59,022 bases of DNA from a virus. Every line of letters begins with the position of its first letter. Position 1 is the stretch's first letter. Under the pieces are notes generated by a model. It ran no database searches. It was not told where the DNA came from and saw nothing but the letters and a program-made list of their open reading frames with translations. This document shows positions 1 through 59,022 of this stretch, piece by piece. Position numbers and translations under genes: made by a program. The stretch covers positions 1-59,022 of the IMG/VR virus record IMGVR_UViG_3300021425_000040; one strand, 5' to 3'.

Positions 1-3000
1 AGCCTTACCCTCAGCTCCAAATAGCTGCCATGAAGAAATTGCAGAAGTATCTGCAAAAGGAGTGACTGAAGTATAGGCACCGGTAGTTGAAGTAATAATA
101 GCAGATCCAGAATTACCTACAACTTTCTTACCTACGTCTGCTGCGTTGAAAGCAGCAGTAGTACCAGTTGTATAGTTGTAAATATAAGTTCCAGTCCACC
201 CATACAATAGAGCCCCATCGGAGCTAAATCTGGTATCTGCAGTGTGACTCGAATTTCCTTGCCAAGTAAAAGAAGTTCCAGAACTTAAGCTTGATAAATC
301 ATAGCCTGGAGACATAGTAAAATACTTACTAGTTGTACTACCAAAAGGATCAGAGGCTATTACCAAAGTACCATCAGGGGAAATAGTAACAGCTTGTGTT
401 CGAGATATAAGAGTGCTTGAAGTTGTTCCACTTAGAGATGCAGTTGTAATATCCCACGCGGTCGACATAGTAAATTCTCTTAGTACAGCACTTCCAGAAA
501 TACCATCTTGAACCTGATACCCAGTTAACCCATTAGGTTGTATAAACAAACTAGGCATACTATTCACAAAAATAGCAGAAGAAGCCCCATGATAGGATGC
601 GGTACTAAGATCATACGCAGTAGACATCTTCCATTGATAGATTATGTTGTTTTGATAATCTCCAAAATATAAATCATATCCGGAATTAGTTATATGTAAA
701 GGACAATAAATATTGGCAGAACCTGCAACCCTGCTAGACATATCTAATGTATTTGCAGGAGTAGTATTTAGTGTACTTAAATCATGTGGAGTAGACATAC
801 TATATTGATAAACAGTTTTTGCATATCCGATTTCATTTGTGCTAGATACCATATATACATGATTACCAGTGGGATCAAATTCTACCACCTGCCAAGAACC
901 TCCACTACCCTGGGATGTAATGCTTGGAGAAGTAGAATTAAGATTAACAGTGCTTGACATTTGATAACCGACTACTGTAGGATTACTATTCGTAAAAGTA
1001 CCATCACCTGTTGCACTTGGTGTTAATGTTGAACTAGCATAAGAAATTGGTTTTTCATCAAAGAAGTCATAATTTGTGGCATTAGCATTAACGTCCCACT
1101 GACCTTTAGAACTAAATCCTTGCTGAGGAATTTCTTTAAACACACTTACATTTGGTACTGGGCTAACATTAGAAGATAAAGTAATAGTAGCGCTTTCATT
1201 ATTAGCAAAACTTTTAGTTAAGCTACCAAGAGTACCAGCTACTCCTCCCCCAGAGCTAATTGTAATATTTCCAGATCCTAATACTGAATTACCATTTATA
1301 GTCTTAATATTAGTATTAGACACTAAAGTACTTTGATATCCTGATAAGTCAGGAGGTGTGTACGTAAGAACTTCTGAACCGCTGTCATAGGAAATAGATC
1401 CTGTGCTAGAAGCGGAAGCATTAGCTACTGTAAGATTAGAACTTCCTCCTATTTTAGAAACAGATATAGTATCTCCCGAAGCAGTATTAGATCCTAACAC
1501 TATAGATGTACCGCTAGTAGCAGTAAACTCTGTGTTAGCTAATTTAACACCATTTAGAAATACTTGTACGCTACCAGGAATATAAGTAGCTGCAAAAGAA
1601 GTTTGATTTGCAGTAGCTGTAAATTCATAATCTGTTAGAGCAGGAGTACTAGAACCACTAGATCCTCCTGCAGATTGATCTACCCATGCATAGTCTGAAC
1701 CATCCCAGCTCAACACTTGATCTGTTGATGCTGTTGATTGGTTTAAGTGCGTGTCAACATCAGAGTTACCATAACTACTTGCAACACTGCCAGGCTCCCA
1801 CTTAGAATTAGCACTTACATAAATAAGAGCTTGACCGTTTGTAGGAACATTAGTAGTTAAATCTACGTCAGTAACATCGTCAAGAGATACACTTACAGTA
1901 CCAAAATTAACGACTTCAATGTCGTCTCCTTCAATTGTAGCATTATTAAGAACTAGTGATGTACCATCTGTTGCTGTATAATCAGTAGCAGGTAATTTTA
2001 CACCATTTCTGTATACGCCTATCTTACCTGCAGTATAAGTAGCTAAACTAGGAGTACTAGCAGAGTTAAAAGTATTAACTCCTGAAGAAATATTAGAATA
2101 TAAAGTAGTAGAGTAGGATGTACCGCTTAAACTATTTACATCTACTGTAGGAGTTGCACCATATATAATTAACGCAAATGGAGCAGACGAGCTTGGTGTT
2201 CTATTTCCTGAACCGTCATAGAAAGATGCTCTAAACCCATTTACAGTTTTATTAGTTATTCCAACATAATAATCATCAAACGTTTCAGCATCAGACACAA
2301 CAATATAATCAGTATTTGATTGTGCTGAGCTAAAGGTAAAATCCAATGTACCATTACTTGAATTCCAATTTGACCAACTTATGTTAGTGCCGGAAGCATT
2401 TGTGGTACTGGCAACTCTTGCAAATGCAAATGGTGCAATAACCGTAGTAGCTCCTCCAGCTACTATCCCTGCATTTCCACTATTAGTTACAGATCCTGAA
2501 AATTCAAAATCTAAATATCTAACTTCTACAGTGGTTCCTGCTACTAGAGGTCTAGTATTACTAAGAGTTAAATCTGTATTAGAAACTGTATACTCTGAAG
2601 GTTTTTGAGCAATACCTCCATAACTTACTAAAAGTTTATTTACATTGTCTGTAGTATTTACAAGAGTGAAAGTGTTTGTACTGCCATCTATTGAAAACTC
2701 TTGAGAAGTAACATTAGCAACGGATACGTTACTTCCATCAGCCCCAAAGGTATTGTTAGCATAAACACCAAAACTATCTACAGTACTAGTTAAAGAATTT
2801 ACATTGTCTTGAACTAAATCTGCAGGCCCACCAACTCCTTGACTTACAAACGACAAATTCCCGCTACCATCAGTAGCGAGAACTTGACCTGAAGAACCTA
2901 CAGAAGTTGGAAGAACTAAATGGACATTAGAAGCAAGAGTTGCATCAGCTGCAATACTAGAAATAAAAGAATTTGATTTAAATTCTATATTAGATGTAGA

Positions 3001-3033
3001 CACCTGGTCTACGCGAAATGCTTGTTGTACCAT
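1..3033 (-). CDS. Tail fibre/adhesin, C-terminus cut by window edge
   Basis: The frame is open from an ATG at 3033 (MVQQAFRVDQ) to base 1, at least 1011 codons, so the C-terminus lies outside. Two copies of a motif common in marine phage fibres are visible: NGVKLPATDYTATDGTSLVL and NGVKLANTEFTATSGTSIVL, each followed by GD-I-V. The last ~300 residues hold a repeated pattern of 'MSTPHDLSTLN', 'MSTAYDLSTAS', 'MSTAWDITTAS', 'MSPGYDLSSLS' blades separated by 'ISPDGT' type turns, which looks like a WD-like beta-propeller. The same propeller type ends the 463-aa protein at 47643-49034. It is probably a virion appendage that contacts the host surface. The exact position in the particle is not visible. 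Confidence 0.8.
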   Translation of the reverse strand, partial: MVQQAFRVDQVSTSNIEFKSNSFISSIAADATLASNVHLVLPTSVGSSGQVLATDGSGNLSFVSQGVGGPADLVQDNVNSLTSTVDSFGVYANNTFGADGSNVSVANVTSQEFSIDGSTNTFTLVNTTDNVNKLLVSYGGIAQKPSEYTVSNTDLTLSNTRPLVAGTTVEVRYLDFEFSGSVTNSGNAGIVAGGATTVIAPFAFARVASTTNASGTNISWSNWNSSNGTLDFTFSSAQSNTDYIVVSDAETFDDYYVGITNKTVNGFRASFYDGSGNRTPSSSAPFALIIYGATPTVDVNSLSGTSYSTTLYSNISSGVNTFNSASTPSLATYTAGKIGVYRNGVKLPATDYTATDGTSLVLNNATIEGDDIEVVNFGTVSVSLDDVTDVDLTTNVPTNGQALIYVSANSKWEPGSVASSYGNSDVDTHLNQSTASTDQVLSWDGSDYAWVDQSAGGSSGSSTPALTDYEFTATANQTSFAATYIPGSVQVFLNGVKLANTEFTATSGTSIVLGSNTASGDTISVSKIGGSSNLTVANASASSTGSISYDSGSEVLTYTPPDLSGYQSTLVSNTNIKTINGNSVLGSGNITISSGGGVAGTLGSLTKSFANNESATITLSSNVSPVPNVSVFKEIPQQGFSSKGQWDVNANATNYDFFDEKPISYASSTLTPSATGDGTFTNSNPTVVGYQMSSTVNLNSTSPSITSQGSGGSWQVVEFDPTGNHVYMVSSTNEIGYAKTVYQYSMSTPHDLSTLNTTPANTLDMSSRVAGSANIYCPLHITNSGYDLYFGDYQNNIIYQWKMSTAYDLSTASYHGASSAIFVNSMPSLFIQPNGLTGYQVQDGISGSAVLREFTMSTAWDITTASLSGTTSSTLISRTQAVTISPDGTLVIASDPFGSTTSKYFTMSPGYDLSSLSSGTSFTWQGNSSHTADTRFSSDGALLYGWTGTYIYNYTTGTTAAFNAADVGKKVVGNSGSAIITSTTGAYTSVTPFADTSAISSWQLFGAEGKA

Positions 3034-3066
3034 TTAGTTTCCCTATCCACCAAAAGATTATATGTA

Positions 3067-3098
3067 CTTTACAGAGTTAGTTAGATTTCTCTGTAAAG
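3067..3098. other. 10-bp inverted repeat between fibre genes
   Basis: CTTTACAGAG at 3067-3076 is repeated in inverted form as CTCTGTAAAG at 3089-3098 with a 12-nt loop. It lies between the start of the 1-3033 gene and the end of the 3105-4862 gene. There is no clear U-tract on either side, so it may be an RNA processing or weak termination hairpin. A TATAAT hexamer just downstream on the minus strand (about 3053-3058) could be a -10 box for the next gene, but no good -35 is present. Confidence 0.45.
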
Positions 3099-3104
3099 CT
3101 TAGT

Positions 3105-4862
3105 TTATTGTATTAAGTTGTGTGAAGCCACTGATATCTTTTTATTAGCGCTTCCGCCACTAGAGCGAACTGATATTATATCTGAGCCATCAATAGTTAT
3201 GTTAAAGGTAGATAACTCATTAGTGCCCGTGTGTACTGCTCCATACTCAGTAAAGTGAACATCTGTACCATCGTGAACAATTAACATTTTGTTTATTTGA
3301 TACTCCGAATTACTTATATCTTGAGTTAATAAAGTAAGTTCTGCAGCTCTATATACTGTACCAGGAAAGTTAAATATTTCTGTATCAGCTGTGCCCACAG
3401 AAGATTTAACATTGGAAGTTACATGAAGTTGAGTATTTAATTTAGTTACAGGAGTAGATACAGAACCTGTAAAGGTTGAGTCCCCTGTAAAAGACGTAGT
3501 ACCATCAATAACTGCATCTAAATTAGCATTAACAGTATTAATATTAGTAGTATTAGTACTAATATTAGTGTTTGCAGCAGTTAAACCATTTACTACTGCA
3601 GAAACATTATCTTGTACAAGATCAACGTCTGCACCAATAGTAGATGCAACTGTAATTTCATCCGCGGCAGTAGTTAATGATATGCCCGTCCCTGCTACAA
3701 AAGTAAGAACGTCGGCATTAGCACTAGCTACTACATCACTTTGACCAGATACTTGAATAGTATTATAGTATACTAGTGAGTCTAGTCTGTTAGCATTAGT
3801 AACTGTATTAGAAGATATTGTAGGTAAGTCAGCTTCTACAGTACCAAATCTAGTACTAAGATCAGCTACATCTACACCGTCTACTGTTCCGTCAACAACT
3901 AAGTTATTAACTCTTAAATCTGCATAACCGCTAAAATTAAAGTCAGTAACTACATTACTACCTTCATCTTGTGTAAATGCTAAAGCTATTTGATCTGCAG
4001 ATTCATCCCAACCTACAAAGACGTTAGCGTCTGAACCTCTAGAGATAAGAACACCAGAGTCAAAAGAAGCTGCTGCAGCGCCATTAGATAGAATAAGAGT
4101 TCTATCTTGGATAGTAGTATCTACAGAACCAATAGTTGTCTGAGTGCCTCCAACTACTAAATCTCCATCTACAGTAAGATTTTGATTCATAGTTACGTTG
4201 CCAGTAAAGGCAGTAGTACCATCTGTAATTGCAGCTACATTGTCTTGTACTAAATTAACATTAGCATTAGTAGCGGCAACATTATCCTGTACAGTATTAA
4301 CATCAGTAGAACCATCAACATGAATAGCTACACTTTTACTACCTGCGTCACCAATAAGAGTGATACCGTCACCTGCAGTAAGAGTAAGCGAATCCGCATT
4401 AGCTCCTGCATCTACATTAACACCATTAGCTGTAATGCGTCTAAAGTATTTTAGAGAGTCTAGTCTAGCACTAGCTGTTGCTACGTTATCTTGAACAGTA
4501 TCAATAGAGGTAGAACCTGCATTTACATTGTCTTGTACATCATCTATTAACCCTGATAAAGTTACATAAGTATTATGAGTATTAGCTACTCCAATCACAA
4601 CATTGTCTTGTACAAGATCAACATCAGCTTTTAGAGTAGTATAAGTGTTATAAGTGTTAGCTACGCCTGTTAATATATCTGTAGCATTAGCAGATACATT
4701 ACTTTGTACTGTATCTACTGCAGATTGAAGCGCGACTACACTTCCGCCTAACGCGAGGGAGTTAGCGGTATTGTCATAAAAGAATCCACCGGAGGTAGAA
4801 GAAATATTACCTCCGACTATAATACCTTTTTTGACCTTAAAGTCTTTTTGTTCCGTTGCCAT
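3105..4862 (-). CDS. Tail fibre protein with VQDNV coiled repeats
   Basis: This 585-aa protein begins MATEQKDFKVKKGIIVGG, a start typical of marine phage fibre proteins. Much of the length is made of repeats containing 'DTVQDNV', 'DLVQDNV' and 'VQSNVSANA', which suggest a trimeric fibre shaft. A central segment reads 'TVDGDLVVGGTQTTIGSVDT', a common beta-helical shaft motif. The final ~90 residues ('MLIVHDGTDVHFTEYGAVHT') form a compact domain shared with the neighbouring 304-aa protein, so the two ends are paralogous. It is separated from that gene by 12 nt and presumably co-transcribed. A structural role is well supported, but the receptor and location are not. Confidence 0.8.
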   Translation of the reverse strand: MATEQKDFKVKKGIIVGGNISSTSGGFFYDNTANSLALGGSVVALQSAVDTVQSNVSANATDILTGVANTYNTYTTLKADVDLVQDNVVIGVANTHNTYVTLSGLIDDVQDNVNAGSTSIDTVQDNVATASARLDSLKYFRRITANGVNVDAGANADSLTLTAGDGITLIGDAGSKSVAIHVDGSTDVNTVQDNVAATNANVNLVQDNVAAITDGTTAFTGNVTMNQNLTVDGDLVVGGTQTTIGSVDTTIQDRTLILSNGAAAASFDSGVLISRGSDANVFVGWDESADQIALAFTQDEGSNVVTDFNFSGYADLRVNNLVVDGTVDGVDVADLSTRFGTVEADLPTISSNTVTNANRLDSLVYYNTIQVSGQSDVVASANADVLTFVAGTGISLTTAADEITVASTIGADVDLVQDNVSAVVNGLTAANTNISTNTTNINTVNANLDAVIDGTTSFTGDSTFTGSVSTPVTKLNTQLHVTSNVKSSVGTADTEIFNFPGTVYRAAELTLLTQDISNSEYQINKMLIVHDGTDVHFTEYGAVHTGTNELSTFNITIDGSDIISVRSSGGSANKKISVASHNLIQ

Positions 4863-4874
4863 TTAAGTGTCTCC

Positions 4875-5789
4875 TTAGTCTAAGAATCTTAGAATCTTAA
4901 TAGTATTATTTGAACTTACAGCGCTAGCTTTTATCTCAACGTTATCGGTTGCTATATTAGCATTAAAAGTAACAATAGGTTGCGTACTAGAATGTACAAT
5001 TGCATATTCTGTCAATTTTACATCAGTACCATCATGGACTAATAATACCTCAGAACTTTGGTATTGTCCATATGTTAAATCTTGAACATTGATAATTAGC
5101 TTTGCAAAGTTAAAATCGTTTTTATTAAAAGAACTTACTACTGTTTCTATAGTAGTAACATCTGTTTGAGTGGTTGAGTTCATAGTAAAACTTTCAACTC
5201 CTCCAGAGGAAAAACTAACATTACTTACAGAAGATAACTCATCTAAGTTTTCTATGCCAATAGTTCCTATATACCTTGCTCCAGATATAAATATACTCTT
5301 TCCAGAAAAGTTTATACCGTTAGGAAGGTTATTACCGATAAAATTTAGTACCCCTGATTCATAATCAAAAAACCATTCATCGTTGTTTCCTGATCCTGTT
5401 ATAAATAATCGTGTACCATTAGTTTCAGGATTTGTTTCTCCAGCATCTGCAACATGAATTACTACTAAGTATGTAGATCCAAACTGAGGAGGTATCCAAT
5501 TAGATAATCCTGTCTTCCAAGTTCTATGCTGAGTAGAAGTATTGTCTGCAGTACACTCTACCGCATTACCAGTAGCTTCAGAATATATTTCAACAATTTG
5601 CGAAGAGCTTGAAGGTTTTACTGTAGGTACTAAATTAGCTTGTATCCATGTTAAGTCTCCACGTTCAATAAACGGAGAAGGTATAGCTTCATTAGCTGCA
5701 AGCTTATTATCGTTAGTGTCAGTTTTAGTAGCAGCAAATCCTACTTTTTTCCATAGATAGTCTATTTTTTGTGAGTCAGATATAGCCAT
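4875..5789 (-). CDS. Virion protein sharing a C-terminal domain with adjacent fibre
   Basis: 304 aa, starting MAISDSQKIDYLWKKVGFAATKTD. The N-terminal half resembles a conserved structural protein of marine T4-like phages (remembered pattern, not searched). The C-terminal ~90 residues ('VLLVHDGTDVKLTEYAIVHS') match the end of the 585-aa fibre downstream. Its ATG overlaps the stop of the 1589-aa fibre gene (TAATG at 5787-5791), implying coupled translation. It may be an accessory baseplate/fibre protein. The precise role is unknown. Confidence 0.7.
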   Translation of the reverse strand: MAISDSQKIDYLWKKVGFAATKTDTNDNKLAANEAIPSPFIERGDLTWIQANLVPTVKPSSSSQIVEIYSEATGNAVECTADNTSTQHRTWKTGLSNWIPPQFGSTYLVVIHVADAGETNPETNGTRLFITGSGNNDEWFFDYESGVLNFIGNNLPNGINFSGKSIFISGARYIGTIGIENLDELSSVSNVSFSSGGVESFTMNSTTQTDVTTIETVVSSFNKNDFNFAKLIINVQDLTYGQYQSSEVLLVHDGTDVKLTEYAIVHSSTQPIVTFNANIATDNVEIKASAVSSNNTIKILRFLD

Positions 5790-8700
5790 TAGCTAGTCTC
5801 CTCGAAACTTAAAGAAGTTAAGCTTTGACCAGTAGAAAGACCTATTGATATCAAAACTTGATTACCTGTTGAATTAGAAGCATTTTCTGTACCAAACGTT
5901 AAAGTGTACGCTTGGTTATTAATATAAGATCCTGTAGGTATTATATCAGCACCTGTTAACGCACAACCATCACTACCATTACCTCCGTTACCAGTATTAG
6001 AACCTGGCTGACCTGCGCCATTATATTGACTTGTAGCAGTTAACCAACCATTAGAACCAGAAGAGCTATCAATGCCAGATCCAGGCAGTGCTATGTTGAA
6101 AGAAGAGATAGTTCCTGTGAGTCTTACTTTGAAGTTTGCCATATTAGAACGTCTAAATGCAAGTCTGATAAACTGGGCCCCATTACGTCCAGTAGCTAGA
6201 TCAGGGCCTATAGGTAAATATCCGCTACTTAGATCAGTATTAAAGTGCTTTAATATACCCCACCTAACTATAGCTTCATCCGTGCCCGCAACAGTTTGGG
6301 CACCTGACCAAGCAGAAGTATTAAAATAATCTGTAGAAGACGTGAAAGAAGGAGTAGCACCGCTAGCTCCTGATATTACAATACGTTTAGCATCATCATT
6401 ATAAGTAGCGCCTAAGTTATCACTTACTGCTATGCTCTCTTCATTAAATCCAGATATAGATTGACTATAAACTTGAAGTTTGGTGTCTGAAAGCTCTGAG
6501 TAACTTCCTGTACCATTTACATTTTTCATTCTAAATTTTAAAGTTTCAGAAACTCTTGCAGAACCGTTTACATTTATAGAAATATCTCCCAAAGTGTATT
6601 TGTTAGAACTGTTCACACCTGTACCTTTTAGAGGAATTGAACTAGATAAATAACTAGAGGCACCATCAAGATCACTATAATTTTTATTTTGAGTTGAAAT
6701 AGAGTTACCACTTGTGCTCTCAAAATTTGTAGCAGGAGCTATTGTAAAAGGAGTAGAAGTATCTCTATATGTTTGATCAATCCAATTATACACTTGAGCA
6801 CCACTTAAAAGAACTTGAGCACCGCTATTATAATAAGCAATTCCAGATATATATCTTTTTGTGCCTGCAACGCTTTCTGTTAACGTAGCTGATGTTAAAT
6901 CTATAATAGGAGTATCCGTTAAACTTTCTTTTACGATCTCAACTGTATTAGTAGACCCTTCTGTACTATGTTGAAGAGAGAAAGAATTAACACCATCAGA
7001 CACAGTTGTAGCGCTTTTTTGTATATAAGCTTTAAATACTCTATAAAATCCTTCAGGATAAATTCTGCTACTTCCAGAAACTGAGTTGCCGCTAGCATCA
7101 GAACCATTAGCATCGATATCTTCACTTATAACTAAAGAAGTATAAGTTCCTGTATCACTGGCAGTAGTAAAGCTTTTAGTACCATCCACACTTCCATTTA
7201 CAATAGCACTTAGATCACCTGATACAGCATTATAAGCATAAGAACTTAAAACATCGGTAGTTATAAAACCAACTTGATCTACAGTTCTATTCACACTATC
7301 TCCAGCACTTGCACTAGCTCCTCCAGTATTATCGTCAAAACCAGACGTTAGCAAAGGAGATAGTCCTACATCTTCTGAAGTCATAGTTATACTTTTAGAA
7401 GATAGCCCTGCTGGTGCGCTAGGTGGGTTATCTATTTGAATATAGTTGCTTCTTGTATCTGTATCATCAGTAGATGTCAAAGAGTTATCTCCTGTAGCAA
7501 GTAGTGAAAGATCGTAAGTACCTGTAGAAGTGTATTCATGAATAATATTAGCGCCTGTTGGAGTACCCGCTGCTCCTTCAGAAATAGAAACAGTATTAGA
7601 ATCACCAAAGGACCATTCATAGGTATCAGTGTTTTCAGATTGATTTATAAAAGTAGCGATATTTCTCTTGTTACCGCTATAGTCTGTAAATAAGTATCCT
7701 AGCCTAGTACTAGAAGAATTAAGACCTTGAGATACAGTACTCATAGTTCCTATATACTCAGAGCGGGGGTCAGGGTTTACAGTTATAGTAGTTGCTGAGC
7801 TTGCAAATGGAGAAGTGCTATGGCCATTATATAAAGATAAGGTTACATCAAAAGTTTGCTGTACAGCTCTATTAGAAAGAGCAAAAGTATGAGATATGCT
7901 TTGATTAGTATCCCCACTAGAACCAGAACCTGTATTAACATACTGAGAAGTTCCGTCTCCCCAATCCCACTGATATCTAATAGTGTCAGGATAAGAAGAG
8001 TTATCGCCTGGAGCACTACTAGTAGTATTAGTAAAAGTTACGGGCAAGCCTGAAGTGGCTTCTTCATTGTTACCACTGTTAACACTTGAAGTAAAAGTAG
8101 GTGTATGAGTAGAATATACATATACAGAAGAGTTAGTACTATCGTCTTGACCATTTGAAGAGGAAGCAGCCGTAAGAGTTATAGTATAAGTTTCATCGCC
8201 TGCAGTATTATTATAAGTGTGAGAAATAGCGCCCCCACCTGGAGTGCCCGCACCGCTAGAGCCTAGAGAGCTGTTAGAGGTTCCATCTCCCCAGTTAATT
8301 TCATAAGAATCAGTAAACTGAGAAGTGTTAGTTAAGGAAACAGATGTAGCATCGTCTATAGTGCTGTCAGCAATAGAAAATCCAGCTATAGGGGCAGGAG
8401 TTTGTAGTGATATATAGTTAACTCTAGTAGAAAAGGCTTCAGAGCCTTCACCTGATCCTGAAGTATTTTTAGCTGTTACTGTTATAGTTTGTAACCCTCC
8501 ATCAGGTACTACATAGGTATGAGGTACAGAGGTAGAAGAAGTTGTTGTATTAGCTGTTCCATCTCCCCAGCTTATTTCATAGTTGTTAGCATTGCCTTCA
8601 GCAGTTATGCTAAGTGTAACAGCTAGAGGAGAGTTGCCTGCAGTAATATTAGAAGCAAAAGAAACTTCTTTTACAAAAGTATCGTTTCTTACATTTTCAA

Positions 8701-10558
8701 GAACTTCATTAAGAATGTCTATAGCATCTGTGACTTTTGTATCAGTATCAAAATACTGATAAGCGCCATCCGCCAAAGAAGAGTCCAAACTTGTTCCAAG
8801 TGCAAGAGTATTAGCAGTGGTGTTTACAGAGTTAGCTATTAAATTAGTAACTTCGATAGTTTGAGCTACAAGGTTACCAGTAGATACGCTGTGCGTAGCT
8901 TCAACCGTTACTCCAAACACGTTACTTTGAGTCACACTAGCAGTTATACTATCTGCAGTCATTTCACCTGCTCTAAAGTCTGCAGGGCTGCCTGTGAATA
9001 CTTCTCCGCTATTTGTAGCGTCTAGTAAAAATGAGTAAGAATTAGAAGCAGCGTTCCAACCAAAGAATCCTAGTTTAGATTGATTATCTTCATAATATCT
9101 AAACTCTACACCACGATCTTTACCGTCAGAAGATTCTAAAGCTGTATTTCCGGCAAGAGTAATAATAGGATCTTTTAGAGTAGTAACTGTAGTATCTACA
9201 GAAGTAGTATTTCCTTCTACAATCAAGTTTCCTAGTAGTAGTAGGTTAGTAGCATCAAGAGTTATACTTCCAGCATTAGAAGAAATATTAGACCCACTAA
9301 TTACTATATCGCCTATATTAGCGCGAGGAAAACCTGTTTTAAGATATGTTTCATTAATAGCAGATACTAAGTTAGAAGTGTCAACAGTAACTAAGTCAGC
9401 TTTAGATCCTACATTAGAATCTACTCTAAACTCTAGTGAGTTTACGTTTGCAGTTAGAGAGTCTAAGTTTGCTACTGTGCGTACTTCTAAAGTATTAACA
9501 TTTGCAGTAAGAGTATTTAAATTTGCAGTTACAGAAGCATCTAGTGCTTCTACATTACCAGCTAGGGAGTTTAAGTTTGCAGTTACACGAAAGTCTAGTG
9601 AATTTACATTTGAAGTAGTTAAGTCTATATTAGCTTGAGTACGGCTTTCAAGAGCATCTACATTAGCAGTAATAACATCAAGATTAGCAGTTACACGAAG
9701 ATCTAGAGAAGAAATGTTGCTACTTACTACATCAATATTAGCGCTTACATTGTCTGCAAGTGCTACAACATTTTCATGCAAAGAAGTAACGTTAGCTTGA
9801 AGTTCAGCAATGTCTTCTCCGCCTACATCTGCAATAGCTGCATTAGCATAGGCAGCATAGGCATCTAAATTGGAACTTACTACGCCGATATTAGCTGTAA
9901 GTTGTACTACGTTATCATCAAGATCTTGTAGGTGTTGAGCATTACCACTTGAAAGAGAGTTAATAGCCGCAACAATATTATCTGTTACACTAGTAACTAA
10001 GTTAACAGGATCACCTGTTAAAGCTATAATCTGAGCATTAGAAGCTAAGTCGCTGGCAACAATTTCAACTGTATTAATAGCGTTTGCATCAGCAGTAAGA
10101 CTTACACCAGGAATTCTAACTGTGCCATCAGGATCAACGTTAAAGTTTTGAATATCAATTGTTGAGCCGCTAATAGATGAATTAGCGCCGATAAAAATTG
10201 TACCTTCTGCGACGTGTATCTCTTTAAACTTACGTTCGGGAGTACCTAAACTCGTAGCCTCATCAGAACTAGGAACAATATTAGAACCTACAACAATACT
10301 TGATCCAGGTATAGAAGTGTTGGCACTAATAAAAAGATCACGGGCGTCTCCTGAACGCACCGTGATCTCATTTTGATGTTCACCTATACCGATGTTAAGA
10401 TTACCTACGTTGGCATTCTCTTCACCTTTGGGACCTCGTATCCCTACTTCTACAACTTTTATAGCCCCTGAATTAGGAGCTGTTACAACTACTTGATTTG
10501 TGGTCTCGGAGACAGTGACGGATTGTACTGTTTCACTTACGGTTACTCTGTTGCTCAA
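5789..10558 (-). CDS. Large tail fibre with coiled repeats and PKD domains
   Basis: 1589 aa. Residues ~1-70 contain 'VTVSETVQSVTVSET' and 'GIRGPKGEE', a start seen in marine phage fibres. Residues ~200-390 are repeats of the type 'LDxRVTANLDxxTANV', a heptad-like shaft. Then comes 'LIVEGNTTSVDTTVTTLKDP', and residues ~620-1085 hold four PKD-like Ig folds, recognisable by YEISWGDGT, YEINWGDGT, YQWDWGDGT and YEWSFGDSN, each followed by a HTY/HEY turn. The remaining ~500 residues are serine-rich beta structure. PKD domains mediate protein-protein or carbohydrate contacts in surface proteins. Start and stop overlap both neighbours by 1-4 nt, so it belongs to one structural operon. Confidence 0.85.
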   Translation of the reverse strand: MSNRVTVSETVQSVTVSETTNQVVVTAPNSGAIKVVEVGIRGPKGEENANVGNLNIGIGEHQNEITVRSGDARDLFISANTSIPGSSIVVGSNIVPSSDEATSLGTPERKFKEIHVAEGTIFIGANSSISGSTIDIQNFNVDPDGTVRIPGVSLTADANAINTVEIVASDLASNAQIIALTGDPVNLVTSVTDNIVAAINSLSSGNAQHLQDLDDNVVQLTANIGVVSSNLDAYAAYANAAIADVGGEDIAELQANVTSLHENVVALADNVSANIDVVSSNISSLDLRVTANLDVITANVDALESRTQANIDLTTSNVNSLDFRVTANLNSLAGNVEALDASVTANLNTLTANVNTLEVRTVANLDSLTANVNSLEFRVDSNVGSKADLVTVDTSNLVSAINETYLKTGFPRANIGDIVISGSNISSNAGSITLDATNLLLLGNLIVEGNTTSVDTTVTTLKDPIITLAGNTALESSDGKDRGVEFRYYEDNQSKLGFFGWNAASNSYSFLLDATNSGEVFTGSPADFRAGEMTADSITASVTQSNVFGVTVEATHSVSTGNLVAQTIEVTNLIANSVNTTANTLALGTSLDSSLADGAYQYFDTDTKVTDAIDILNEVLENVRNDTFVKEVSFASNITAGNSPLAVTLSITAEGNANNYEISWGDGTANTTTSSTSVPHTYVVPDGGLQTITVTAKNTSGSGEGSEAFSTRVNYISLQTPAPIAGFSIADSTIDDATSVSLTNTSQFTDSYEINWGDGTSNSSLGSSGAGTPGGGAISHTYNNTAGDETYTITLTAASSSNGQDDSTNSSVYVYSTHTPTFTSSVNSGNNEEATSGLPVTFTNTTSSAPGDNSSYPDTIRYQWDWGDGTSQYVNTGSGSSGDTNQSISHTFALSNRAVQQTFDVTLSLYNGHSTSPFASSATTITVNPDPRSEYIGTMSTVSQGLNSSSTRLGYLFTDYSGNKRNIATFINQSENTDTYEWSFGDSNTVSISEGAAGTPTGANIIHEYTSTGTYDLSLLATGDNSLTSTDDTDTRSNYIQIDNPPSAPAGLSSKSITMTSEDVGLSPLLTSGFDDNTGGASASAGDSVNRTVDQVGFITTDVLSSYAYNAVSGDLSAIVNGSVDGTKSFTTASDTGTYTSLVISEDIDANGSDASGNSVSGSSRIYPEGFYRVFKAYIQKSATTVSDGVNSFSLQHSTEGSTNTVEIVKESLTDTPIIDLTSATLTESVAGTKRYISGIAYYNSGAQVLLSGAQVYNWIDQTYRDTSTPFTIAPATNFESTSGNSISTQNKNYSDLDGASSYLSSSIPLKGTGVNSSNKYTLGDISINVNGSARVSETLKFRMKNVNGTGSYSELSDTKLQVYSQSISGFNEESIAVSDNLGATYNDDAKRIVISGASGATPSFTSSTDYFNTSAWSGAQTVAGTDEAIVRWGILKHFNTDLSSGYLPIGPDLATGRNGAQFIRLAFRRSNMANFKVRLTGTISSFNIALPGSGIDSSSGSNGWLTATSQYNGAGQPGSNTGNGGNGSDGCALTGADIIPTGSYINNQAYTLTFGTENASNSTGNQVLISIGLSTGQSLTSLSFEETS

Positions 10559-10935
10559 ACTGTAATCTCTGGAACTACGTTAAATTTTCCTTCGAGTATT
10601 CTAGTAACAACTCCAGAAGGAGATTGTATTTCGAGATCATATTTAAGAGAACCAGGAGGTATAGCAGAAGTATTAGCTGCAGCAATTAATAGCCTAACGT
10701 TTCCGTTAGCTCCATCTTCGCTGTCTTCTACCGAACCATTTAATATACAGTGACCATTTGAGGTAGCATTACTATGTAAATCTACTATAAGGTCTCCACC
10801 GCTATATTCACGAACGTGCATCCTAACTAAATAGTTGTTAAGACTTACCGCTGTACCAGTGGAATCTTTATAGGTTATGATTTTATCAAAAGTAGCTCCT
10901 TGCTCACAAGTGAAATTATACTTTCCTGCTGACAT
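10555..10935 (-). CDS. Phage beta-sandwich structural protein
   Basis: 126 aa, with the pattern 'FTCEQGATFDKIITYKDSTG' then 'VRMHVREYSGG' and 'LKYDLEIQSPSGVVTRILEG'. This layout resembles small beta-sandwich proteins of phage head-tail or baseplate regions (LtfC/BppU-N-like fold); the family assignment is from memory. It overlaps the 1589-aa fibre by 4 nt (ATGA) and lies 1 nt from the upstream gene, so it is co-expressed with the fibre and may attach or assemble it. Confidence 0.6.
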   Translation of the reverse strand: MSAGKYNFTCEQGATFDKIITYKDSTGTAVSLNNYLVRMHVREYSGGDLIVDLHSNATSNGHCILNGSVEDSEDGANGNVRLLIAAANTSAIPPGSLKYDLEIQSPSGVVTRILEGKFNVVPEITV

Positions 10936-11391
10936 TTATTTTTTGTCTCCTAGCAGATCCTTCATCAAGGAATCGTAGTTATTATTGATTTGTACGGCTA
11001 CTCCAGTATCGCGCTTTGGTCGTGCTGAGGTTTCCATATCATTAAGAAGCTTCATCCAATCAAGTAAATCTTTCTTAGAATAGACACCTGACTCAAAAGC
11101 TTCCTGTAGTTTCTCGTCGATAACTTTGTTTATAACTGTTAATCGCTTTTGGCGATTTAAGTAGCCTTGGCTTAAATAAACGTTATCCACGTAAGATTTA
11201 ACTTCTTTATTCTCAATAATACTGGTTACTTGGTCCATTGTCAATGAGTGATTTTTAGCTATTTCATCAATGCTCTGACCGGCTAGAAAATCATTTGCAA
11301 CAAGTAGGTATGTAGGATCAAGCGCTGGAGCAGCGAGTGATTCATTTAGTTGTTCGCTGTAAGTAACAGGTATGTTTGGTTTATCATTCAT
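10936..11391 (-). CDS. Small-terminase-like DNA-binding protein
   Basis: 151 aa. An HTH-like segment 'QSIDEIAKNHSLTMDQVTSI' (residues ~38-57) is followed by helical residues and 'INNNYDSLMKDLLGDKK' at the C-terminus. Small terminase subunits often show this order: HTH, oligomerisation helices, then a short tail that contacts the large subunit. The call is an inference from that layout, and no terminase large subunit is in the window. Another kind of HTH protein is possible. Confidence 0.45.
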   Translation of the reverse strand: MNDKPNIPVTYSEQLNESLAAPALDPTYLLVANDFLAGQSIDEIAKNHSLTMDQVTSIIENKEVKSYVDNVYLSQGYLNRQKRLTVINKVIDEKLQEAFESGVYSKKDLLDWMKLLNDMETSARPKRDTGVAVQINNNYDSLMKDLLGDKK

Positions 11392-11742
11392 TTATAAGTC
11401 TTCTTTTAATTTATCCCAAGGCTGTTCGCCTGACCATGCTTGGAAGTTTCTTACTGGTGCTAGCAAACACATTGTTTTATCAGGAAACATAATTGTTATG
11501 CTAGTTGTTTTAGTATCTAAGTTTGTCCATATATACAGCCCTGCTCTGTAAAACTGTTTTGTACTAGACTCACGGATCATGCTGTCTCCTGTGAATATTA
11601 GTCGTTCATCTACTTTACGAAGTACTTCAAATACGTCTATAACATTGTTACATGGCAGCATAGCTGTCATAGTTTTTTCTTGTCCTAAAGCAGAGGTCGC
11701 AGTAGAAATCAGTAGTGCGGTAATTAAAAATATGCGTTTCAT
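11392..11742 (-). CDS. Secreted small protein with signal peptide
   Basis: 116 aa. MKRIFLITALLISTATSALG is a clear signal peptide (positive start, hydrophobic core, AxG cleavage at ~20). The mature part has two cysteines (LPCNN, TMCLL) and no motif I can name. It overlaps the upstream gene by 4 nt. Export to the periplasm suggests a role at the envelope, such as lysis or superinfection control, but nothing proves that. Confidence 0.7.
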   Translation of the reverse strand: MKRIFLITALLISTATSALGQEKTMTAMLPCNNVIDVFEVLRKVDERLIFTGDSMIRESSTKQFYRAGLYIWTNLDTKTTSITIMFPDKTMCLLAPVRNFQAWSGEQPWDKLKEDL

Positions 11743-12212
11743 AGTTCACTCTCATATGTTATGGTGAAGATCATATCAGCCACTCCGTAAGGAGCCATAA
11801 CACCTTCATCAGTGCTAAGTTGTAGTATTCTTACATCGACTAAACAATCTACACGATTTTTTAAATTATTGAGTACATGCTCTATATCATCTAGTAGTGC
11901 TTCTGCCCACCAGGTAGAATCTTCATTTTCTCCTAAGTCTTCATGTACATAACCTCTAAGATTAAAAGTAGCAGTTTTATATCTAATACCTGCTTCAGCT
12001 TCTCTAAAGGCTTCTTCTACTATATAAAAGCAGATTGTAGGAAAATCGTTAAGCTCATATAAAAACTTATAACTTGGAAAACAATTTTCATGGCAATCTG
12101 TATTAAAAGTATACTGTTTAGGGCCTGGAAGATGAGCTGTTTGAATAGAGGTGCCTCCATCAATAGTTCTTAGCTCTTCTGTTAAGCTTCTAAGTAAAGT
12201 TAACTTGTTCAT
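11739..12212 (-). CDS. Tail terminator/completion-like protein
   Basis: 157 aa. The pattern is an N-terminal helix 'LTLLRSLTEELRTI', 'FPTICFYIVEEAFREA', a central strand 'YKTATFNLRGYVHEDLGEN', 'WAEALLDDIEHVLNNLK', then 'VDVRILQLSTDEGVMAPYGV' and a final strand. This alpha/beta order resembles tail-terminator or neck proteins of long-tailed phages. I infer this from layout and from its position among structural genes; identity is not certain. Confidence 0.45.
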   Translation of the reverse strand: MNKLTLLRSLTEELRTIDGGTSIQTAHLPGPKQYTFNTDCHENCFPSYKFLYELNDFPTICFYIVEEAFREAEAGIRYKTATFNLRGYVHEDLGENEDSTWWAEALLDDIEHVLNNLKNRVDCLVDVRILQLSTDEGVMAPYGVADMIFTITYESEL

Positions 12213-12553
12213 TCTGGCTGTACAGGCTTTGTACCAAATGTTCTGTTATATCCTGGATCTTCATCATAGGCGCCTGCCCACTTATTCTCGGTAAAAGCTG
12301 CAAACTCTATAAGAGCATCTAAATCAAAAAAAATATCAGATATCCAACTCTCAAGTTCTATTGTTTTAGCTTTTAAGTCTGCTATATCGCGAGACGCATT
12401 AATCTCATCTTCTACAGCCATACGACTAGTTAATTGTGCTACTTGTTCGGTTAGTTGTTCTATTGTTTGTGCTTGTTGAGCTGTCCACCAAACAAATGCA
12501 CTTACTTGCAGTACTATCGCAGCAACAACTCCTATGCTAAATTTTGTGTTCAT
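12209..12553 (-). CDS. Single-TM coiled-coil protein, possibly i-spanin-like
   Basis: 114 aa. An N-terminal membrane anchor (FSIGVVAAIVLQVSAFVWW, residues ~5-23) is followed by a coiled coil (QTIEQLTEQVAQLTSRM) and an acidic, aromatic C-terminus. The topology fits an inner-membrane spanin or another membrane-tethered phage factor. A partner outer-membrane lipoprotein was not found next to it. It overlaps both neighbours by 4 nt. Confidence 0.5.
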   Translation of the reverse strand: MNTKFSIGVVAAIVLQVSAFVWWTAQQAQTIEQLTEQVAQLTSRMAVEDEINASRDIADLKAKTIELESWISDIFFDLDALIEFAAFTENKWAGAYDEDPGYNRTFGTKPVQPE

Positions 12554-12771
12554 TGTTTATACTCCATTTCAGTTATAACTTCACGGCCTTCACGATCATT
12601 TGCAATGCCCGCAGCTAAACTTTGTATCTGTTCTATTATATGATTACAGCTGTCTTGGTCATACTTTTTTTCTGCTTGTTCAGAAAACTCATTACGCAGC
12701 CTATGTACTTGTACAGCTAAATCGTGCATTGTGTTTATTCGTTGGATAACACTCTCAATACTATGCCTCAT
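12550..12771 (-). CDS. Hypothetical helical protein, 73 aa
   Basis: Mostly helical, charged sequence (SIESVIQRINTMHDLAVQVH; 'EQIQSLAAGIANDREG'). No family recognised. It overlaps the downstream TM protein by 4 nt and the upstream gene by 11 nt, the packing expected of a real gene in this operon. Confidence 0.6.
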   Translation of the reverse strand: MRHSIESVIQRINTMHDLAVQVHRLRNEFSEQAEKKYDQDSCNHIIEQIQSLAAGIANDREGREVITEMEYKQ

Positions 12772-12946
12772 GCTTACTCCTCAAATGTTTTTCATACGCT
12801 TCTTCAAATCCGTCTTCATGATAACAAAGCTCGTGATTACCCCACATACGTTTAAAATACCCATTATAGCTATCTTTCATAGTCTTATCATCTACAATAT
12901 GACCTTTAACCATGTAAAACAGTTTAGCTATTTCTTTATCAGTCAT
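12761..12946 (-). CDS. Hypothetical protein, 61 aa
   Basis: Acidic and basic residues are mixed, with aromatic positions (YNGYFKRMWGNHELCYHEDG). No motif recognised. It overlaps both neighbours by 8-11 nt. It is real by gene packing and plausible composition only. Confidence 0.5.
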   Translation of the reverse strand: MTDKEIAKLFYMVKGHIVDDKTMKDSYNGYFKRMWGNHELCYHEDGFEEAYEKHLRSKHEA

Positions 12947-13175
12947 CGCTTATATCCCCGCTTGAATCTTTATAACGTAGCTTAGGTGTATCATCTCTAC
13001 AACGCTCGCTGCAGTACCATATACGTCCTTTACTAGCTATGCCACAAAATACATCATAGGCTCGATGATCACCGTTGCCAAGTGCTTCAAAAGATATATG
13101 AGTAGCTGTGCATCTGCTCACAGTCCCAAGCTCCACATCCATACAGGAATAATTATGAAATGAAACAGTACGCAC
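12939..13175 (-). CDS. Hypothetical protein with a possible zinc-binding CxxxC
   Basis: 78 aa if read from a GTG at 13175; an ATG at 13142 (MDVELGTVSRC) would give 67 aa. 'WYCSERC' together with upstream cysteines (SRC, VFC) could bind a metal. The first ~50 nt overlap the possible 35-aa membrane ORF at 13118-13225 in another frame. This favours the shorter start if both are translated, although neither start has a strong ribosome binding site. Confidence 0.5.
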   Translation of the reverse strand: MRTVSFHNYSCMDVELGTVSRCTATHISFEALGNGDHRAYDVFCGIASKGRIWYCSERCRDDTPKLRYKDSSGDISDD

Positions 13176-13225
13176 ATAAATATCATTAACTTAACAGTTA
13201 ACATATTATTATTTTTGTTAGTCAT
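13118..13225 (-). CDS. Possible 35-aa membrane protein
   Basis: MTNKNNNMLTVKLMIFMCVL then a further hydrophobic stretch gives one membrane helix. Its ATG overlaps the lipase stop (ATGACTAA), which is typical of coupled genes here. It conflicts with the 5' end of the 78-aa ORF, and the ribosome binding site is weak, so it remains tentative. Confidence 0.35.
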   Translation of the reverse strand: MTNKNNNMLTVKLMIFMCVLFHFIIIPVWMWSLGL

Positions 13226-13973
13226 TTATTAACTTTTCTATAGCATTAACATATCCAGGCATAGAATGATCACTTATAGAATCAAAACGTCCGGCAGCTA
13301 GTCCAAGACCTATGCCACGTATACGATCCCATGCTCTTGACAATCCATGAACACTGCGTTTCTTGCCGTAGGAACTTATATAGTGCTCATCGCCATCATG
13401 ACGATAACCCATTATCCATAAAGGTACGCGTGTTACAATATCATTATTATTAACCCAACGATTATGCGTAACGCTCAAAGAACAGCAAAAAGCTGCATTG
13501 CCTACGCGAGGAGAGCCATAAGTATAAAGTTCTCTTACCTCTGGTAACATTATATCATCTTGACAACGAGATGCCAAGATTGTTGCCATTGCAGCTCCTA
13601 GTGAATGTCCACAAAACCATACTCTACGGTTGCCTGCTGCTTTCAAATGTGGTAATATCAAAGAATATAAATCATCACACTCTTGTTTAAAACCTCGATG
13701 TACACGACCTACTGTTTCTGCCGCAGTCATAGCTGCTTTAAGATCAGCACTAACATCGTTCCATTCGCCTGGCTCTGTTCCACGACACGCAATTACTAAA
13801 TCATATTTGCTTGAAAAGCAATAGGCTTGTGCGCCGTCACGATCTAAAAAAGTTATTTCACTAAAACCTAGTTGTTGACCTCGTCTACGTGCAGGGGTTT
13901 CATCTCTGTAAGAAGTATTTGATAATCTTGCAAATAACAAACTCTTTTCCAGAAAGGATAATTCTTCAATCAT
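13218..13973 (-). CDS. Class 3 lipase (alpha/beta hydrolase)
   Basis: 251 aa, a typical length for Lipase_3. The nucleophile elbow GHSLGA places Ser at ~124. 'TYGSPRVGNAAF' is the family signature after it. The acid is Asp ~178 in NNNDIVTRVP and the base His ~236 in SDHSMPGY, so the catalytic triad looks complete. 'ACRGTEPGEWNDV' supplies the oxyanion-loop region. There is no signal peptide or TM segment, so it should act in the cytoplasm unless released by lysis. Its start has a strong AAAGGAG. Likely substrates are acylglycerols or phospholipids. It is the 5'-most gene of the left minus-strand block. Confidence 0.85.
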   Translation of the reverse strand: MIEELSFLEKSLLFARLSNTSYRDETPARRRGQQLGFSEITFLDRDGAQAYCFSSKYDLVIACRGTEPGEWNDVSADLKAAMTAAETVGRVHRGFKQECDDLYSLILPHLKAAGNRRVWFCGHSLGAAMATILASRCQDDIMLPEVRELYTYGSPRVGNAAFCCSLSVTHNRWVNNNDIVTRVPLWIMGYRHDGDEHYISSYGKKRSVHGLSRAWDRIRGIGLGLAAGRFDSISDHSMPGYVNAIEKLIND

Positions 13974-14170
13974 AGTACAACTCCTTTACAAAATTAATTG
14001 TATATAGCATAAAGTTATCATAGTATTTGTACTATGTCCAACTCTTTTAACGAAAATTCAAAAAATTACTGGGGGAACGCGTGTGAGTGTGCGCAGCGCA
14101 CGCATAGGTTGTAATGTGCCAAAACCGCCCTACCATAGGTTGCAAAAATAATAAAACTACAGTTTTTTTT
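13974..14170. other. Non-coding stretch upstream of the lipase
   Basis: I see no convincing gene here. On the minus strand TTGGAC and ATAACT-like boxes precede the lipase, forming a weak promoter candidate. A 13-bp dyad GTGCGC-A-GCGCAC lies at 14089-14101 in a locally GC-rich, T-poor stretch. The base composition shifts from AT-rich to GC-rich at about 14070 and stays GC-rich through the HNH gene. Confidence 0.4.
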
Positions 14171-14190
14171 AAAAACGGCAGTTTTTGCCG
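14171..14190 (-). terminator. Intrinsic terminator of the HNH gene
   Basis: Read on the minus strand, CGGCA-AAAAC-TGCCG forms a 5-bp stem followed by TTTTT. It starts just beyond the HNH stop. A second dyad CGGCCC-TATAC-GGGCCG at 14189-14205 overlaps the last codons of the gene. Confidence 0.7.
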
Positions 14191-14193
14191 GCC

Positions 14194-14514
14194 CTATACG
14201 GGCCGATATGGTTTTGCGATACCAGCGGCGGCTGCCTTGCAATATTTTGCCCAATATGCGCGACGGCTTTCTATTTCGGCGCGGGCTTCGCTATACGGCG
14301 CATATGCGCGAAAAACTACGTTTGCGGTTCCTTGCACCTTATTGCAAACATCGCACAAGCGCACAAAATTTTCTAGAACCATTGCGCCACCATTGGCTTC
14401 AGAAACTAAGTGACCCGCTTCGCGAGCATCCCAAGTGCCGCAAGCTGCGCAGCAATCAAAGCGCGCGAAAACTTCGTTGCGGATTTTTGCGGGGATTCTT
14501 GATTTTTTAGCCAT
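14194..14514 (-). CDS. HNH endonuclease
   Basis: 106 aa. CAACGTWD supplies the first CxxC, and the motif AGHLVSEANGGAMVLENFV followed by LCDVCN gives the H, N and second CxxC of a treble-clef HNH nuclease. The invariant His is in 'AGHLV' and the Asn in 'LENFV'. The gene is GC-richer than its minus-strand neighbours and sits exactly at the strand-switch boundary, with its own promoter and terminator. That suggests an independently acquired homing-type endonuclease or moron. The ribosome binding site is AGGAG. Confidence 0.8.
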   Translation of the reverse strand: MAKKSRIPAKIRNEVFARFDCCAACGTWDAREAGHLVSEANGGAMVLENFVRLCDVCNKVQGTANVVFRAYAPYSEARAEIESRRAYWAKYCKAAAAGIAKPYRPV

Positions 14515-14539
14515 GTCGTTTTCTCCTATCTATAATAAG

Positions 14540-14568
14540 AATATACATACCGCGGGCGATAAATACAA
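14540..14568 (-). promoter_or_regulatory. Sigma70-type promoter for the HNH gene
   Basis: Minus strand: TTGTAT (14563-14568), 17-nt spacer, TATATT (14540-14545), then AGGAG and the HNH ATG. Four of six and five of six bases match consensus. Confidence 0.6.
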
Positions 14569-14610
14569 GAGAAAAAAGGACTTTTTTTAAAAAAAATTTG
14601 TTTTGCTTTA

Positions 14611-14684
14611 AAATCAATAGGTTAGCAGATTTTTGCAAAAAAAGCTGAATATGGGCTTGAAACCCGCGAAAATATGCTTATATT
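14611..14684 (+). promoter_or_regulatory. Promoter region of the plus-strand island, with cassette left arm
   Basis: AAAATCAATAGGTTAGCAG is the left arm of the stem-loop family that recurs through this island, here without its right arm. Downstream, TTGAAA (14657-14662), 16 nt, TATATT (14679-14684) is a good promoter for the first gene at 14715. Confidence 0.6.
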
Positions 14685-14714
14685 AATATTATGACATTTA
14701 CGAAAGGATTTAAA

Positions 14715-14948
14715 ATGTTTGGATATATTGTTCGCGAAACCGAAAAAGCCGTTGCCTTTGTTCAAGAGGGCAAATTTGCGGGCGTCGAAGTCAAGGCGCT
14801 ATGGGTTCCACGGTCTAAAATCAATTCTATGGTTGAGCGCGATAGCTACTCGCCAAGCATCCAGCTTGCCGGTGAGAAAATTCGCCGCTTTGGAATTCCA
14901 ACGGATATTGAAATTGATCCAGAATTTTTAAAAAAGATTGGGGTGTAA
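14715..14948 (+). CDS. Hypothetical 77-aa early protein
   Basis: The start at 14715 (MFGYIVRETEKAVAF) is chosen over an ATG 24 nt upstream because AAAGGA precedes it at correct spacing and the -10 box lies immediately before the upstream ATG. The protein reads as a small alpha/beta fold ('VKALWVPRSKINSM', 'EKIRRFGIPTDIEIDPEFL'). No family recognised. It is the first gene of a three-gene unit. Confidence 0.65.
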   Translation: MFGYIVRETEKAVAFVQEGKFAGVEVKALWVPRSKINSMVERDSYSPSIQLAGEKIRRFGIPTDIEIDPEFLKKIGV

Positions 14949-14949
14949 A

Positions 14950-15087
14950 ATGAAAATCGCAAAGCGTAAACCCCAAACACCGCAGCCCGTAAAAAGGGCT
15001 GACGGTTCATGGTTTGTTCCATCTCGCCGTTGTTCGTCAACAATCAACAATAAAATTTCTAGCAGCTTCAAAGGAGTTAAAAAATGA
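14950..15087 (+). CDS. Small basic protein, 45 aa
   Basis: MKIAKRKPQTPQPVKRADGS, then WFVPSRRC and a Ser/Lys-rich end. Strongly basic and proline-rich, possibly nucleic-acid or host-protein binding. It starts 1 nt after the previous stop and ends in an ATGA overlap with the next gene, so its translation is likely coupled. Confidence 0.55.
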   Translation: MKIAKRKPQTPQPVKRADGSWFVPSRRCSSTINNKISSSFKGVKK

Positions 15088-15209
15088 GCGATCTGGATAT
15101 TATAAAGTACCACCTGTCTACAAAAGAATTCTGGTTCGGTATAGTTGTAACTCTACTAGGTACGCTTGCAATATGGGTAGCAGTGCAACTTGCAGCTGAG
15201 TTCTTGTAA
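15084..15209 (+). CDS. Small membrane protein, 41 aa
   Basis: MSDLDIIKYHLSTKEFWFG is followed by one TM helix (IVVTLLGTLAIWVAVQLAA). AAAGGAG lies at good spacing and the ATG overlaps the previous stop. It probably sits in the host inner membrane; function unknown. Confidence 0.6.
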   Translation: MSDLDIIKYHLSTKEFWFGIVVTLLGTLAIWVAVQLAAEFL

Positions 15210-15218
15210 AAAGCGTGC

Positions 15219-15316
15219 AAAATCAATAGCTTAGCGGCAGGGCCGCCCCGCCCGCTAAGTAGTTGATTTTAAACAGTTTTTTTAGGGTTGCAAAGCAATT
15301 AAAACTATGCGATAAA
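15219..15316 (+). promoter_or_regulatory. Stem-loop/promoter cassette 1
   Basis: AAAATCAA...CTTAGCGG pairs with CCGCTAAG...TTGATTTT (15219-15270) around a GC-rich centre and is followed by an ACAGTTTTTTT tract. It can therefore act as terminator for the upstream unit. Then TTGCAA (15288-15293), 17 nt, GATAAA (15311-15316) drives the gene at 15347. Confidence 0.65.
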
Positions 15317-15346
15317 CTTATATAAGATAACAAAGGAGAAAATCTT

Positions 15347-15832
15347 ATGACTACATTTTACACCGCTGGAAAAGTTTGGCACAATAAAAAATTTCAAAAT
15401 CTGCGTGATGATCTAGGCTATGCTGTAAAAGCTCGCTGGATTGACTTAGAAAATGATAGTGATTTTGTGCAAAATCAAAAAGATCAGCTCTGGAATTTGT
15501 GCTATGAAGATGTTCGGGATAGTGATTTCTTGCTGCTATATTGTGAAGATTTTAACGAAGAACAGCGCGGAGCGCTAGTTGAAATTGGAATGGCTTATGG
15601 CTGCGGAAAACCAGTATATGCTATAGGTAAGTGTGCAAGCATTGCACCTAATGAAATATCTGATGTTGCCTTCACGCATTTCAAAAACTGGACATGGCTA
15701 GAAACGACTGACTTAGTAGAAGGTGCAGACCAAGCTATTGCTATGCATGAAGGAAAGCAAAAGGCCCAGCGCCTTGTGAGTATGTTTAAAGATTTTAGAA
15801 CTGTTGGAACAGTACAATCGGAGGTTGCATAA
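15347..15832 (+). CDS. Nucleoside 2-deoxyribosyltransferase-like protein
   Basis: 161 aa. The fold signature is visible: 'FYTAGKVW' (first strand), 'YEDVRDSDFLLLYCED' (acidic residues after the second helix) and GALVEIGMAYGCGKPVYAIG, in which Glu79 corresponds to the catalytic nucleophile of the NDT/DUF4406-like superfamily and GKPV is the conserved end. Such enzymes cleave or exchange the base of deoxynucleosides or deoxynucleotides and serve salvage or nucleotide-pool change. AAAGGAG precedes the ATG. It is followed without a gap by the DUF6899-like gene. Confidence 0.65.
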   Translation: MTTFYTAGKVWHNKKFQNLRDDLGYAVKARWIDLENDSDFVQNQKDQLWNLCYEDVRDSDFLLLYCEDFNEEQRGALVEIGMAYGCGKPVYAIGKCASIAPNEISDVAFTHFKNWTWLETTDLVEGADQAIAMHEGKQKAQRLVSMFKDFRTVGTVQSEVA

Positions 15833-16123
15833 ATGCCTTATATTCCCGTAGAAGATCGTTCACGCGTTGATGAAGCTGTAATGGATCAAGGGTGCCAATG
15901 GGTACCCAACAACGCCGGAGAGCTAAACTGGTTAGTATCTAGTTTTATAAATAATTTTTTAGAAGTGCATGGTGTACGCTATGCGTATCTAAATGAAATG
16001 ATGGGCGCTCTAGAGTGTTGCAAGCTAGAGCTGTATCGCAAGGTAGGTGCGCCTTATGAAGAAATAAAAGAGGCTGAAAATGGTAAAGCGTACTCAGTCG
16101 AATTGCAAGGAGCTGATTACTGA
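15833..16123 (+). CDS. DUF6899-like phage protein
   Basis: 96 aa. It begins MPYIPVEDR and contains 'NNAGELNWLVSSF' and 'LNEMMGALECCKLELYRKVG' followed by 'APYEEIKEAENGKAY'. That order (start, GELN, GALECxKLE-YR, APYE, NG-Y) is the pattern I remember for a phage-specific family of unknown function. The ATG directly follows the previous stop. Confidence 0.7.
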   Translation: MPYIPVEDRSRVDEAVMDQGCQWVPNNAGELNWLVSSFINNFLEVHGVRYAYLNEMMGALECCKLELYRKVGAPYEEIKEAENGKAYSVELQGADY

Positions 16124-16147
16124 GAATAATCCAACGCCTAATAATCC

Positions 16148-16249
16148 TTTAATATCAAAGGGTTAGAGGGCGCGGCGCCCCCGCGCGCTAAGTGCTTGAT
16201 TTTAAACACTTTTTTAGTGCTTGACAATAATATAATAAAAGAGTATGGT
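16148..16249 (+). promoter_or_regulatory. Stem-loop/promoter cassette 2
   Basis: AATATCAAAGGGTTAG opposes CTAAGTGCTTGATTTTAAAC around a GC core and ends in ACTTTTTT. TTGACA (16221-16226), 17 nt, TATGGT (16244-16249) follows. It separates the NDT unit from the first HTH paralogue. Confidence 0.7.
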
Positions 16250-16277
16250 TTCTTATAGTCAATTAAAAGGAGTTCTC

Positions 16278-16604
16278 ATGGCTACTAAAACTGTAAATTA
16301 TACTACCGCACAAGTTGATCAAATTATCAGCATGTACAAGCAATCAGGTAATGAAGCTTTGCCAGAGATTGCTGCAGCTGTTGGTAAATCAGTTCGCTCT
16401 GTACGTTCTAAGCTAGTGCGGGAAGGCGTATACGTGGCTACCCCTAAGCCAAAACGGTCTTCAATTGATAAAGGACCTACTAAAAAAGAGCTTCTTAATG
16501 AGCTCGAGAAGGTGTGTGGTTTTGATGTCACACCTCTGTCTGGTTCTACAAAAGAGGGATTGCTTTCGCTGATCTCTTTTGCTAAAAAAATGGGAGAAGC
16601 TTAG
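16278..16604 (+). CDS. HTH regulator-like protein, paralogue 1
   Basis: 108 aa from the ATG at 16278, chosen because AAAAGGAG precedes it and it matches the starts of its two paralogues. The N-terminal half is an HTH-like domain: a helix 'QVDQIISMYKQSG', 'EIAAAVGKSVRSVRSKLV' as helix-turn-recognition helix, then REGVYVATPK. The C-terminal half (TKKELLNELE...SGSTKEGLLSLI) resembles a small SAP/HeH-like helical motif. It probably binds DNA. Which promoters it controls is unknown, but the paralogues sit behind regulatory cassettes or structured leaders in this island. Confidence 0.7.
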   Translation: MATKTVNYTTAQVDQIISMYKQSGNEALPEIAAAVGKSVRSVRSKLVREGVYVATPKPKRSSIDKGPTKKELLNELEKVCGFDVTPLSGSTKEGLLSLISFAKKMGEA

Positions 16605-16634
16605 GCTTCTCCACAACCCTTTTAGGAGATATTT

Positions 16635-16802
16635 ATGTCTGTAAAAACTGCTATATGTTACGATGAGTGCGGCACGGAAGTTTCTATCCAAGTCGAGAGC
16701 TATCACCAGATACCTCAAGAATGGCGGTTCTGCTATTGGCAAGAATTCAGTGATCGGGAGCTTGCTGAGTGGCGGCTGGATCAGGAGCAAGACTGGCCCT
16801 AG
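16635..16802 (+). CDS. Small acidic Trp-rich protein, 55 aa
   Basis: MSVKTAICYDECGTEVSIQV then five tryptophans and many Glu/Asp residues. Strong TTAGGAG at 7-nt spacing, 30 nt behind the HTH gene in the same unit. Acidity and size suggest a host-protein inhibitor or DNA-mimic type early protein, but this is speculation. Confidence 0.6.
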   Translation: MSVKTAICYDECGTEVSIQVESYHQIPQEWRFCYWQEFSDRELAEWRLDQEQDWP

Positions 16803-16809
16803 CCTCGCA

Positions 16810-16998
16810 AAAAACCCTTTAATATCAAAGGGTTAGCCGCACCGCCAAAAAAGTGTGTAATATCAAGGGGTTAGCAAGGGGGTCGCCCCGCTCGCTAAGT
16901 TATTGATTTTAAAGGGTTTTTTAATTCAAATAAAATGCTAAGTGCTTGTTTTTAAACGATTCTTTTCTGTTGACTTCAGCTGATTTATTCTTTATAAG
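16810..16998 (+). promoter_or_regulatory. Stem-loop/promoter cassette 3 (duplicated arms)
   Basis: Two left arms occur (AATATCAAAGGGTTAGCC at ~16821 and AATATCAAGGGGTTAGC at ~16860). A right arm CTCGCTAAGTTATTGATTTT (~16891) follows with a T tract, and then a second right-arm block GCTAAGTGCTTGTTTTTAAA (~16937). Next come TTGACT (16970-16975), 17 nt, TATAAG (16993-16998). It looks like two cassettes fused by recombination. Confidence 0.7.
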
Positions 16999-17021
16999 TT
17001 ATATATAAGGAGAATTTACTA

Positions 17022-17477
17022 ATGATTAAAAATATTTCTATCTTTGATTTAGACGGAACCTGCGTTGATAGCTCGCATAGGCAAGCTACTCTTGCAGATG
17101 GTACGCTAAACTTGGCGGCTTGGTTTGCCAACGCTACACCTGAAAAGATAGCTCAAGACAAGCTGCTTCCTTTAGCCAAGGAAATAAGCAACCGTAAAGA
17201 TAAAGGCGATTATGTGATAATCTGCACTGCTAGGAATATGTCTAGCGCAGATTATGAGTTTTTGAAAAAGAATAACATGGTTGCTCACAAGATTATTTCT
17301 CGCCCTGTGGGAAATATGGAAGCAGACGGATCACTTAAGGCGAAACAGCTTTCATCCTTTTTAAGCCTCCGCCAATTTAAAAGAGCTTCAAAAGTGATGT
17401 TTGATGACGCGCAAAGTGTCCGTTCTGCTATCCGAAAAATTGGTATTGCGGTACTAGATCCCGCAAAAATCAACTAG
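17022..17477 (+). CDS. HAD-superfamily phosphatase
   Basis: 151 aa. Motif I is IFDLDGT (Asp9 nucleophile, Asp11). Motif II is ICTAR with Thr69. Motif III Lys is near 108 (KAKQLSS). Motif IV is MFDDA (Asp128/129). This is the layout of small HAD phosphatases related to the 3'-phosphatase half of polynucleotide kinase and to phage 5'-nucleotidases. A role in nucleotide or nucleic-acid end metabolism is likely. The ribosome binding site is AAGGAG. Confidence 0.75.
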   Translation: MIKNISIFDLDGTCVDSSHRQATLADGTLNLAAWFANATPEKIAQDKLLPLAKEISNRKDKGDYVIICTARNMSSADYEFLKKNNMVAHKIISRPVGNMEADGSLKAKQLSSFLSLRQFKRASKVMFDDAQSVRSAIRKIGIAVLDPAKIN

Positions 17478-17485
17478 AGGTTGTT

Positions 17486-17767
17486 ATGGAATATACTCAC
17501 GAATTAATGTTAGAATGTCACGAAAAACGAATGGGAGGAAATATGCGACACTTAATGATAATACGGCCAGATGGTGGCATCTGTGATTGCTATGGAGAGA
17601 TCGAAGAAAATAGCAATTTTGAAGTCGTATGCTACGACGAAGAAAATGATGGAATTTGGGCAACGGGAAACCATGATACCAATGAACCATTTAAAGACTG
17701 GGAAGAAGCTGTTAAATGGCTATGCGAAAATCTTGACTCACGGATTGAACAGCTAACCGCTGTTTAA
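17486..17767 (+). CDS. Hypothetical protein, 93 or 74 aa
   Basis: Two starts are possible. One is ATG at 17486 after AGAGG. The other is ATG at 17543 (MRHLMIIRPDGG), which has the stronger GGGAGGAAAT right before it. The shorter form begins directly with a beta strand. The rest is acidic with 'EIEENSNFEVVCYDEENDG' and 'FKDWEEAVKWLCENL'. No family recognised. It is 8 nt behind the HAD gene and co-transcribed. Confidence 0.6.
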   Translation: MEYTHELMLECHEKRMGGNMRHLMIIRPDGGICDCYGEIEENSNFEVVCYDEENDGIWATGNHDTNEPFKDWEEAVKWLCENLDSRIEQLTAV

Positions 17768-17769
17768 TC

Positions 17770-17914
17770 CTTTAAAAACAAGCACTTACGGGCCGGGGCG
17801 CCCCGGCGGCTAAGTCATTGATTTTAAACGATTTTTTAATTGAAAAAAAAATGCTAAGTCCTTGTTTTTAAACGATTCTTTTTTCTTGCATTCTGCTTAT
17901 TTTAAAGCTATAAA
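17770..17914 (+). promoter_or_regulatory. Stem-loop/promoter cassette 4
   Basis: The perfect palindrome CCGGGGCGCCCCGG forms the centre, flanked by AAGCACTTACGG and GGCTAAGTCATTGATTTT, then AAACGATTTTTT. A second block GCTAAGTCCTTGTTTTTAAA follows. TTGCAT (17886-17891), 17 nt, TATAAA (17909-17914) is the promoter of HTH paralogue 2. Confidence 0.7.
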
Positions 17915-17950
17915 TATTATATTAACCCTCAAACAAAAAGGAGGCCAAAT

Positions 17951-18274
17951 ATGGCTACAACTAAAACTGCAAATTACACCGCCGCTCAAGTCGAGCAAAT
18001 CGTTTCTATGTATGCTGATCTAGGTAACGAAGGTCTGCAAGACATCTCTGACGCCGTGGGCAAATCTGTCCGGTCAGTTCGTTCGAAACTCGTGCGTGAG
18101 GGTGTTTATGTCGCCACCCCTAAAGCCGCTGCACCTAAGCGGGATCAAGGCCCAACCAAAAAAGAGCTGTTAAATCAGCTTGAAGAAATGGTTGGTTTTG
18201 ATGTTACTCCACTTTCGGGGTCAACCAAAGAAGGTTTGCAATCTCTGATTGCATTCGCCTCTAAGGTGGCATAA
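17951..18274 (+). CDS. HTH regulator-like protein, paralogue 2
   Basis: 107 aa. It shares KSVRSVRSKLVREGVYVATPK-type core and the TKKELLNQLE...SGSTKEGLQSLI tail with paralogues 1 and 3. Between copies the protein core is nearly identical while the third codon positions differ, so the copies are old and under purifying selection. AAAGGAGG precedes the ATG. It has its own promoter and terminator, so it is monocistronic. Confidence 0.7.
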   Translation: MATTKTANYTAAQVEQIVSMYADLGNEGLQDISDAVGKSVRSVRSKLVREGVYVATPKAAAPKRDQGPTKKELLNQLEEMVGFDVTPLSGSTKEGLQSLIAFASKVA

Positions 18275-18280
18275 ACCAGA

Positions 18281-18310
18281 GGGGGCAAGGTTGCAGCCTT
18301 GCCCCTTTTT
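18281..18310 (+). terminator. Intrinsic terminator after HTH paralogue 2
   Basis: GGGGCAAGG, a 5-6 nt loop, CCTTGCCCC and TTTTT. The 9-bp GC-rich stem begins 7 nt after the stop codon. Confidence 0.9.
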
Positions 18311-18327
18311 ACTTGACACTGAAAAAA

Positions 18328-18488
18328 GTGTTTAATATCAAACACTTACGGGCCGGGGCCCCCCGCGAGCTAAGTCATTGAAAACAAACAGTTTTTTAGT
18401 TAGCAGAAAAAGGCTAAGTGCTTGATTTTAAACGATTCTTTTTATTTGACAGTCTAATGTTTTTGCTTTACACCTATAAGGGTAAAGC
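18328..18488 (+). promoter_or_regulatory. Stem-loop/promoter cassette 5 with operator-like dyad
   Basis: AATATCAAACACTTACGG and GAGCTAAGTCATTGAAAAC flank a GC core with a T tract, followed by GCTAAGTGCTTGATTTTAAA. TTGACA lies at 18446-18451. No -10 at 17 nt is good; TATAAG (18475-18480) is too far for a standard promoter. GCTTTAC (18465-18471) and GTAAAGC (18482-18488) form a dyad around this -10-like box, a possible operator in front of the exonuclease gene. Confidence 0.6.
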
Positions 18489-18506
18489 ATACAGGAGAAT
18501 TTACAA

Positions 18507-19211
18507 ATGCCTTTCAAGCCTACTCTTTTCGTTGTAACCGATATTGAAACCACCATGCGCAAGCGTATTGCGTTTGATATTGCTTGGCGCATTGTTGACC
18601 GAAAAGGTCGGGAATATGGTTCTGGCTCTTATGTTATTCGTGAAGCCTTCAAACTTGATCTGCCTTTTTTCGCTGAAAAAATGGGTCATTATTTTGATGA
18701 TGCTTACAGCCACAAAATTGTGCCTGCATCTATTGATGACGTTCGCGCAGAGTACAACGCGCAAATTAATGCTCTTGCTGCTGCGGGTCATAAAGTCATT
18801 CTATGCGCTTACAATGCGCGTTTTGATTTTACGCATCTGCCTCGCACTTTGCAAGTTTTGCACAATGACACCTCTGCGCGTTGGTTAGATAACGCTTTTC
18901 CTCTGCTCGATATTTGGGATTTTTGGGGCCAAAGCGTTCCTCTTAATTATCGCGCCAATCCTTCAAAATCTGGCAAATACTTTTCAACGTCTGCGGAAAG
19001 CGCATACCGTTGGGAATTCATGCAAGAAGATTTTGAAGAACGTCATATTGCGTGGCATGATTGCTTGATTGAAAGTGATATTTTGCTGAAAGCATTGCAT
19101 CGCAAAAAGTCTATGCCTATAGTTTCCAAGCCTTCCGAGTTTTCTGGATCAGTTTGGAGAGATATCAATCTGAGACTAGGCGTTGACGGTTCTCAGGCTC
19201 TTGCTGCATAA
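18507..19211 (+). CDS. DnaQ-like 3'-5' exonuclease (DEDDh)
   Basis: 234 aa. Exo I is VTDIETT (Asp12, Glu14). Exo II is CAYNARFDFTHL (Asp107). Exo III is HIAWHD (His180, Asp185, an HxxxxD spacing). All four acidic residues and the His are present, so the enzyme should be active on DNA or RNA 3' ends. It could recycle host nucleic acid or act on RNA. It is larger than RNase T-type domains because of a ~30-residue insertion around 'NPSKSGKYFSTSAESAYRW'. The ribosome binding site is AGGAG. Confidence 0.8.
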   Translation: MPFKPTLFVVTDIETTMRKRIAFDIAWRIVDRKGREYGSGSYVIREAFKLDLPFFAEKMGHYFDDAYSHKIVPASIDDVRAEYNAQINALAAAGHKVILCAYNARFDFTHLPRTLQVLHNDTSARWLDNAFPLLDIWDFWGQSVPLNYRANPSKSGKYFSTSAESAYRWEFMQEDFEERHIAWHDCLIESDILLKALHRKKSMPIVSKPSEFSGSVWRDINLRLGVDGSQALAA

Positions 19212-19262
19212 TTAAACTGGGGTTTGCAAAGCGCAAGCCCCCCACAACCCGAGGTTGAAAAA

Positions 19263-19373
19263 ATGGCTAAAATTAAACTTGCGCTTCCTTATATACTAAA
19301 GGCTTATATCGTTTACTCTGTTATATCCGAAACGGTAGTTTTAGGCGGGCTTATATACTTAATTTTCTTTTAA
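19263..19373 (+). CDS. Small membrane protein, 36 aa
   Basis: MAKIKLALPYILKAYIVYSV then more hydrophobic residues to LIYLIFF, probably one or two TM segments. GAGG precedes the ATG. The stop codon overlaps the first bases of cassette 6. Function unknown. Confidence 0.5.
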   Translation: MAKIKLALPYILKAYIVYSVISETVVLGGLIYLIFF

Positions 19374-19469
19374 TATCAAGGGGTTAGGCGGCGGGGCCCA
19401 CAACCTGCTAAACTATTGAAAACAAACACTTTTTTTACTATTGCAGAAACATTTTAAAACTGATACTAA
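19370..19469 (+). promoter_or_regulatory. Stem-loop/promoter cassette 6
   Basis: TTAATATCAAGGGGTTAGG opposes CCTGCTAAACTATTGAAAAC around a GC core, followed by ACTTTTTTT. TTGCAG (19441-19446), 17 nt, TACTAA (19464-19469) is a weaker promoter for the next two genes. Confidence 0.6.
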
Positions 19470-19486
19470 TAATTAAAGGAGATAAT

Positions 19487-19696
19487 ATGGCTAGAAGAGT
19501 TGAATGGAAGGCTATCGGTAAATGTAAAGTTTGTGGCATAAATTTATATGCTGAGACTGACAATAAACCTCATAAGATTGCTATGCCTTGCAATCTAGGA
19601 GGTTGCCCTTATGAAACACCAGAACAGCAGCAAAGCGCTGATGAATTTTGGAGATCACTACCACCAGCAGGAAAAGGAATAACTTATTATGAATAA
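19487..19696 (+). CDS. Small zinc-finger-like protein, 69 aa
   Basis: MARRVEWKAIGKCKVCGINL gives one CxxC knuckle, and MPCNLGGCPYET supplies a second Cys pair. A four-Cys zinc site is plausible. AAAGGAG precedes the ATG. It overlaps the next gene by 8 nt. Confidence 0.6.
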   Translation: MARRVEWKAIGKCKVCGINLYAETDNKPHKIAMPCNLGGCPYETPEQQQSADEFWRSLPPAGKGITYYE

Positions 19697-19898
19697 ACAC
19701 TCAAATACATATAAAGAATGGTTTGCAGAAGTCGATCGTATCTTAGAACGTTCTATAGGCTTAGGGCAGGACTGTCTAGCAGACTGGCTAAGTCGAGACG
19801 CTTATAATGATGGTCTTAGCGCAGAAGAAGGTGCAGCTCTTTGCCTAGAAGCTCAAGACTTAATGAATGACGATGAGATATCAGAATTATTAAGTTAA
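19689..19898 (+). CDS. Hypothetical acidic protein, 69 aa
   Basis: Helical and acidic ('EWFAEVDRILERSIG', 'DLMNDDEISELLS'). The conserved-looking 'GLGQDCLADWLSRDAYNDGL' has no match I can name. Translationally coupled to the zinc-finger-like gene. Confidence 0.6.
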   Translation: MNKHSNTYKEWFAEVDRILERSIGLGQDCLADWLSRDAYNDGLSAEEGAALCLEAQDLMNDDEISELLS

Positions 19899-19970
19899 AT
19901 CAGGGGCTTAGGCCCCGAGGCGCCCTGGCTCCTAACTTATTGATTTCATTGATCTTTTTCTCTCTTGACA
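19899..19970 (+). promoter_or_regulatory. Degenerate cassette 7
   Basis: AGGGGCTTAGGCCCC, then GGCTCCTAACTTATTGATTT, CTTTTTC and TTGACA (19965-19970). The arms are degenerate versions of the cassette family. No -10 lies at 16-18 nt from the TTGACA; the nearest TATAGT is at 20007-20012. Confidence 0.45.
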
Positions 19971-20241
19971 CAACTTAAAGTTGAATGAGGCGCCCTAGGC
20001 GCCGCCTATAGTAGTAGTTCAACAACCCGGATGCAAGTAGAAAAACAATTTAAGCTGCACCCAAACGTAAGTCTACTTTAGTTTTAGCACCAGGCCAAGT
20101 AGTAGTTCAACTATCATATTTCGTGGACCATAGTAGGCATTCGAAGTAATTATTTAATAGTCTAGCGCCACTATTATAGTGGAAAAACTATAGCGTTGTC
20201 AAGCGCAAATTAGCTGTGTCCGCTCGTCAAAGTCAAGTCAC
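19971..20241. other. Non-coding stretch with direct repeats and hairpins
   Basis: I find no ORF with a ribosome binding site. Visible structure: the dyad GGCGCC-CTA-GGCGCC (19990-20004), AGTAGTAGTTCAAC repeated at 20010-20023 and 20098-20111, and AAGTAGA...TCTACTT bracketing ~30 nt (about 20035-20078). The layout suggests a structured RNA or a protein-binding region rather than a gene. It is not a recognisable tRNA. Confidence 0.45.
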
Positions 20242-20309
20242 ATAAAAAAACAGAGAGCAGCATAGAAGCAGAAGATTCATCTTTCTTCTTGCTTACTTGC
20301 TGTTTTTAT
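20242..20309 (+). terminator. Long imperfect hairpin with U-tract
   Basis: AAAAACAG pairs with CTGTTTTT, and further in AAGCAGAAGA pairs with TCTTCTTGCTT with one bulge. The loop is about 8 nt and the 3' side runs into TTTTTATC. It can act as terminator or attenuator before HTH paralogue 3. Confidence 0.5.
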
Positions 20310-20388
20310 CGTATATTGATTATGTTGATGAGGGAAATGAGCGCCTCGAACCAGCTCAGAAGCCAATTATATAGAAAGAGGTTCAAAT

Positions 20389-20706
20389 ATGGCTAACACT
20401 ACAGTAAACTACACAGACGCACAAGTAGAAATGATTGTTGAAATGTACAACGAGCTAGGCAATGACGGTCTTGAAGAAATCGCATCTGCTGTTAGCAAGT
20501 CAGTACGGTCAGTTCGGTCAAAGCTGGTGCGCGAAGGTGTTTATGTTGCTACACCTAAAGCCAAGGCAGCTCCAAAAGATATGGGTCCTTCGAAGAAGGA
20601 ACTGTTGAATAACTTGGAGCAAATTGTAGGCTTTGATGTCACCGGCTTCACCGGTGCTACTAAGCCCGCGCTGGCTACGCTTATTGAAAAGCTGCAAGCT
20701 GCCTAA
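20389..20706 (+). CDS. HTH regulator-like protein, paralogue 3
   Basis: 105 aa with the same two-part layout as paralogues 1 and 2. The recognition-helix core SKSVRSVRSKLVREGVYVAT is conserved. The C-terminal half is shorter and diverged (TGFTGATKPALATLIEKLQ). GAAAGAGG precedes the ATG. It lies behind the long structured leader at 19971-20309 instead of a standard cassette, and it is followed by a strong terminator. Confidence 0.7.
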   Translation: MANTTVNYTDAQVEMIVEMYNELGNDGLEEIASAVSKSVRSVRSKLVREGVYVATPKAKAAPKDMGPSKKELLNNLEQIVGFDVTGFTGATKPALATLIEKLQAA

Positions 20707-20729
20707 GCGTGGTGCAACATGAACACACG

Positions 20730-20755
20730 GGGGGCCTTCGGGCCCCCTTATCTTT
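20730..20755 (+). terminator. UUCG-loop intrinsic terminator
   Basis: GGGGGCC-TTCG-GGCCCCC at 20730-20747, followed by TTATCTTTT. A 7-bp GC stem with a stabilising UUCG tetraloop. Confidence 0.9.
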
Positions 20756-20779
20756 TAATGGCTAAAAAAAGGAATAATC

Positions 20780-21196
20780 ATGCAAGGTTTGATCGAATCT
20801 GATAATTATATTAAATGTGGACACTGCAACTATGCTCACACTTATGGTGAGCGTCTAGATACAGGTTATGACGTTGTATGTCCTAACTGTCAATCTGATG
20901 CTTCTACTGAAGATTTAGATGATGAACAAAAGTACTATTGGTGGAGTGTTGGTATATATTCAACAGGCGAGAACTACGGAGGCCCCGAAGAGGGCGGCTG
21001 GTGGTACACAGCAGGTAACCTAGAGCATCATGATAAAGTTCGTAGCTTTTATTCGCTAAAACAAGCTCAAGAATATGCTGTAGAACTACGTAATTGGTTA
21101 ACAGAACATACTAATGGACTAGATTATGTAATAAAAGGGTTTACAGAACAGTTTCCTGATGATGGATTTCCTAAAGTAAGACCACGTTATTGCTAA
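20780..21196 (+). CDS. Zinc-ribbon protein, 138 aa
   Basis: The N-terminus has IKCGHCNYAHTYG and VVCPNCQSD, a CxxC...CxxC zinc ribbon (residues ~13-40). The rest is a mixed alpha/beta domain with many aromatics ('YYWWSVGIYSTGENYGG', 'FYSLKQAQEYAVELRNWL'). AAAAGGA precedes the ATG. It is the last plus-strand gene of the island and is closed by a strong terminator. Function unknown; it may bind nucleic acid or the host transcription machinery. Confidence 0.65.
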   Translation: MQGLIESDNYIKCGHCNYAHTYGERLDTGYDVVCPNCQSDASTEDLDDEQKYYWWSVGIYSTGENYGGPEEGGWWYTAGNLEHHDKVRSFYSLKQAQEYAVELRNWLTEHTNGLDYVIKGFTEQFPDDGFPKVRPRYC

Positions 21197-21203
21197 AAAC
21201 GAG

Positions 21204-21236
21204 AAAAAGGAGCCCTTTTGAGGCTCCTTTTTTTAT
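21204..21236 (+). terminator. Intrinsic terminator ending the plus-strand island
   Basis: AAAAAGGAGCC, a short loop, GGCTCCTTTTTTT. The A-rich 5' side also makes it usable from the minus strand, where the convergent operon arrives. Confidence 0.9.
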
Positions 21237-21435
21237 TTAATCTTAAAAACCAGTAAAAATCGGTAAAAAAGCTTGCGCTTCACGAAAAATACCAGAAAAA
21301 TTGAAATAATACTTGCTTGGCAAAATAATTGAATAATTCTAGTTAAAAATCAACGTCTTTCTCTGGTAGTATTAAAATTATAATAACTAGAAAAAAGACA
21401 GAGCTTTCCCATTTAATAAGTTATACGGAGAAAAA

Positions 21436-21540
21436 ATGAAAGCTAACCCCCTAACGAAATCTTCGTTTCGAGCGTACTGCCTTACCCCGCGTACTTTCCC
21501 CTCAGTCTCCGCTAATGAGATCGTTGTCTCTAGCCTATGA
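21436..21540 (+). CDS. Possible 34-aa ORF in a structured region
   Basis: MKANPLTKSSFRAYCLTPRT and a further 14 residues. ACGGAG precedes the ATG at good spacing. However, the same DNA contains AACGAA-ATC-TTCGTT and GAGA...TCTC dyads, so it could equally be a non-coding RNA. The 195 nt before it (21241-21435) are AT-rich with nothing recognisable. Confidence 0.35.
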   Translation: MKANPLTKSSFRAYCLTPRTFPSVSANEIVVSSL

Positions 21541-21556
21541 GCGCTTAAGTTGCCTA

Positions 21557-21592
21557 AGAATCTTTAGAATTAACCTTAGAATCTTTAGAATT
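21557..21592. repeat. Two direct repeats, 21-nt period
   Basis: AGAATCTTTAGAATT occurs at 21557-21571 and 21578-21592, with a degenerate third copy (ATTCTTTTGAATT) just downstream. A period of two helical turns fits tandem protein-binding sites (iterons). Confidence 0.5.
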
Positions 21593-21610
21593 GCGCTTTA
21601 TTCTTTTGAA

Positions 21611-21676
21611 TTAGAGAGGTTGTAGAATAATAATTGCAAGAAGTAAAACTATATAAATAATCCATTCTGTATTCAT
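21611..21676 (-). CDS. Possible 21-aa membrane microprotein
   Basis: MNTEWIIYIVLLLAIIILQP and one further residue: almost entirely one TM helix. A fair promoter (21694-21721) lies just upstream on the same strand. No clear ribosome binding site, so tentative. Confidence 0.35.
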   Translation of the reverse strand: MNTEWIIYIVLLLAIIILQPL

Positions 21677-21693
21677 TATTAACTCATGTAACT

Positions 21694-21721
21694 ATATTAG
21701 CATAATTTGCATTAAAGTCAA
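21694..21721 (-). promoter_or_regulatory. Sigma70-type promoter candidate
   Basis: Minus strand: TTGACT (21716-21721), 16 nt, TAATAT (21694-21699). It points away from the large inverted repeat towards the 21-aa ORF and the direct repeats. Confidence 0.45.
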
Positions 21722-21724
21722 GTA

Positions 21725-21837
21725 GTCATTGAGCGATAAGTTTGATATGTTTAATTTTCAGCATTGAGAATATGAAAATTAAGCAGTTGGCACTTGTTAC
21801 ATATAGGTAAGCGCTGTACATTTTATCGCTCAATGAC
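21725..21837. repeat. Nested inverted repeat (15-bp outer, 10-bp inner)
   Basis: GTCATTGAGCGATAA (21725-21739) and TTATCGCTCAATGAC (21823-21837) are perfect inverted copies. Inside them TTAATTTTCA (21751-21760) and TGAAAATTAA (21773-21782) form a second perfect stem. CATTGAG appears again in the inner loop. No ORF occupies the element. Structured RNA, recombination site or origin element are all possible. Confidence 0.6.
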
Positions 21838-21850
21838 AGGTTAGACTTAG

Positions 21851-21970
21851 TTAATCTACGTGCTCATATGCTAGCGTTAGCCAATGCTTTGTTACATCTT
21901 GAACTAAATAAAGAGCACAGCAACAGGCAATAATAGCTATAGCAGTAGTATAGTTGTTAGGCAGATTCAT
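21851..21970 (-). CDS. Small membrane protein, 39 aa
   Basis: MNLPNNYTTAIAIIACCCAL then YLVQDVTKHW and a polar end. One TM helix containing three consecutive cysteines. Its ATG overlaps the end of the 79-aa gene by 14 nt and is preceded by AAGGAG, so it is very likely translated. It is the last gene of the right-hand minus-strand operon. Confidence 0.6.
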   Translation of the reverse strand: MNLPNNYTTAIAIIACCCALYLVQDVTKHWLTLAYEHVD

Positions 21971-22196
21971 TAAAAACTCCTTCTAGTGATTGACTTATCA
22001 TATAATCAATAGCATCTAGTCTACCTTGTGCGGCAGCCATAGCATCTAGCTGATATTGAATGCTTTCTGCAATGCCTGAATGCTCTCCAATACCAGTACT
22101 AGAATTTAAATAGATGTTTACATTAAGTGCTGCAACATCTAATTCTGATTGAGCATGGTTTCTAAGTGTGTTAAGTATCTGTGTGTTCAATATCAT
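21957..22196 (-). CDS. Hypothetical helical protein, 79 aa
   Basis: Helical sequence ('LRNHAQSELDVAALNVNIYL', 'LDAMAAAQGRLDAIDYM'). It overlaps the GrpE-like gene by 26 nt and the 39-aa gene by 14 nt. No family recognised. Confidence 0.6.
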   Translation of the reverse strand: MILNTQILNTLRNHAQSELDVAALNVNIYLNSSTGIGEHSGIAESIQYQLDAMAAAQGRLDAIDYMISQSLEGVFNESA

Positions 22197-22521
22197 TCTC
22201 CTTTGGTGTAAAAATGTCTACAATGCTACGTCTAATAACTTGATCGCCAATGCAATATCCTCGCGTATGCGTTTTGCAAACTGCGTCACGATCACAGTCG
22301 CTTTTAGGATATACATTGTGAATTTCATGACGATCAGGATCAAACCACAATCCACGATCATCATATGAGTTTAGCCCCCTACTTTGCAGTGCTGATGCTA
22401 TGGCCTCTACAGTAGCACGATAAGTTGCATTATCATAATATTCTAATAGGGCTATAAGTTCATCTAGTGCGGGTAACAGCTCCTGGATCAAATCTGCTGT
22501 ATCTGATGTTAAGTTTTTCAT
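22171..22521 (-). CDS. GrpE-like nucleotide-exchange co-chaperone
   Basis: 116 aa. LIQELLPALDELIALLEYYD (residues 11-30) matches the end of the GrpE long helix (ELLPVLDNLERAL type). The rest follows the GrpE head: RATVEAIASALQSRGLNSYD, RGLWFDPDRHE (typical form GEPFDPNLHE) and TRGYCIGDQVIRRSIVDIF (typical form KGYxLxDRVLRPxxVxV). Only the N-terminal coiled coil is missing. GrpE releases ADP from DnaK, so this protein may steer the host Hsp70 during phage assembly or replication. AGGAG precedes the ATG. It overlaps the upstream ORF by 62 nt. Confidence 0.75.
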   Translation of the reverse strand: MKNLTSDTADLIQELLPALDELIALLEYYDNATYRATVEAIASALQSRGLNSYDDRGLWFDPDRHEIHNVYPKSDCDRDAVCKTHTRGYCIGDQVIRRSIVDIFTPKENDIEHTDT

Positions 22522-22972
22522 ATCTATGCTCTCCTAGTTGTGGAAGTTTAGCCAGTTCGTCTTGAGTAACTATTACTGCTCGTCCATGCTTTTCCATCCA
22601 TTCAACTAGTGTATCATAATCCATACCATCTAGCAAGAGAGTTTTAACTGTTTTTAGTGGGTGTGGATGTTCTACAGAGAAAAAACGTTTTGAGTTGCTG
22701 TGACGAAGATCACAAGTTTTGCGGTGTGTGCTTTGACGATTAGAAAGGTATAGCGCTTGTGCCTCTTCAGTCCAAAGTAAACACCACTGAATACAACTTC
22801 CAGTATTATTATGAACACGAGTAGTTTCTGAACTTAGTATATCACTAGCGGCGCGTAGTGCACGATCTACCATCTGCAGCTTATAGCTACGTCTAAGAGG
22901 TTGTTGAGCGCAGTACCAAGCTATTTGAAGTAGTGTGGTATATTGAGTTCTCCAGCAATCTAGTGATGACAT
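22460..22972 (-). CDS. Hypothetical protein, 170 aa
   Basis: The start at 22972 (MSSLDCWRTQY) is chosen because GAAGAG precedes it and it follows the previous stop by 1 nt; an upstream ATG at 23023 would overlap that gene. It is cysteine- and arginine-rich. The segment HPLKTVKTLLLDGMDYDTLV then EWMEKHGRAVIVTQDELAKL resembles a domain seen in other phage hypothetical proteins (from memory). Its last 62 nt overlap the GrpE-like gene in another frame. Confidence 0.55.
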   Translation of the reverse strand: MSSLDCWRTQYTTLLQIAWYCAQQPLRRSYKLQMVDRALRAASDILSSETTRVHNNTGSCIQWCLLWTEEAQALYLSNRQSTHRKTCDLRHSNSKRFFSVEHPHPLKTVKTLLLDGMDYDTLVEWMEKHGRAVIVTQDELAKLPQLGEHRYEKLNIRYSRFDPGAVTRTR

Positions 22973-22973
22973 G

Positions 22974-23231
22974 CTAAAACCACTCTTCTGGATGCGGGCT
23001 ACTTCTGTGTAGGCGTGCGGCACGTTGCGCTGAGTGTTCAGAAACTATAGGAGCCGTACATCTTTCTATAGGCTGTCCTTCACTACGATCGATCCAAATA
23101 CCACAACCATACTTAATAAATGATGCTGCGGCATCGCCATAGCTCATTGTGCCTACAGCGCTATCAGGTACATCATGCATCTCTCCAATATCCCACGGCT
23201 CTCCGCAATATGAACAATAAATATCAGGCAT
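22974..23231 (-). CDS. Small zinc-binding phage protein, 85 aa
   Basis: MPDIYCSYCGEPWDIGEMHD opens with a CxxC knuckle. 'YGDAAASFIKYGCGIW' and a later Cys complete a pattern I recognise from small phage zinc-ribbon proteins of unknown role. It overlaps the upstream 59-aa gene by 8 nt. Confidence 0.65.
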   Translation of the reverse strand: MPDIYCSYCGEPWDIGEMHDVPDSAVGTMSYGDAAASFIKYGCGIWIDRSEGQPIERCTAPIVSEHSAQRAARLHRSSPHPEEWF

Positions 23232-23403
23232 TAGGATGACATCCTTCGGTTATATCTGGATAACCATTGCATGCTAGCATATCTGCAACATCATCTTGGC
23301 TCATATAGCACAGTGCAGCACGTAGCATATCTTCTATATCATATTCACGGTCTAAGCACAGTTCTAGCGCATAGTCTCTATAATCTTTAACTGCAAACGT
23401 CAT
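23224..23403 (-). CDS. Hypothetical protein, 59 aa
   Basis: MTFAVKDYRDYALELCLDRE, then 'DIEDMLRAALCYMSQDDVAD'. Acidic and helical. Its ATG overlaps the upstream stop (ATGA) and its stop overlaps the next start, so it fills what otherwise looks like an intergenic gap. Real by packing and composition. Confidence 0.65.
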   Translation of the reverse strand: MTFAVKDYRDYALELCLDREYDIEDMLRAALCYMSQDDVADMLACNGYPDITEGCHPNA

Positions 23404-23684
23404 CGAACAGGCAGCGGCGTAGTGTTAACGCTATCATGATAGTCGCCTGACTCATAGTAGTCACGCGAAGCACAATGTTTAATCATCATGCCGTTGTACA
23501 TTCTATAGCTAATAATTTCTCTGCGCACAACGCCTGCAACGTCTGCACAAAATGCTTCTTCAAAAGGCCCTTCAGTAGTCATTCTCATATAGTCTCCTGC
23601 TGTTGTAAATTTTAAATCGCCCATACCATTAACTGATTGATAGCTTGGATATCCTTTTTCATATACTGGTGGTGGTTTATTCAT
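23400..23684 (-). CDS. Hypothetical protein, 94 aa
   Basis: The start at 23684 (MNKPPPVYEKGYPSY) is chosen over a longer form because GGAG precedes it and the start then overlaps the previous stop by only 8 nt. Polar and aromatic sequence; no family recognised. Confidence 0.6.
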   Translation of the reverse strand: MNKPPPVYEKGYPSYQSVNGMGDLKFTTAGDYMRMTTEGPFEEAFCADVAGVVRREIISYRMYNGMMIKHCASRDYYESGDYHDSVNTTPLPVR

Positions 23685-24108
23685 GCTCTCCATCCTTAGA
23701 ACGACCGCTATAGCGCGTAAATAGATTTGGACGACGTTTAGCTGTTTCAAAAGTAGCTACAGTGATAGCTGTAGCGGCAAGTAACAGTGCATGAGCTATC
23801 ATACTAATCACTCCGGCATACATGCTTCCCACAAAAATACCAAATACAATACACCACATCCATGCAAGAGTTTGCATAATCATATGTCGTGTATTTAAAT
23901 CTGGAATAGCTCGTAGTGGATTAATGCTATGATCCATTACTCCATTCCAACAATTGTATACCCATTCTCTCATTGATCGTACCTTTCTAAATGTTACTTT
24001 TTGTGCGTAGTGCGCATCTAAATGATCTCTATACTCTGTAGCATCGCTCAAACTATAAAACAGTTCAACTATTTTTTTAGAACGAAATAGAGCTGTTACT
24101 TTGTACAT
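23677..24108 (-). CDS. Membrane protein with two TM segments, 143 aa
   Basis: The N-terminal ~70 residues are soluble and basic ('YSLSDATEYRDHLDAHYAQK'). Two TM helices follow (MQTLAWMWCIVFGIFVGSMY and ISMIAHALLLAATAITVATF), then a basic tail. Located in the host inner membrane. Function unknown. Confidence 0.65.
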   Translation of the reverse strand: MYKVTALFRSKKIVELFYSLSDATEYRDHLDAHYAQKVTFRKVRSMREWVYNCWNGVMDHSINPLRAIPDLNTRHMIMQTLAWMWCIVFGIFVGSMYAGVISMIAHALLLAATAITVATFETAKRRPNLFTRYSGRSKDGEHE

Positions 24109-24326
24109 GATTTATCCTTTTTTATGCTTGCTAAAATATCTTTTGCTATTGCATCAACTTCAGGATCTACCCAGCTGCTATTTTGCTGTAGATAGTTAAA
24201 TTGAGGATTTTCAGTTAAAAACTCACGCATTGCTGCACGACACTCAGCTAGTTTTTGTTCTATATCAGATATTTCTTCTTCAAGAGTTTGAGTATCTGCG
24301 AACAGTGCTTTCAGTAAGTATATCAT
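24096..24326 (-). CDS. Hypothetical coiled-coil protein, 76 aa
   Basis: A coiled-coil stretch LEEEISDIEQKLAECRAAMR is followed by a polar C-terminus. It overlaps both neighbours (13 and 47 nt). No family recognised. Confidence 0.55.
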   Translation of the reverse strand: MIYLLKALFADTQTLEEEISDIEQKLAECRAAMREFLTENPQFNYLQQNSSWVDPEVDAIAKDILASIKKDKSCTK

Positions 24327-24492
24327 TTAACCAATTTTCTGCAGCACTAGTAACATAACTCCAACTTTTATTGGGATAAGATATTATTCCAACCAACTCA
24401 TTGTTGTTATAAAACTGTGCTACAAACTCCTCATCTACTAGCTCAATGCTAACAGATTTATTATTTTTTTCAAAAGTTTTTGCTTCAAACAT
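24280..24492 (-). CDS. Hypothetical protein, 70 aa
   Basis: 'MFEAKTFEKNNKSVSIELVD' then 'FVAQFYNNNELVGIISYPN' and 'SYVTSAAENWLNDIL': three strands and a C-terminal helix, a small alpha/beta fold. It overlaps the next gene by 47 nt, more than usual in this operon. Confidence 0.55.
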   Translation of the reverse strand: MFEAKTFEKNNKSVSIELVDEEFVAQFYNNNELVGIISYPNKSWSYVTSAAENWLNDILTESTVRRYSNS

Positions 24493-24493
24493 C

Positions 24494-24595
24494 TTAAATC
24501 CATATTGAAGTTATTGTTACATTTGGTACGCTTACATAGAAGTGATGTACCAAAAGCATAAAGCAGGCTGCAGGTGTAAAATCAAGATTCAACAT
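24494..24595 (-). CDS. Possible 33-aa hydrophobic ORF
   Basis: MLNLDFTPAACFMLLVHHFY and a hydrophobic end. It overlaps the end of the GIY-YIG gene by 14 nt and fills the gap before the 70-aa gene. No good ribosome binding site, so tentative. Confidence 0.3.
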   Translation of the reverse strand: MLNLDFTPAACFMLLVHHFYVSVPNVTITSIWI

Positions 24596-25103
24596 GCTTA
24601 CTAACATAAACAGAGTTTCCATCGAAACTATAATTCAAAGTATCTCCTTCATACCATCCTAGTTCTTGAAGAAGAGGGCCTGGAAGATTTACTAAACCAC
24701 CCTCAAGCACTTCAGTTTCCCAAACTCCTGAGTTACTCATAGCACAAGGGCCTAGTTCAGAAGATATTATGCGATATATAGGATATAGCTCATCAAACGA
24801 GTAAAGCTCTGTTTGTCCTGTGCCTTGAGTTCCTTTAACTTTAAATTGTTCTAGCAAAGGCTTAAGTGCTGCTTCTGCTTTATGAGTAGCTTCTTTATCT
24901 TTTAAAGGCCAAAAATATAAAAACCACCAATTAGCTCCTCCTTGACTTCTACCTCGTTGAATAGCTTTAACATTAACAGTACGTCCTACTTTAATATCTG
25001 CATAGGTACCTTTAATTTCTTGTACACCCATGTAAATTCCAAAAGTTTCAGAGTCTCTCTTACGCAAGGTGTGTTCAATCTGATCTGCAGTAAATAGTTT
25101 CAT
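24582..25103 (-). CDS. GIY-YIG/T5orf172-like domain fused to AbrB-like domain
   Basis: 173 aa. Residues ~18-100 (FGIYMGVQEIKGTYADIKVG, then RTVNVKAIQRGRSQGG and 'HKAEAALKPLLEQFKVKG') resemble the GIY-YIG-superfamily T5orf172 domain, with the KVGRT and AE-LK positions visible. Residues ~130-173 (LEGGLVNLPGPLLQELGWYE followed by GD) match a SpoVT/AbrB swapped-hairpin DNA-binding end. This suggests a small endonuclease or DNA-binding protein with a regulatory domain. The domain calls are from pattern memory. Confidence 0.55.
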   Translation of the reverse strand: MKLFTADQIEHTLRKRDSETFGIYMGVQEIKGTYADIKVGRTVNVKAIQRGRSQGGANWWFLYFWPLKDKEATHKAEAALKPLLEQFKVKGTQGTGQTELYSFDELYPIYRIISSELGPCAMSNSGVWETEVLEGGLVNLPGPLLQELGWYEGDTLNYSFDGNSVYVSKHVES

Positions 25104-25394
25104 TTATCGCCTCATTGAGGCTGCATCAACAGCTGCTTGAGGGTTATCACGACGAACAGGCATAAGATTAGACTTATGAGTAGTTACAATACCTGCAATT
25201 TCGTTGCCTGTATATTTAACCGCACTCCGTGCAGTACCATTTTCAGGTACAGCGTTAGAGCTAATAACTTGACTACGATTTTCACGGTAGTTTGGAATAG
25301 AATGAACACTGCGTTTTCCACCGGTGCCACGAACACCAAGGCGAGAAAGATATTGTTCATGCTCTGCTCGAGCTTTAGCTAATCTACGATTCAT
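25104..25394 (-). CDS. Conserved phage protein of unknown function, 96 aa
   Basis: The N-terminus 'RRLAKARAEHEQYLSRLGV' and the C-terminus 'SNLMPVRRDNPQAAVDAASM' have a layout I recall from small conserved proteins in unrelated phages. Basic and probably largely disordered between. It overlaps the upstream gene by 4 nt. Confidence 0.6.
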   Translation of the reverse strand: MNRRLAKARAEHEQYLSRLGVRGTGGKRSVHSIPNYRENRSQVISSNAVPENGTARSAVKYTGNEIAGIVTTHKSNLMPVRRDNPQAAVDAASMRR

Positions 25395-25621
25395 TGGTCT
25401 GCAAACCTTCCCATTGTTGTTTTAAATTCTTGTGCATGATGCCGCAGCTCAAAGTGAAAGCTATGTTCATACACATCTGTCCATGTGGTAACACTCCACT
25501 GATGTCGTTCACAAACACGACTGCAAAATGTTTTACCTCGATCTACTAAGTCACTATGTAATCTTACCACATATCCAGGCTTCCAAGCAAGCTTATATTC
25601 AAATTGTTCTTGAGGAGTCAT
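25391..25621 (-). CDS. Conserved phage protein of unknown function, 76 aa
   Basis: 'YKLAWKPGYVVRLHSDLVDR' followed by 'CSRVCERHQWSV', 'YTDVYEHS-F-FE' type spacing and a C-terminal FK-T-GRF. I recall this order from small phage proteins that travel with the 96-aa gene. Two cysteines (FCSRVC) might bind metal. ATGA overlaps join it to both neighbours. Confidence 0.6.
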   Translation of the reverse strand: MTPQEQFEYKLAWKPGYVVRLHSDLVDRGKTFCSRVCERHQWSVTTWTDVYEHSFHFELRHHAQEFKTTMGRFADQ

Positions 25622-25917
25622 GCAAGTATGTCACTAGAAGTATCTCTCCAATTACGAATATGAGCAATCTTTCGCTCACGAGACCAACCAGCTAGATAAT
25701 CATTTTCTTTGTCAAATAGTTGTAACAGCTCATCTTCTGAAATAGTAGCAGTATCAATAATAACCTCTCCTAAATCTTCTTGACTAAACTCATTAAGCTC
25801 GGCACTAGTTACTGAATCTCTAATCCAAACATCTGGATCACAAGTAGCTACTTCTGTTGGCACTACATACTTAATTCTAAACTGTTGAATAGCAGTGCAA
25901 ATAGTATATTCACTCAT
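25618..25917 (-). CDS. Hypothetical acidic protein, 99 aa
   Basis: 'YTICTAIQQFRIKYVVPTEV' then an acidic stretch and 'SRERKIAHIRNW'. No family recognised. It overlaps the neighbouring 76-aa and 49-aa genes by 4 nt each. Confidence 0.6.
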   Translation of the reverse strand: MSEYTICTAIQQFRIKYVVPTEVATCDPDVWIRDSVTSAELNEFSQEDLGEVIIDTATISEDELLQLFDKENDYLAGWSRERKIAHIRNWRDTSSDILA

Positions 25918-26063
25918 TTATACATCTTTCTATAATTACAATATTTAATCCAAAACTCATATATACCATAGCTTAGTAGCGGCCCAATAAAAGGTACAAA
26001 AAAAGCATTTAACATAAACCAGGCATATATAATTGCCAGTGCTATGTCTATATAAGTTATCAT
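25914..26063 (-). CDS. Small membrane protein, 49 aa
   Basis: MITYIDIALAIIYAWFMLNA then a second hydrophobic stretch 'FFVPFIGPLLSYGIYEFW' and a basic end. Probably two TM helices. ATGA overlaps at both ends make it a well-placed gene. Confidence 0.6.
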   Translation of the reverse strand: MITYIDIALAIIYAWFMLNAFFVPFIGPLLSYGIYEFWIKYCNYRKMYK

Positions 26064-26194
26064 TCGTCAGACAGATCTGTGTTAGTAAATCTAATCAACA
26101 GAGTTCCATCAGCAAAGTCTTCTGCTACTTCCCAATCTACAATTCCTTGGTCTATAACAGTATCTAACCACTTAAAAAAATCTTCTCTAGTCAT
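26060..26194 (-). CDS. Hypothetical acidic protein, 44 aa
   Basis: MTREDFFKWLDTVIDQGIVD then 'WEVAEDFADGTLLIRF' and an acidic end. Helix plus two strands. AAGG precedes the ATG at a long spacing. It overlaps the next gene by 4 nt (ATGA) and the previous gene by 8 nt. Confidence 0.55.
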   Translation of the reverse strand: MTREDFFKWLDTVIDQGIVDWEVAEDFADGTLLIRFTNTDLSDE

Positions 26195-26384
26195 TGTAGT
26201 TCGCCTTTACTATATAAGAAGAGTCAGTATTAACTGTTTGATTCTTTTTCATTTCTTCTACTTCAAGAGCATGCATAAAAGACTCGTTCTTCATCAACTG
26301 GTCAATAACTTTTTCCCAATCTTGAATTTTACCTTCAAGATATTGAATACGACGATCTAAAAAATTTAACTGATAATCACTCAT
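26187..26384 (-). CDS. Hypothetical coiled-coil protein, 65 aa
   Basis: The start at 26384 (MSDYQLNFLDRRIQYLEG) has AAGGAG just upstream; a longer reading would enter the upstream gene. The protein is one long amphipathic helix ('RRIQYLEGKIQDWEKVIDQL') with a polar tail. Function unknown. Confidence 0.6.
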   Translation of the reverse strand: MSDYQLNFLDRRIQYLEGKIQDWEKVIDQLMKNESFMHALEVEEMKKNQTVNTDSSYIVKANYND

Positions 26385-26394
26385 TATACTCTCC

Positions 26395-26769
26395 TTATGT
26401 CCAAAGATGTTCAAAATACATGCCAAATAGCAAAAATCCCTGAGAAACTTTAGCTTGTGTATTTTCCATGCATTCTTTACACTCATCGCTTGAATGGTTA
26501 TTTACACAAGAATCTAAACAAACGTCTAACACATCAGTATTAGCAATTTTAAACTCAAAACTATAAATCATAGAGTCTAAGATGTTATCCCACTTTTCTT
26601 TATCAAGAGTGCTAGGATATCCATGATTTCGCTCTTTATACTTACGCAGTAACGGAGCTATAATATGAGACAGCGTTATGTCTACATTCCAAGTATCCCA
26701 ATCCTCAACCTGCACATCAACAGTCTGAGTATCTGAACTTAGGTTAGGTCTTTTGATTGATACTTGCAT
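26395..26769 (-). CDS. Conserved phage protein of unknown function, 124 aa
   Basis: 'DWDTWNVDITLSHIIAPLLR' followed by 'KHG-P' type turn (ERNHGYPS) and 'EKWDNILDSMIYSFEF' is a pattern I recall from several large phages. Four cysteines near the end (CLDSC, CKEC) could bind metal. Tryptophan-rich N-terminus. Confidence 0.65.
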   Translation of the reverse strand: MQVSIKRPNLSSDTQTVDVQVEDWDTWNVDITLSHIIAPLLRKYKERNHGYPSTLDKEKWDNILDSMIYSFEFKIANTDVLDVCLDSCVNNHSSDECKECMENTQAKVSQGFLLFGMYFEHLWT

Positions 26770-26779
26770 GCTATCCTCT

Positions 26780-27178
26780 TTATGTGTTGTAATAGTTGTT
26801 TAAATGTTTTTCAAAACTAACATCGTTAGCTGCTAGCTCTAGTATTTTAGCTATGCGCTCAGAATGCTCATCGTTTAGTGATCCGTTTCTAAAACAATTA
26901 GCCCAGTGAAGTAATGACGAGCTTAAACTAAGATCATCTTTGTTTTCTAAGTCAAGTTGCTTAATAAGAGCTTTCTTAGCGTCTAAGTATGAAGTATAAG
27001 AGCTACAATCATTAACATATCCATGAACATCAATCTGCCATCCTGAACACCATCTACCATACTTATAGATAGATTTAACTACGTCATCATCTTCGTCTAA
27101 GATTTCAAGTAGCAGCCACCCATTACTAAGATTTGTAATAGTAGCAAAGTCATCTGCATGTGCATAGCTATTAGTCAT
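26780..27178 (-). CDS. Hypothetical protein, 132 aa
   Basis: The start at 27178 (MTNSYAHADDFATITNLS) is chosen because GGAG precedes it and it overlaps the TM gene's stop by 8 nt. The N-terminal half is beta-rich ('NGWLLLEILDEDDDVVKSIY'), the C-terminal half helical. No family recognised. Confidence 0.6.
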   Translation of the reverse strand: MTNSYAHADDFATITNLSNGWLLLEILDEDDDVVKSIYKYGRWCSGWQIDVHGYVNDCSSYTSYLDAKKALIKQLDLENKDDLSLSSSLLHWANCFRNGSLNDEHSERIAKILELAANDVSFEKHLNNYYNT

Positions 27179-27335
27179 GAGAAACTCCAATACAAGGAAC
27201 TAAAATACTCATCTTACAGTATTTAGGATAGTCTTCATAAGTCATAACAATAACTAACGGAAGAACTGCAATAATAGCAGCTACAATAGCAGAAGCCCAT
27301 ATAGCTCCTTTAATATTACCTCTAGTATTTGACAA
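27171..27335 (-). CDS. Small membrane protein with TTG start, 54 aa
   Basis: Read from TTG at 27335 with GGAG at good spacing directly in front; no ATG is available in the right place. One TM helix (AIWASAIVAAIIAVLPLVIV) after a basic start, then a short cytoplasmic or periplasmic tail with two Cys. The stop overlaps the next start. Confidence 0.5.
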   Translation of the reverse strand: MSNTRGNIKGAIWASAIVAAIIAVLPLVIVMTYEDYPKYCKMSILVPCIGVSHD

Positions 27336-27336
27336 A

Positions 27337-27627
27337 TTATACTCCTTCTTTTAACATTAACAATTCTAGTTTCTTCATAATAACAGAAACTTGGCTTTTA
27401 TCCAAACAAGGAATTACATCATCACACCACTCTTCTTCATAATCTTCATGAATTCCAGGAAGTATTACGAACTTACCAAACTTATCTAAGATTGCTACTT
27501 CATATAGCGTCTTTCCTGGCTCTAGTATTACACTAAGCTCATATTTACCATAAGTTTTATTGGCTTGCATAAGCTGCAAATCTTTAGACAACCATTTGCG
27601 TTTAAAAAACTTTAACTGCTCAAACAT
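27337..27627 (-). CDS. Hypothetical protein, 96 aa
   Basis: 'YGKYELSVILEPGKTLYEVA' and 'EEEWCDDVIPCLDKSQVSVI': beta hairpin then acidic helix. TAATG overlap with the upstream 53-aa gene. No family recognised. Confidence 0.6.
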   Translation of the reverse strand: MFEQLKFFKRKWLSKDLQLMQANKTYGKYELSVILEPGKTLYEVAILDKFGKFVILPGIHEDYEEEWCDDVIPCLDKSQVSVIMKKLELLMLKEGV

Positions 27628-27788
27628 TAGTCTTCCTTTATAATAAAGTTTACTTTTGCTATACCATTTTTACATTTTTTGACATGATAATCAAGGTTAT
27701 GAAAGTTAAATAAAGTTTTTAACTCTTTAATAGTTAAGTCTTTTTTAGCCTCCCAGTTCATAGATTGTAAGTATTGATTTTCATCCAT
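27627..27788 (-). CDS. Hypothetical protein, 53 aa
   Basis: MDENQYLQSMNWEAKKDLTI then 'KELKTLFNFHNLDYHVKKCK' and a final strand. Helix-helix-strand, basic. It starts directly after the previous stop and overlaps the next start (TAATG). Confidence 0.6.
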   Translation of the reverse strand: MDENQYLQSMNWEAKKDLTIKELKTLFNFHNLDYHVKKCKNGIAKVNFIIKED

Positions 27789-27977
27789 TTATACTTCCTC
27801 ACCTTTTGATTGTATACAAATAGCTTGCTGACCTAAAGGAAAATGCCCACTTATACCACTAAGTTCTTGTCCTAGTGCTTCTCTAGCAAAAAAACAATCG
27901 TACATAGAAGAATAGCTTTCATATTTTACTACAAAAGGTTCAGAGCTATAAAGATAAATAAATACTAGCGTCCACAT
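27789..27977 (-). CDS. Conserved short phage protein, 62 aa
   Basis: MWTLVFIYLYSSEPFVVKYE then 'YSSMYDCFFAREAL' and 'QQAICIQ'. The order (MW-L-FI, hydrophobic strand, M-DCF-ARE, C-I) is one I recall from small marine phage proteins that appear exported. The hydrophobic N-terminus may be a signal or a membrane anchor. Confidence 0.6.
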   Translation of the reverse strand: MWTLVFIYLYSSEPFVVKYESYSSMYDCFFAREALGQELSGISGHFPLGQQAICIQSKGEEV

Positions 27978-27978
27978 A

Positions 27979-28143
27979 TCAAAGTTTCTCTACTTTTCCA
28001 ACATAAGCATTCGTATATTTAGCTCTAACTTCTTGAGCAGCTTCTACTTGTGCTGCTGCAAAACCATCGGCTGTAAGCATAAAAGAGTCAATATGTTTAG
28101 ACTCTGATCCCTTACTATAAACGTGTACTGTAAACATACTCAT
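27979..28143 (-). CDS. Hypothetical protein, 54 aa
   Basis: The start at 28143 (MSMFTVHVYSKGSES) overlaps the upstream stop as ATGA, the usual arrangement here; an earlier ATG would lie inside the upstream gene. A small alpha/beta protein with 'AAAQVEAAQEVRAKY'. Confidence 0.6.
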   Translation of the reverse strand: MSMFTVHVYSKGSESKHIDSFMLTADGFAAAQVEAAQEVRAKYTNAYVGKVEKL

Positions 28144-28634
28144 TGTTCTTGACTTTCTTCCCAATCTTTAATTGCATCTGATATACCAAATATATCATCT
28201 AAATCTTCTGGTATAATATCTTCAATAGTTTTACTAGTAGCCTCTGAAAACTCATAACACTCATCTTCATCTTCTGAAGTCCATTTACCTACAAAAGCTA
28301 ATCCAGGCTCATAGTAATAAAGCTTAGCATAAGTAGCTTGATTATTATTACAAAAAGTGTCTAGTGCTGCTATAGGAGGAGACCATGCACTATTAAATGA
28401 ACCTTCGATAGAACACATACCATCGCCTTCTAGTTTAAAATCTAAGCCTGAAGCATCTACATCCCATTTAGTTCCCCACTCTTCTACCGCAGTTCCATAG
28501 TCCCACTCCCCAATAGGTACTAGACTTTCTAGAAAACCTACTTCATCGTCGCTATCAATAATAGATTCAAAAATAGGAACCAAGGTTTGTAGAGGGCCTT
28601 TAATATAAATTACGTTTTCACACCAGTTAGGCAT
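28140..28634 (-). CDS. Api92-like (DUF1281-type) phage protein
   Basis: 164 aa from 28634 (MPNWCENVIYIKGP), where AAAGGA precedes the ATG. 'MPNWCxN...I.G', then 'VGFLESLVPIGEWDYG', 'WGTKWDVDA' and 'FNSAWSPPIAALDTF' follow the pattern of the Api92-like family, which has a ferredoxin-like fold and unknown function. The C-terminus is an acidic extension. It opens the small-gene operon downstream of a terminator and a TATAAT-containing leader (28650-28670). Confidence 0.7.
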   Translation of the reverse strand: MPNWCENVIYIKGPLQTLVPIFESIIDSDDEVGFLESLVPIGEWDYGTAVEEWGTKWDVDASGLDFKLEGDGMCSIEGSFNSAWSPPIAALDTFCNNNQATYAKLYYYEPGLAFVGKWTSEDEDECYEFSEATSKTIEDIIPEDLDDIFGISDAIKDWEESQEQ

Positions 28635-28666
28635 TACTTTTCCTTTCATTATTATAATTTATAATA

Positions 28667-28697
28667 CCAAAAAATAAAGCCGCTGTCTAGCGGCTTT
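28667..28697 (-). terminator. Bidirectional-looking intrinsic terminator
   Basis: AAAGCCGCT-GTCT-AGCGGCTTT (28676-28697) forms a 9-bp stem. On the minus strand it is followed by ATTTTTTGG, and on the plus strand by TTTAA. The stop codon of the 55-aa gene lies inside it. Confidence 0.8.
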
Positions 28698-28854
28698 TTA
28701 AAGACTTTGGTGGTGACGCTTCTGTTACATTGCTTCTATTTTTCATAGAACCACAGTTTTCACACAAATAAATAGTAACGGTAAAGCTGTACTTTTTAAC
28801 TTTTATAAGATGTTCTTCTTTTATTATACTACAACTATTACAACAAGTTAGCAT
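28687..28854 (-). CDS. Small zinc-binding protein, 55 aa
   Basis: MLTCCNSCSIIKEEHLIKVK then a strand and 'YLCENCGSMKNRSN': two Cys knuckles (CNSC, CENC) of a zinc ribbon. The ATG overlaps the previous stop (TAATG). The end runs into the terminator stem. Confidence 0.6.
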   Translation of the reverse strand: MLTCCNSCSIIKEEHLIKVKKYSFTVTIYLCENCGSMKNRSNVTEASPPKSLKSR

Positions 28855-29051
28855 TAGCTTAACTTAGTTTTCCAATAAGCATCAATTACTTCTTTACCTA
28901 CAGATAAAGTAGAGCCTGCGGGAAGGGAAAGAAACCACTTATAAACATCGTGTAATACTTCTTCTTCAAAAACAGATTTAACACTGTTAGGAAAAACTTT
29001 ACAGTGTTCTTCACGAATAAAGCTAATATCACGGTAAGAACGGTTCATCAT
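28854..29051 (-). CDS. Hypothetical protein, 65 aa
   Basis: 'EHCKVFPNSVKSVFEEEVLH' and 'YKWFLSLPAGSTLSVGKEVI': helical with a final DAYWKTKL. No family recognised. It overlaps the previous gene by 23 nt. Confidence 0.55.
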   Translation of the reverse strand: MMNRSYRDISFIREEHCKVFPNSVKSVFEEEVLHDVYKWFLSLPAGSTLSVGKEVIDAYWKTKLS

Positions 29052-29199
29052 AAGCTCCTCTAATATCTTCTATCATTTCAGATTCTAGCTGTTCTAGCTT
29101 GAATAGTAGCTTTTTACGCTGTAGCCTAGCTTCTGCTACGGGGTTATCTGCGCGTAAAATGTCTTCTAAAATTTCTACCATATGTAGCATATCATTCAT
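29029..29199 (-). CDS. Hypothetical helical protein, 56 aa
   Basis: The start at 29199 (MNDMLHMVEILEDILRA) forms a TAATG overlap with the 17-aa leader ORF and so is preferred over a longer reading. One or two amphipathic helices ('EARLQRKKLLFKLEQLESEM'). Confidence 0.55.
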   Translation of the reverse strand: MNDMLHMVEILEDILRADNPVAEARLQRKKLLFKLEQLESEMIEDIRGAYDEPFLP

Positions 29200-29252
29200 T
29201 ATATAACACCTATCCAATGAGTACAGTCGTCAAAAGGATCGTTATCAAACAT
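29199..29252 (-). CDS. 17-aa leader-type microORF
   Basis: MFDNDPFDDCTHWIGVI. It has the strongest ribosome binding site of the region (GGAGG, 7 nt upstream) and ends in a TAATG overlap with the next gene, whose own start lacks a good site. It may serve mainly to load ribosomes (translational coupling). Confidence 0.5.
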   Translation of the reverse strand: MFDNDPFDDCTHWIGVI

Positions 29253-29273
29253 ATAAGTACCTCCTATAATTAG

Positions 29274-29279
29274 ATTATA
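29274..29279 (-). promoter_or_regulatory. Candidate -10 box of the small-gene operon
   Basis: A perfect TATAAT (minus strand) lies ~20 nt upstream of the 17-aa ORF. No consensus -35 is present at 16-18 nt; TTTACC is 22 nt away. It may need an activator or be a middle-type promoter. Confidence 0.4.
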
Positions 29280-29341
29280 GAGTATCATAACATAAAAATG
29301 GGTAAACACCTAATGATTAATTAGAGCAAAAAAATGCAATA

Positions 29342-30355
29342 CTAGTTTTTATTTAAAGAAAATTCCATCATCTCATTAACTAGTTCTTTAAAAGTAGTCT
29401 TAGGAGTCCAACCTAGAATTTTTTCTGCTTTTTTAGCACTGCCTAGTAATAAATCTACTTCTGCCGGTCTATAAAATTCTGGAGATACATGAACACGAGG
29501 AGTACCATCTTCACTGTATCCTATTTCACTAAGTCCTTCACCTTCCCAATAAAGTGGCATATTAATTTTTTCAAATGCTATCTCTACTAAATCTCTAACA
29601 GAATGTAGTTTTCCAGTAGCTAGCACATAATCATCTGAGCTTTCTTGTTGGGTCATTAACCACATACCTTCTACAAAGTCTCTAGCATGACCCCAATCTC
29701 TTTGAGCATCTAAATTGCCTAAAGAAATAGAGCTTTGTTTTTGTTTATGAATATTTGCTACGCCAGAAATAATTTTTTGGGTAACAAATTCAATACCCCT
29801 CCAAGGAGATTCGTGATTAAATAAAATACCATTAGAAGCATGCATACCATAACTTTCTCTGTAGTTACGCACTATCCAGTAAGAATATAACTTAGCACAA
29901 CCATATGGAGATCTAGGATAGAAAGGAGTAGTTTCCGTTTGAGGAGTTTCTTGTACTTTACCATACAGCTCAGAAGTAGATGCTTGATAAAACTTAGTAT
30001 GATTTATAAGACCTAAAGTTCTAATGCATTCTAATAGTCTAACTGTACCTAAAGCATCTACATCTGCAGTATACTCAGGTATATCAAAACTAACTCTAAC
30101 TTGAGACTGCGCTCCTAAATTATATACTTCGTCAAATTTATGAGCCACAAAGAGCTTCATTAAACAACCAGTATCGGTTAAATCTCCATAGTGCAAATAA
30201 AAATTATCAGCACCTAATAGATGCTGAATTCGCTCTACATAATCTGCAGCTGTACGCCTTTTAATACTATGTACTTCATAGCCTTTAGATAGTAGTAACT
30301 CTGCTAAGTATCCTCCATCTTGACCTGTTACACCGGTAATAAGTGCTTTTTTCAT
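29342..30355 (-). CDS. gmd: GDP-mannose 4,6-dehydratase
   Basis: 337 aa, a normal length. The Rossmann motif is [18 protein letters not shown] (usual form GQDGSYLAE). The catalytic triad is Thr127 with STSELYG (Glu129 next to it) and YGCAK (Tyr151, Lys155). 'NHESPWRG' corresponds to the usual NHESPRRG, so one of two loop arginines is Trp. '[20 protein letters not shown]' is a diagnostic GMD stretch. It converts GDP-mannose to GDP-4-keto-6-deoxymannose, precursor of fucose, rhamnose or perosamine. A phage copy could alter the host surface or supply sugar for virion glycosylation. It sits directly beside the fibre array. Confidence 0.9.
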
Positions 30356-30372
30356 TTTAAATTCTTTCTAAA

Positions 30373-30672
30373 TTAAGTTCTAGTAGCTAACCAGCTGTTA
30401 ACCATATCAGTAACATCTGAGTCTGATAAGTCAGCACCTTGTTCATTTTTTATAGGATAACGAGAATGAATATCTAATACTCTTGTTACTAGCTCAGAAT
30501 TAGTATGAGAAGTTACAGTATCAGGAATATGATATTTTCTTGCTGATTCATCGGGAGACCAACCTATTAAAGTGTGATCATCAGGATCAAGCCAATAGCC
30601 GCCATCTTCTACCCATTCGGGAGCTATTAGTCCTGAGTTTGTTTTATGTAGTTTATATTCAATAATAGCCAT
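30373..30672 (-). CDS. Hypothetical protein next to the fibre array, 99 aa
   Basis: 'APEWVEDGGYWLDPDDHTLI' and 'LSDSDVTDMVNSWLATRT'. A mixed fold with many aromatics. It is separated by 1 nt from the 272-aa gene, so probably a partner of that protein. I recall similar small genes next to fibre genes in marine phages, without a known role. Confidence 0.6.
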   Translation of the reverse strand: MAIIEYKLHKTNSGLIAPEWVEDGGYWLDPDDHTLIGWSPDESARKYHIPDTVTSHTNSELVTRVLDIHSRYPIKNEQGADLSDSDVTDMVNSWLATRT

Positions 30673-30673
30673 C

Positions 30674-31492
30674 TTATTGTTCCTTTGGTTTTTCTAACCT
30701 CATCATATAGTCTGTATTTAAGAAATCTGATTTTCCAAAAATTCGTTCAGAAGTAGCATCAGCACTTTTATAGTATTTATCTGCCATCTCATCTAAAAAA
30801 TCTTCTAAGTCGTTTGAATGTAAAAATTGTTTATTAGCTATACGTTCTGCACTATATTTAATATAACCGCTTACTTCTGTAAGTGCTACTTGGGGGTGTA
30901 TACCGTATTGCTGCATATACTCAATAGTAGCTGTGTTAGCTCTAGAACCATCCATTAGATTACGATACATTAGCTCAAAACCCCTACGAACATGATGACG
31001 TTTTTCTTCACGCTCAAAAGCTTCTTCATCCCACTCATCTATTTCAAATTTTTCTTTAATATTTTCATAAGAATCAATAAGGGTTGCAATATCTTTTACA
31101 GACCCATTAATTTTATTTTCTAAAGCTACTAAAGAATGACGCCTATTTCTAAGTTTAGCTTCAGCTACAATATCATTTTCTGAGTGACCTTCAAGTTCCA
31201 TAATTGCTACACGGACTTCTGCATGAGATACCTGAGCTTCAGATAAAGCCATTTTACGTTTCTCAACTTCTGCAGTTACTTGACGTAGCATTCTATACGG
31301 AGAATGTCCATTAAGCATTGTAAGGGTCATCATATTTAAAGTTGTTTGAGAATTATTTCTATCAAACGCTCTAGAAGCTTGTTCAATCATTGGTAGTTTT
31401 TCAGCTACCCTAGCAGCTGCTACTTGATTAATATTGTCGCTAGCCTCTGCTGGAAGAGAGAACGCAAGCGGTTTAGTTACTATATTATTCAT
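30674..31492 (-). CDS. Conserved helical phage protein, 272 aa
   Basis: Long charged helices ('EVEKRKMALSEAQVSHAEVR', 'FEREEKRHHVRRGFELMYRN'). This type of protein occurs near tail genes of marine T4-like phages (from memory) and has no assigned function. High helix content and absence of Cys suit an intracellular assembly or scaffolding factor, but that is an inference. Confidence 0.6.
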   Translation of the reverse strand: MNNIVTKPLAFSLPAEASDNINQVAAARVAEKLPMIEQASRAFDRNNSQTTLNMMTLTMLNGHSPYRMLRQVTAEVEKRKMALSEAQVSHAEVRVAIMELEGHSENDIVAEAKLRNRRHSLVALENKINGSVKDIATLIDSYENIKEKFEIDEWDEEAFEREEKRHHVRRGFELMYRNLMDGSRANTATIEYMQQYGIHPQVALTEVSGYIKYSAERIANKQFLHSNDLEDFLDEMADKYYKSADATSERIFGKSDFLNTDYMMRLEKPKEQ

Positions 31493-31521
31493 ATTATTTA
31501 CCTAACTATAATTAATTTGTA

Positions 31522-34500
31522 TTAAGTACCAGATGCTGCTGCGGCAAGAGCTGGTTTTGTAAGATCCCCTATATAACTAGCATTACCTGTTGTTTGTACA
31601 GTTACTCTTTGCATTTCTTCTCCAAATAGATTAGATATACTTCCTCCAGTACATAAAGCATAGGTACCATCACTAGATGCGCCCGCCTGGCTAGTTATAT
31701 AAACTAAGTCTCCAAAATCTGTAGCATTACCTGTTGTTTGTATAGTAACATAGTCTATATGATTTGAATTGCCTGCAGGCTGACCACCAAATATAACTGC
31801 TCTCGTAGCATCTGCGGTAGCAGCCGCCTTTTGATTAGCAATAGTTAAGTCGCCAAAGTCACCACTAGTACCAGAACTAGTAAAGTTCTGATATTTAATT
31901 TCGTTGAACGCAGTATAACTACTATTAACCCCTCCAAAAAATAGAGCTCTAGTAGAGTCTCCTGCCCCAGTTATCCACGCTCTGATAGCAGGTAAAGTAC
32001 TAAAATAAGAAGCATTACCCGTAGTACTTACAGTAATTCTTTCTATATCTGCAAACCAACTACTAATGCTATAGCTAGAGTAAGCCCCACCCCCTGCAAA
32101 AAGACCATAAGTTCCATTACCAGCACCAGCTAGCTCTGCTTTACCTGCAGTTAAACTACCAAAGTTAGAAGCAGAAGCAATAGAAACGGAAGAGTAATAG
32201 TCCATAGAAGAATAGTTTATCTGACTGCCAGGATTTTGAGAATAGTCAACACCACTAGAACTACCCCCTCTTCCTCCTGCAAAAACAATTCTAGTTCCGT
32301 TACTTACAGCAGCAAGACCACTTGCATATTTACCAAAGCCTAGATTACCAAAGAAAGAAGCATTGCCTGTAGTCGAAATTTGCTTTACATCTCTACTTTG
32401 AAAATATTCTGCACCTGATCCGGTATTACCTCTTCCGTGAGCTATAATAGCTTTATCTCCTCCAGTTACAAAAGGAGGCGGTGTTATACTAGTATCGTTA
32501 ATAGTTATAGTACTAGAAGTAGCTACTATGGTGCCGCTTATACTATCAGTTCTAATTTCTATTTGAAAAGTTTCTGATCCTTCTGTAGTAGCATCTGCTG
32601 TGGGAGTAACTGTAAATGATGCTGCATCATTATTTATAGTAAAACTACCACTAGAAGTTGTAAAGTCTCCTGAGTTAGTAAGAGTATAATATAAAGTGGT
32701 AGAATTAGCTACGTTACCTGTAGACACGTTTACAGTTAAAGCTGCACCCTCATTAATACTGCTTGAAGCAGGGGTTACTGAATAGGTTTTACGAAGCGTG
32801 AATATATGAGCAAAGCCACTACCGCTAGAAGATCCTGTACCTCCCAATCTAGAGCCTATAACTGCACTTTCTCCTTCTATTCCTACTCCTGAACCAAAGC
32901 CGTCGTTCTCATCAGTATTAGAACCTTGTAATATTGCATACTGATTCCAAGTACTTCCTGTACGTTTATATATGTAAGCCTTACCTGCATTAGAAGAAGG
33001 GCTATCTATATTTTCTGCACCTATAATAATATTATCTGAATCTATGTCTATAGAATTACCAAAGTAATCATTAGCTCCGGGGTTAGGATGAGGTATTCTT
33101 TGCTGCTCTGTCCAAGTAGTTCCTGAACGGGTAAATATATATACAGCTCCTGCGTCGGATACACTACTTACATCTTCAAAAGGTACCCCAACTGCTGCGC
33201 TATCTCCATCTATAGTTACGGCAGTTCCAAATCTAGCACTTGTTTCAGATACACTAGCAGTTAACTTTTGTTGCTGTGTCCAAGTAGTACCTGAACGTGT
33301 AAATATGTAAGCCGAACCAGAGCCGCTATTAGTATCATCATCCCATATACTTCCTGCTATAATGGTGTCTCCAGATATAGCCACAGAATAACCGAATTCA
33401 TCGTTGGCAGCCACGTCTGAAGGTTGAATTTTTTGTTGTTGTGTCCAAGTAGTGCCTGAACGTGTAAATACATATATAGAACCAGCATTAGAATCGGTAT
33501 CATCTTCGTAGTGAGCGCCTACAACAATAGTATCTCCGTCTATACCTACAGATACTCCAAACCTATCCTCTTCAGCTGCGTCTGAAGCTTGAATTTTTTG
33601 TTGTTCTGTCCAAGTAGTGCCTGAACGTGTAAATACATATATAGATCCGGCTGCGAGAGCAGTGGTATCTTCATCCTGTAAGCCTATAACAGCAGTGTCT
33701 CCTGATATAGCAAAGGCTGTAGTATTAATACCATCATCTGCTTGAGCATCAGAAGCTTTAAGCTTTTGTTGTAATGTCCAAGTAGTTCCCGATCTTGTGT
33801 AAATATAAGCCGCTCCTGAGTCAGTTGCTGTATCATCATCTAGTGGAGCACCTAAAATAACAGTATCTCCTGATATAGCAACTCTCTCTCCAATTTTATC
33901 TACAGGGTCAGCAGAAGCAGGAAGCAATAATGCTTCTTGAGACCACACTGAAGGATCATTTAAAGTTATAGCACTAGAAGTAGCTACTATAGTTCCACTT
34001 GTACTGCCTGTTCGTATTCTTACAGTAAAAGTTTTTTCAGGCTCATCTACACCGTCAGAAATAGGAGTTAAAGTAAAAGATCCTGTAGTACCGCTTATAT
34101 TAAAGCTACCGCTAGAAACACTAAACTCAGCCGGAGCATCTGTATCCCAGTATAAAGTAGGCTCTCCAGGTACATTAGCAGTAGTTACTGTTACTGTTAA
34201 AGTGCCCCCTTCATTTATAGCAGTACTAGATAATGCTATACTATAGCTAGGAGAATCAAATTCTACAGAATCCCAGTTGTCTGTATTAAATATGTATAAT
34301 CTATTATCGCCAGCTACGTAGGCTGTATCTCCGTTTGTACCAGAAGAAGGTAAAGAGCTAACGTTAGCATAATAAGTTACGCCCCCACTAGAAACGTCTC
34401 CAGGAACAAATTTACTACCTGAATTATTCCATACTAATGCTTGTCCGTCTGTTGGAGCGCTTGTAGTAATATCAACATTATTAATGTCATCTATACTACT

Positions 34501-35433
34501 GTTTGTATCTAATAGTTTTATCCAATTACCACCATGCGCAAAATAGCCTTTTCCAGTAGAGTGAACATGTGCAAACATACCGTGATAAGTAGTAGCGTTA
34601 GGCAAATCACCTTCTGTTGCAAACATATTTGCAAACTTAACAATTTCAGCATCTGTGGCGGCTAAAGCTCTAGCATCTGTAAAATAAAGATTTGTACCTT
34701 CAGCAACATCAGTAGTTGATTTAGTTCCGATCCAAGTGTCTGCTGTTGATGTAAAGTCTGAGGTTGCTAACTTAGTAGCAATGCTATTTGTTACTGTTGT
34801 GCTAAAATTAGCATCATCTCCTAATGCCGATGCAAGCTCATTAAGGGTATCTAAAGTCGCAGGGGCTGAGTCTACTAAGTTACTAACTTGTGCGTTCACA
34901 TAAGTTTGAGTAGCAAAGTCTTCTGTACTGCCTGACGCAGTAACAGCTAAAGAGCCACCATTATCAGATATTTGTAGGGATCCTAAGGATATTGTGCTAC
35001 CACTAAGATATAGGTCTTTAAATGCATAAGCTGCGCTTCCTAAATCATAAGCAACATTTGTAGCAGGAATAACATTTCCAGATATAGCACCTAATTTAGT
35101 TTGTACTCTTGCATCTGTGTAATATACATTAGTGCTTCCTTCACTTACATCGTCTGTATCTTTAGTTGCTAAATCGGTATTAAAATCACTAGTAGAGTAA
35201 CTAGTAATTGTTCCAGGTTCGAATTCTGTATTAGAACTATTCCAAACAAGGACTTGCCCATCTGTTGGGGCAGCAGTAGTTATGTCTACATCTGTTAAAT
35301 CGTCTATACCTATAGAAGTTGCAGCGGTAGAGGTAATATCCCATGCAGTTTTAGCACTGTTATATGTCCAAGTAGTACCCGACACTGTATGTGTCGTACC
35401 GTTACTAGGACTGTTTGGAAAGTTTATTGGCAT
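31522..35433 (-). CDS. Giant adhesin: Calx-beta, FG-GAP propeller and kelch-like end
   Basis: 1303 aa. Residues 1-35 are the shared N-terminal module (MPINFPNSPSNGTTHTVSG). Residues ~150-260 contain a second shared fibre segment (PATLDTLNELASALGDDAN). At ~398-490 there is a Calx-beta-like Ig domain (AINEGGTLTVTVTTANVPGE). At ~493-881 seven FG-GAP-like repeats (SGTTWTQQQKIQ...FGxSVxIxGD) form a probable seven-bladed propeller. A second Calx-beta (~884-984) and a C-terminal region with 'FAGGRGGSSSG' type repeats follow. It has its own strong promoter with a palindromic operator-like site (35448-35481). Probably a virion-bound host-recognition protein. Confidence 0.85.
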   Translation of the reverse strand: MPINFPNSPSNGTTHTVSGTTWTYNSAKTAWDITSTAATSIGIDDLTDVDITTAAPTDGQVLVWNSSNTEFEPGTITSYSTSDFNTDLATKDTDDVSEGSTNVYYTDARVQTKLGAISGNVIPATNVAYDLGSAAYAFKDLYLSGSTISLGSLQISDNGGSLAVTASGSTEDFATQTYVNAQVSNLVDSAPATLDTLNELASALGDDANFSTTVTNSIATKLATSDFTSTADTWIGTKSTTDVAEGTNLYFTDARALAATDAEIVKFANMFATEGDLPNATTYHGMFAHVHSTGKGYFAHGGNWIKLLDTNSSIDDINNVDITTSAPTDGQALVWNNSGSKFVPGDVSSGGVTYYANVSSLPSSGTNGDTAYVAGDNRLYIFNTDNWDSVEFDSPSYSIALSSTAINEGGTLTVTVTTANVPGEPTLYWDTDAPAEFSVSSGSFNISGTTGSFTLTPISDGVDEPEKTFTVRIRTGSTSGTIVATSSAITLNDPSVWSQEALLLPASADPVDKIGERVAISGDTVILGAPLDDDTATDSGAAYIYTRSGTTWTLQQKLKASDAQADDGINTTAFAISGDTAVIGLQDEDTTALAAGSIYVFTRSGTTWTEQQKIQASDAAEEDRFGVSVGIDGDTIVVGAHYEDDTDSNAGSIYVFTRSGTTWTQQQKIQPSDVAANDEFGYSVAISGDTIIAGSIWDDDTNSGSGSAYIFTRSGTTWTQQQKLTASVSETSARFGTAVTIDGDSAAVGVPFEDVSSVSDAGAVYIFTRSGTTWTEQQRIPHPNPGANDYFGNSIDIDSDNIIIGAENIDSPSSNAGKAYIYKRTGSTWNQYAILQGSNTDENDGFGSGVGIEGESAVIGSRLGGTGSSSGSGFAHIFTLRKTYSVTPASSSINEGAALTVNVSTGNVANSTTLYYTLTNSGDFTTSSGSFTINNDAASFTVTPTADATTEGSETFQIEIRTDSISGTIVATSSTITINDTSITPPPFVTGGDKAIIAHGRGNTGSGAEYFQSRDVKQISTTGNASFFGNLGFGKYASGLAAVSNGTRIVFAGGRGGSSSGVDYSQNPGSQINYSSMDYYSSVSIASASNFGSLTAGKAELAGAGNGTYGLFAGGGAYSSYSISSWFADIERITVSTTGNASYFSTLPAIRAWITGAGDSTRALFFGGVNSSYTAFNEIKYQNFTSSGTSGDFGDLTIANQKAAATADATRAVIFGGQPAGNSNHIDYVTIQTTGNATDFGDLVYITSQAGASSDGTYALCTGGSISNLFGEEMQRVTVQTTGNASYIGDLTKPALAAAASGT

Positions 35434-35447
35434 TTTTTTACTCCTTG

Positions 35448-35481
35448 ATACATGTTAACATGTATATATTCTTTTTGTCAA
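35448..35481 (-). promoter_or_regulatory. Promoter with perfect 18-bp palindrome
   Basis: Minus strand: TTGACA (35476-35481), 18 nt, TAACAT. The perfect palindrome ATACATGTTAACATGTAT (35448-35465) covers the -10 region, as expected of a repressor operator. The 1303-aa gene starts 15 nt downstream behind AAGGAG. Confidence 0.6.
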
Positions 35482-35525
35482 TTAATAATTATGTTATTTA
35501 CTTTATTAGTACTTGCATATAGCAT

Positions 35526-35885
35526 TCATTCAATTAAACTCCAAGACTGATTAACCTCATCCCACTCATACTCATTGCCATCTGAAGGGTATGCTACGGG
35601 CGGGTGCCACCGACAGGTTTCTTCATCCAGCGTCCAAGAAACAAACGGGCGAGGCGCTAAGAAAGCATTTCGAGCAGCATCATAAGAATACCCAACGCCA
35701 GCAAAGTTCTTTCTAAAGTTGCTATTGTAGCTTGTTTGTTTCCAAGAGCCGCCGAATAGTTGCTCACAAAAGCTAACTCCTAAAGTCTCTTGCTCAACAC
35801 CGTTCTCATCAAGCAAAACATCGTTTGCGACTACGACTACTCGTTGGACTATGCTCTGATTATTTATTTCTGCAAAATGTGCCAT
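35526..35885 (-). CDS. Conserved marine phage virion-associated protein, 119 aa
   Basis: MAHFAEINNQSIVQRVVVVA, then 'GVEQETLGVSFCEQLFGGSW', 'QTSYNSNFRKNFAGVGYSYD' and a C-terminal 'WTLDEETCRWHPPVAYPSDG'. This is a widespread protein beside fibre genes of marine phages (from memory). Its function is not established; it may cap or chaperone fibres. It overlaps the glycine-rich gene by 1 nt (TAATG). Confidence 0.75.
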   Translation of the reverse strand: MAHFAEINNQSIVQRVVVVANDVLLDENGVEQETLGVSFCEQLFGGSWKQTSYNSNFRKNFAGVGYSYDAARNAFLAPRPFVSWTLDEETCRWHPPVAYPSDGNEYEWDEVNQSWSLIE

Positions 35886-36859
35886 TAGAAAGTAATGCTC
35901 CCTGATCCAGTAAATTTATAAACGTAATTAGTGCCGTTAACATCTGCAAAAGTGGTTATCGTTGGACTACCTGTGGTTGCAGAGGCTTGAGAGTAAGATT
36001 TAACTATAACAACTCCAGATCCACCCGCAGCACCGTAGTTGTTTGCTTCTGAACTACCAGATGCACCACCACCACCACCGCCTGTGTTAGCCTCTCCATC
36101 AAAAGCTCTACTTTCAGCACCGCTACGGCCCGTAGAGGTTCCTTCACCGCCTTTGCCACCGCCACCGATCCCACCGTGACCACCGTGTTTTCCATCTTCT
36201 GTTCCACCACCGCCACCACCAGCGTAAGGTGTTATCGTTCCTGTGATGTTGCTGTACACCCCATCGCCACCGTGTCCACCTTCATAATTCGTAGCGTTAC
36301 CGCCAACAGATCCAGCTCCGCCACCCCCGCCGCCGCTATCGTCACTTGCTCCCGTACCCGTTGTTGAATTACCGCCATTATTGCCTTGACCCGCAGTTCC
36401 ATTGCCACCAATTGTACCACCTCGGCCACCACCGCCACCACCAGAGCCTCCAGCATTTGAAAGACTTTGATCACCGCCATCGGCCCACATGCCACCTGGG
36501 CCGCCACCAATAGCAGTCAAGCCAAAGGCGGTTGTATCTGACCCTGCGTTTCCGATAGCATTAGTGTCTGCAAAATTTTTGGAAGCACCGCCAGCGCCAA
36601 TAGTAATAGTGTATTCAGTTCCTCTGATCAGTTCCATAGTGTTCGTTAATAGACCGCCAGCGCCACCGCCAGCACCACACGCAGCATCAGCACTAGTTGC
36701 GCCACCACCGCCCCCAGCAATAATAAGATATTCAATGAAAGCTACTTCAGCGCTAGGCCACTCTGAGTCAGAAACTCTTCTGGAAACCTGCCCTATAGAA
36801 AAAACGCCAGAGGAAATGCCATTATTATTCTCAGGAGATGAACCAATGTACCTTCCCAT
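35885..36859 (-). CDS. Glycine-rich distal adhesin-like protein
   Basis: 324 aa. After a short start (MGRYIGSSPENNNG) the body is about a third glycine, with runs such as GGGGG and motifs 'YTITIGAGGA' and 'GGSGVVIVKSYS'. Such polyglycine stretches form sandwiched polyproline-II-like helices in the distal adhesins (gp38-type) of some T-even phages. A receptor-binding role is plausible. 'YLIIAGGGGG' and 'ITIGAGG' are hallmarks of the glycine-rich domain of phage fibres. Gene neighbours are fibre genes on both sides. Confidence 0.7.
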   Translation of the reverse strand: MGRYIGSSPENNNGISSGVFSIGQVSRRVSDSEWPSAEVAFIEYLIIAGGGGGATSADAACGAGGGAGGLLTNTMELIRGTEYTITIGAGGASKNFADTNAIGNAGSDTTAFGLTAIGGGPGGMWADGGDQSLSNAGGSGGGGGGRGGTIGGNGTAGQGNNGGNSTTGTGASDDSGGGGGGAGSVGGNATNYEGGHGGDGVYSNITGTITPYAGGGGGGTEDGKHGGHGGIGGGGKGGEGTSTGRSGAESRAFDGEANTGGGGGGASGSSEANNYGAAGGSGVVIVKSYSQASATTGSPTITTFADVNGTNYVYKFTGSGSITF

Positions 36860-37212
36860 TAACTGATTTCCTCATAAGAACATACAGCCTCAAGATCAGA
36901 AGTCGCACTTGCTGTAAGTCTTAGTTCATCACCTTCTTCTAAGTATAATGACTTACTTAAAATATCTAAAGTAGTGTCAGCCGGTATGCTTACCGTTTTA
37001 GCAATATGATATGCAACAGAAGATCTATATATATCTACATTTATATTAGCGGCATTAGTTCCATCTACATTACTTATGTAAAGAGCGTTTACCTTTAACA
37101 CTTTATCTGAAGCAGCGCTATTAGTAATGATTGCCGTTGCAGAAGTGCCAACTGCTTGCACCGCCGTTTTGCCTGTAATTGTAGTTACATTAACTATGTT
37201 AGGATTTGCCAT
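36859..37212 (-). CDS. Conserved marine T4-like virion protein, 117 aa
   Basis: MANPNIVNVTTITGKTAVQA, 'VLKVNALYISNVDGTNAANI', 'SIPADTTLDILSKSLYLEEG' and the terminal 'LEAVCSYEEIS'. I recognise this as a common small beta protein in marine T4-like phage structural regions. It is probably a small virion decoration or fibre-associated protein. It overlaps the glycine-rich gene by 1 nt. Confidence 0.75.
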   Translation of the reverse strand: MANPNIVNVTTITGKTAVQAVGTSATAIITNSAASDKVLKVNALYISNVDGTNAANINVDIYRSSVAYHIAKTVSIPADTTLDILSKSLYLEEGDELRLTASATSDLEAVCSYEEIS

Positions 37213-37227
37213 CCTTATTCTCCTTTA

Positions 37228-40200
37228 TTATCCAAATACAATAGACATTGCTATTGCCTTACCTGTTGTTACTCCACCACCTGTCGGACCTTGAGGACCT
37301 CTAGGTCCACTTACTGCTACCCATTGACTAGAACTCCCATCTGCATAGTATACATATAACGTAGCTGAATCAGAATTAAACCATTGATCTCCATTAGCAG
37401 CCCCGCTAGGGGGCGTAGTACCTACACTAACAGATGATCCTGCAGGTCCGCTTACCGATACCCATTGATTAGAGCTACCGTCTGCATAGTATATATACAT
37501 AGAACCATCAGCACTATTAAACCATTGATCTCCGTTAGAAGGAGAACTAGGAGCAGTGTCAGATACTGAAACAGAAGATCCTTCTGAAGCTACGTTAGCT
37601 GGGGCCCAATTACTTTGAGAAGTATTCCATATTAGTGCTTGCCCATCTGCAGGAGCAGTATTAGATACATTATTTAAATCTGCAAGAGCAACATTAGCAC
37701 TAATGCGAGCATCAACTCTAGCATCTGTATAGTATAAATTACTAGTACCTTCAGTAAGTTCATCAGTATTAAAAGGGTTACCTATTGCTACTGAAGCGCC
37801 CATACCACCATGATTAGCACAGTAGTAATATAAAGCAGGGGTTGAATTGTCTACTGCTATTTGTACATACGCACTAGCAGACCCTGCAGTACCACTGGTA
37901 GTCACACCAGTTGTATATTCTGAGCCGCCTCCATGTGTTCCATCTGAAGTAGTAGAAAATCTTAATGGGTGACTAGAGTTAGTACTATCACTTTGATCAA
38001 ATTTATAGGTTCTTCCTGGCTCTAATGATATAGTAGCTTGTTGAGCTCCATCTATATAGAAATTACCGCCACTAACTGTTACTGCCGCTGTACTTGCTGA
38101 GGCAGATAAATTAGCTTGTACAGTATTAATGTTACTAGCGTTACTAATAGTATTAGCACTTACAGTGCCTAACTGTGCAAGTATAGTGGTACTGAAGTTT
38201 GCATCATCTCCTAGTGCAGCAGCGAGCTCATTTAGAGTGTTAAGAGTTGCAGGGGCAGAATCTACTAGGTTTGCAGTTGCAGTATTAACATAAGTCTCTG
38301 TTGCATATCCTGTAAGAGAAGGAATAGTTGGTTGATTAGTTAAGTCGTTATAAGAACCAGATGTGGCTACTGTAGATAAGTCAGCGGTATTAGCTTTAGT
38401 TGCTAAATCTGCACTCGTAAGTATCTCTAATAAAGATACTTTAATAGCAGTATTAGATAGAGATACGCCAACTCTTGCATTATGAGTGTCTGGGGTTGTA
38501 CTAAGGGTTCCATCTTCTACTACGTAGTACACTTGGTCTGCGATTAAACCCGTTAATTGATTGTGAATACTACCGTCTACGGATACATCAATAGTAGTGC
38601 CTGATGAGGCAGCAATACCATGTAATTTAGTAGCGTCTAAAGAAGATTCTACAAAATCACCTCTAATATTCATTCCAACCCATATACTAGAGTCTGCCGA
38701 ACTGTTATGAGTTCTAGGATCTAGTCTAGTTCCCATACCCTTTCTGTGAGGGTCTACTACTATTCTACCTTCATAACGCCAGCCATTATCTCTAACATGA
38801 CTTGCACTACCGTAGTTGCCTCCGTTTGAGGTTTGAGTCTCCTGATTATTTGTAATAGTACCGTTAGAAGCAACTTTCATAGAACGAATATATCCAGCAT
38901 CATGGGTCGATGAAAATTGAGTAAATTGTCTAATATAAGTATGAACTAAAGTACTTGAGCCAGATAAGAAGGTAAAGTCTCCATTTGCAAATTCAAAACG
39001 GTCTTCACCAAAATTCCTTTCAGACCCATAAGTAGAAGGAGTGGTTCCATTTGCCTCGTAAGTTCTATACCTTAAATTGTCAACATTTGTTCCTCCTGAA
39101 CCGCCTACTAACCATGCAACAACAAATTTATCATTTGTAGGATCCCATGCGACTTTAGCGGGCATTGAAGTTCCAGTATAAATAGATGCTGGAGTAGTGG
39201 CGTTTCCTACAGTATATGTTCCATTATCCCAATCTACATCAAAAATTTCTAAATCACCAGCCTGAGGCCCCCCATTCAAACTACCACTTACGGCAGCAAA
39301 TCTGCCTTCAGTTATAGAAGAAAACCCAACCCCTCTAGGGTCAATACCTCTATCTATAGTAATTTCATTTGAAAAAGATACAGAACTACTAGTTCCATCC
39401 CAAGTTCCTCTTACTAGTCTAAGACGAGTACCACTGCCATCATCAGCGCGGGTATACATTATTATAAATTTGTAATTTCCCGCACTACTTCCAGCAAAAT
39501 CATATACAATTTTTTCATTCCATGTAGATTCATAACCAAAGCCTGCATCTGTAGCACTAGTCCAAGAAATAGTACTTCCACTTATAGTTCCGAATCCGTA
39601 GGCATAATCGCCTCTATATACACCACCGCTGAAGGCTTCTTGTCTTTTTTGAAGGTATAAAAACTTATTAGTATTTACAAGACTGCCTAAAATAAACGGA
39701 GCAGAATATTCTGAAACGCTAAAATAACTAGAGTTTGATGCCATTTCTGTGCCCACTACATACTTTTGACCATAACTCCATTGTGAACCCGTCCAATCTA
39801 TAATAGCCACTGCTTCTTGGTTATTACTACCAATTCCATCATAGCCAGCTAGAATAAATTTATTATCGATACCTGTTGGAAATATTCTTCCCGGCCTAGA
39901 TGCTATAGCGTATCCATTGTAGACATCGGTAGAGCTCGATGACCATCCATTATTTTCTTGAACTTCGTACTCACCCCCTAATGATAAAGAGTCAGTATAA
40001 GTTGTAACTTCTACTGGAGTAACAGTTCCATCAGTATTCAACATTACAACATCATTTACAGATGCAGAAGTTGTAGATGTATATTCTATAGTATTAGTGT
40101 TTGGTACGTCTGCCGCGGTAATATAGTTTGCACCATTAGTCAATTGATTGTTGTTTGTTGGAATAGTTGGTTGATTAGTTAGATCGTTATATGAGCCAGA

Positions 40201-43200
40201 TGTTGCTACCGTTGCAAGAGATGATGTATTTGCCTTATTCGCCAATGAGTTAGTGATTGTTGTGCTGAAGTTTGCATCATCACCTAGTGCTGCTGCGAGT
40301 TCATTGAGTGTATCAAGTGTTGCTGGAGCAGAATCTACTAGATTTGCAATTTCTGTATCCACATAATTCTCAGTTGCATATCCAGTAAGGCTTGGAACTT
40401 GTGATGCAACATATGATTTTGTTGCATATGTACCCAAATCTGCACTTGTAAGTTCATCTAAAAGATCAACAGCAAGTGTTGTGCTTGACATAGCAAGTCC
40501 AACTTTAGCATTGTTTGTATCTGGAGTTGTCGAAAGACTACCATCTGATAATACATAATACTTTGATCCTGTAGTAAGTCCAGAAAGTCCAGTATGAATA
40601 CCACCCTCTACAGTAACATCAATTGTTGTTCCGGCAGATGCAGCGATACCATGAACTTTAGATGCATCTAGATTTGATTCTACATATACGCCCTGAGTTG
40701 GTTGGGCAAACAATTTAACAACCAAATTGGTTGCATCTGTATTGCCTGGCGCTGATATTGATCCTTTACCGCTTCTGAAAGGATCCATTTGTATTTTGCC
40801 TGGATATCCGAATCCAGTGTTCTTTGCATAGTAGTTGCTGCCGTGCGTAACTCTACTTGTACCAATAACTATATTTAAAGATGCATTTACTGAGAAATGG
40901 GTTATGAACGAACCATCCCTACTGTTACTAGTATTGCTAAGATAATAATACCCTGCGTTAGTTAGTGCAAACATATTACTGTTCTTGTAGAATGCCATAT
41001 TTCCAGAAAGATGGCCATAAGTTCCACCTTGATTATAGCCTAGTGAGTATTCTGAGCCTTCCGCCACTGCTGAATTTCCTGTTGTCGAAAATGCTCTAAG
41101 TTTTAGACTGTTACTTCCTCCACCAACACTCCAAGCAACAACAAAATGCTCACTAGAATCTCTCCATGCCACATGCGCTGGTGCGTCAGTACCAAAATTT
41201 GTGTTGAACGAAGTCAATCCATATGCTGTTCCGACAGTAATATTTCCTGTACCCCAATCTATATCACCAATTCTGAGATTTCCAGAGTAATCAACCCCTG
41301 CAAATCTACCCTCTGTTAGTTTCGAGAAGTCCAATGATCTACTATCGATAGGATGTGGTATTGTAAAATCATCGCTATATTGAATTGTAGTATTACCATC
41401 CCATGTAATTCTAAATATTCTACAATTACTAGAATTATCCCTATAAGCCCCGATGACTTTGTAAGAACCAGCAGTACTTCCAGCATGGTCATAATACCAA
41501 TTAATATGATCTAGACGACTAGCATAGGTATGGCCGCCGTTTGAAGTATTAGTTCCTGTATCACTCCAAGTAATTCCAGACCCTGCCATTGTTCCCACGG
41601 CATGAATAATTAAATCTGCACTTAGTTTTGGTCCTAAAATTAAAAATTTATCTGGATTATCTGGGCTTCCAATCACATACGGATTATCTGATTTATCAAG
41701 TCCTAACGAGTTCCCTAATGAAGCGAGATCTTGATATTCGGTTCCATAAGTCCAAGTTTGATTTGAACTATTATATTCAACAGAAACAATTTTCATTTCA
41801 AAAACACTACCAGGCGCCTCATCAAAGGCTATAGAGATGTACTTGTTATCTGTTTGTGTTGGAAATAACCAATATCCTTTGTCCGCCGCAACTAAACCAT
41901 TAGTATTGGAAATAGTGTACCCTTGACTATTTGGAAGAAGTTGTTGATATGACCCATTATAACCTTGATTTGTAAGTTGCTCTGAAAAAGTTGTAACTTC
42001 TACTGGGGTCACAGTTCCATCAGAATTCAACATTACAACATCGTCTACAGATGCAGAAGGTGTTGATGTATATTCTACGGTATTAGCATTTGGTACATCT
42101 GCCGCTGTGATAAATCCAGCGCCATTAGTCAATTGATTGTTATTTGTTGGAATAGTTGGTTGATTAGTTAAGTCGTTATATGAACCAGAGGTTGCAACTG
42201 TAGATAGGTCAGCGGTATTAGCTTTAATAGATATTTCCGTGCCTACATACGCTTTTGTTGCATATGTACCCAAATCTGTACTTGTAAGTTCGTCAGTAAA
42301 ATCTAATGCAAGAGATGTTGCATTGATAGCAGTACCAAGTTTTGCAGAACCGCTGGTTGAGATTCCACCACTATCTGTAACAAAATACCTTGTTCCTGTA
42401 GTGAGACCAGAGAGTCCTGTATGAATTCCATATTCAAGAGTTACATCAATAGTTGTTCCAGCAGATGCCGCAACACCATGCAATTTAGTCGCATCAAAGT
42501 TAGATTCGCCATATGGGCCCTGCGTCATAATTACTTGTGGATATTGACTATTTACTGTATCTGGTGAATATGATGCTGTGTCACCATCATTGAAAGGACT
42601 TGAATATGTCCACATACTTCCTGAATCAAATGTATTACTATCAGTTGTTTGTGTGATGTAATTTCCAGAATTATCATATTGCAAATATCGAGTTTGTGGA
42701 CTAGATCCAGTTTGATTGGATATAATTGGCGTAATCAATATCGGCGCGTTTGGTGTGCTTCCCGTGTTACTACCTTTAGTCCATGCAATATTACCTAGTA
42801 CAGTACCAACCTTGACATTAGCACCGTTCATAAGAGTTAGGTTTCCACTTACATTAGTAATACTAAGATTTGCATCTGCGCTATATAGAGCAACTTTTAA
42901 TCTGTATGGCGCATCTCCGCCACCATCTGGTGGAGATGTTGTAACGGCAGCAAGCAATCCATTAGTTGGATGAAATGCTTGTTTGTTTTGAATTTCCCAT
43001 GCATCTACATTATGACTTCCGCTTCTTGTAAATAAATCTGCTGACGGGCCTATATTAATAGTTCCGGCATTCCAATCTACATCAGCAAATTTAATTATAC
43101 CTCTGCGAGTAGAAGTCACGCCCTCTTGTCTATATAAGGCGATTCTAGTTGGGGTCGATGGGTCAATTGCAGTGTGTTCCCATTCAAATGTTTCTGAGGA

Positions 43201-44499
43201 TGAGGTTTCTATCTCTGGAAAACTGTAATCTAAATTCTGATTTGCAAAATCATAAGTGAATTTTCTTACAGCAGCTTTATTATTTGAATTCTCGAATTTT
43301 ACATAAAAAGTTAAAACTGTTCCATTAAATCCGCCATGGTCAACAACCATTCTTCCATTTAAACCAATGTTTAACTGTCCATTATTAGTTGTATTACTAT
43401 ATGCAGCTGAACTGTCTGTACCAGTTGTGTTTACAGTAGTTCCTGTAATATTTCCAGTACCTACATTTATATTACCGCCACTTGTGGCTGCTCCAAGATA
43501 CAGAAATTTGTCTTCATGTGTGCCGGCAGGTCCAAAGAATGCATGTTGGTCTCTAAAGTTACTGATAGGTTCTCCCGAAGAAAATGCCGTTCCTTTTGAT
43601 ATTCCCGATCCATTTCTTGAAAATACAACTAACATTGTGCGGTCATTATGTCCAGTGCCGCCAGGGAAAATTAACATTCCTTTTTCTCTGGTGGAATGAT
43701 GGGCTATCATGCCTCTATAGTTTAAATCTCCAATATATCCACTAGTCATTTGAGAGTCTATAGCAGTCTGTTGGTCGAATGGATAATTTGTAGGCTCAAC
43801 TACAGTCACAGTACCGTCAGAATTCAACATCACAATATCATTTGTTGCTGCAGTGTTTGTGGATGTATATTCTACAACATTACCACCGCCTCCGCTTCCA
43901 GCATCTGTAATACCGTAGCCAGCAATAGTTGTTGGCTTATTTGTTAGATCTGAAAAAGAACCAGAGGTTGCAACTGTTGCAAGAGATGCAGTATTAGCTT
44001 TAGCGGCGATAGAGTTTGTAACTGTTGTACTAAAGTTTGCATCATCACCTAGTGCTGCTGCAAGCTCATTAAGAGTATCTAAAGTTCCAGGTGCTGCGTC
44101 TACTAAGTTATTAACTTGTGTTGTTACATAGGTTTCTGTAGCAAATGGCTCAGCACTACCACCGCCAGCAGGTGATACTTCTAAAGATCCACCATTATCA
44201 GATAATTGTAGAGAGCCTAAGCTTATTGTACTACCGCTAAGATATAAATCTTTAAACGCATAAGCAGCACTTCCTAAGTCATATGCAACATTTGTATCAG
44301 GAACAACATTTCCTGATACAGAACCTAGTTTAGTTTGTACTCTTTCGTCTGTAAAATATAAATTTGTACCCTCACTCACATTAGAAGTGCTAAGAGTTTC
44401 AAAGGCAACATTACTAGCTCCATCAGATACAAGTGCTTGTCCTGAAGTTCCGTCGTCTAGCAGATTGGCTAGTTTTGATAAGTTAGTTGCATTACTCAT
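37228..44499 (-). CDS. Giant fibre with repeated propeller blocks and a cupredoxin-like domain
   Basis: 2423 aa, the largest gene here. It starts MSNATNLSKLANLLDDGTSG, a module shared with the 1012-aa protein. Three large blocks (~213-690, ~810-1290, ~1470-1970) each begin with 'DVVMLNSDGTVTPVE' or 'IVMLNSDGTVTVVE' and end with 'ATKLHGIAAS', 'GTTIDVxxExGIHTGLSGL'. Each block probably folds as a beta-propeller. Residues ~2147-2240 look like a cupredoxin: SSHPLRFST and YYYCANHGGMGA supply His, Cys, His and Met. The C-terminal ~170 residues have two 'YYADGSS-QWV' modules and short collagen-like GPRGPQGPTGGG. It is driven by the promoter at 44538-44566. Confidence 0.85.
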   Translation of the reverse strand: MSNATNLSKLANLLDDGTSGQALVSDGASNVAFETLSTSNVSEGTNLYFTDERVQTKLGSVSGNVVPDTNVAYDLGSAAYAFKDLYLSGSTISLGSLQLSDNGGSLEVSPAGGGSAEPFATETYVTTQVNNLVDAAPGTLDTLNELAAALGDDANFSTTVTNSIAAKANTASLATVATSGSFSDLTNKPTTIAGYGITDAGSGGGGNVVEYTSTNTAATNDIVMLNSDGTVTVVEPTNYPFDQQTAIDSQMTSGYIGDLNYRGMIAHHSTREKGMLIFPGGTGHNDRTMLVVFSRNGSGISKGTAFSSGEPISNFRDQHAFFGPAGTHEDKFLYLGAATSGGNINVGTGNITGTTVNTTGTDSSAAYSNTTNNGQLNIGLNGRMVVDHGGFNGTVLTFYVKFENSNNKAAVRKFTYDFANQNLDYSFPEIETSSSETFEWEHTAIDPSTPTRIALYRQEGVTSTRRGIIKFADVDWNAGTINIGPSADLFTRSGSHNVDAWEIQNKQAFHPTNGLLAAVTTSPPDGGGDAPYRLKVALYSADANLSITNVSGNLTLMNGANVKVGTVLGNIAWTKGSNTGSTPNAPILITPIISNQTGSSPQTRYLQYDNSGNYITQTTDSNTFDSGSMWTYSSPFNDGDTASYSPDTVNSQYPQVIMTQGPYGESNFDATKLHGVAASAGTTIDVTLEYGIHTGLSGLTTGTRYFVTDSGGISTSGSAKLGTAINATSLALDFTDELTSTDLGTYATKAYVGTEISIKANTADLSTVATSGSYNDLTNQPTIPTNNNQLTNGAGFITAADVPNANTVEYTSTPSASVDDVVMLNSDGTVTPVEVTTFSEQLTNQGYNGSYQQLLPNSQGYTISNTNGLVAADKGYWLFPTQTDNKYISIAFDEAPGSVFEMKIVSVEYNSSNQTWTYGTEYQDLASLGNSLGLDKSDNPYVIGSPDNPDKFLILGPKLSADLIIHAVGTMAGSGITWSDTGTNTSNGGHTYASRLDHINWYYDHAGSTAGSYKVIGAYRDNSSNCRIFRITWDGNTTIQYSDDFTIPHPIDSRSLDFSKLTEGRFAGVDYSGNLRIGDIDWGTGNITVGTAYGLTSFNTNFGTDAPAHVAWRDSSEHFVVAWSVGGGSNSLKLRAFSTTGNSAVAEGSEYSLGYNQGGTYGHLSGNMAFYKNSNMFALTNAGYYYLSNTSNSRDGSFITHFSVNASLNIVIGTSRVTHGSNYYAKNTGFGYPGKIQMDPFRSGKGSISAPGNTDATNLVVKLFAQPTQGVYVESNLDASKVHGIAASAGTTIDVTVEGGIHTGLSGLTTGSKYYVLSDGSLSTTPDTNNAKVGLAMSSTTLAVDLLDELTSADLGTYATKSYVASQVPSLTGYATENYVDTEIANLVDSAPATLDTLNELAAALGDDANFSTTITNSLANKANTSSLATVATSGSYNDLTNQPTIPTNNNQLTNGANYITAADVPNTNTIEYTSTTSASVNDVVMLNTDGTVTPVEVTTYTDSLSLGGEYEVQENNGWSSSSTDVYNGYAIASRPGRIFPTGIDNKFILAGYDGIGSNNQEAVAIIDWTGSQWSYGQKYVVGTEMASNSSYFSVSEYSAPFILGSLVNTNKFLYLQKRQEAFSGGVYRGDYAYGFGTISGSTISWTSATDAGFGYESTWNEKIVYDFAGSSAGNYKFIIMYTRADDGSGTRLRLVRGTWDGTSSSVSFSNEITIDRGIDPRGVGFSSITEGRFAAVSGSLNGGPQAGDLEIFDVDWDNGTYTVGNATTPASIYTGTSMPAKVAWDPTNDKFVVAWLVGGSGGTNVDNLRYRTYEANGTTPSTYGSERNFGEDRFEFANGDFTFLSGSSTLVHTYIRQFTQFSSTHDAGYIRSMKVASNGTITNNQETQTSNGGNYGSASHVRDNGWRYEGRIVVDPHRKGMGTRLDPRTHNSSADSSIWVGMNIRGDFVESSLDATKLHGIAASSGTTIDVSVDGSIHNQLTGLIADQVYYVVEDGTLSTTPDTHNARVGVSLSNTAIKVSLLEILTSADLATKANTADLSTVATSGSYNDLTNQPTIPSLTGYATETYVNTATANLVDSAPATLNTLNELAAALGDDANFSTTILAQLGTVSANTISNASNINTVQANLSASASTAAVTVSGGNFYIDGAQQATISLEPGRTYKFDQSDSTNSSHPLRFSTTSDGTHGGGSEYTTGVTTSGTAGSASAYVQIAVDNSTPALYYYCANHGGMGASVAIGNPFNTDELTEGTSNLYYTDARVDARISANVALADLNNVSNTAPADGQALIWNTSQSNWAPANVASEGSSVSVSDTAPSSPSNGDQWFNSADGSMYIYYADGSSNQWVSVSGPAGSSVSVGTTPPSGAANGDQWFNSDSATLYVYYADGSSSQWVAVSGPRGPQGPTGGGVTTGKAIAMSIVFG

Positions 44500-44537
44500 A
44501 CTATTTTCTCCGTGCAGCTTTCGCCTAAATATAACAC

Positions 44538-44566
44538 ACTATAACCTACTAAAGGTATAGTGTCAA
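44538..44566 (-). promoter_or_regulatory. Strong sigma70 promoter with internal dyad
   Basis: Minus strand: TTGACA (44561-44566), 17 nt, TATAGT (44538-44543). CACTAT...ACCT and AGGT...ATAGTG form a dyad over the spacer and -10, a possible operator. The 2423-aa gene begins ~38 nt downstream with a GGAG site. Confidence 0.75.
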
Positions 44567-44581
44567 TTTTTTATTTTATGG

Positions 44582-47500
44582 TTATGTACCTGTTTCTTTA
44601 AATATTTTTACTTCTCCAGCCAAACTACCATAATATGAATCAGATATAGCAATCTTACCACTTGTAGCATCCACCGCTATACCTGTACCAAAGGTTACTG
44701 GAGACCATGAACTTAATATATCATTACAGTCTATCAATAAAGGAGCAGCATTAAAAGACATAGTACTAAAATTAAAAGTAGAATACATAATATCCTTTTT
44801 ATTAGTGTCAAGCGCTCCAACAAATATATGCATTAATCCATTACTATCTATATAATAATCCGCATGTGTCCAGTTTGACTTCGAGGGCGGAGCTCCATAT
44901 ACTATATTATTGGGCGTGGTACCTATATGAGCTACTGGTTGTATAACTGCATTACTCACATCAAGAATGTCTGCTGCTACATCCCATTCGCATATCCAGC
45001 TTCTATATCCAGTAGTGGCATCAGCTTGCCCTCTTTCTACACCCCAAATATACACATTACTGTTATATTCAATAAATCTAATATTATATGTGGTAGTGAG
45101 AGGGATACCTCCACTTAAGAGTCTTCTGCCCCAAACTTGTGTGCCTCCAGCATCATACGTGAGCCCATATGCTGTTGTATTACCAGCGCTGGATAAAACA
45201 CTTGTATTATACATAGCTATACTGTATGTGTTAGTGAACCAAGCACCAGTAGACGCAAATTCAAAATCCCAATCACCAGTTGAACTGTTATATTTATATA
45301 CTGATCCATCATCCGTACCTATACCAGTACCTATAGTAAAGTATGTACTTTGAGGGTTAATACTTATAGGTCCTACATAATCAACAAATTCTGACTGGTC
45401 TAGACTTGGATTAATAGTTTGATGAGGGGTTAGATTTCCACTACCATCATTTTCCCAATCACCATTAGAATCTCGTTTAAATACATACAAATAAGGAGTA
45501 GCGTCTGATCCTTGTTCATCTGTGCCAACTAGTAGCCAATCATCATTGAATGCAAAAGTGCATCCCATTCCGTGGCCCAGACTAGAAGAATTTTCATACT
45601 TATAAAGTAGAGAAGCTGAGCTGCCTGAAGTATCATAAATGTATATACCGCCTTGTCTGCCAGTTGTAGTTTGTCCAGGAGCGGTTACAAAAAGTTCATC
45701 TGATTTTAGCCATGCAAGGCCGGCTCCAAAATAGTACTGTTCATTACTTCCGTTACCGTATACCGTATCAAAAGTTGTAGCATTACCGTTTAACCAGTGG
45801 CTTACGTCTACTTGAGGTATGGGGTCTGTTAATACAACTTCGTGTTCATATACTGTTATTAAACCAGAATTACTATTAGCAAAACTATCTCCCACAGCAA
45901 ATCTACCGGTATATGGATCCATAGTTACACTAGTTCCCCAATAAGTAAGAGTGCTAGCTAAACTAGGAGATAGGTCTCCTACTTGTGTCTCAATCGAAGT
46001 GTTCCACGTTTTTGTAGTAAAATCAAAATACCTATAACCTATTCTATCTGGTGACCCATTAATATAACCTTCCATTACATGCAGCTTATTATCTGATACG
46101 TGCCAATCGCTATAGTCATGACGCCCCTTGCCCCCTCTACCGTCGTTAGGGGCCCATTCGAGATTGCTGTAGTCAACTCTAATACCAGTTTGAGCGTATC
46201 TCTCAGATGTATCAAATCGGTGAGTAGATGTATTAATTTTTATTATGAGGCTTCTATAGGATTGTTCTGGATAAGAGTTATCCCCAATTCCTTTATAATA
46301 TAACCATAAATCAGAACCGTGTTGAATTAAATTTATACTTCCTGTTCTTCTTGAATAGTTGGTGGTGTAATTGTTTATATCTAAAGCTTGCTCTTGTGTC
46401 CAACTGTCACTGTTTACATCATAGTGAAATAATGTGCATAGGCCGCTAGTATTATTTACTGTAACTACATAATCTCCTAATATAGTAACATCAAAAGTAT
46501 CAAGCACAGCAGTAAAACTCTGCTCTTCTTCCCATAAATTAGAAGTTGTATTATACTTTAAAATAACAAGGTCATCATCCGTACCAGTTATACAAGCACA
46601 TTTACCATTATTAGCGTCTAAATCAACAGCAAAAATAGTATTTGCTCCCATATTTGTAGTTCTTATATTTTGGTAAACAGTCATTTGACCAGTAGTAACT
46701 GGCCAAGTACCGTCAGCATCCCGTTTATAGAAAATTAACCTAGAATTGTTTTGTGAGCCTGATTCGTCTGTGCCTAGTACTAACCAATCCCCATCACTGC
46801 TATAACTAACTCCATGGTTCGCGCCGTAACTAGAATTATTTGGGGGCTCTGAAAAACAGGTTAATGAAGGAGAAGCTCCGGACGTGTCATAAATGTATAA
46901 TCCTCCGCCCTGAGTATGTCGATACTGAATATTTGGTGCACCAACTAATAACTCATTAGGACCAATAAATTTTAAGGAAGAGCCAAAATGAGATAAACCT
47001 CCAGGATTAGTTATACTAAAAACCTCAGGTCTGGTGGTAGTGTTAACAGTATTATAAAGGTAATCATAATTAAAATGTAAACTAAAATACACCTCTTTAG
47101 AATTTACTGTATTAATGCCATCTGTAACATGGAATGTTAATGCAAAATCTCTAGCATAAGCTGTATCTGTAGAAGGAGTAATAGTAAATACATTATCAGC
47201 TTGAGTTATTGCAACTGCATTGCTAGTATCACCTTTGGTTACTGTATAACTAAAGGTTAATCCCGCACCTTCAGGGTCTACTGCATTTAATGTTAAAACT
47301 AACGGGGTGCCATCAGTTGCTAGAGTATACCCGGGTTGAAGCTCTGTAGTAAAGTAAGGAGGAGTATTAGGAGTTACTGCAGAAGATATCTGTACCCATG
47401 CACTGCTATCCCATAAGTATAACCCTTTATTTTCTTCTACATATGCGAGATCAGCTAGTTGAGCAGATGCAGGTAAATTTGTTACTAAAGCATATACTGA

Positions 47501-47620
47501 AGTACCTGCTGAAATACTTGTTGCTGCAATTCCGCCACTAGAAGTAAAAGATAGTACCTGTCCTTCTGTGCCATCGTCTAACACATTAGCTAGGTCTCCT
47601 AGTTTTCTATTATTACTCAT
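44582..47620 (-). CDS. Large adhesin: cadherin-like domain and two propeller halves
   Basis: 1012 aa. The N-terminus MSNNRKLGDLANVLDDGTEG matches the start of the 2423-aa protein. Residues ~80-187 form a cadherin-like (CADG) domain: 'TLATDGTPLVLTLNAVDPEG' and 'FALTFHVTDGINTVNSKEVY'. The rest is two homologous halves (~195-590 and ~612-1012), each with 'LYIYDTSGASPSL'/'IYIYDTSGSSASL', 'DWLVLGTDESGS'/'DWLLVGTDEQGS' and 'YSDWHVSDNKLHVM'/'HADYYIDSNGLMHI' blades. This internal duplication suggests two fused propellers. Host-surface binding is likely. Confidence 0.8.
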   Translation of the reverse strand: MSNNRKLGDLANVLDDGTEGQVLSFTSSGGIAATSISAGTSVYALVTNLPASAQLADLAYVEENKGLYLWDSSAWVQISSAVTPNTPPYFTTELQPGYTLATDGTPLVLTLNAVDPEGAGLTFSYTVTKGDTSNAVAITQADNVFTITPSTDTAYARDFALTFHVTDGINTVNSKEVYFSLHFNYDYLYNTVNTTTRPEVFSITNPGGLSHFGSSLKFIGPNELLVGAPNIQYRHTQGGGLYIYDTSGASPSLTCFSEPPNNSSYGANHGVSYSSDGDWLVLGTDESGSQNNSRLIFYKRDADGTWPVTTGQMTVYQNIRTTNMGANTIFAVDLDANNGKCACITGTDDDLVILKYNTTSNLWEEEQSFTAVLDTFDVTILGDYVVTVNNTSGLCTLFHYDVNSDSWTQEQALDINNYTTNYSRRTGSINLIQHGSDLWLYYKGIGDNSYPEQSYRSLIIKINTSTHRFDTSERYAQTGIRVDYSNLEWAPNDGRGGKGRHDYSDWHVSDNKLHVMEGYINGSPDRIGYRYFDFTTKTWNTSIETQVGDLSPSLASTLTYWGTSVTMDPYTGRFAVGDSFANSNSGLITVYEHEVVLTDPIPQVDVSHWLNGNATTFDTVYGNGSNEQYYFGAGLAWLKSDELFVTAPGQTTTGRQGGIYIYDTSGSSASLLYKYENSSSLGHGMGCTFAFNDDWLLVGTDEQGSDATPYLYVFKRDSNGDWENDGSGNLTPHQTINPSLDQSEFVDYVGPISINPQSTYFTIGTGIGTDDGSVYKYNSSTGDWDFEFASTGAWFTNTYSIAMYNTSVLSSAGNTTAYGLTYDAGGTQVWGRRLLSGGIPLTTTYNIRFIEYNSNVYIWGVERGQADATTGYRSWICEWDVAADILDVSNAVIQPVAHIGTTPNNIVYGAPPSKSNWTHADYYIDSNGLMHIFVGALDTNKKDIMYSTFNFSTMSFNAAPLLIDCNDILSSWSPVTFGTGIAVDATSGKIAISDSYYGSLAGEVKIFKETGT

Positions 47621-47642
47621 TATTTATTCTCCGTTAGTTAAT

Positions 47643-49034
47643 TTAAGTAGCGTATGTTTTTACTGCTAAACCGTTGCCTACAAAAAATTCATCGCCGTCA
47701 GCAGTATTTAGACAAACAGCTTGTTGACTTCCTACACTATGTGTATAATCTCCAGTACCTAGCTGGTCAGTTCCAGACGAAGTAGAATGTAAATCCCAAG
47801 CAGTAGATAAATCCCACTGTCTAATTACATTTGTAGTTTCAGATACAGTAAATAGTTTTAAACCTGTATCACTTAAAAAGACATCTTGTATGACACTATC
47901 ACTAATATATCCTATGGTAGCAGAGCCTCTGGTATCGGGTCTAAAGGCTGTAGATAGATATGCATGAGCTACATAATCAAAGTAATGATTACTTATAAAA
48001 AGATTATGACCATCTGGGCTTAAATAGACTCCAGAGTTTCTACCTGCACCAGATCCAAGGTTAGTTGTATATCCAGAATATGACAATGTAGTAGGATCAT
48101 AAGGTGTTCCAAAATCCCATCTTCTCACATTACCAGAGTGAGCTTCTGTTGTAAATAAATAAGCACCATCACTAGTCATATGCCAGCCAGTAAACCATTG
48201 TCCACTATTTACATTAACTCCGACAACATTCTGTAGCGTCCAACTATCTACACCAAAAGCAGTTGATTGTCTTGTTCCTGTGCTAAGATCCCATGGTGTT
48301 GTTAATGTGTAATACCAGCACATAGGATTACTATTATCAGACGTTTTCATACCAGCAATGAATTTAGTTCCGTCGGCACTGAATGATAAACCACCTATTG
48401 TTCTTCCAGACATAGCCTGTAAATTAGTTGTTCTTGTTAATGTAGAATTATCTATATCATTCATCTCAGTAATAAACGAAAGAGTAAAGCTATTAGCACC
48501 AGATGTAGCAGTGTTTATACCATCAGAAGCAGTAAATGTTAAATCAAATGTAGTATCATTACTAGCGTGTGGAGTAATAGTAAATACGTTATCAGCTTGA
48601 GTAACTGTAGAACCATTTAAAGACCCAGAACTAACACTATAGTTGTATGTTAATGGTACTTCTTCAGAGTCAGTAGCAGCAACAGTAATAACAGTAGCAG
48701 TCCCATCTGTAGCAAGAGTAAACGGTGTTGTATTTGCAGAAGCATCTTGTACTGCAGTAATAGTAGGATTAGTGTTAACTAAACTAACTGAGTACCAACC
48801 ACTTCCATTTGATATGTACAAAGCATTAGAAGACTCAACAAATGCTTGCTGCCCTGCACTAACACCGCTAAGGGGTAATTCTGAAATAGTTGCATATACG
48901 TCTGTACCTGAAGAGGCACTTACTCCTCTATTTACACGTAACCAAGCACTCTTAGAAGTACTATACATCCAAGTATTATTAGCTAGTATAGCTTCTTGTC
49001 CGTCTACCGGACTATCTGGAAAATTAATTGCCAT
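47643..49034 (-). CDS. Adhesin: shared N-module, cadherin-like domain, WD-like propeller
   Basis: 463 aa. Residues 1-35 are the shared start (MAINFPDSPVDGQEAILANN). At ~50-85 comes 'ISELPLSGVSAGQQAFVESS', also shared. At ~88-187 is a cadherin-like domain ('FTLATDGTATVITVAATDSE', 'DLTFTASDGINTATSGANSF'). The C-terminal 270 residues carry blades ending '-WDLSTG', 'RRWDFGTPYDPTTLSYSG' and 'RQWDLSTAWDL', the same propeller family as the partial protein at 1-3033. Confidence 0.8.
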   Translation of the reverse strand: MAINFPDSPVDGQEAILANNTWMYSTSKSAWLRVNRGVSASSGTDVYATISELPLSGVSAGQQAFVESSNALYISNGSGWYSVSLVNTNPTITAVQDASANTTPFTLATDGTATVITVAATDSEEVPLTYNYSVSSGSLNGSTVTQADNVFTITPHASNDTTFDLTFTASDGINTATSGANSFTLSFITEMNDIDNSTLTRTTNLQAMSGRTIGGLSFSADGTKFIAGMKTSDNSNPMCWYYTLTTPWDLSTGTRQSTAFGVDSWTLQNVVGVNVNSGQWFTGWHMTSDGAYLFTTEAHSGNVRRWDFGTPYDPTTLSYSGYTTNLGSGAGRNSGVYLSPDGHNLFISNHYFDYVAHAYLSTAFRPDTRGSATIGYISDSVIQDVFLSDTGLKLFTVSETTNVIRQWDLSTAWDLHSTSSGTDQLGTGDYTHSVGSQQAVCLNTADGDEFFVGNGLAVKTYAT

Positions 49035-49059
49035 TTGCTATGTTACCTTTATTTAACCA

Positions 49060-50406
49060 TTAGTTCTTTATGTACAAAAACCCTTTTGTTCTTGCTACTC
49101 TACCTAGACTACCAGATACATAGTTCAATCCCCCTGCCCCAGCGGTATTTGAACCAAGTGGGCCTGAACCAGCATTCTTCAAACCAATCCCCAAAACTCT
49201 ATCTCTAGAATCGGATACATCTACATCCGCTGAATGTCCAAATCTGATATATCCATATCCAGCTGGGCTAGGAATTCCATGTTGATAACCATATCTAAAA
49301 TACGTTGCTCCAGCATTCCATGCGTTGCCGTTAGTATCTAAAAATGCTTGTGTCCACCCTGCTGCAATCCCTGCATCGCCATCTGCTACTTCACTGTTTG
49401 CATTTATAGTAGTACTATCATGACTAATACTTGTTGGTACTGGTAAAGCGCCATTTGCAAGAGCTCTTGCAGTATAACTAGTGTGGTTATAGTAATGAAA
49501 GTGAGTTGATGCATTTGTTCCTAAAGCAAGTCCAGTGGCAGTCGTTTGAAGTGTATAAAATAGTGATGATATTTGATTTGTATCTGAGGACGGATCCAAT
49601 GCAGTAGTTACTCCTCCAGTAGTATCAGTCCACACCGAAGAATCATAATCATAAGAGTTGCCTGTAGTTCCATCAGCAACGACCATGACTAGAATCCAAG
49701 GGCCGCCTGCCAAATCAAAATTTACATAACATTCTGTCGCCGAATTATCAAAACCATCTAAATATAGATTGTAGTTGCCACTTGTAGTAATTCCAGCAGT
49801 AGATAATTGAGAGGCAGACTGAAATCCACTATTTACAGTTGTAGTTTTTGATATGACATGAGTACCGTCTGTGGCCTTTGAACGAAAAGAAAATGACCCA
49901 GTATTACTAGATAATGCGAGAGTATAAACACCACCCGATTCAGATACACTTTGTAACTGTGTTGGACTTGTTGGGTTTGTATCATATAAATAAGTTACTG
50001 GAAACCCATCAGGATCTGATGCCGATACTGTTATTGAAATGTTAGAAGATGGGGCTCCAGCATATTCAGTATTTGGTTCAGTATCCCAATTTAATATTTC
50101 ATCTGGCCCAGAATATATTCTATCCCATTCGGTTCCGTCCCACACATATAATGCTTTGATATCCTGTGCAAATGCAAAGTCTCCTACTGTATTACCAGAT
50201 GATGAAAACGCTGCAGTGTTAGCGTAAGCAGTTACACCACTACCGCTACCACTACTTAATAAGCCGTTGGCATCTGAAAGATCAGATATGTCAATACCTA
50301 AAGGAGTAGAAATATCCCATACGCCTTTTGTGCTATTGTACACAAAAGTTAAGTTTCCTGAAGTATAAGTGTCTCCGTGTGATGGAGATGAGGGGAAATC
50401 TGACAT
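49060..50406 (-). CDS. Adhesin with fibrinogen-like C-terminal domain
   Basis: 448 aa. It has an N-module variant (MSDFPSSPSHGDTYTSGNLT) and then a cadherin-like domain (~105-195). Residues ~205-448 read 'GNYNLYLDGFDNSATECYVN', FDLAGGPWILVMVVADG and finally 'YGYIRFGHSADVDVSDSRDR'. The order (xYxxY-DG, CYV-FD, GGxW-LV) resembles fibrinogen-related domains, which bind acetylated sugars. The key calcium and sugar residues cannot be judged without alignment. Confidence 0.7.
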   Translation of the reverse strand: MSDFPSSPSHGDTYTSGNLTFVYNSTKGVWDISTPLGIDISDLSDANGLLSSGSGSGVTAYANTAAFSSSGNTVGDFAFAQDIKALYVWDGTEWDRIYSGPDEILNWDTEPNTEYAGAPSSNISITVSASDPDGFPVTYLYDTNPTSPTQLQSVSESGGVYTLALSSNTGSFSFRSKATDGTHVISKTTTVNSGFQSASQLSTAGITTSGNYNLYLDGFDNSATECYVNFDLAGGPWILVMVVADGTTGNSYDYDSSVWTDTTGGVTTALDPSSDTNQISSLFYTLQTTATGLALGTNASTHFHYYNHTSYTARALANGALPVPTSISHDSTTINANSEVADGDAGIAAGWTQAFLDTNGNAWNAGATYFRYGYQHGIPSPAGYGYIRFGHSADVDVSDSRDRVLGIGLKNAGSGPLGSNTAGAGGLNYVSGSLGRVARTKGFLYIKN

Positions 50407-50410
50407 TTTT

Positions 50411-52960
50411 CTATCCTTCTAGTGGTTCTGTTGGTGGTGTAAAGTTTGAGGTGTATCTTGCTAAACCTTTAGTAATTCTTAAATCTTGAATGTATCCAGG
50501 CAATAAATAGCTGGTGTTGGAATTCCAACGGCTTGCTATTCTTAAATCTGTATTTGTTAGGTCAGCGCTAATTCCTGTCACTGTATGCTCTAAAGTTCCA
50601 TCCACATATACTTTTACAGTAGTTCCGATTCGAGTCATTGCAATGTGATGCCAACCCGTACCGTGTTCAACAGTAAATGTGTTTGGAAAAGCCGACCCCC
50701 AAACTGTTGAATTACCCCCGACCATAAAATCATAACGACTAAAAAAGATTCCCGTACTTTGCGATCCACTTGAAGCAAGAGACAAATAACCACTAAACTC
50801 TTGCTGTCCAGTACTTCCACTTCCGTCATCATTTACCCAGAACTCAACAGTAAAATCTCCTGCACCAATAGGTTCGATAGTAGTATCTGCGTAATCCCCG
50901 TTCCCATCAAAATACATAGATTTAGAACCAGCAAACTTAACCTGAGTTGTTGATCCAGTAGTATTGCCCACCAGCTTTAGATTAGAACTTTGTGATTTAT
51001 CTAAGATAGAAGCGTCTGTGCCTTTGATGTGTAGTTCTGCACCAGTTGAAGATAGAGGAGCGGTTGGTGGGGTAAAGTTAGAAGTTCTGGAAGTTCCCTT
51101 TTCGAATCTTATATCACTAATGAAACCTTGAAAGTCAGTACCCACACCAGTTCCACCAATAGCAATAGCACCAGCATCGTAACTATTAGTATGCGCTTCG
51201 CCCTGACTACTTAACGCAAGACTTTCCCCATTAAAAAATATCTTGATTAAATTTCCAGTACGGCTTGCGCAGATATGTTGCCAAGTATTATATATTAAAG
51301 GAACCGTAGAGGTTGTTCTAACATCCCATCCTTGACCATAATCTCCGATCCTAAAATCAGAACTATGATAATCCAAATAAATTCCTCCAGTATAAATGGC
51401 TTGATGAATACCAAATAAATGAAAATTACCTTGAGAGGTGTTTGTTGGATATATCCAAGCCTCTATAATAAAATCTTCACTAGACCCTATGGCAAAATTA
51501 TTAGAGGTACTTGCTGTAATTCTATCTCCGCTCCCATCAAAATACACAGACCCACCGTGATTTGTTGCTGAGTATTCGCTGTAGTCGTAGGGTGAGAATG
51601 GCTTTGTGGAAACACTGTTATTAATAACAGGTGCTAATACAGTTGAAGCACCAGTTTGCGCCGCCGGATAAGGTTTATGGGCTGCAAGAATAATGGTGTT
51701 ACTATCAGCAACAGCAGGTTGATTATTTACTGCTCCATTATGTACTTCTGATTTAAGATGAAAATCACGAACGTCCATTTTTGTGTGGTAACTAGATTGC
51801 GCATACCTGTCAGCACCAATTACTAATTGCTGTACATTTGCGGCTGATACGTTTGCCATTCCACTATCAGTAGTGCTGCCAACTGAACTTCCATCAATAT
51901 AAAATGTTGTTGTTCCAGATGAATGTGTGATGACGTAGTAAGACCATTTATCAAAACAAGTTAAACTGGTTGCTGTATTAATTATAGCACCCACATTTAC
52001 TGTAGTTAAAGAAAAGTTTTTAAATGATAAATTTGCTTGTAATGCAAAACCATTTCCAGAGCTATATTGCCTATCAAAATCAAAAATATATGGAGCGCCG
52101 TTTGTTGCCCCAGTAGAGGGTATATATGCCCAAAAACTAAAACTCCATGTTGTTCCAAGGCCACTTGCGCTAGAGTGGTTCGGCTCAAAACTTTCGTCTG
52201 TGCCGTTAAAGCTTAAGCTATAGCCGCCACTACGATACGGGCTAAATGTACCAGCATGGGCATTGCCATTTACTGTGATGCTATGGTTATTAGATGAAGC
52301 GTCTGTGATGTTATTATTATCAGACGTATCAGTTGCTGTTGCTAATAAAGTTGTGTAATTACTATTAGCAATGATTGTAATAAATTGTAACGTAAAGCTG
52401 TTAGCGTTAGTTGCTGTGTTTATTCCGTCGCTAGCAGTAAATGTTAATTCAAATGTACCAGCATAAGCTTCTGTGGTGCTAGGAGTAACAGTAAATACAT
52501 TATCAGCTTGAGTGACTGTAGCTGTTGTACCGCCTCCGTTTGTAAGGCTTCCAGATGTTACGCTGTAGTTATAAGTAAGTGGTATATCTTCAGGGTCACT
52601 TGCTGTAACAGTAATAACTGTAGCAGTCCCATCAGTCGCAAGAGTAAAAGGAGTTGTTCCTGCTGAAGCGTCTTGTACTGCCGTAATAGCAGGATTAGTG
52701 TTAACTAAACTAATTGAGTACCAACCAGTACCATTACTAACGTACATTCTATTTGACCCAGTAACAAATGCTTGCTCTCCTGCACTAACACCACTAAGAG
52801 GTAATTCTGAGGTAGTTGCATAAGTAGTTAAGCTTGCGCTAGATCTACCACTAGTTAAAGTCTTTTCCCAAACTGATTTAGTACTATTGTACTGCCAGGT
52901 GTTTCCTCCTGCAGAAGTTTGTTGTCCGTTTGTAGGACTATCTGGAAAATTAATTGCCAT
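50411..52960 (-). CDS. Adhesin with three LamG/concanavalin-like domains
   Basis: 849 aa. It has the shared N-module (MAINFPDSPTNGQQTSAGGN) and a cadherin-like domain (~84-195). Three LamG_3-type lectin domains follow: 'YSLSFNGTDESFEPNHSSAS' (~225-400), 'GGSVYFDGSGDRITASTSNN' (~440-640) and 'KSMYFDGNGDYADTTIEPIG' (~660-849). Each has the W-H/Y...G...YVDG or F-NG signature, and the last two end with 'TSNFTPPT-PL'. These domains bind carbohydrates in other systems. A role in receptor recognition is likely. Confidence 0.85.
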   Translation of the reverse strand: MAINFPDSPTNGQQTSAGGNTWQYNSTKSVWEKTLTSGRSSASLTTYATTSELPLSGVSAGEQAFVTGSNRMYVSNGTGWYSISLVNTNPAITAVQDASAGTTPFTLATDGTATVITVTASDPEDIPLTYNYSVTSGSLTNGGGTTATVTQADNVFTVTPSTTEAYAGTFELTFTASDGINTATNANSFTLQFITIIANSNYTTLLATATDTSDNNNITDASSNNHSITVNGNAHAGTFSPYRSGGYSLSFNGTDESFEPNHSSASGLGTTWSFSFWAYIPSTGATNGAPYIFDFDRQYSSGNGFALQANLSFKNFSLTTVNVGAIINTATSLTCFDKWSYYVITHSSGTTTFYIDGSSVGSTTDSGMANVSAANVQQLVIGADRYAQSSYHTKMDVRDFHLKSEVHNGAVNNQPAVADSNTIILAAHKPYPAAQTGASTVLAPVINNSVSTKPFSPYDYSEYSATNHGGSVYFDGSGDRITASTSNNFAIGSSEDFIIEAWIYPTNTSQGNFHLFGIHQAIYTGGIYLDYHSSDFRIGDYGQGWDVRTTSTVPLIYNTWQHICASRTGNLIKIFFNGESLALSSQGEAHTNSYDAGAIAIGGTGVGTDFQGFISDIRFEKGTSRTSNFTPPTAPLSSTGAELHIKGTDASILDKSQSSNLKLVGNTTGSTTQVKFAGSKSMYFDGNGDYADTTIEPIGAGDFTVEFWVNDDGSGSTGQQEFSGYLSLASSGSQSTGIFFSRYDFMVGGNSTVWGSAFPNTFTVEHGTGWHHIAMTRIGTTVKVYVDGTLEHTVTGISADLTNTDLRIASRWNSNTSYLLPGYIQDLRITKGLARYTSNFTPPTEPLEG

Positions 52961-52966
52961 GTTATA

Positions 52967-53071
52967 TTATCCTTTTAGTGGCGCTGATGGAATATTGGCG
53001 CTTTCATCGGCAGCGGTATAGCGAGCTAAACCTTTGGTGATACAAAAACCTAGTTTTGTGTTATTGCTCAT
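52967..53071 (-). CDS. 33-aa chimeric remnant of fibre genes
   Basis: MSNNTKLGFCITKGLARYTA and 13 more residues ending APLKG. The first eight residues copy the start of the MSNNRKLG module (44582-47620 gene). The rest copies the end of the LamG gene (ITKGLARYTSNF...PLEG). It therefore looks like the two ends of a deleted fibre gene joined in frame. AGGA precedes the ATG, so it may still be translated. Confidence 0.6.
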   Translation of the reverse strand: MSNNTKLGFCITKGLARYTAADESANIPSAPLKG

Positions 53072-53079
53072 CGTATGTC

Positions 53080-55338
53080 CTATGCGGGTACAAAAATATA
53101 AACAGACCCTGCATCTGTAGCTGTAGTGTCTTCATTAGAAGCACTTACTATAGCAGTGTTCCCATCGCCGGATATAGATACATATTGTCCAAATCTATCA
53201 CTGGCTTGTGCGTCACTTGATTGTATCTTAGCTTCTTGAGACCAAGTTGTTCCTGACCGTGTAAAGACATAAGCAGCTCCTGCATCTGTAGCTGTAGTGT
53301 CTTCATTTTTAGCACCGACAATTACTGTATTTCCATCATCAGATATAGATACAGATTGTCCGAAATTATCACCTGCCTGTACATCACTTGATTGTATCTT
53401 AGCTTCTTGAGACCAAGTTGTACCTGAACGTGTGAATATGTAGGCAGAACCTGCATCTGTAGCTGTAGTGTCCTCACTCCAGGCACCTACTATTGCTGTA
53501 TTCCCATCACTAGATATAGATACATATTGTCCAAATCTATCACCACTTTGCGCATCGGACGCTTTTATCATAGCCTGTTGTGACCAAGTCGTACCTGATC
53601 TTGTAAAGACATAAGCAGCTCCTGAATCTGTAGCTGTAGTGTCTTCATTATAAGCACCTACTATAGCAGTGTTCCCATCGCCCGATATAGATACAGCGAT
53701 TCCAAAAATATCAGCGGAACCAGCGTTTGATGCTTGTATCTTAGCTTGTTGAGACCAAGATGTGCCTGATCTAGTAAAGACATAAGCAGAACCTGCCTCA
53801 CCAGCAGTAGTGTCCTCACCATAGGCCCCTACTATCGCTGTATTCCCATCACTCGATATAGATACAGATTGTCCGAAATAATCAATGGCTTGTATATCAG
53901 ATGCCTGTATCTTAGCTTGCTGTGACCAAGTTGTACCCGATCTTGTAAAAATATAAGCAGCTCCTGCCTCGTTCCCTCCAGTGTCCTCACTATAGGCACC
54001 TACTATTGCTGTATTCCCATCACTCGATATAGATACATCAATTCCAAAATAATCATAAGCTTGTGCATCTGATGCTTGTATTTTAGCTTGCTGTGACCAA
54101 GTTGTACCTGAACGTGTGAATATGTAGGCAGAACCTGCCCCATCTGCAGTGGTGTCTTCTAAATAAGCACCTACTATCGCTGTGTTTCCATCGTTAGATA
54201 TAGATACAGACTTTCCAAATCTATCACTGGCTTGTGCATCAGAAGCTTGTATCTTAGCTTGCTGCGTTACGTTTCCCCAGCTTGAAAACGACAGAGTAAA
54301 GCTATTAGCGTTAGTTGCAGTATTTATTCCGTCACTAGCAGTAAAAGTTAATTCAAACGTACCAGCATACGCTTCTGTTGTCGACGGAGTTACTGTAAAT
54401 ACATTATCGCTCTGAGTGATTGTAGCTGTGGTACCTCCGCCATTAGTCAAGCTTCCAGATGTTACACTGTAGTTATAAGTAAGGGGTACTTGCTCTGGAT
54501 CACTTGCTGTAACAGTAATAACAGTTGCTGAACCATCTGTAGTAAGAGTAAAGGGTGTGGTATTAGAATCGCCGTCTAATACGCTCGTAATAGTAGGACT
54601 ACTATTTACAAGACCAATGCTATACCAACCAGTACCATTGTTAATATAAAGCCTATTGGTAGAATTGACATATGCTTGTTCTCCTGCATCAGTACCTGTT
54701 AACGGCAAAAGATCAGGTGTAGCATAAACCGCTACACCTGATCCAGCTGAGGTAACATTTGATTGTACAGTATCTATTAAACTAGATAGAGTAGTATAAG
54801 TAGTATGGTCGTTAGAAGAAGCAGTAGGATCTAATACATCAGTATCTCCAAAATTAATTATCTGAACTTCGTCACCAGTAGATAAAGATATTTCTACATT
54901 AGAACCATCAGTTGCATCTATGTCTGATCTTAGTACGCCATTAACCCATGCATTAACCTTACCTACAGTATAGGAAGGTAAAGTAGGAGTGCTGCTAGAA
55001 TTAAAAACTACATTTCCTGTTGTAGTACTAGTATAGTCTACTGAATAATAAGAAGTAGGATATCCTGGTCCTGGAGCACCTCTTGCACCTACAGAATTTG
55101 CAGGAATCCATTGAGAGCTGGTGCCGTCAGAATAATAAATATAAGTAGTCAGACTAGAAGGATCAAACCAAAAATCGCCAGCAGAAGGATTAGAAGGTGC
55201 ATTAGTACCTGTACTTGCAGAAGCTTGTACTGTAGATGTTATATCCCAGTAACCCGCAGTAGCGTTATATACATAAGTAGTATCATTTACACTAAATGAG
55301 TCTCCATTTGAAGGAGCGTCTGGAAAATTAACGGCCAT
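53080..55338 (-). CDS. Adhesin with seven-bladed FG-GAP propeller
   Basis: 752 aa. It has the shared N-module (MAVNFPDAPSNGDSFSVNDT), a 'YYSDGTSSQWIPANSVGARG' segment, an 'NGVLRSDIDATDGSN' fibre motif and a cadherin-like domain (~245-352). Seven near-identical ~56-residue repeats follow (IQASDAQASDRFGKSVSISN, then DGNTAIVGAY-EDTT...AYIFTRSGTTWSQ). Seven FG-GAP repeats close a seven-bladed integrin-type propeller. Nucleotide identity between repeats is high, so the array is recent or kept uniform by recombination. Confidence 0.85.
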   Translation of the reverse strand: MAVNFPDAPSNGDSFSVNDTTYVYNATAGYWDITSTVQASASTGTNAPSNPSAGDFWFDPSSLTTYIYYSDGTSSQWIPANSVGARGAPGPGYPTSYYSVDYTSTTTGNVVFNSSSTPTLPSYTVGKVNAWVNGVLRSDIDATDGSNVEISLSTGDEVQIINFGDTDVLDPTASSNDHTTYTTLSSLIDTVQSNVTSAGSGVAVYATPDLLPLTGTDAGEQAYVNSTNRLYINNGTGWYSIGLVNSSPTITSVLDGDSNTTPFTLTTDGSATVITVTASDPEQVPLTYNYSVTSGSLTNGGGTTATITQSDNVFTVTPSTTEAYAGTFELTFTASDGINTATNANSFTLSFSSWGNVTQQAKIQASDAQASDRFGKSVSISNDGNTAIVGAYLEDTTADGAGSAYIFTRSGTTWSQQAKIQASDAQAYDYFGIDVSISSDGNTAIVGAYSEDTGGNEAGAAYIFTRSGTTWSQQAKIQASDIQAIDYFGQSVSISSDGNTAIVGAYGEDTTAGEAGSAYVFTRSGTSWSQQAKIQASNAGSADIFGIAVSISGDGNTAIVGAYNEDTTATDSGAAYVFTRSGTTWSQQAMIKASDAQSGDRFGQYVSISSDGNTAIVGAWSEDTTATDAGSAYIFTRSGTTWSQEAKIQSSDVQAGDNFGQSVSISDDGNTVIVGAKNEDTTATDAGAAYVFTRSGTTWSQEAKIQSSDAQASDRFGQYVSISGDGNTAIVSASNEDTTATDAGSVYIFVPA

Positions 55339-55341
55339 TAA

Positions 55342-55515
55342 TTACTTTCTTCCTTTAAAACCTTTCTTATTTTTATTAAAGTTTTTATTATAAGGTTTTC
55401 TGTGCTTATTAGACCTAACAGGTTCATTATCAGGATTATCTGCGTGCATCCATTTATAAATACCCCAGTCTCTAGCAAAGTCTTCTAATTGTTTTAAATT
55501 GTGTTTTTTAGCCAC
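55342..55515 (-). CDS. Small basic protein with GTG start, 57 aa
   Basis: Read from GTG at 55515, overlapping the previous stop by 8 nt. MAKKHNLKQLEDFARDWGIY then 'HADNPDNEPV' and a very basic C-terminus (KHRKPYNKNFNKNKKGFKGR). The basic tail suggests nucleic-acid binding. No family recognised. Confidence 0.55.
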   Translation of the reverse strand: MAKKHNLKQLEDFARDWGIYKWMHADNPDNEPVRSNKHRKPYNKNFNKNKKGFKGRK

Positions 55516-55726
55516 TTCCTAATTCCCTATTAGCTTTAGGCTTGCTTGAAGTGTGCTGTTCGGCAGTAATTGAAAGTAAAAATCTAGAAAATAAATCTTT
55601 AAGTTCTTCACTAGTAGGTACTTTTCCTGTATCGTACTCCATACTCATTTCAATGTCTGGAATTCTACCAGAAGCATCTTTTTCCCAATCATCATGATTA
55701 GAATTTACTGTCATTCTTACATACAT
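55508..55726 (-). CDS. Hypothetical protein, 72 aa
   Basis: MYVRMTVNSNHDDWEKDASG then 'DIEMSMEYDTGKVPTSEELK'. A small alpha/beta protein 1 nt behind the endolysin gene. No family recognised. Confidence 0.55.
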   Translation of the reverse strand: MYVRMTVNSNHDDWEKDASGRIPDIEMSMEYDTGKVPTSEELKDLFSRFLLSITAEQHTSSKPKANRELGSG

Positions 55727-55727
55727 T

Positions 55728-56552
55728 TTAATCTCCGAATAATGCGTTAAGTGTTTTTGGGCCAGCTATTCCATCAGGAGTAAGACCTTTTCTTTTCTGA
55801 AAAGCACTTATAGCTGCTTTAGTTTTAGGACCAGATATTCCATCTGCTTTTAAACCTAGAGCTGTTTGAATATGTACTAAAGTATGCGTTACTTTTTCTA
55901 CTTTCTTTGTAGAAGGTTTTGTAGCTACTTTTTTAACTCCAAATACTTCTAAGGCATGCTCATAATGTTTTTTACGATCTTCTAATCCTATAGTGCCACC
56001 ATTAATAAGTTTTGTAACTTTTAGTATATCTTTAGCGTCTGCTGCGTTATTAATATTTCTTGAATTCCAATACCAACAAGCACTTTCTAGTGCTCCTTCT
56101 TTAGTTTGTACGTATTTAATAACTTGATCTACATCTTTATCTATAGATTCTCCAAAGGCAGTATAGTTATTGCAGCCTGTTAGTTGAATGATACCTCTAC
56201 CTCTAAATTTCCAACCGTCTCCAGTTTTTTCACTGCCATTACCCATTCTGTTAGAATATACCACATTAGCTATAGCTTCTGGCTTTCTAGCATAAGCTTT
56301 AGACGATCTTTCCCTAAAATATTTTGTAAACACAGCTTCTAAGGCAGAAGCACTATAGTTTAGATTTTCTTCTAATACTGTGAAGTTTCTACTTTCATGA
56401 GCGCATTGAGCTATAAAAGCTGCAACTCTTTCAGGGGTGTCTATATTATATTTGGGTAAAATGTCTATTAAAGCTTTATGCCAAGCAGGTACTTCTTTGT
56501 TGCCTTTGCCTATAAGCTCGTTTAACATTTCAACGGTAAGATTAAATTTCAT
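55728..56552 (-). CDS. GH19 chitinase-like endolysin with peptidoglycan-binding domain
   Basis: 274 aa. Residues ~1-200 are a GH19-type lysozyme: FIAQCAHESRNFTVLEENLN places the catalytic Glu at 53 (and Glu61/62 nearby). 'WKFRGRGIIQLTGCNNY' is the family signature. Residues ~205-274 form a PG_binding_1 domain (TALGLKADGISGPKTKAAIS, then FQKRKGLTPDGIAGPKTLNA). It cleaves the peptidoglycan glycan strand at lysis. No signal peptide, so a holin is expected, but none is certain here; the small TM proteins are candidates. Confidence 0.9.
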   Translation of the reverse strand: MKFNLTVEMLNELIGKGNKEVPAWHKALIDILPKYNIDTPERVAAFIAQCAHESRNFTVLEENLNYSASALEAVFTKYFRERSSKAYARKPEAIANVVYSNRMGNGSEKTGDGWKFRGRGIIQLTGCNNYTAFGESIDKDVDQVIKYVQTKEGALESACWYWNSRNINNAADAKDILKVTKLINGGTIGLEDRKKHYEHALEVFGVKKVATKPSTKKVEKVTHTLVHIQTALGLKADGISGPKTKAAISAFQKRKGLTPDGIAGPKTLNALFGD

Positions 56553-56566
56553 ATTTGTTCTCCTAG

Positions 56567-57130
56567 CTATTTAGAGGCTGCTATTTGCCCAGTTAGATTA
56601 TAACTTCTAGTTCTAACTTTTTTTATAGAAGATATTACTTCTTCGTATTCTTTCTTGAGAGTTTTTTGATCTTCTAAAGAAGGATTAAGAATATTTACTC
56701 TAAGGTGCCTATATAATGATTTCCAGATATCTCCATGCGGTTTTCCCGCAGATTTACCTTTTAAGTATTTAGACCAGTATTGAGCAGCATGAGCTACTTC
56801 ATGTAAACAGTGTAGGGCAATTTTATCTTCCGTATTTTTTGTATATATACTGCCTATTATAGGGCAGTCTTGAAAAGAAGCATACTCATATACTTTAGAA
56901 ACTCTTCCTTTTTTTATGTTGGTCGTAGCACTCATGGCGATGCTGATGCCAGCACCGCCTTTATTAGGATACCATCCCCCTCTTGAAGAGCATCTACGTT
57001 TAGACCAATCTAATTTATAAAAAGCTAATTCAAATTCGTGAAGGTCTATCAACTTGCAGATTTCTTTAGAAGAGACATTAATATAATGTTTTGCAATATC
57101 TTCATACTGCTCGATATCTGAGTACTTCAT
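56567..57130 (-). CDS. SprT-like zinc metalloprotease
   Basis: 187 aa. HEVAHAAQYW gives the HExxH motif (His110, Glu111, His114). The third ligand is His132 in KPHGDIWKSLYRHLR, the spacing typical of SprT/minigluzincin-like proteases. 'GGWYPNKGGAGISIA' precedes the active site. It has no transmembrane or signal segment. It may cleave host or phage proteins during assembly. It is adjacent to the endolysin, 14 nt away. Confidence 0.7.
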   Translation of the reverse strand: MKYSDIEQYEDIAKHYINVSSKEICKLIDLHEFELAFYKLDWSKRRCSSRGGWYPNKGGAGISIAMSATTNIKKGRVSKVYEYASFQDCPIIGSIYTKNTEDKIALHCLHEVAHAAQYWSKYLKGKSAGKPHGDIWKSLYRHLRVNILNPSLEDQKTLKKEYEEVISSIKKVRTRSYNLTGQIAASK

Positions 57131-57327
57131 TACTCGTTACTTTCGAATTCTACAATATTTCCATTGTCGTCTCTAGTAAGAGTAATATATCCTTTTTTAT
57201 CTAGAAAGATTAAAGATTTATCTACGCCATTATCTAGACCTTCGATAAATCCTTTTCTGTATGAGTACCAACAAGCAGTAACAATAAAAATTATATACAG
57301 AATATCTTTAAGCTCAAAAAGTGTCAA
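57130..57327 (-). CDS. Small membrane protein, 65 aa
   Basis: MTLFELKDILYIIFIVTACW forms one N-terminal TM helix, followed by 'SYRKGFIEGLDNGVDKSL' and an acidic end. Its position near the endolysin makes a lysis role (holin or spanin-like) conceivable, but the single helix and long tail are not decisive. Confidence 0.6.
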   Translation of the reverse strand: MTLFELKDILYIIFIVTACWYSYRKGFIEGLDNGVDKSLIFLDKKGYITLTRDDNGNIVEFESNE

Positions 57328-57329
57328 AG

Positions 57330-57602
57330 TTATGCTCCTTGTCTAGCAAAAGAACCACCAGATTTCCATCCTGCTTCTTGTGCCGTGACTCGGATAAAAG
57401 GTTTATTAGTTTCAGATTTATTAGGGTTTGAGATAGTTACCATTACGCGTTTTCCTTGGCGTAATGCTTTCATTTGGTTAACAATACGATCTCCAGAACT
57501 CATATAATCATTACGCATTTCTCTTCGTAAAGACTTACTAACATTAGAATGAATACCTGCTGATACGTTACCTTTGGACTTACCACCTTTTCTTTTAGCC
57601 AT
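57330..57602 (-). CDS. Conserved marine T4-like phage protein, 90 aa
   Basis: MAKRKGGKSKGNVSAGIHSN, 'RNDYMSSGDRIVNQMKALRQ' and 'GKRVMVTISNPNKSETNKPF'. I remember close relatives in marine T4-like cyanophages, with no known function. Very basic N-terminus. It is the first gene behind the promoter at 57634-57661. Confidence 0.7.
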   Translation of the reverse strand: MAKRKGGKSKGNVSAGIHSNVSKSLRREMRNDYMSSGDRIVNQMKALRQGKRVMVTISNPNKSETNKPFIRVTAQEAGWKSGGSFARQGA

Positions 57603-57633
57603 CTTATGTTCCTTTTTTTAGATTACTATTAAT

Positions 57634-57661
57634 AATATAGTATAAAAGGCTAAACTGTCAA
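57634..57661 (-). promoter_or_regulatory. Sigma70-type promoter
   Basis: Minus strand: TTGACA (57656-57661), 16 nt, TATATT (57634-57639). It lies 32 nt upstream of the 90-aa gene and would drive the endolysin/SprT unit. Confidence 0.7.
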
Positions 57662-57705
57662 TTATTTTTTTAAATAATATACTGACATATAGATAACTAA
57701 AGTAT

Positions 57706-58113
57706 TTATTTTTCACATACTCTTTTTCTTAGATCACTAGAACTAAATCGATGATCTCTTTTATTGAAATGTAGATCAATGCCTCTATTTCTACATTCAT
57801 CTTTTCCTGTAAAGTCTTTTTGTCTGTATTCCTCACCAAGTATTCTAACATCTATAGGATACATATTTAGTATATCTAAAAGATCAGCTTCTGTGCTATA
57901 TAAAAGAACTTCGTCTACATATTTTATAGCTGATAGCTGCACTTGTCTTTCTACTATGCTTTGTATAGGAGAATTTTTTTCTTTTCTATCCAGGCTAGGA
58001 TCTAATTGGAGACCTACTATTAAATAGTCACATTGAGATTTAGCTTCTCTCAACATCATTATATGCCCTGCATGTAACAAGTCAAATGTACTACATGTGA
58101 ATCCTATCTTCAT
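57706..58113 (-). CDS. Glycerol-3-phosphate-type cytidylyltransferase
   Basis: 135 aa. STFDLLHAGHIMML contains the HxGH motif (His14, His17), and RFSSSDLRKRV near the C-terminus is the R-SSS-LR nucleotide-binding motif. 'CDYLIVGLQLDPSLDRKEKN' and 'RQVQLSAIKYVDEVLLYSTE' fit TagD-type enzymes. It makes CDP-glycerol or a similar CDP-activated compound, with a role in surface or virion modification. Many marine T4-like phages carry a similar gene. The ATG overlaps the purS stop (ATGA). Confidence 0.8.
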   Translation of the reverse strand: MKIGFTCSTFDLLHAGHIMMLREAKSQCDYLIVGLQLDPSLDRKEKNSPIQSIVERQVQLSAIKYVDEVLLYSTEADLLDILNMYPIDVRILGEEYRQKDFTGKDECRNRGIDLHFNKRDHRFSSSDLRKRVCEK

Positions 58114-58334
58114 TCCTCTAATCTTTCTATTTCATAATACTCCATAACTTCATTAGTTTGGCTTTTAATAATGAGTTCTGCCTCCTCATCAGAAGAGGCA
58201 GAAAAGTATAGTATTTTACCGATTCTAGTATCTAAAACTGAAGTAAAACCTATAGATTGTAAAGCATGAGTTACTGCATTACCAGCATTGTCTAGTATGC
58301 TTTTATGTAGCAATATGTGTGCTTTATATTTCAT
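58110..58334 (-). CDS. purS: PurS subunit of FGAM synthase
   Basis: 74 aa. The sequence follows the PurS pattern: 'MKYKAHILLHKSILDNAGNA', VTHALQSIGFTSVLDTRIGK and 'SSDEEAELIIKSQTNEVMEY', i.e. K..ILD..G.AV..AL...GF..V...R+GK...E....E. In the PurSQL enzyme, PurS bridges the glutaminase and synthetase subunits in step 4 of purine synthesis. Marine cyanophages are known to carry purS, where it is thought to support nucleotide supply during infection. No other pur gene is in the window. Confidence 0.8.
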   Translation of the reverse strand: MKYKAHILLHKSILDNAGNAVTHALQSIGFTSVLDTRIGKILYFSASSDEEAELIIKSQTNEVMEYYEIERLEE

Positions 58335-59022
58335 TTATTGCGGATTAATAACATAATGGATCAATAATACTAATGCAACCGAGGCACCAAGCCCTACCAT
58401 CATCTTACCAAAATCTTTAGCAACTAATGGAAAGACTGATTTGGTTTTCTTCTTACCAAAGTATGTAGCCATTGCCAGTTCACGACCTGCTAGAAGCCCA
58501 ACAAAGACCCAAGTTGTACTCATAGGAATATCATTGAGTTCTTTGAAGAAGTACAAGCATAGCCAGTAGAACAAATCAATCAGTGTCGCCGATCGTACGT
58601 ATCGAGTGTTATGCTTTTCCAAAACGATCTTTTGGATTTTACCGCCTTTTTCTCTAAACATAAAAAACAAGCCGGCAATAAACACAATACTGATAAACAC
58701 CATTAGGTCTATAGGAATTGCACGTGGTAAGAATACTGCAATGTTAGCAATATCATGCGATAGCCAAGTAAACCATAATCCACCGGTCGCAACCCATTGG
58801 GCTATACGCCAAAACTTTTTATTATTTTCAGATACTGGTTGAGTTTCGTCGTACCATTTACCAAAATACTTATGGATAGCAAACCACACAGCATAAGCAA
58901 ATGCTGCAGCAACACCATAGCCCATAATTGATTTCATTAGCATCTTCTCTAATACAAAGGTGCTAGCAAATACTGATAAGACTAAAAATGATGTTGAAAC
59001 CGGAACACCCATTCGTGTTAAT
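58335..59022 (-). CDS. PiT/PHO4-like permease, partial
   Basis: At least 229 codons are open; the frame continues through the window edge, so the N-terminus is missing and the ATG at 59012 is probably internal. Two related motifs, MGVPVSTSFLVLSVFAS and 'IPMSTTWVFVGLLAGRELAM', mirror the duplicated signature of PiT phosphate permeases (GxPVSTTH type), though the His is replaced. Several TM helices follow ('IDLMVFISIVFIAGLFFMF', 'MMVGLGASVALVLLIHYV'). A phosphate-uptake role is an inference. The pairing with purS would favour nucleotide synthesis. Confidence 0.5.
   Translation of the reverse strand, partial: LTRMGVPVSTSFLVLSVFASTFVLEKMLMKSIMGYGVAAAFAYAVWFAIHKYFGKWYDETQPVSENNKKFWRIAQWVATGGLWFTWLSHDIANIAVFLPRAIPIDLMVFISIVFIAGLFFMFREKGGKIQKIVLEKHNTRYVRSATLIDLFYWLCLYFFKELNDIPMSTTWVFVGLLAGRELAMATYFGKKKTKSVFPLVAKDFGKMMVGLGASVALVLLIHYVINPQ

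Follow-up and report, generated by a model that had tools for sequence, protein, structure and literature searches.

Paired IHF-type sites in register with sigma70-type promoters form a recurrent element in a virus genome record

What kind of signal is repeated between the transcription units of a virus when the arms of the repeat are conserved and its GC-rich centre is variable? The question is raised by a plus-strand island of the IMG/VR virus record IMGVR_UViG_3300021425_000040, the whole of which (59,022 bases) is the window considered here. The initial annotation had recognized seven recurrent elements and a lone arm in this island and had described them as stem-loops, each with a T-tract and a sigma70-type promoter behind it. 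Their recurrence is borne out. Seven two-arm elements are present, and their arms are found far more often than expected by chance, with 10 matches to the right-arm pattern at up to three mismatches (0.05 expected) and 12 matches to the left-arm pattern (0.41 expected).

The arms have the anatomy of binding sites for the DNA-bending protein IHF. An IHF site consists of the 13-bp WATCAANNNNTTR and an AT-rich 5' region (PMC7581858), and the arms possess the 13-bp core together with, in most of them, an AT-rich or A-tract 5' half at the distance expected of such sites (about 9–14 bp). On the opposite strand the right arm reads GTTTAAAATCAANNACTTAGC; within it lies the consensus WATCAANNNNTTR, which is also present in the left arms. 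Exact copies of the consensus are concentrated in the 5.5-kb island (positions 14500–20000), which holds 13 of them as compared to 0.51 ± 0.70 in shuffled sequences, whereas the other 53.5 kb of the record hold just 6. In lambda attP, exactly three sites match the consensus when R is permitted at position 6, and we take these to be H1, H2 and H'; the match at H1 shares the 14-mer AATCAACTACTTAG with the right arm at 15256. Lambda H' carries an A6 tract 8 nt 5' of TATCAA, and most arms of the window have an A-rich tract at the same place. Across 208 non-redundant viral contexts, AT enrichment is seen at −10 to −17 from W, which corresponds to the place of the A6 tract in H', and a GC-tolerant stretch lies at −6 to −8, on the core side of the AT-rich tract. 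Since the A-rich tract of the window arms sits where H' has its A6, what had been read as a T-tract is at least partly the A-tract of an IHF-type site on the other strand.

No DNABII protein (HU/IHF, PF00216) is encoded in this record or in ten other motif-bearing or related records, several of which are fragments. A phage-encoded IHF or HU protein was rejected as the reader of the sites on this basis, and a host protein is thus their natural reader; less probably, the arms could be read by some other bending protein with identical specificity or by a factor of the phage. The best match of the structural genes is to a phage recorded as infecting Gammaproteobacteria. With respect to T4-type phages, the only matches are remote and concern baseplate and tail-fibre proteins.

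The sites and promoters are arranged with considerable regularity. The lone arm, previously placed at 14611, occupies 14608..14625 on the plus strand; its IHF-type core at 14612-14624 is AATCAATAGGTTA, an exact WATCAANNNNTTR, and the promoter that follows (14657-14684) has its −35 hexamer 39 bp downstream of the core centre. As described initially, every complete element precedes a T-tract and a sigma70-type promoter with a 17-nt spacer, all on the plus strand. In element 1 (15217..15272) the cores lie at 15221-15233 (+) and 15256-15268 (−), the right one being the AATCAACTACTTAG of lambda H1, and the promoter at 15288..15316 (TTGCAA-17-GATAAA, with an extended −10) has a −35 hexamer that starts 26 bp past the centre of the IHF-type core. 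The same offset of 26 bp is found for element 2 (16149..16205; cores 16153-16165 (+) and 16189-16201 (−)) and its promoter TTGACA-17-TATGGT at 16221..16249, and for element 6 (19370..19425), which has a core at 19374-19386 (+), a degenerate right core at 19409-19421 (−) and a promoter read from the sequence as TTGCAG-17-TACTAA (19441..19469). Element 7 (19894..19949) is degenerate, with cores at 19898-19910 (+, one mismatch) and 19933-19945 (−); its TTGACA at 19965..19970 is again at an offset of 26 bp and is followed by a weak −10.

In three of the elements the right arm is repeated in tandem, 43–44 bp downstream of the first copy, and wherever present it is this additional arm that stands in register with the promoter, at an offset of 25 bp. 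An element had been reported at 16821; a full element does exist here, but it starts at 16857, and 16819/16821 corresponds to an additional lone left arm (16819..16836, +; core 16823-16835, with an A6 tract). This element 3 (16857..16912; cores 16861-16873 (+) and 16896-16908 (−)) is followed by its tandem arm at 16938..16955 (−; core 16939-16951, one mismatch) and by TTGACT-17-TATAAG at 16970..16998. Element 4 (17772..17827; cores 17776-17788 (+, one mismatch) and 17811-17823 (−)) has its tandem arm at 17854..17871 (−; core 17855-17867, one mismatch) and a promoter read from the sequence as TTGCAT-17-TATAAA (17886..17914). In element 5 (18332..18387; cores 18336-18348 (+) and 18371-18383 (−, degenerate)) the tandem arm at 18414..18431 (−) has an exact core at 18415-18427, and the promoter is TTGACA-17-TACACC (18446..18474).

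This geometry holds beyond the window. When elements of the window and its relatives are taken together, the distance from arm start to arm start is 38 in most pairs and 37–39 in nearly all, and among 24 non-redundant elements there are 19 whose promoter-proximal site is centred at an offset of 25 or 26 bp to the −35 hexamer. Two of the other five have an offset of 46, i.e., two turns further, and some of the other off-register elements also possess a lower-scoring −35-like hexamer at 25–26 bp. The arms are conserved as claimed, and with them an arm spacing of 38 ± 1 bp and the distance to the −35. Each promoter thus has a phased IHF-type site upstream of it, an arrangement of the kind found at Mu Pe and lambda pL.

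Do the elements, in addition, act as RNA? The centres had been said to keep only base pairing, and compensatory changes in the stem had been chosen beforehand as the check. Three tests of covariation found none, which rules out a conserved RNA structure and refutes the conserved stem-loop. Across 20 divergent elements, pairing occurs in 68.5 % of cells as compared to 68.6 % with partners shuffled, and the covariation score is 0.124 versus 0.132 when partners are dealt anew. The folding energy of the centres is equal within and between elements (p = 0.42), the halves pairing no better with each other than with those of other elements, and neither the outer flanks nor the NNNN segments give a covariation signal. 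In a gap-free alignment of these 20 elements, the invariant columns fall in the IHF cores (TCAA/TTA). As to known RNA families, Rfam yielded a single sub-threshold match within 14000-22500, located outside the elements.

Predicted hairpins nevertheless beat dinucleotide shuffles in six of the seven window elements (z −2.2 to −6.5), because inverted sites flank a GC-rich spacer, and on account of these energies an additional role at the RNA level, namely termination, is likely. A stronger version would regard the element as a composite of intrinsic terminator and promoter akin to the PeSL cassettes, in which arms and centre serve to form an RNA hairpin with a U-run behind it, transcription of the next unit being started afresh from the promoter. 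The hairpin energies, the T-runs behind the right arms and the location of the elements at unit borders are all in its favour, but the lack of covariation in centre, NNNN segments and outer flanks is not. Moreover, in the relatives L174 (70 % identity) and L177 the T-run has been flipped to an A-run or lost while the arms, the 38-bp spacing and the promoter offset persist. We consider this explanation unlikely as the primary one, also in view of the distribution of the layout among viruses.

The initial annotation had regarded the element as a family of its own. Pattern scans of IMG/VR rule out that it is private to this phage: a 19-base right-arm pattern is found in at least 120 viral stretches, mostly in unrelated surroundings, whereas the same pattern reversed, used as a control, is found in none, and this spread together with the IHF-site anatomy leaves no room for a separate family. 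Bacterial and archaeal genomes totalling 257 Gb contain the pattern in 34 stretches, about 20 of which represent one site near a tRNA in Pseudomonas of the putida group. At the DNA level, named phages gave no match to the island; an N-padded motif query matched one of them, from Oceanospirillum. The only paper containing one of the letter strings of the motif concerns an unrelated subject, and a literature search for IHF sites at phage early promoters gave no match in a collection that leaves subscription journals mostly uncovered, so that absence is unproven.

Gapped scans of IMG/VR, in which any site-to-promoter distance from 15 to 45 bp (forward) or 11 to 41 bp (reverse) was allowed, show that the register is shared as well. 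After removal of relatives and merging of similar contexts by pairwise identity, at least 53 independent contexts were obtained in the forward orientation, with peaks at 25–28 and 34–39 bp and none at 29–32 bp among the matches listed, and at least 55 in the reverse orientation, with peaks at 11–16, 23–26 and 33–35 bp, likewise among the matches listed. The distances follow a helical periodicity that none of 20,000 simulations equalled in either orientation, and an RNA hairpin gives no reason why sites in unrelated viruses should be phased in this way to the −35. The reversed control for the gapped pattern gave one match. The forward pattern had no match in 369 gammaproteobacterial genomes, in a search that does recover the window's own copy. 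In 11 viral contigs the arm precedes a sigma54 promoter (TGGCAC-N5-TTGC), a class described as commonly IHF-assisted (PMC7962754). Convergent pairs of sites also occur in other viruses; in their raw distribution (n = 53), the centre measures 12–13 in 33 pairs and 20–22 in eight, and never 15–18 or 23–31, the lineage of the window using 20. Since the same layout of site and promoter recurs in dozens of unrelated viruses, these data suggest that many phages use host IHF to switch on genes. There may well be a broad, virus-enriched promoter class in many unrelated phages, in which a strong IHF site lies at fixed registers (25–26 and 35–37 bp) from a sigma70 −35, and which this lineage would have elaborated into a two-site cassette of fixed geometry that drives early units and serves as a joint for reshuffling; to this extended proposal we give even odds.

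The same distribution bears on the idea that the arms are operators bound by a transcription factor of the phage. Beside the elements, and each downstream of one, are the genes of three helix-turn-helix paralogues (16245, 17951 and 20389), which are 63–72 % identical and recur in relatives. However, among 352 viral loci with the motif, many of which are fragments, 330 show nothing related to the island genes that were tested, and a helix-turn-helix paralogue is present in just 18. In addition, the motif is identical to the H1 site of lambda and precedes sigma54 promoters, and an operator of this kind seems very improbable.

Gene order in relatives reveals a further property of the elements. 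The units run A B C D E F in the window and A X E D C B F in the relative L176, on the same strand and with the junctions at elements, and each permuted unit has an element in front. Left arms are more similar when the upstream unit is shared (identity 0.82 versus 0.69 otherwise in L176), as would also be expected if the left half belonged to a terminator of that unit. The 60 bases upstream behave in the same way (0.64 versus 0.48), and on the promoter side similarity depends weakly on the downstream unit (0.60 versus 0.53), each comparison comprising five pairs per class. This is suggestive of shuffling junctions inside the elements, and since element-bounded units are permuted in relatives, a shuffling role like that of PeSL is plausible. 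One might go further and take the elements primarily for recombination or mobility devices, with arms that are integrase or transposase sites or mainly hot spots for unit shuffling. The junctions at elements are compatible with this, as are exact arm motifs near tRNA genes in bacterial genomes, but the latter are equally expected of IHF sites in attachment regions. Furthermore, no recombinase is among the island proteins searched for families, and the main property conserved across viruses is promoter phasing. Such a primary function is improbable, if less so than an operator.

The reading we prefer, with a probability of roughly 0.7, is that the element is a module acting at the level of DNA, in which host IHF would bend the DNA at paired sites and so activate, rather than silence, each presumably early promoter. 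Each element would offer two convergent candidate IHF sites, separated by about 20 bp of GC-rich spacer, with the promoter-proximal site centred 25–26 bp upstream of the sigma70 −35 predicted to drive the next early unit. IHF, which the host is assumed to possess, would occupy the arms and bend the DNA sharply, and the bend could bring DNA from further upstream around to RNA polymerase, or to its alpha C-terminal domains, and thereby increase early transcription. The GC-rich hairpin and T-run would partly terminate transcription of the preceding unit. As a secondary effect, the repeated arms may provide homology for the reshuffling of gene units.

If the phased layout is general, IHF would be a common host factor for early transcription in environmental phages, and early promoters of uncultured viruses could be found from the site alone. 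Hosts lacking IHF or having an altered IHF should then resist such phages. The strict registers, moreover, constitute a natural data set on where a bend has to be placed for promoter activation.

Several known systems share features with the elements. Where an IHF site precedes a sigma54 promoter, IHF bends the upstream DNA, as is proposed for the elements, but the promoters of the window differ in being of the sigma70 type. The RIP/RIB (BIME) repeats of E. coli are palindromic and intergenic and carry an IHF site between paired REP hairpins. Palindromic intergenic repeats with IHF-type sites are also seen here; these sites, however, flank the variable GC-rich spacer from outside, and they are coupled to promoters.

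The initial annotation had likened the elements to the PeSL (promoter early stem-loop) cassettes known from T4-type phages, which are linked to modular shuffling (PMC4503421). The likeness holds insofar as promoter and stem-loop are joined in repeated cassettes between units, the promoter being probably early, and units are reshuffled in relatives with junctions at these borders. It does not extend to the stem itself: compared with PeSL as described there, the window elements lack compensatory pairing, and their conserved arms are IHF-type sites.

The closest parallel is with Mu Pe and lambda pL, where a host IHF site likewise lies upstream of a phage sigma70 promoter. At lambda pL, stimulation by IHF depends on helical phase. 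In Mu, an exact consensus site is found at 947-959, about 40 bp before the TTTACA −35, and deletion of the IHF site lowers transcription from Pe (PMC3820752). Individual phage promoters that are activated by IHF, such as that of Mu, are already known. In contrast to these single sites at one promoter, the window contains a two-site, 38-bp module seven times in one island, and the scan reveals a preferred register of 25–26 or 35–37 bp across many viruses. The best-supported account of the elements is that bending by IHF would help RNA polymerase at early promoters, as at Mu Pe, combined with partial termination of the unit before.

The island encodes three small helix-turn-helix proteins of family phrog_1725 (16245-16604, 17951-18274 and 20389-20706, all on the plus strand), paralogues that share 63–72 % identity and each lie in a different unit; relatives also encode such paralogues, in shuffled order. 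Also encoded in the island are a PNKP-type HAD phosphatase (17022-17477) and a candidate DEDDh-type exonuclease (18507-19211), the latter assigned by eye from the residues DIET, AYNARFD and HDCLIESD. A non-coding leader, roughly 420 nt long and conserved in part among the relatives, occupies 19960-20390. It holds two copies of AGTAGTAGTTCAAC, at 20010 and 20098, and a 12/12 sigma70 promoter match on the minus strand (20202-20173). Among the minus-strand genes of the window, 5789-10558 codes for a PKD-domain protein of 1589 aa and 53080-55338 for a protein of 752 aa that carries seven FG-GAP repeats.

The conserved arm of the repeated element, read as an IHF-type site, also occurs in other settings. 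In the stretch L019 and its relatives (L032, L039, L060 and others), dif-like sequences (ATTTAACATAATACGTATTAT) lie a few bases from an exact arm motif, an arrangement that possibly represents an IHF site adjoining a Xer-type site. In Pseudomonas of the putida group (L129, L135-L162), the exact motif has a tRNA gene on one side and the next promoter on the other, a position kept across about 20 species. In three stretches from other viruses (L437, L458 and L461), one of them on a 112-kb contig, convergent IHF-type pairs flank a GC-rich centre followed by a T-run; these correspond to the window's cassette in a shorter form, with a centre of 12-13 nt instead of about 20.
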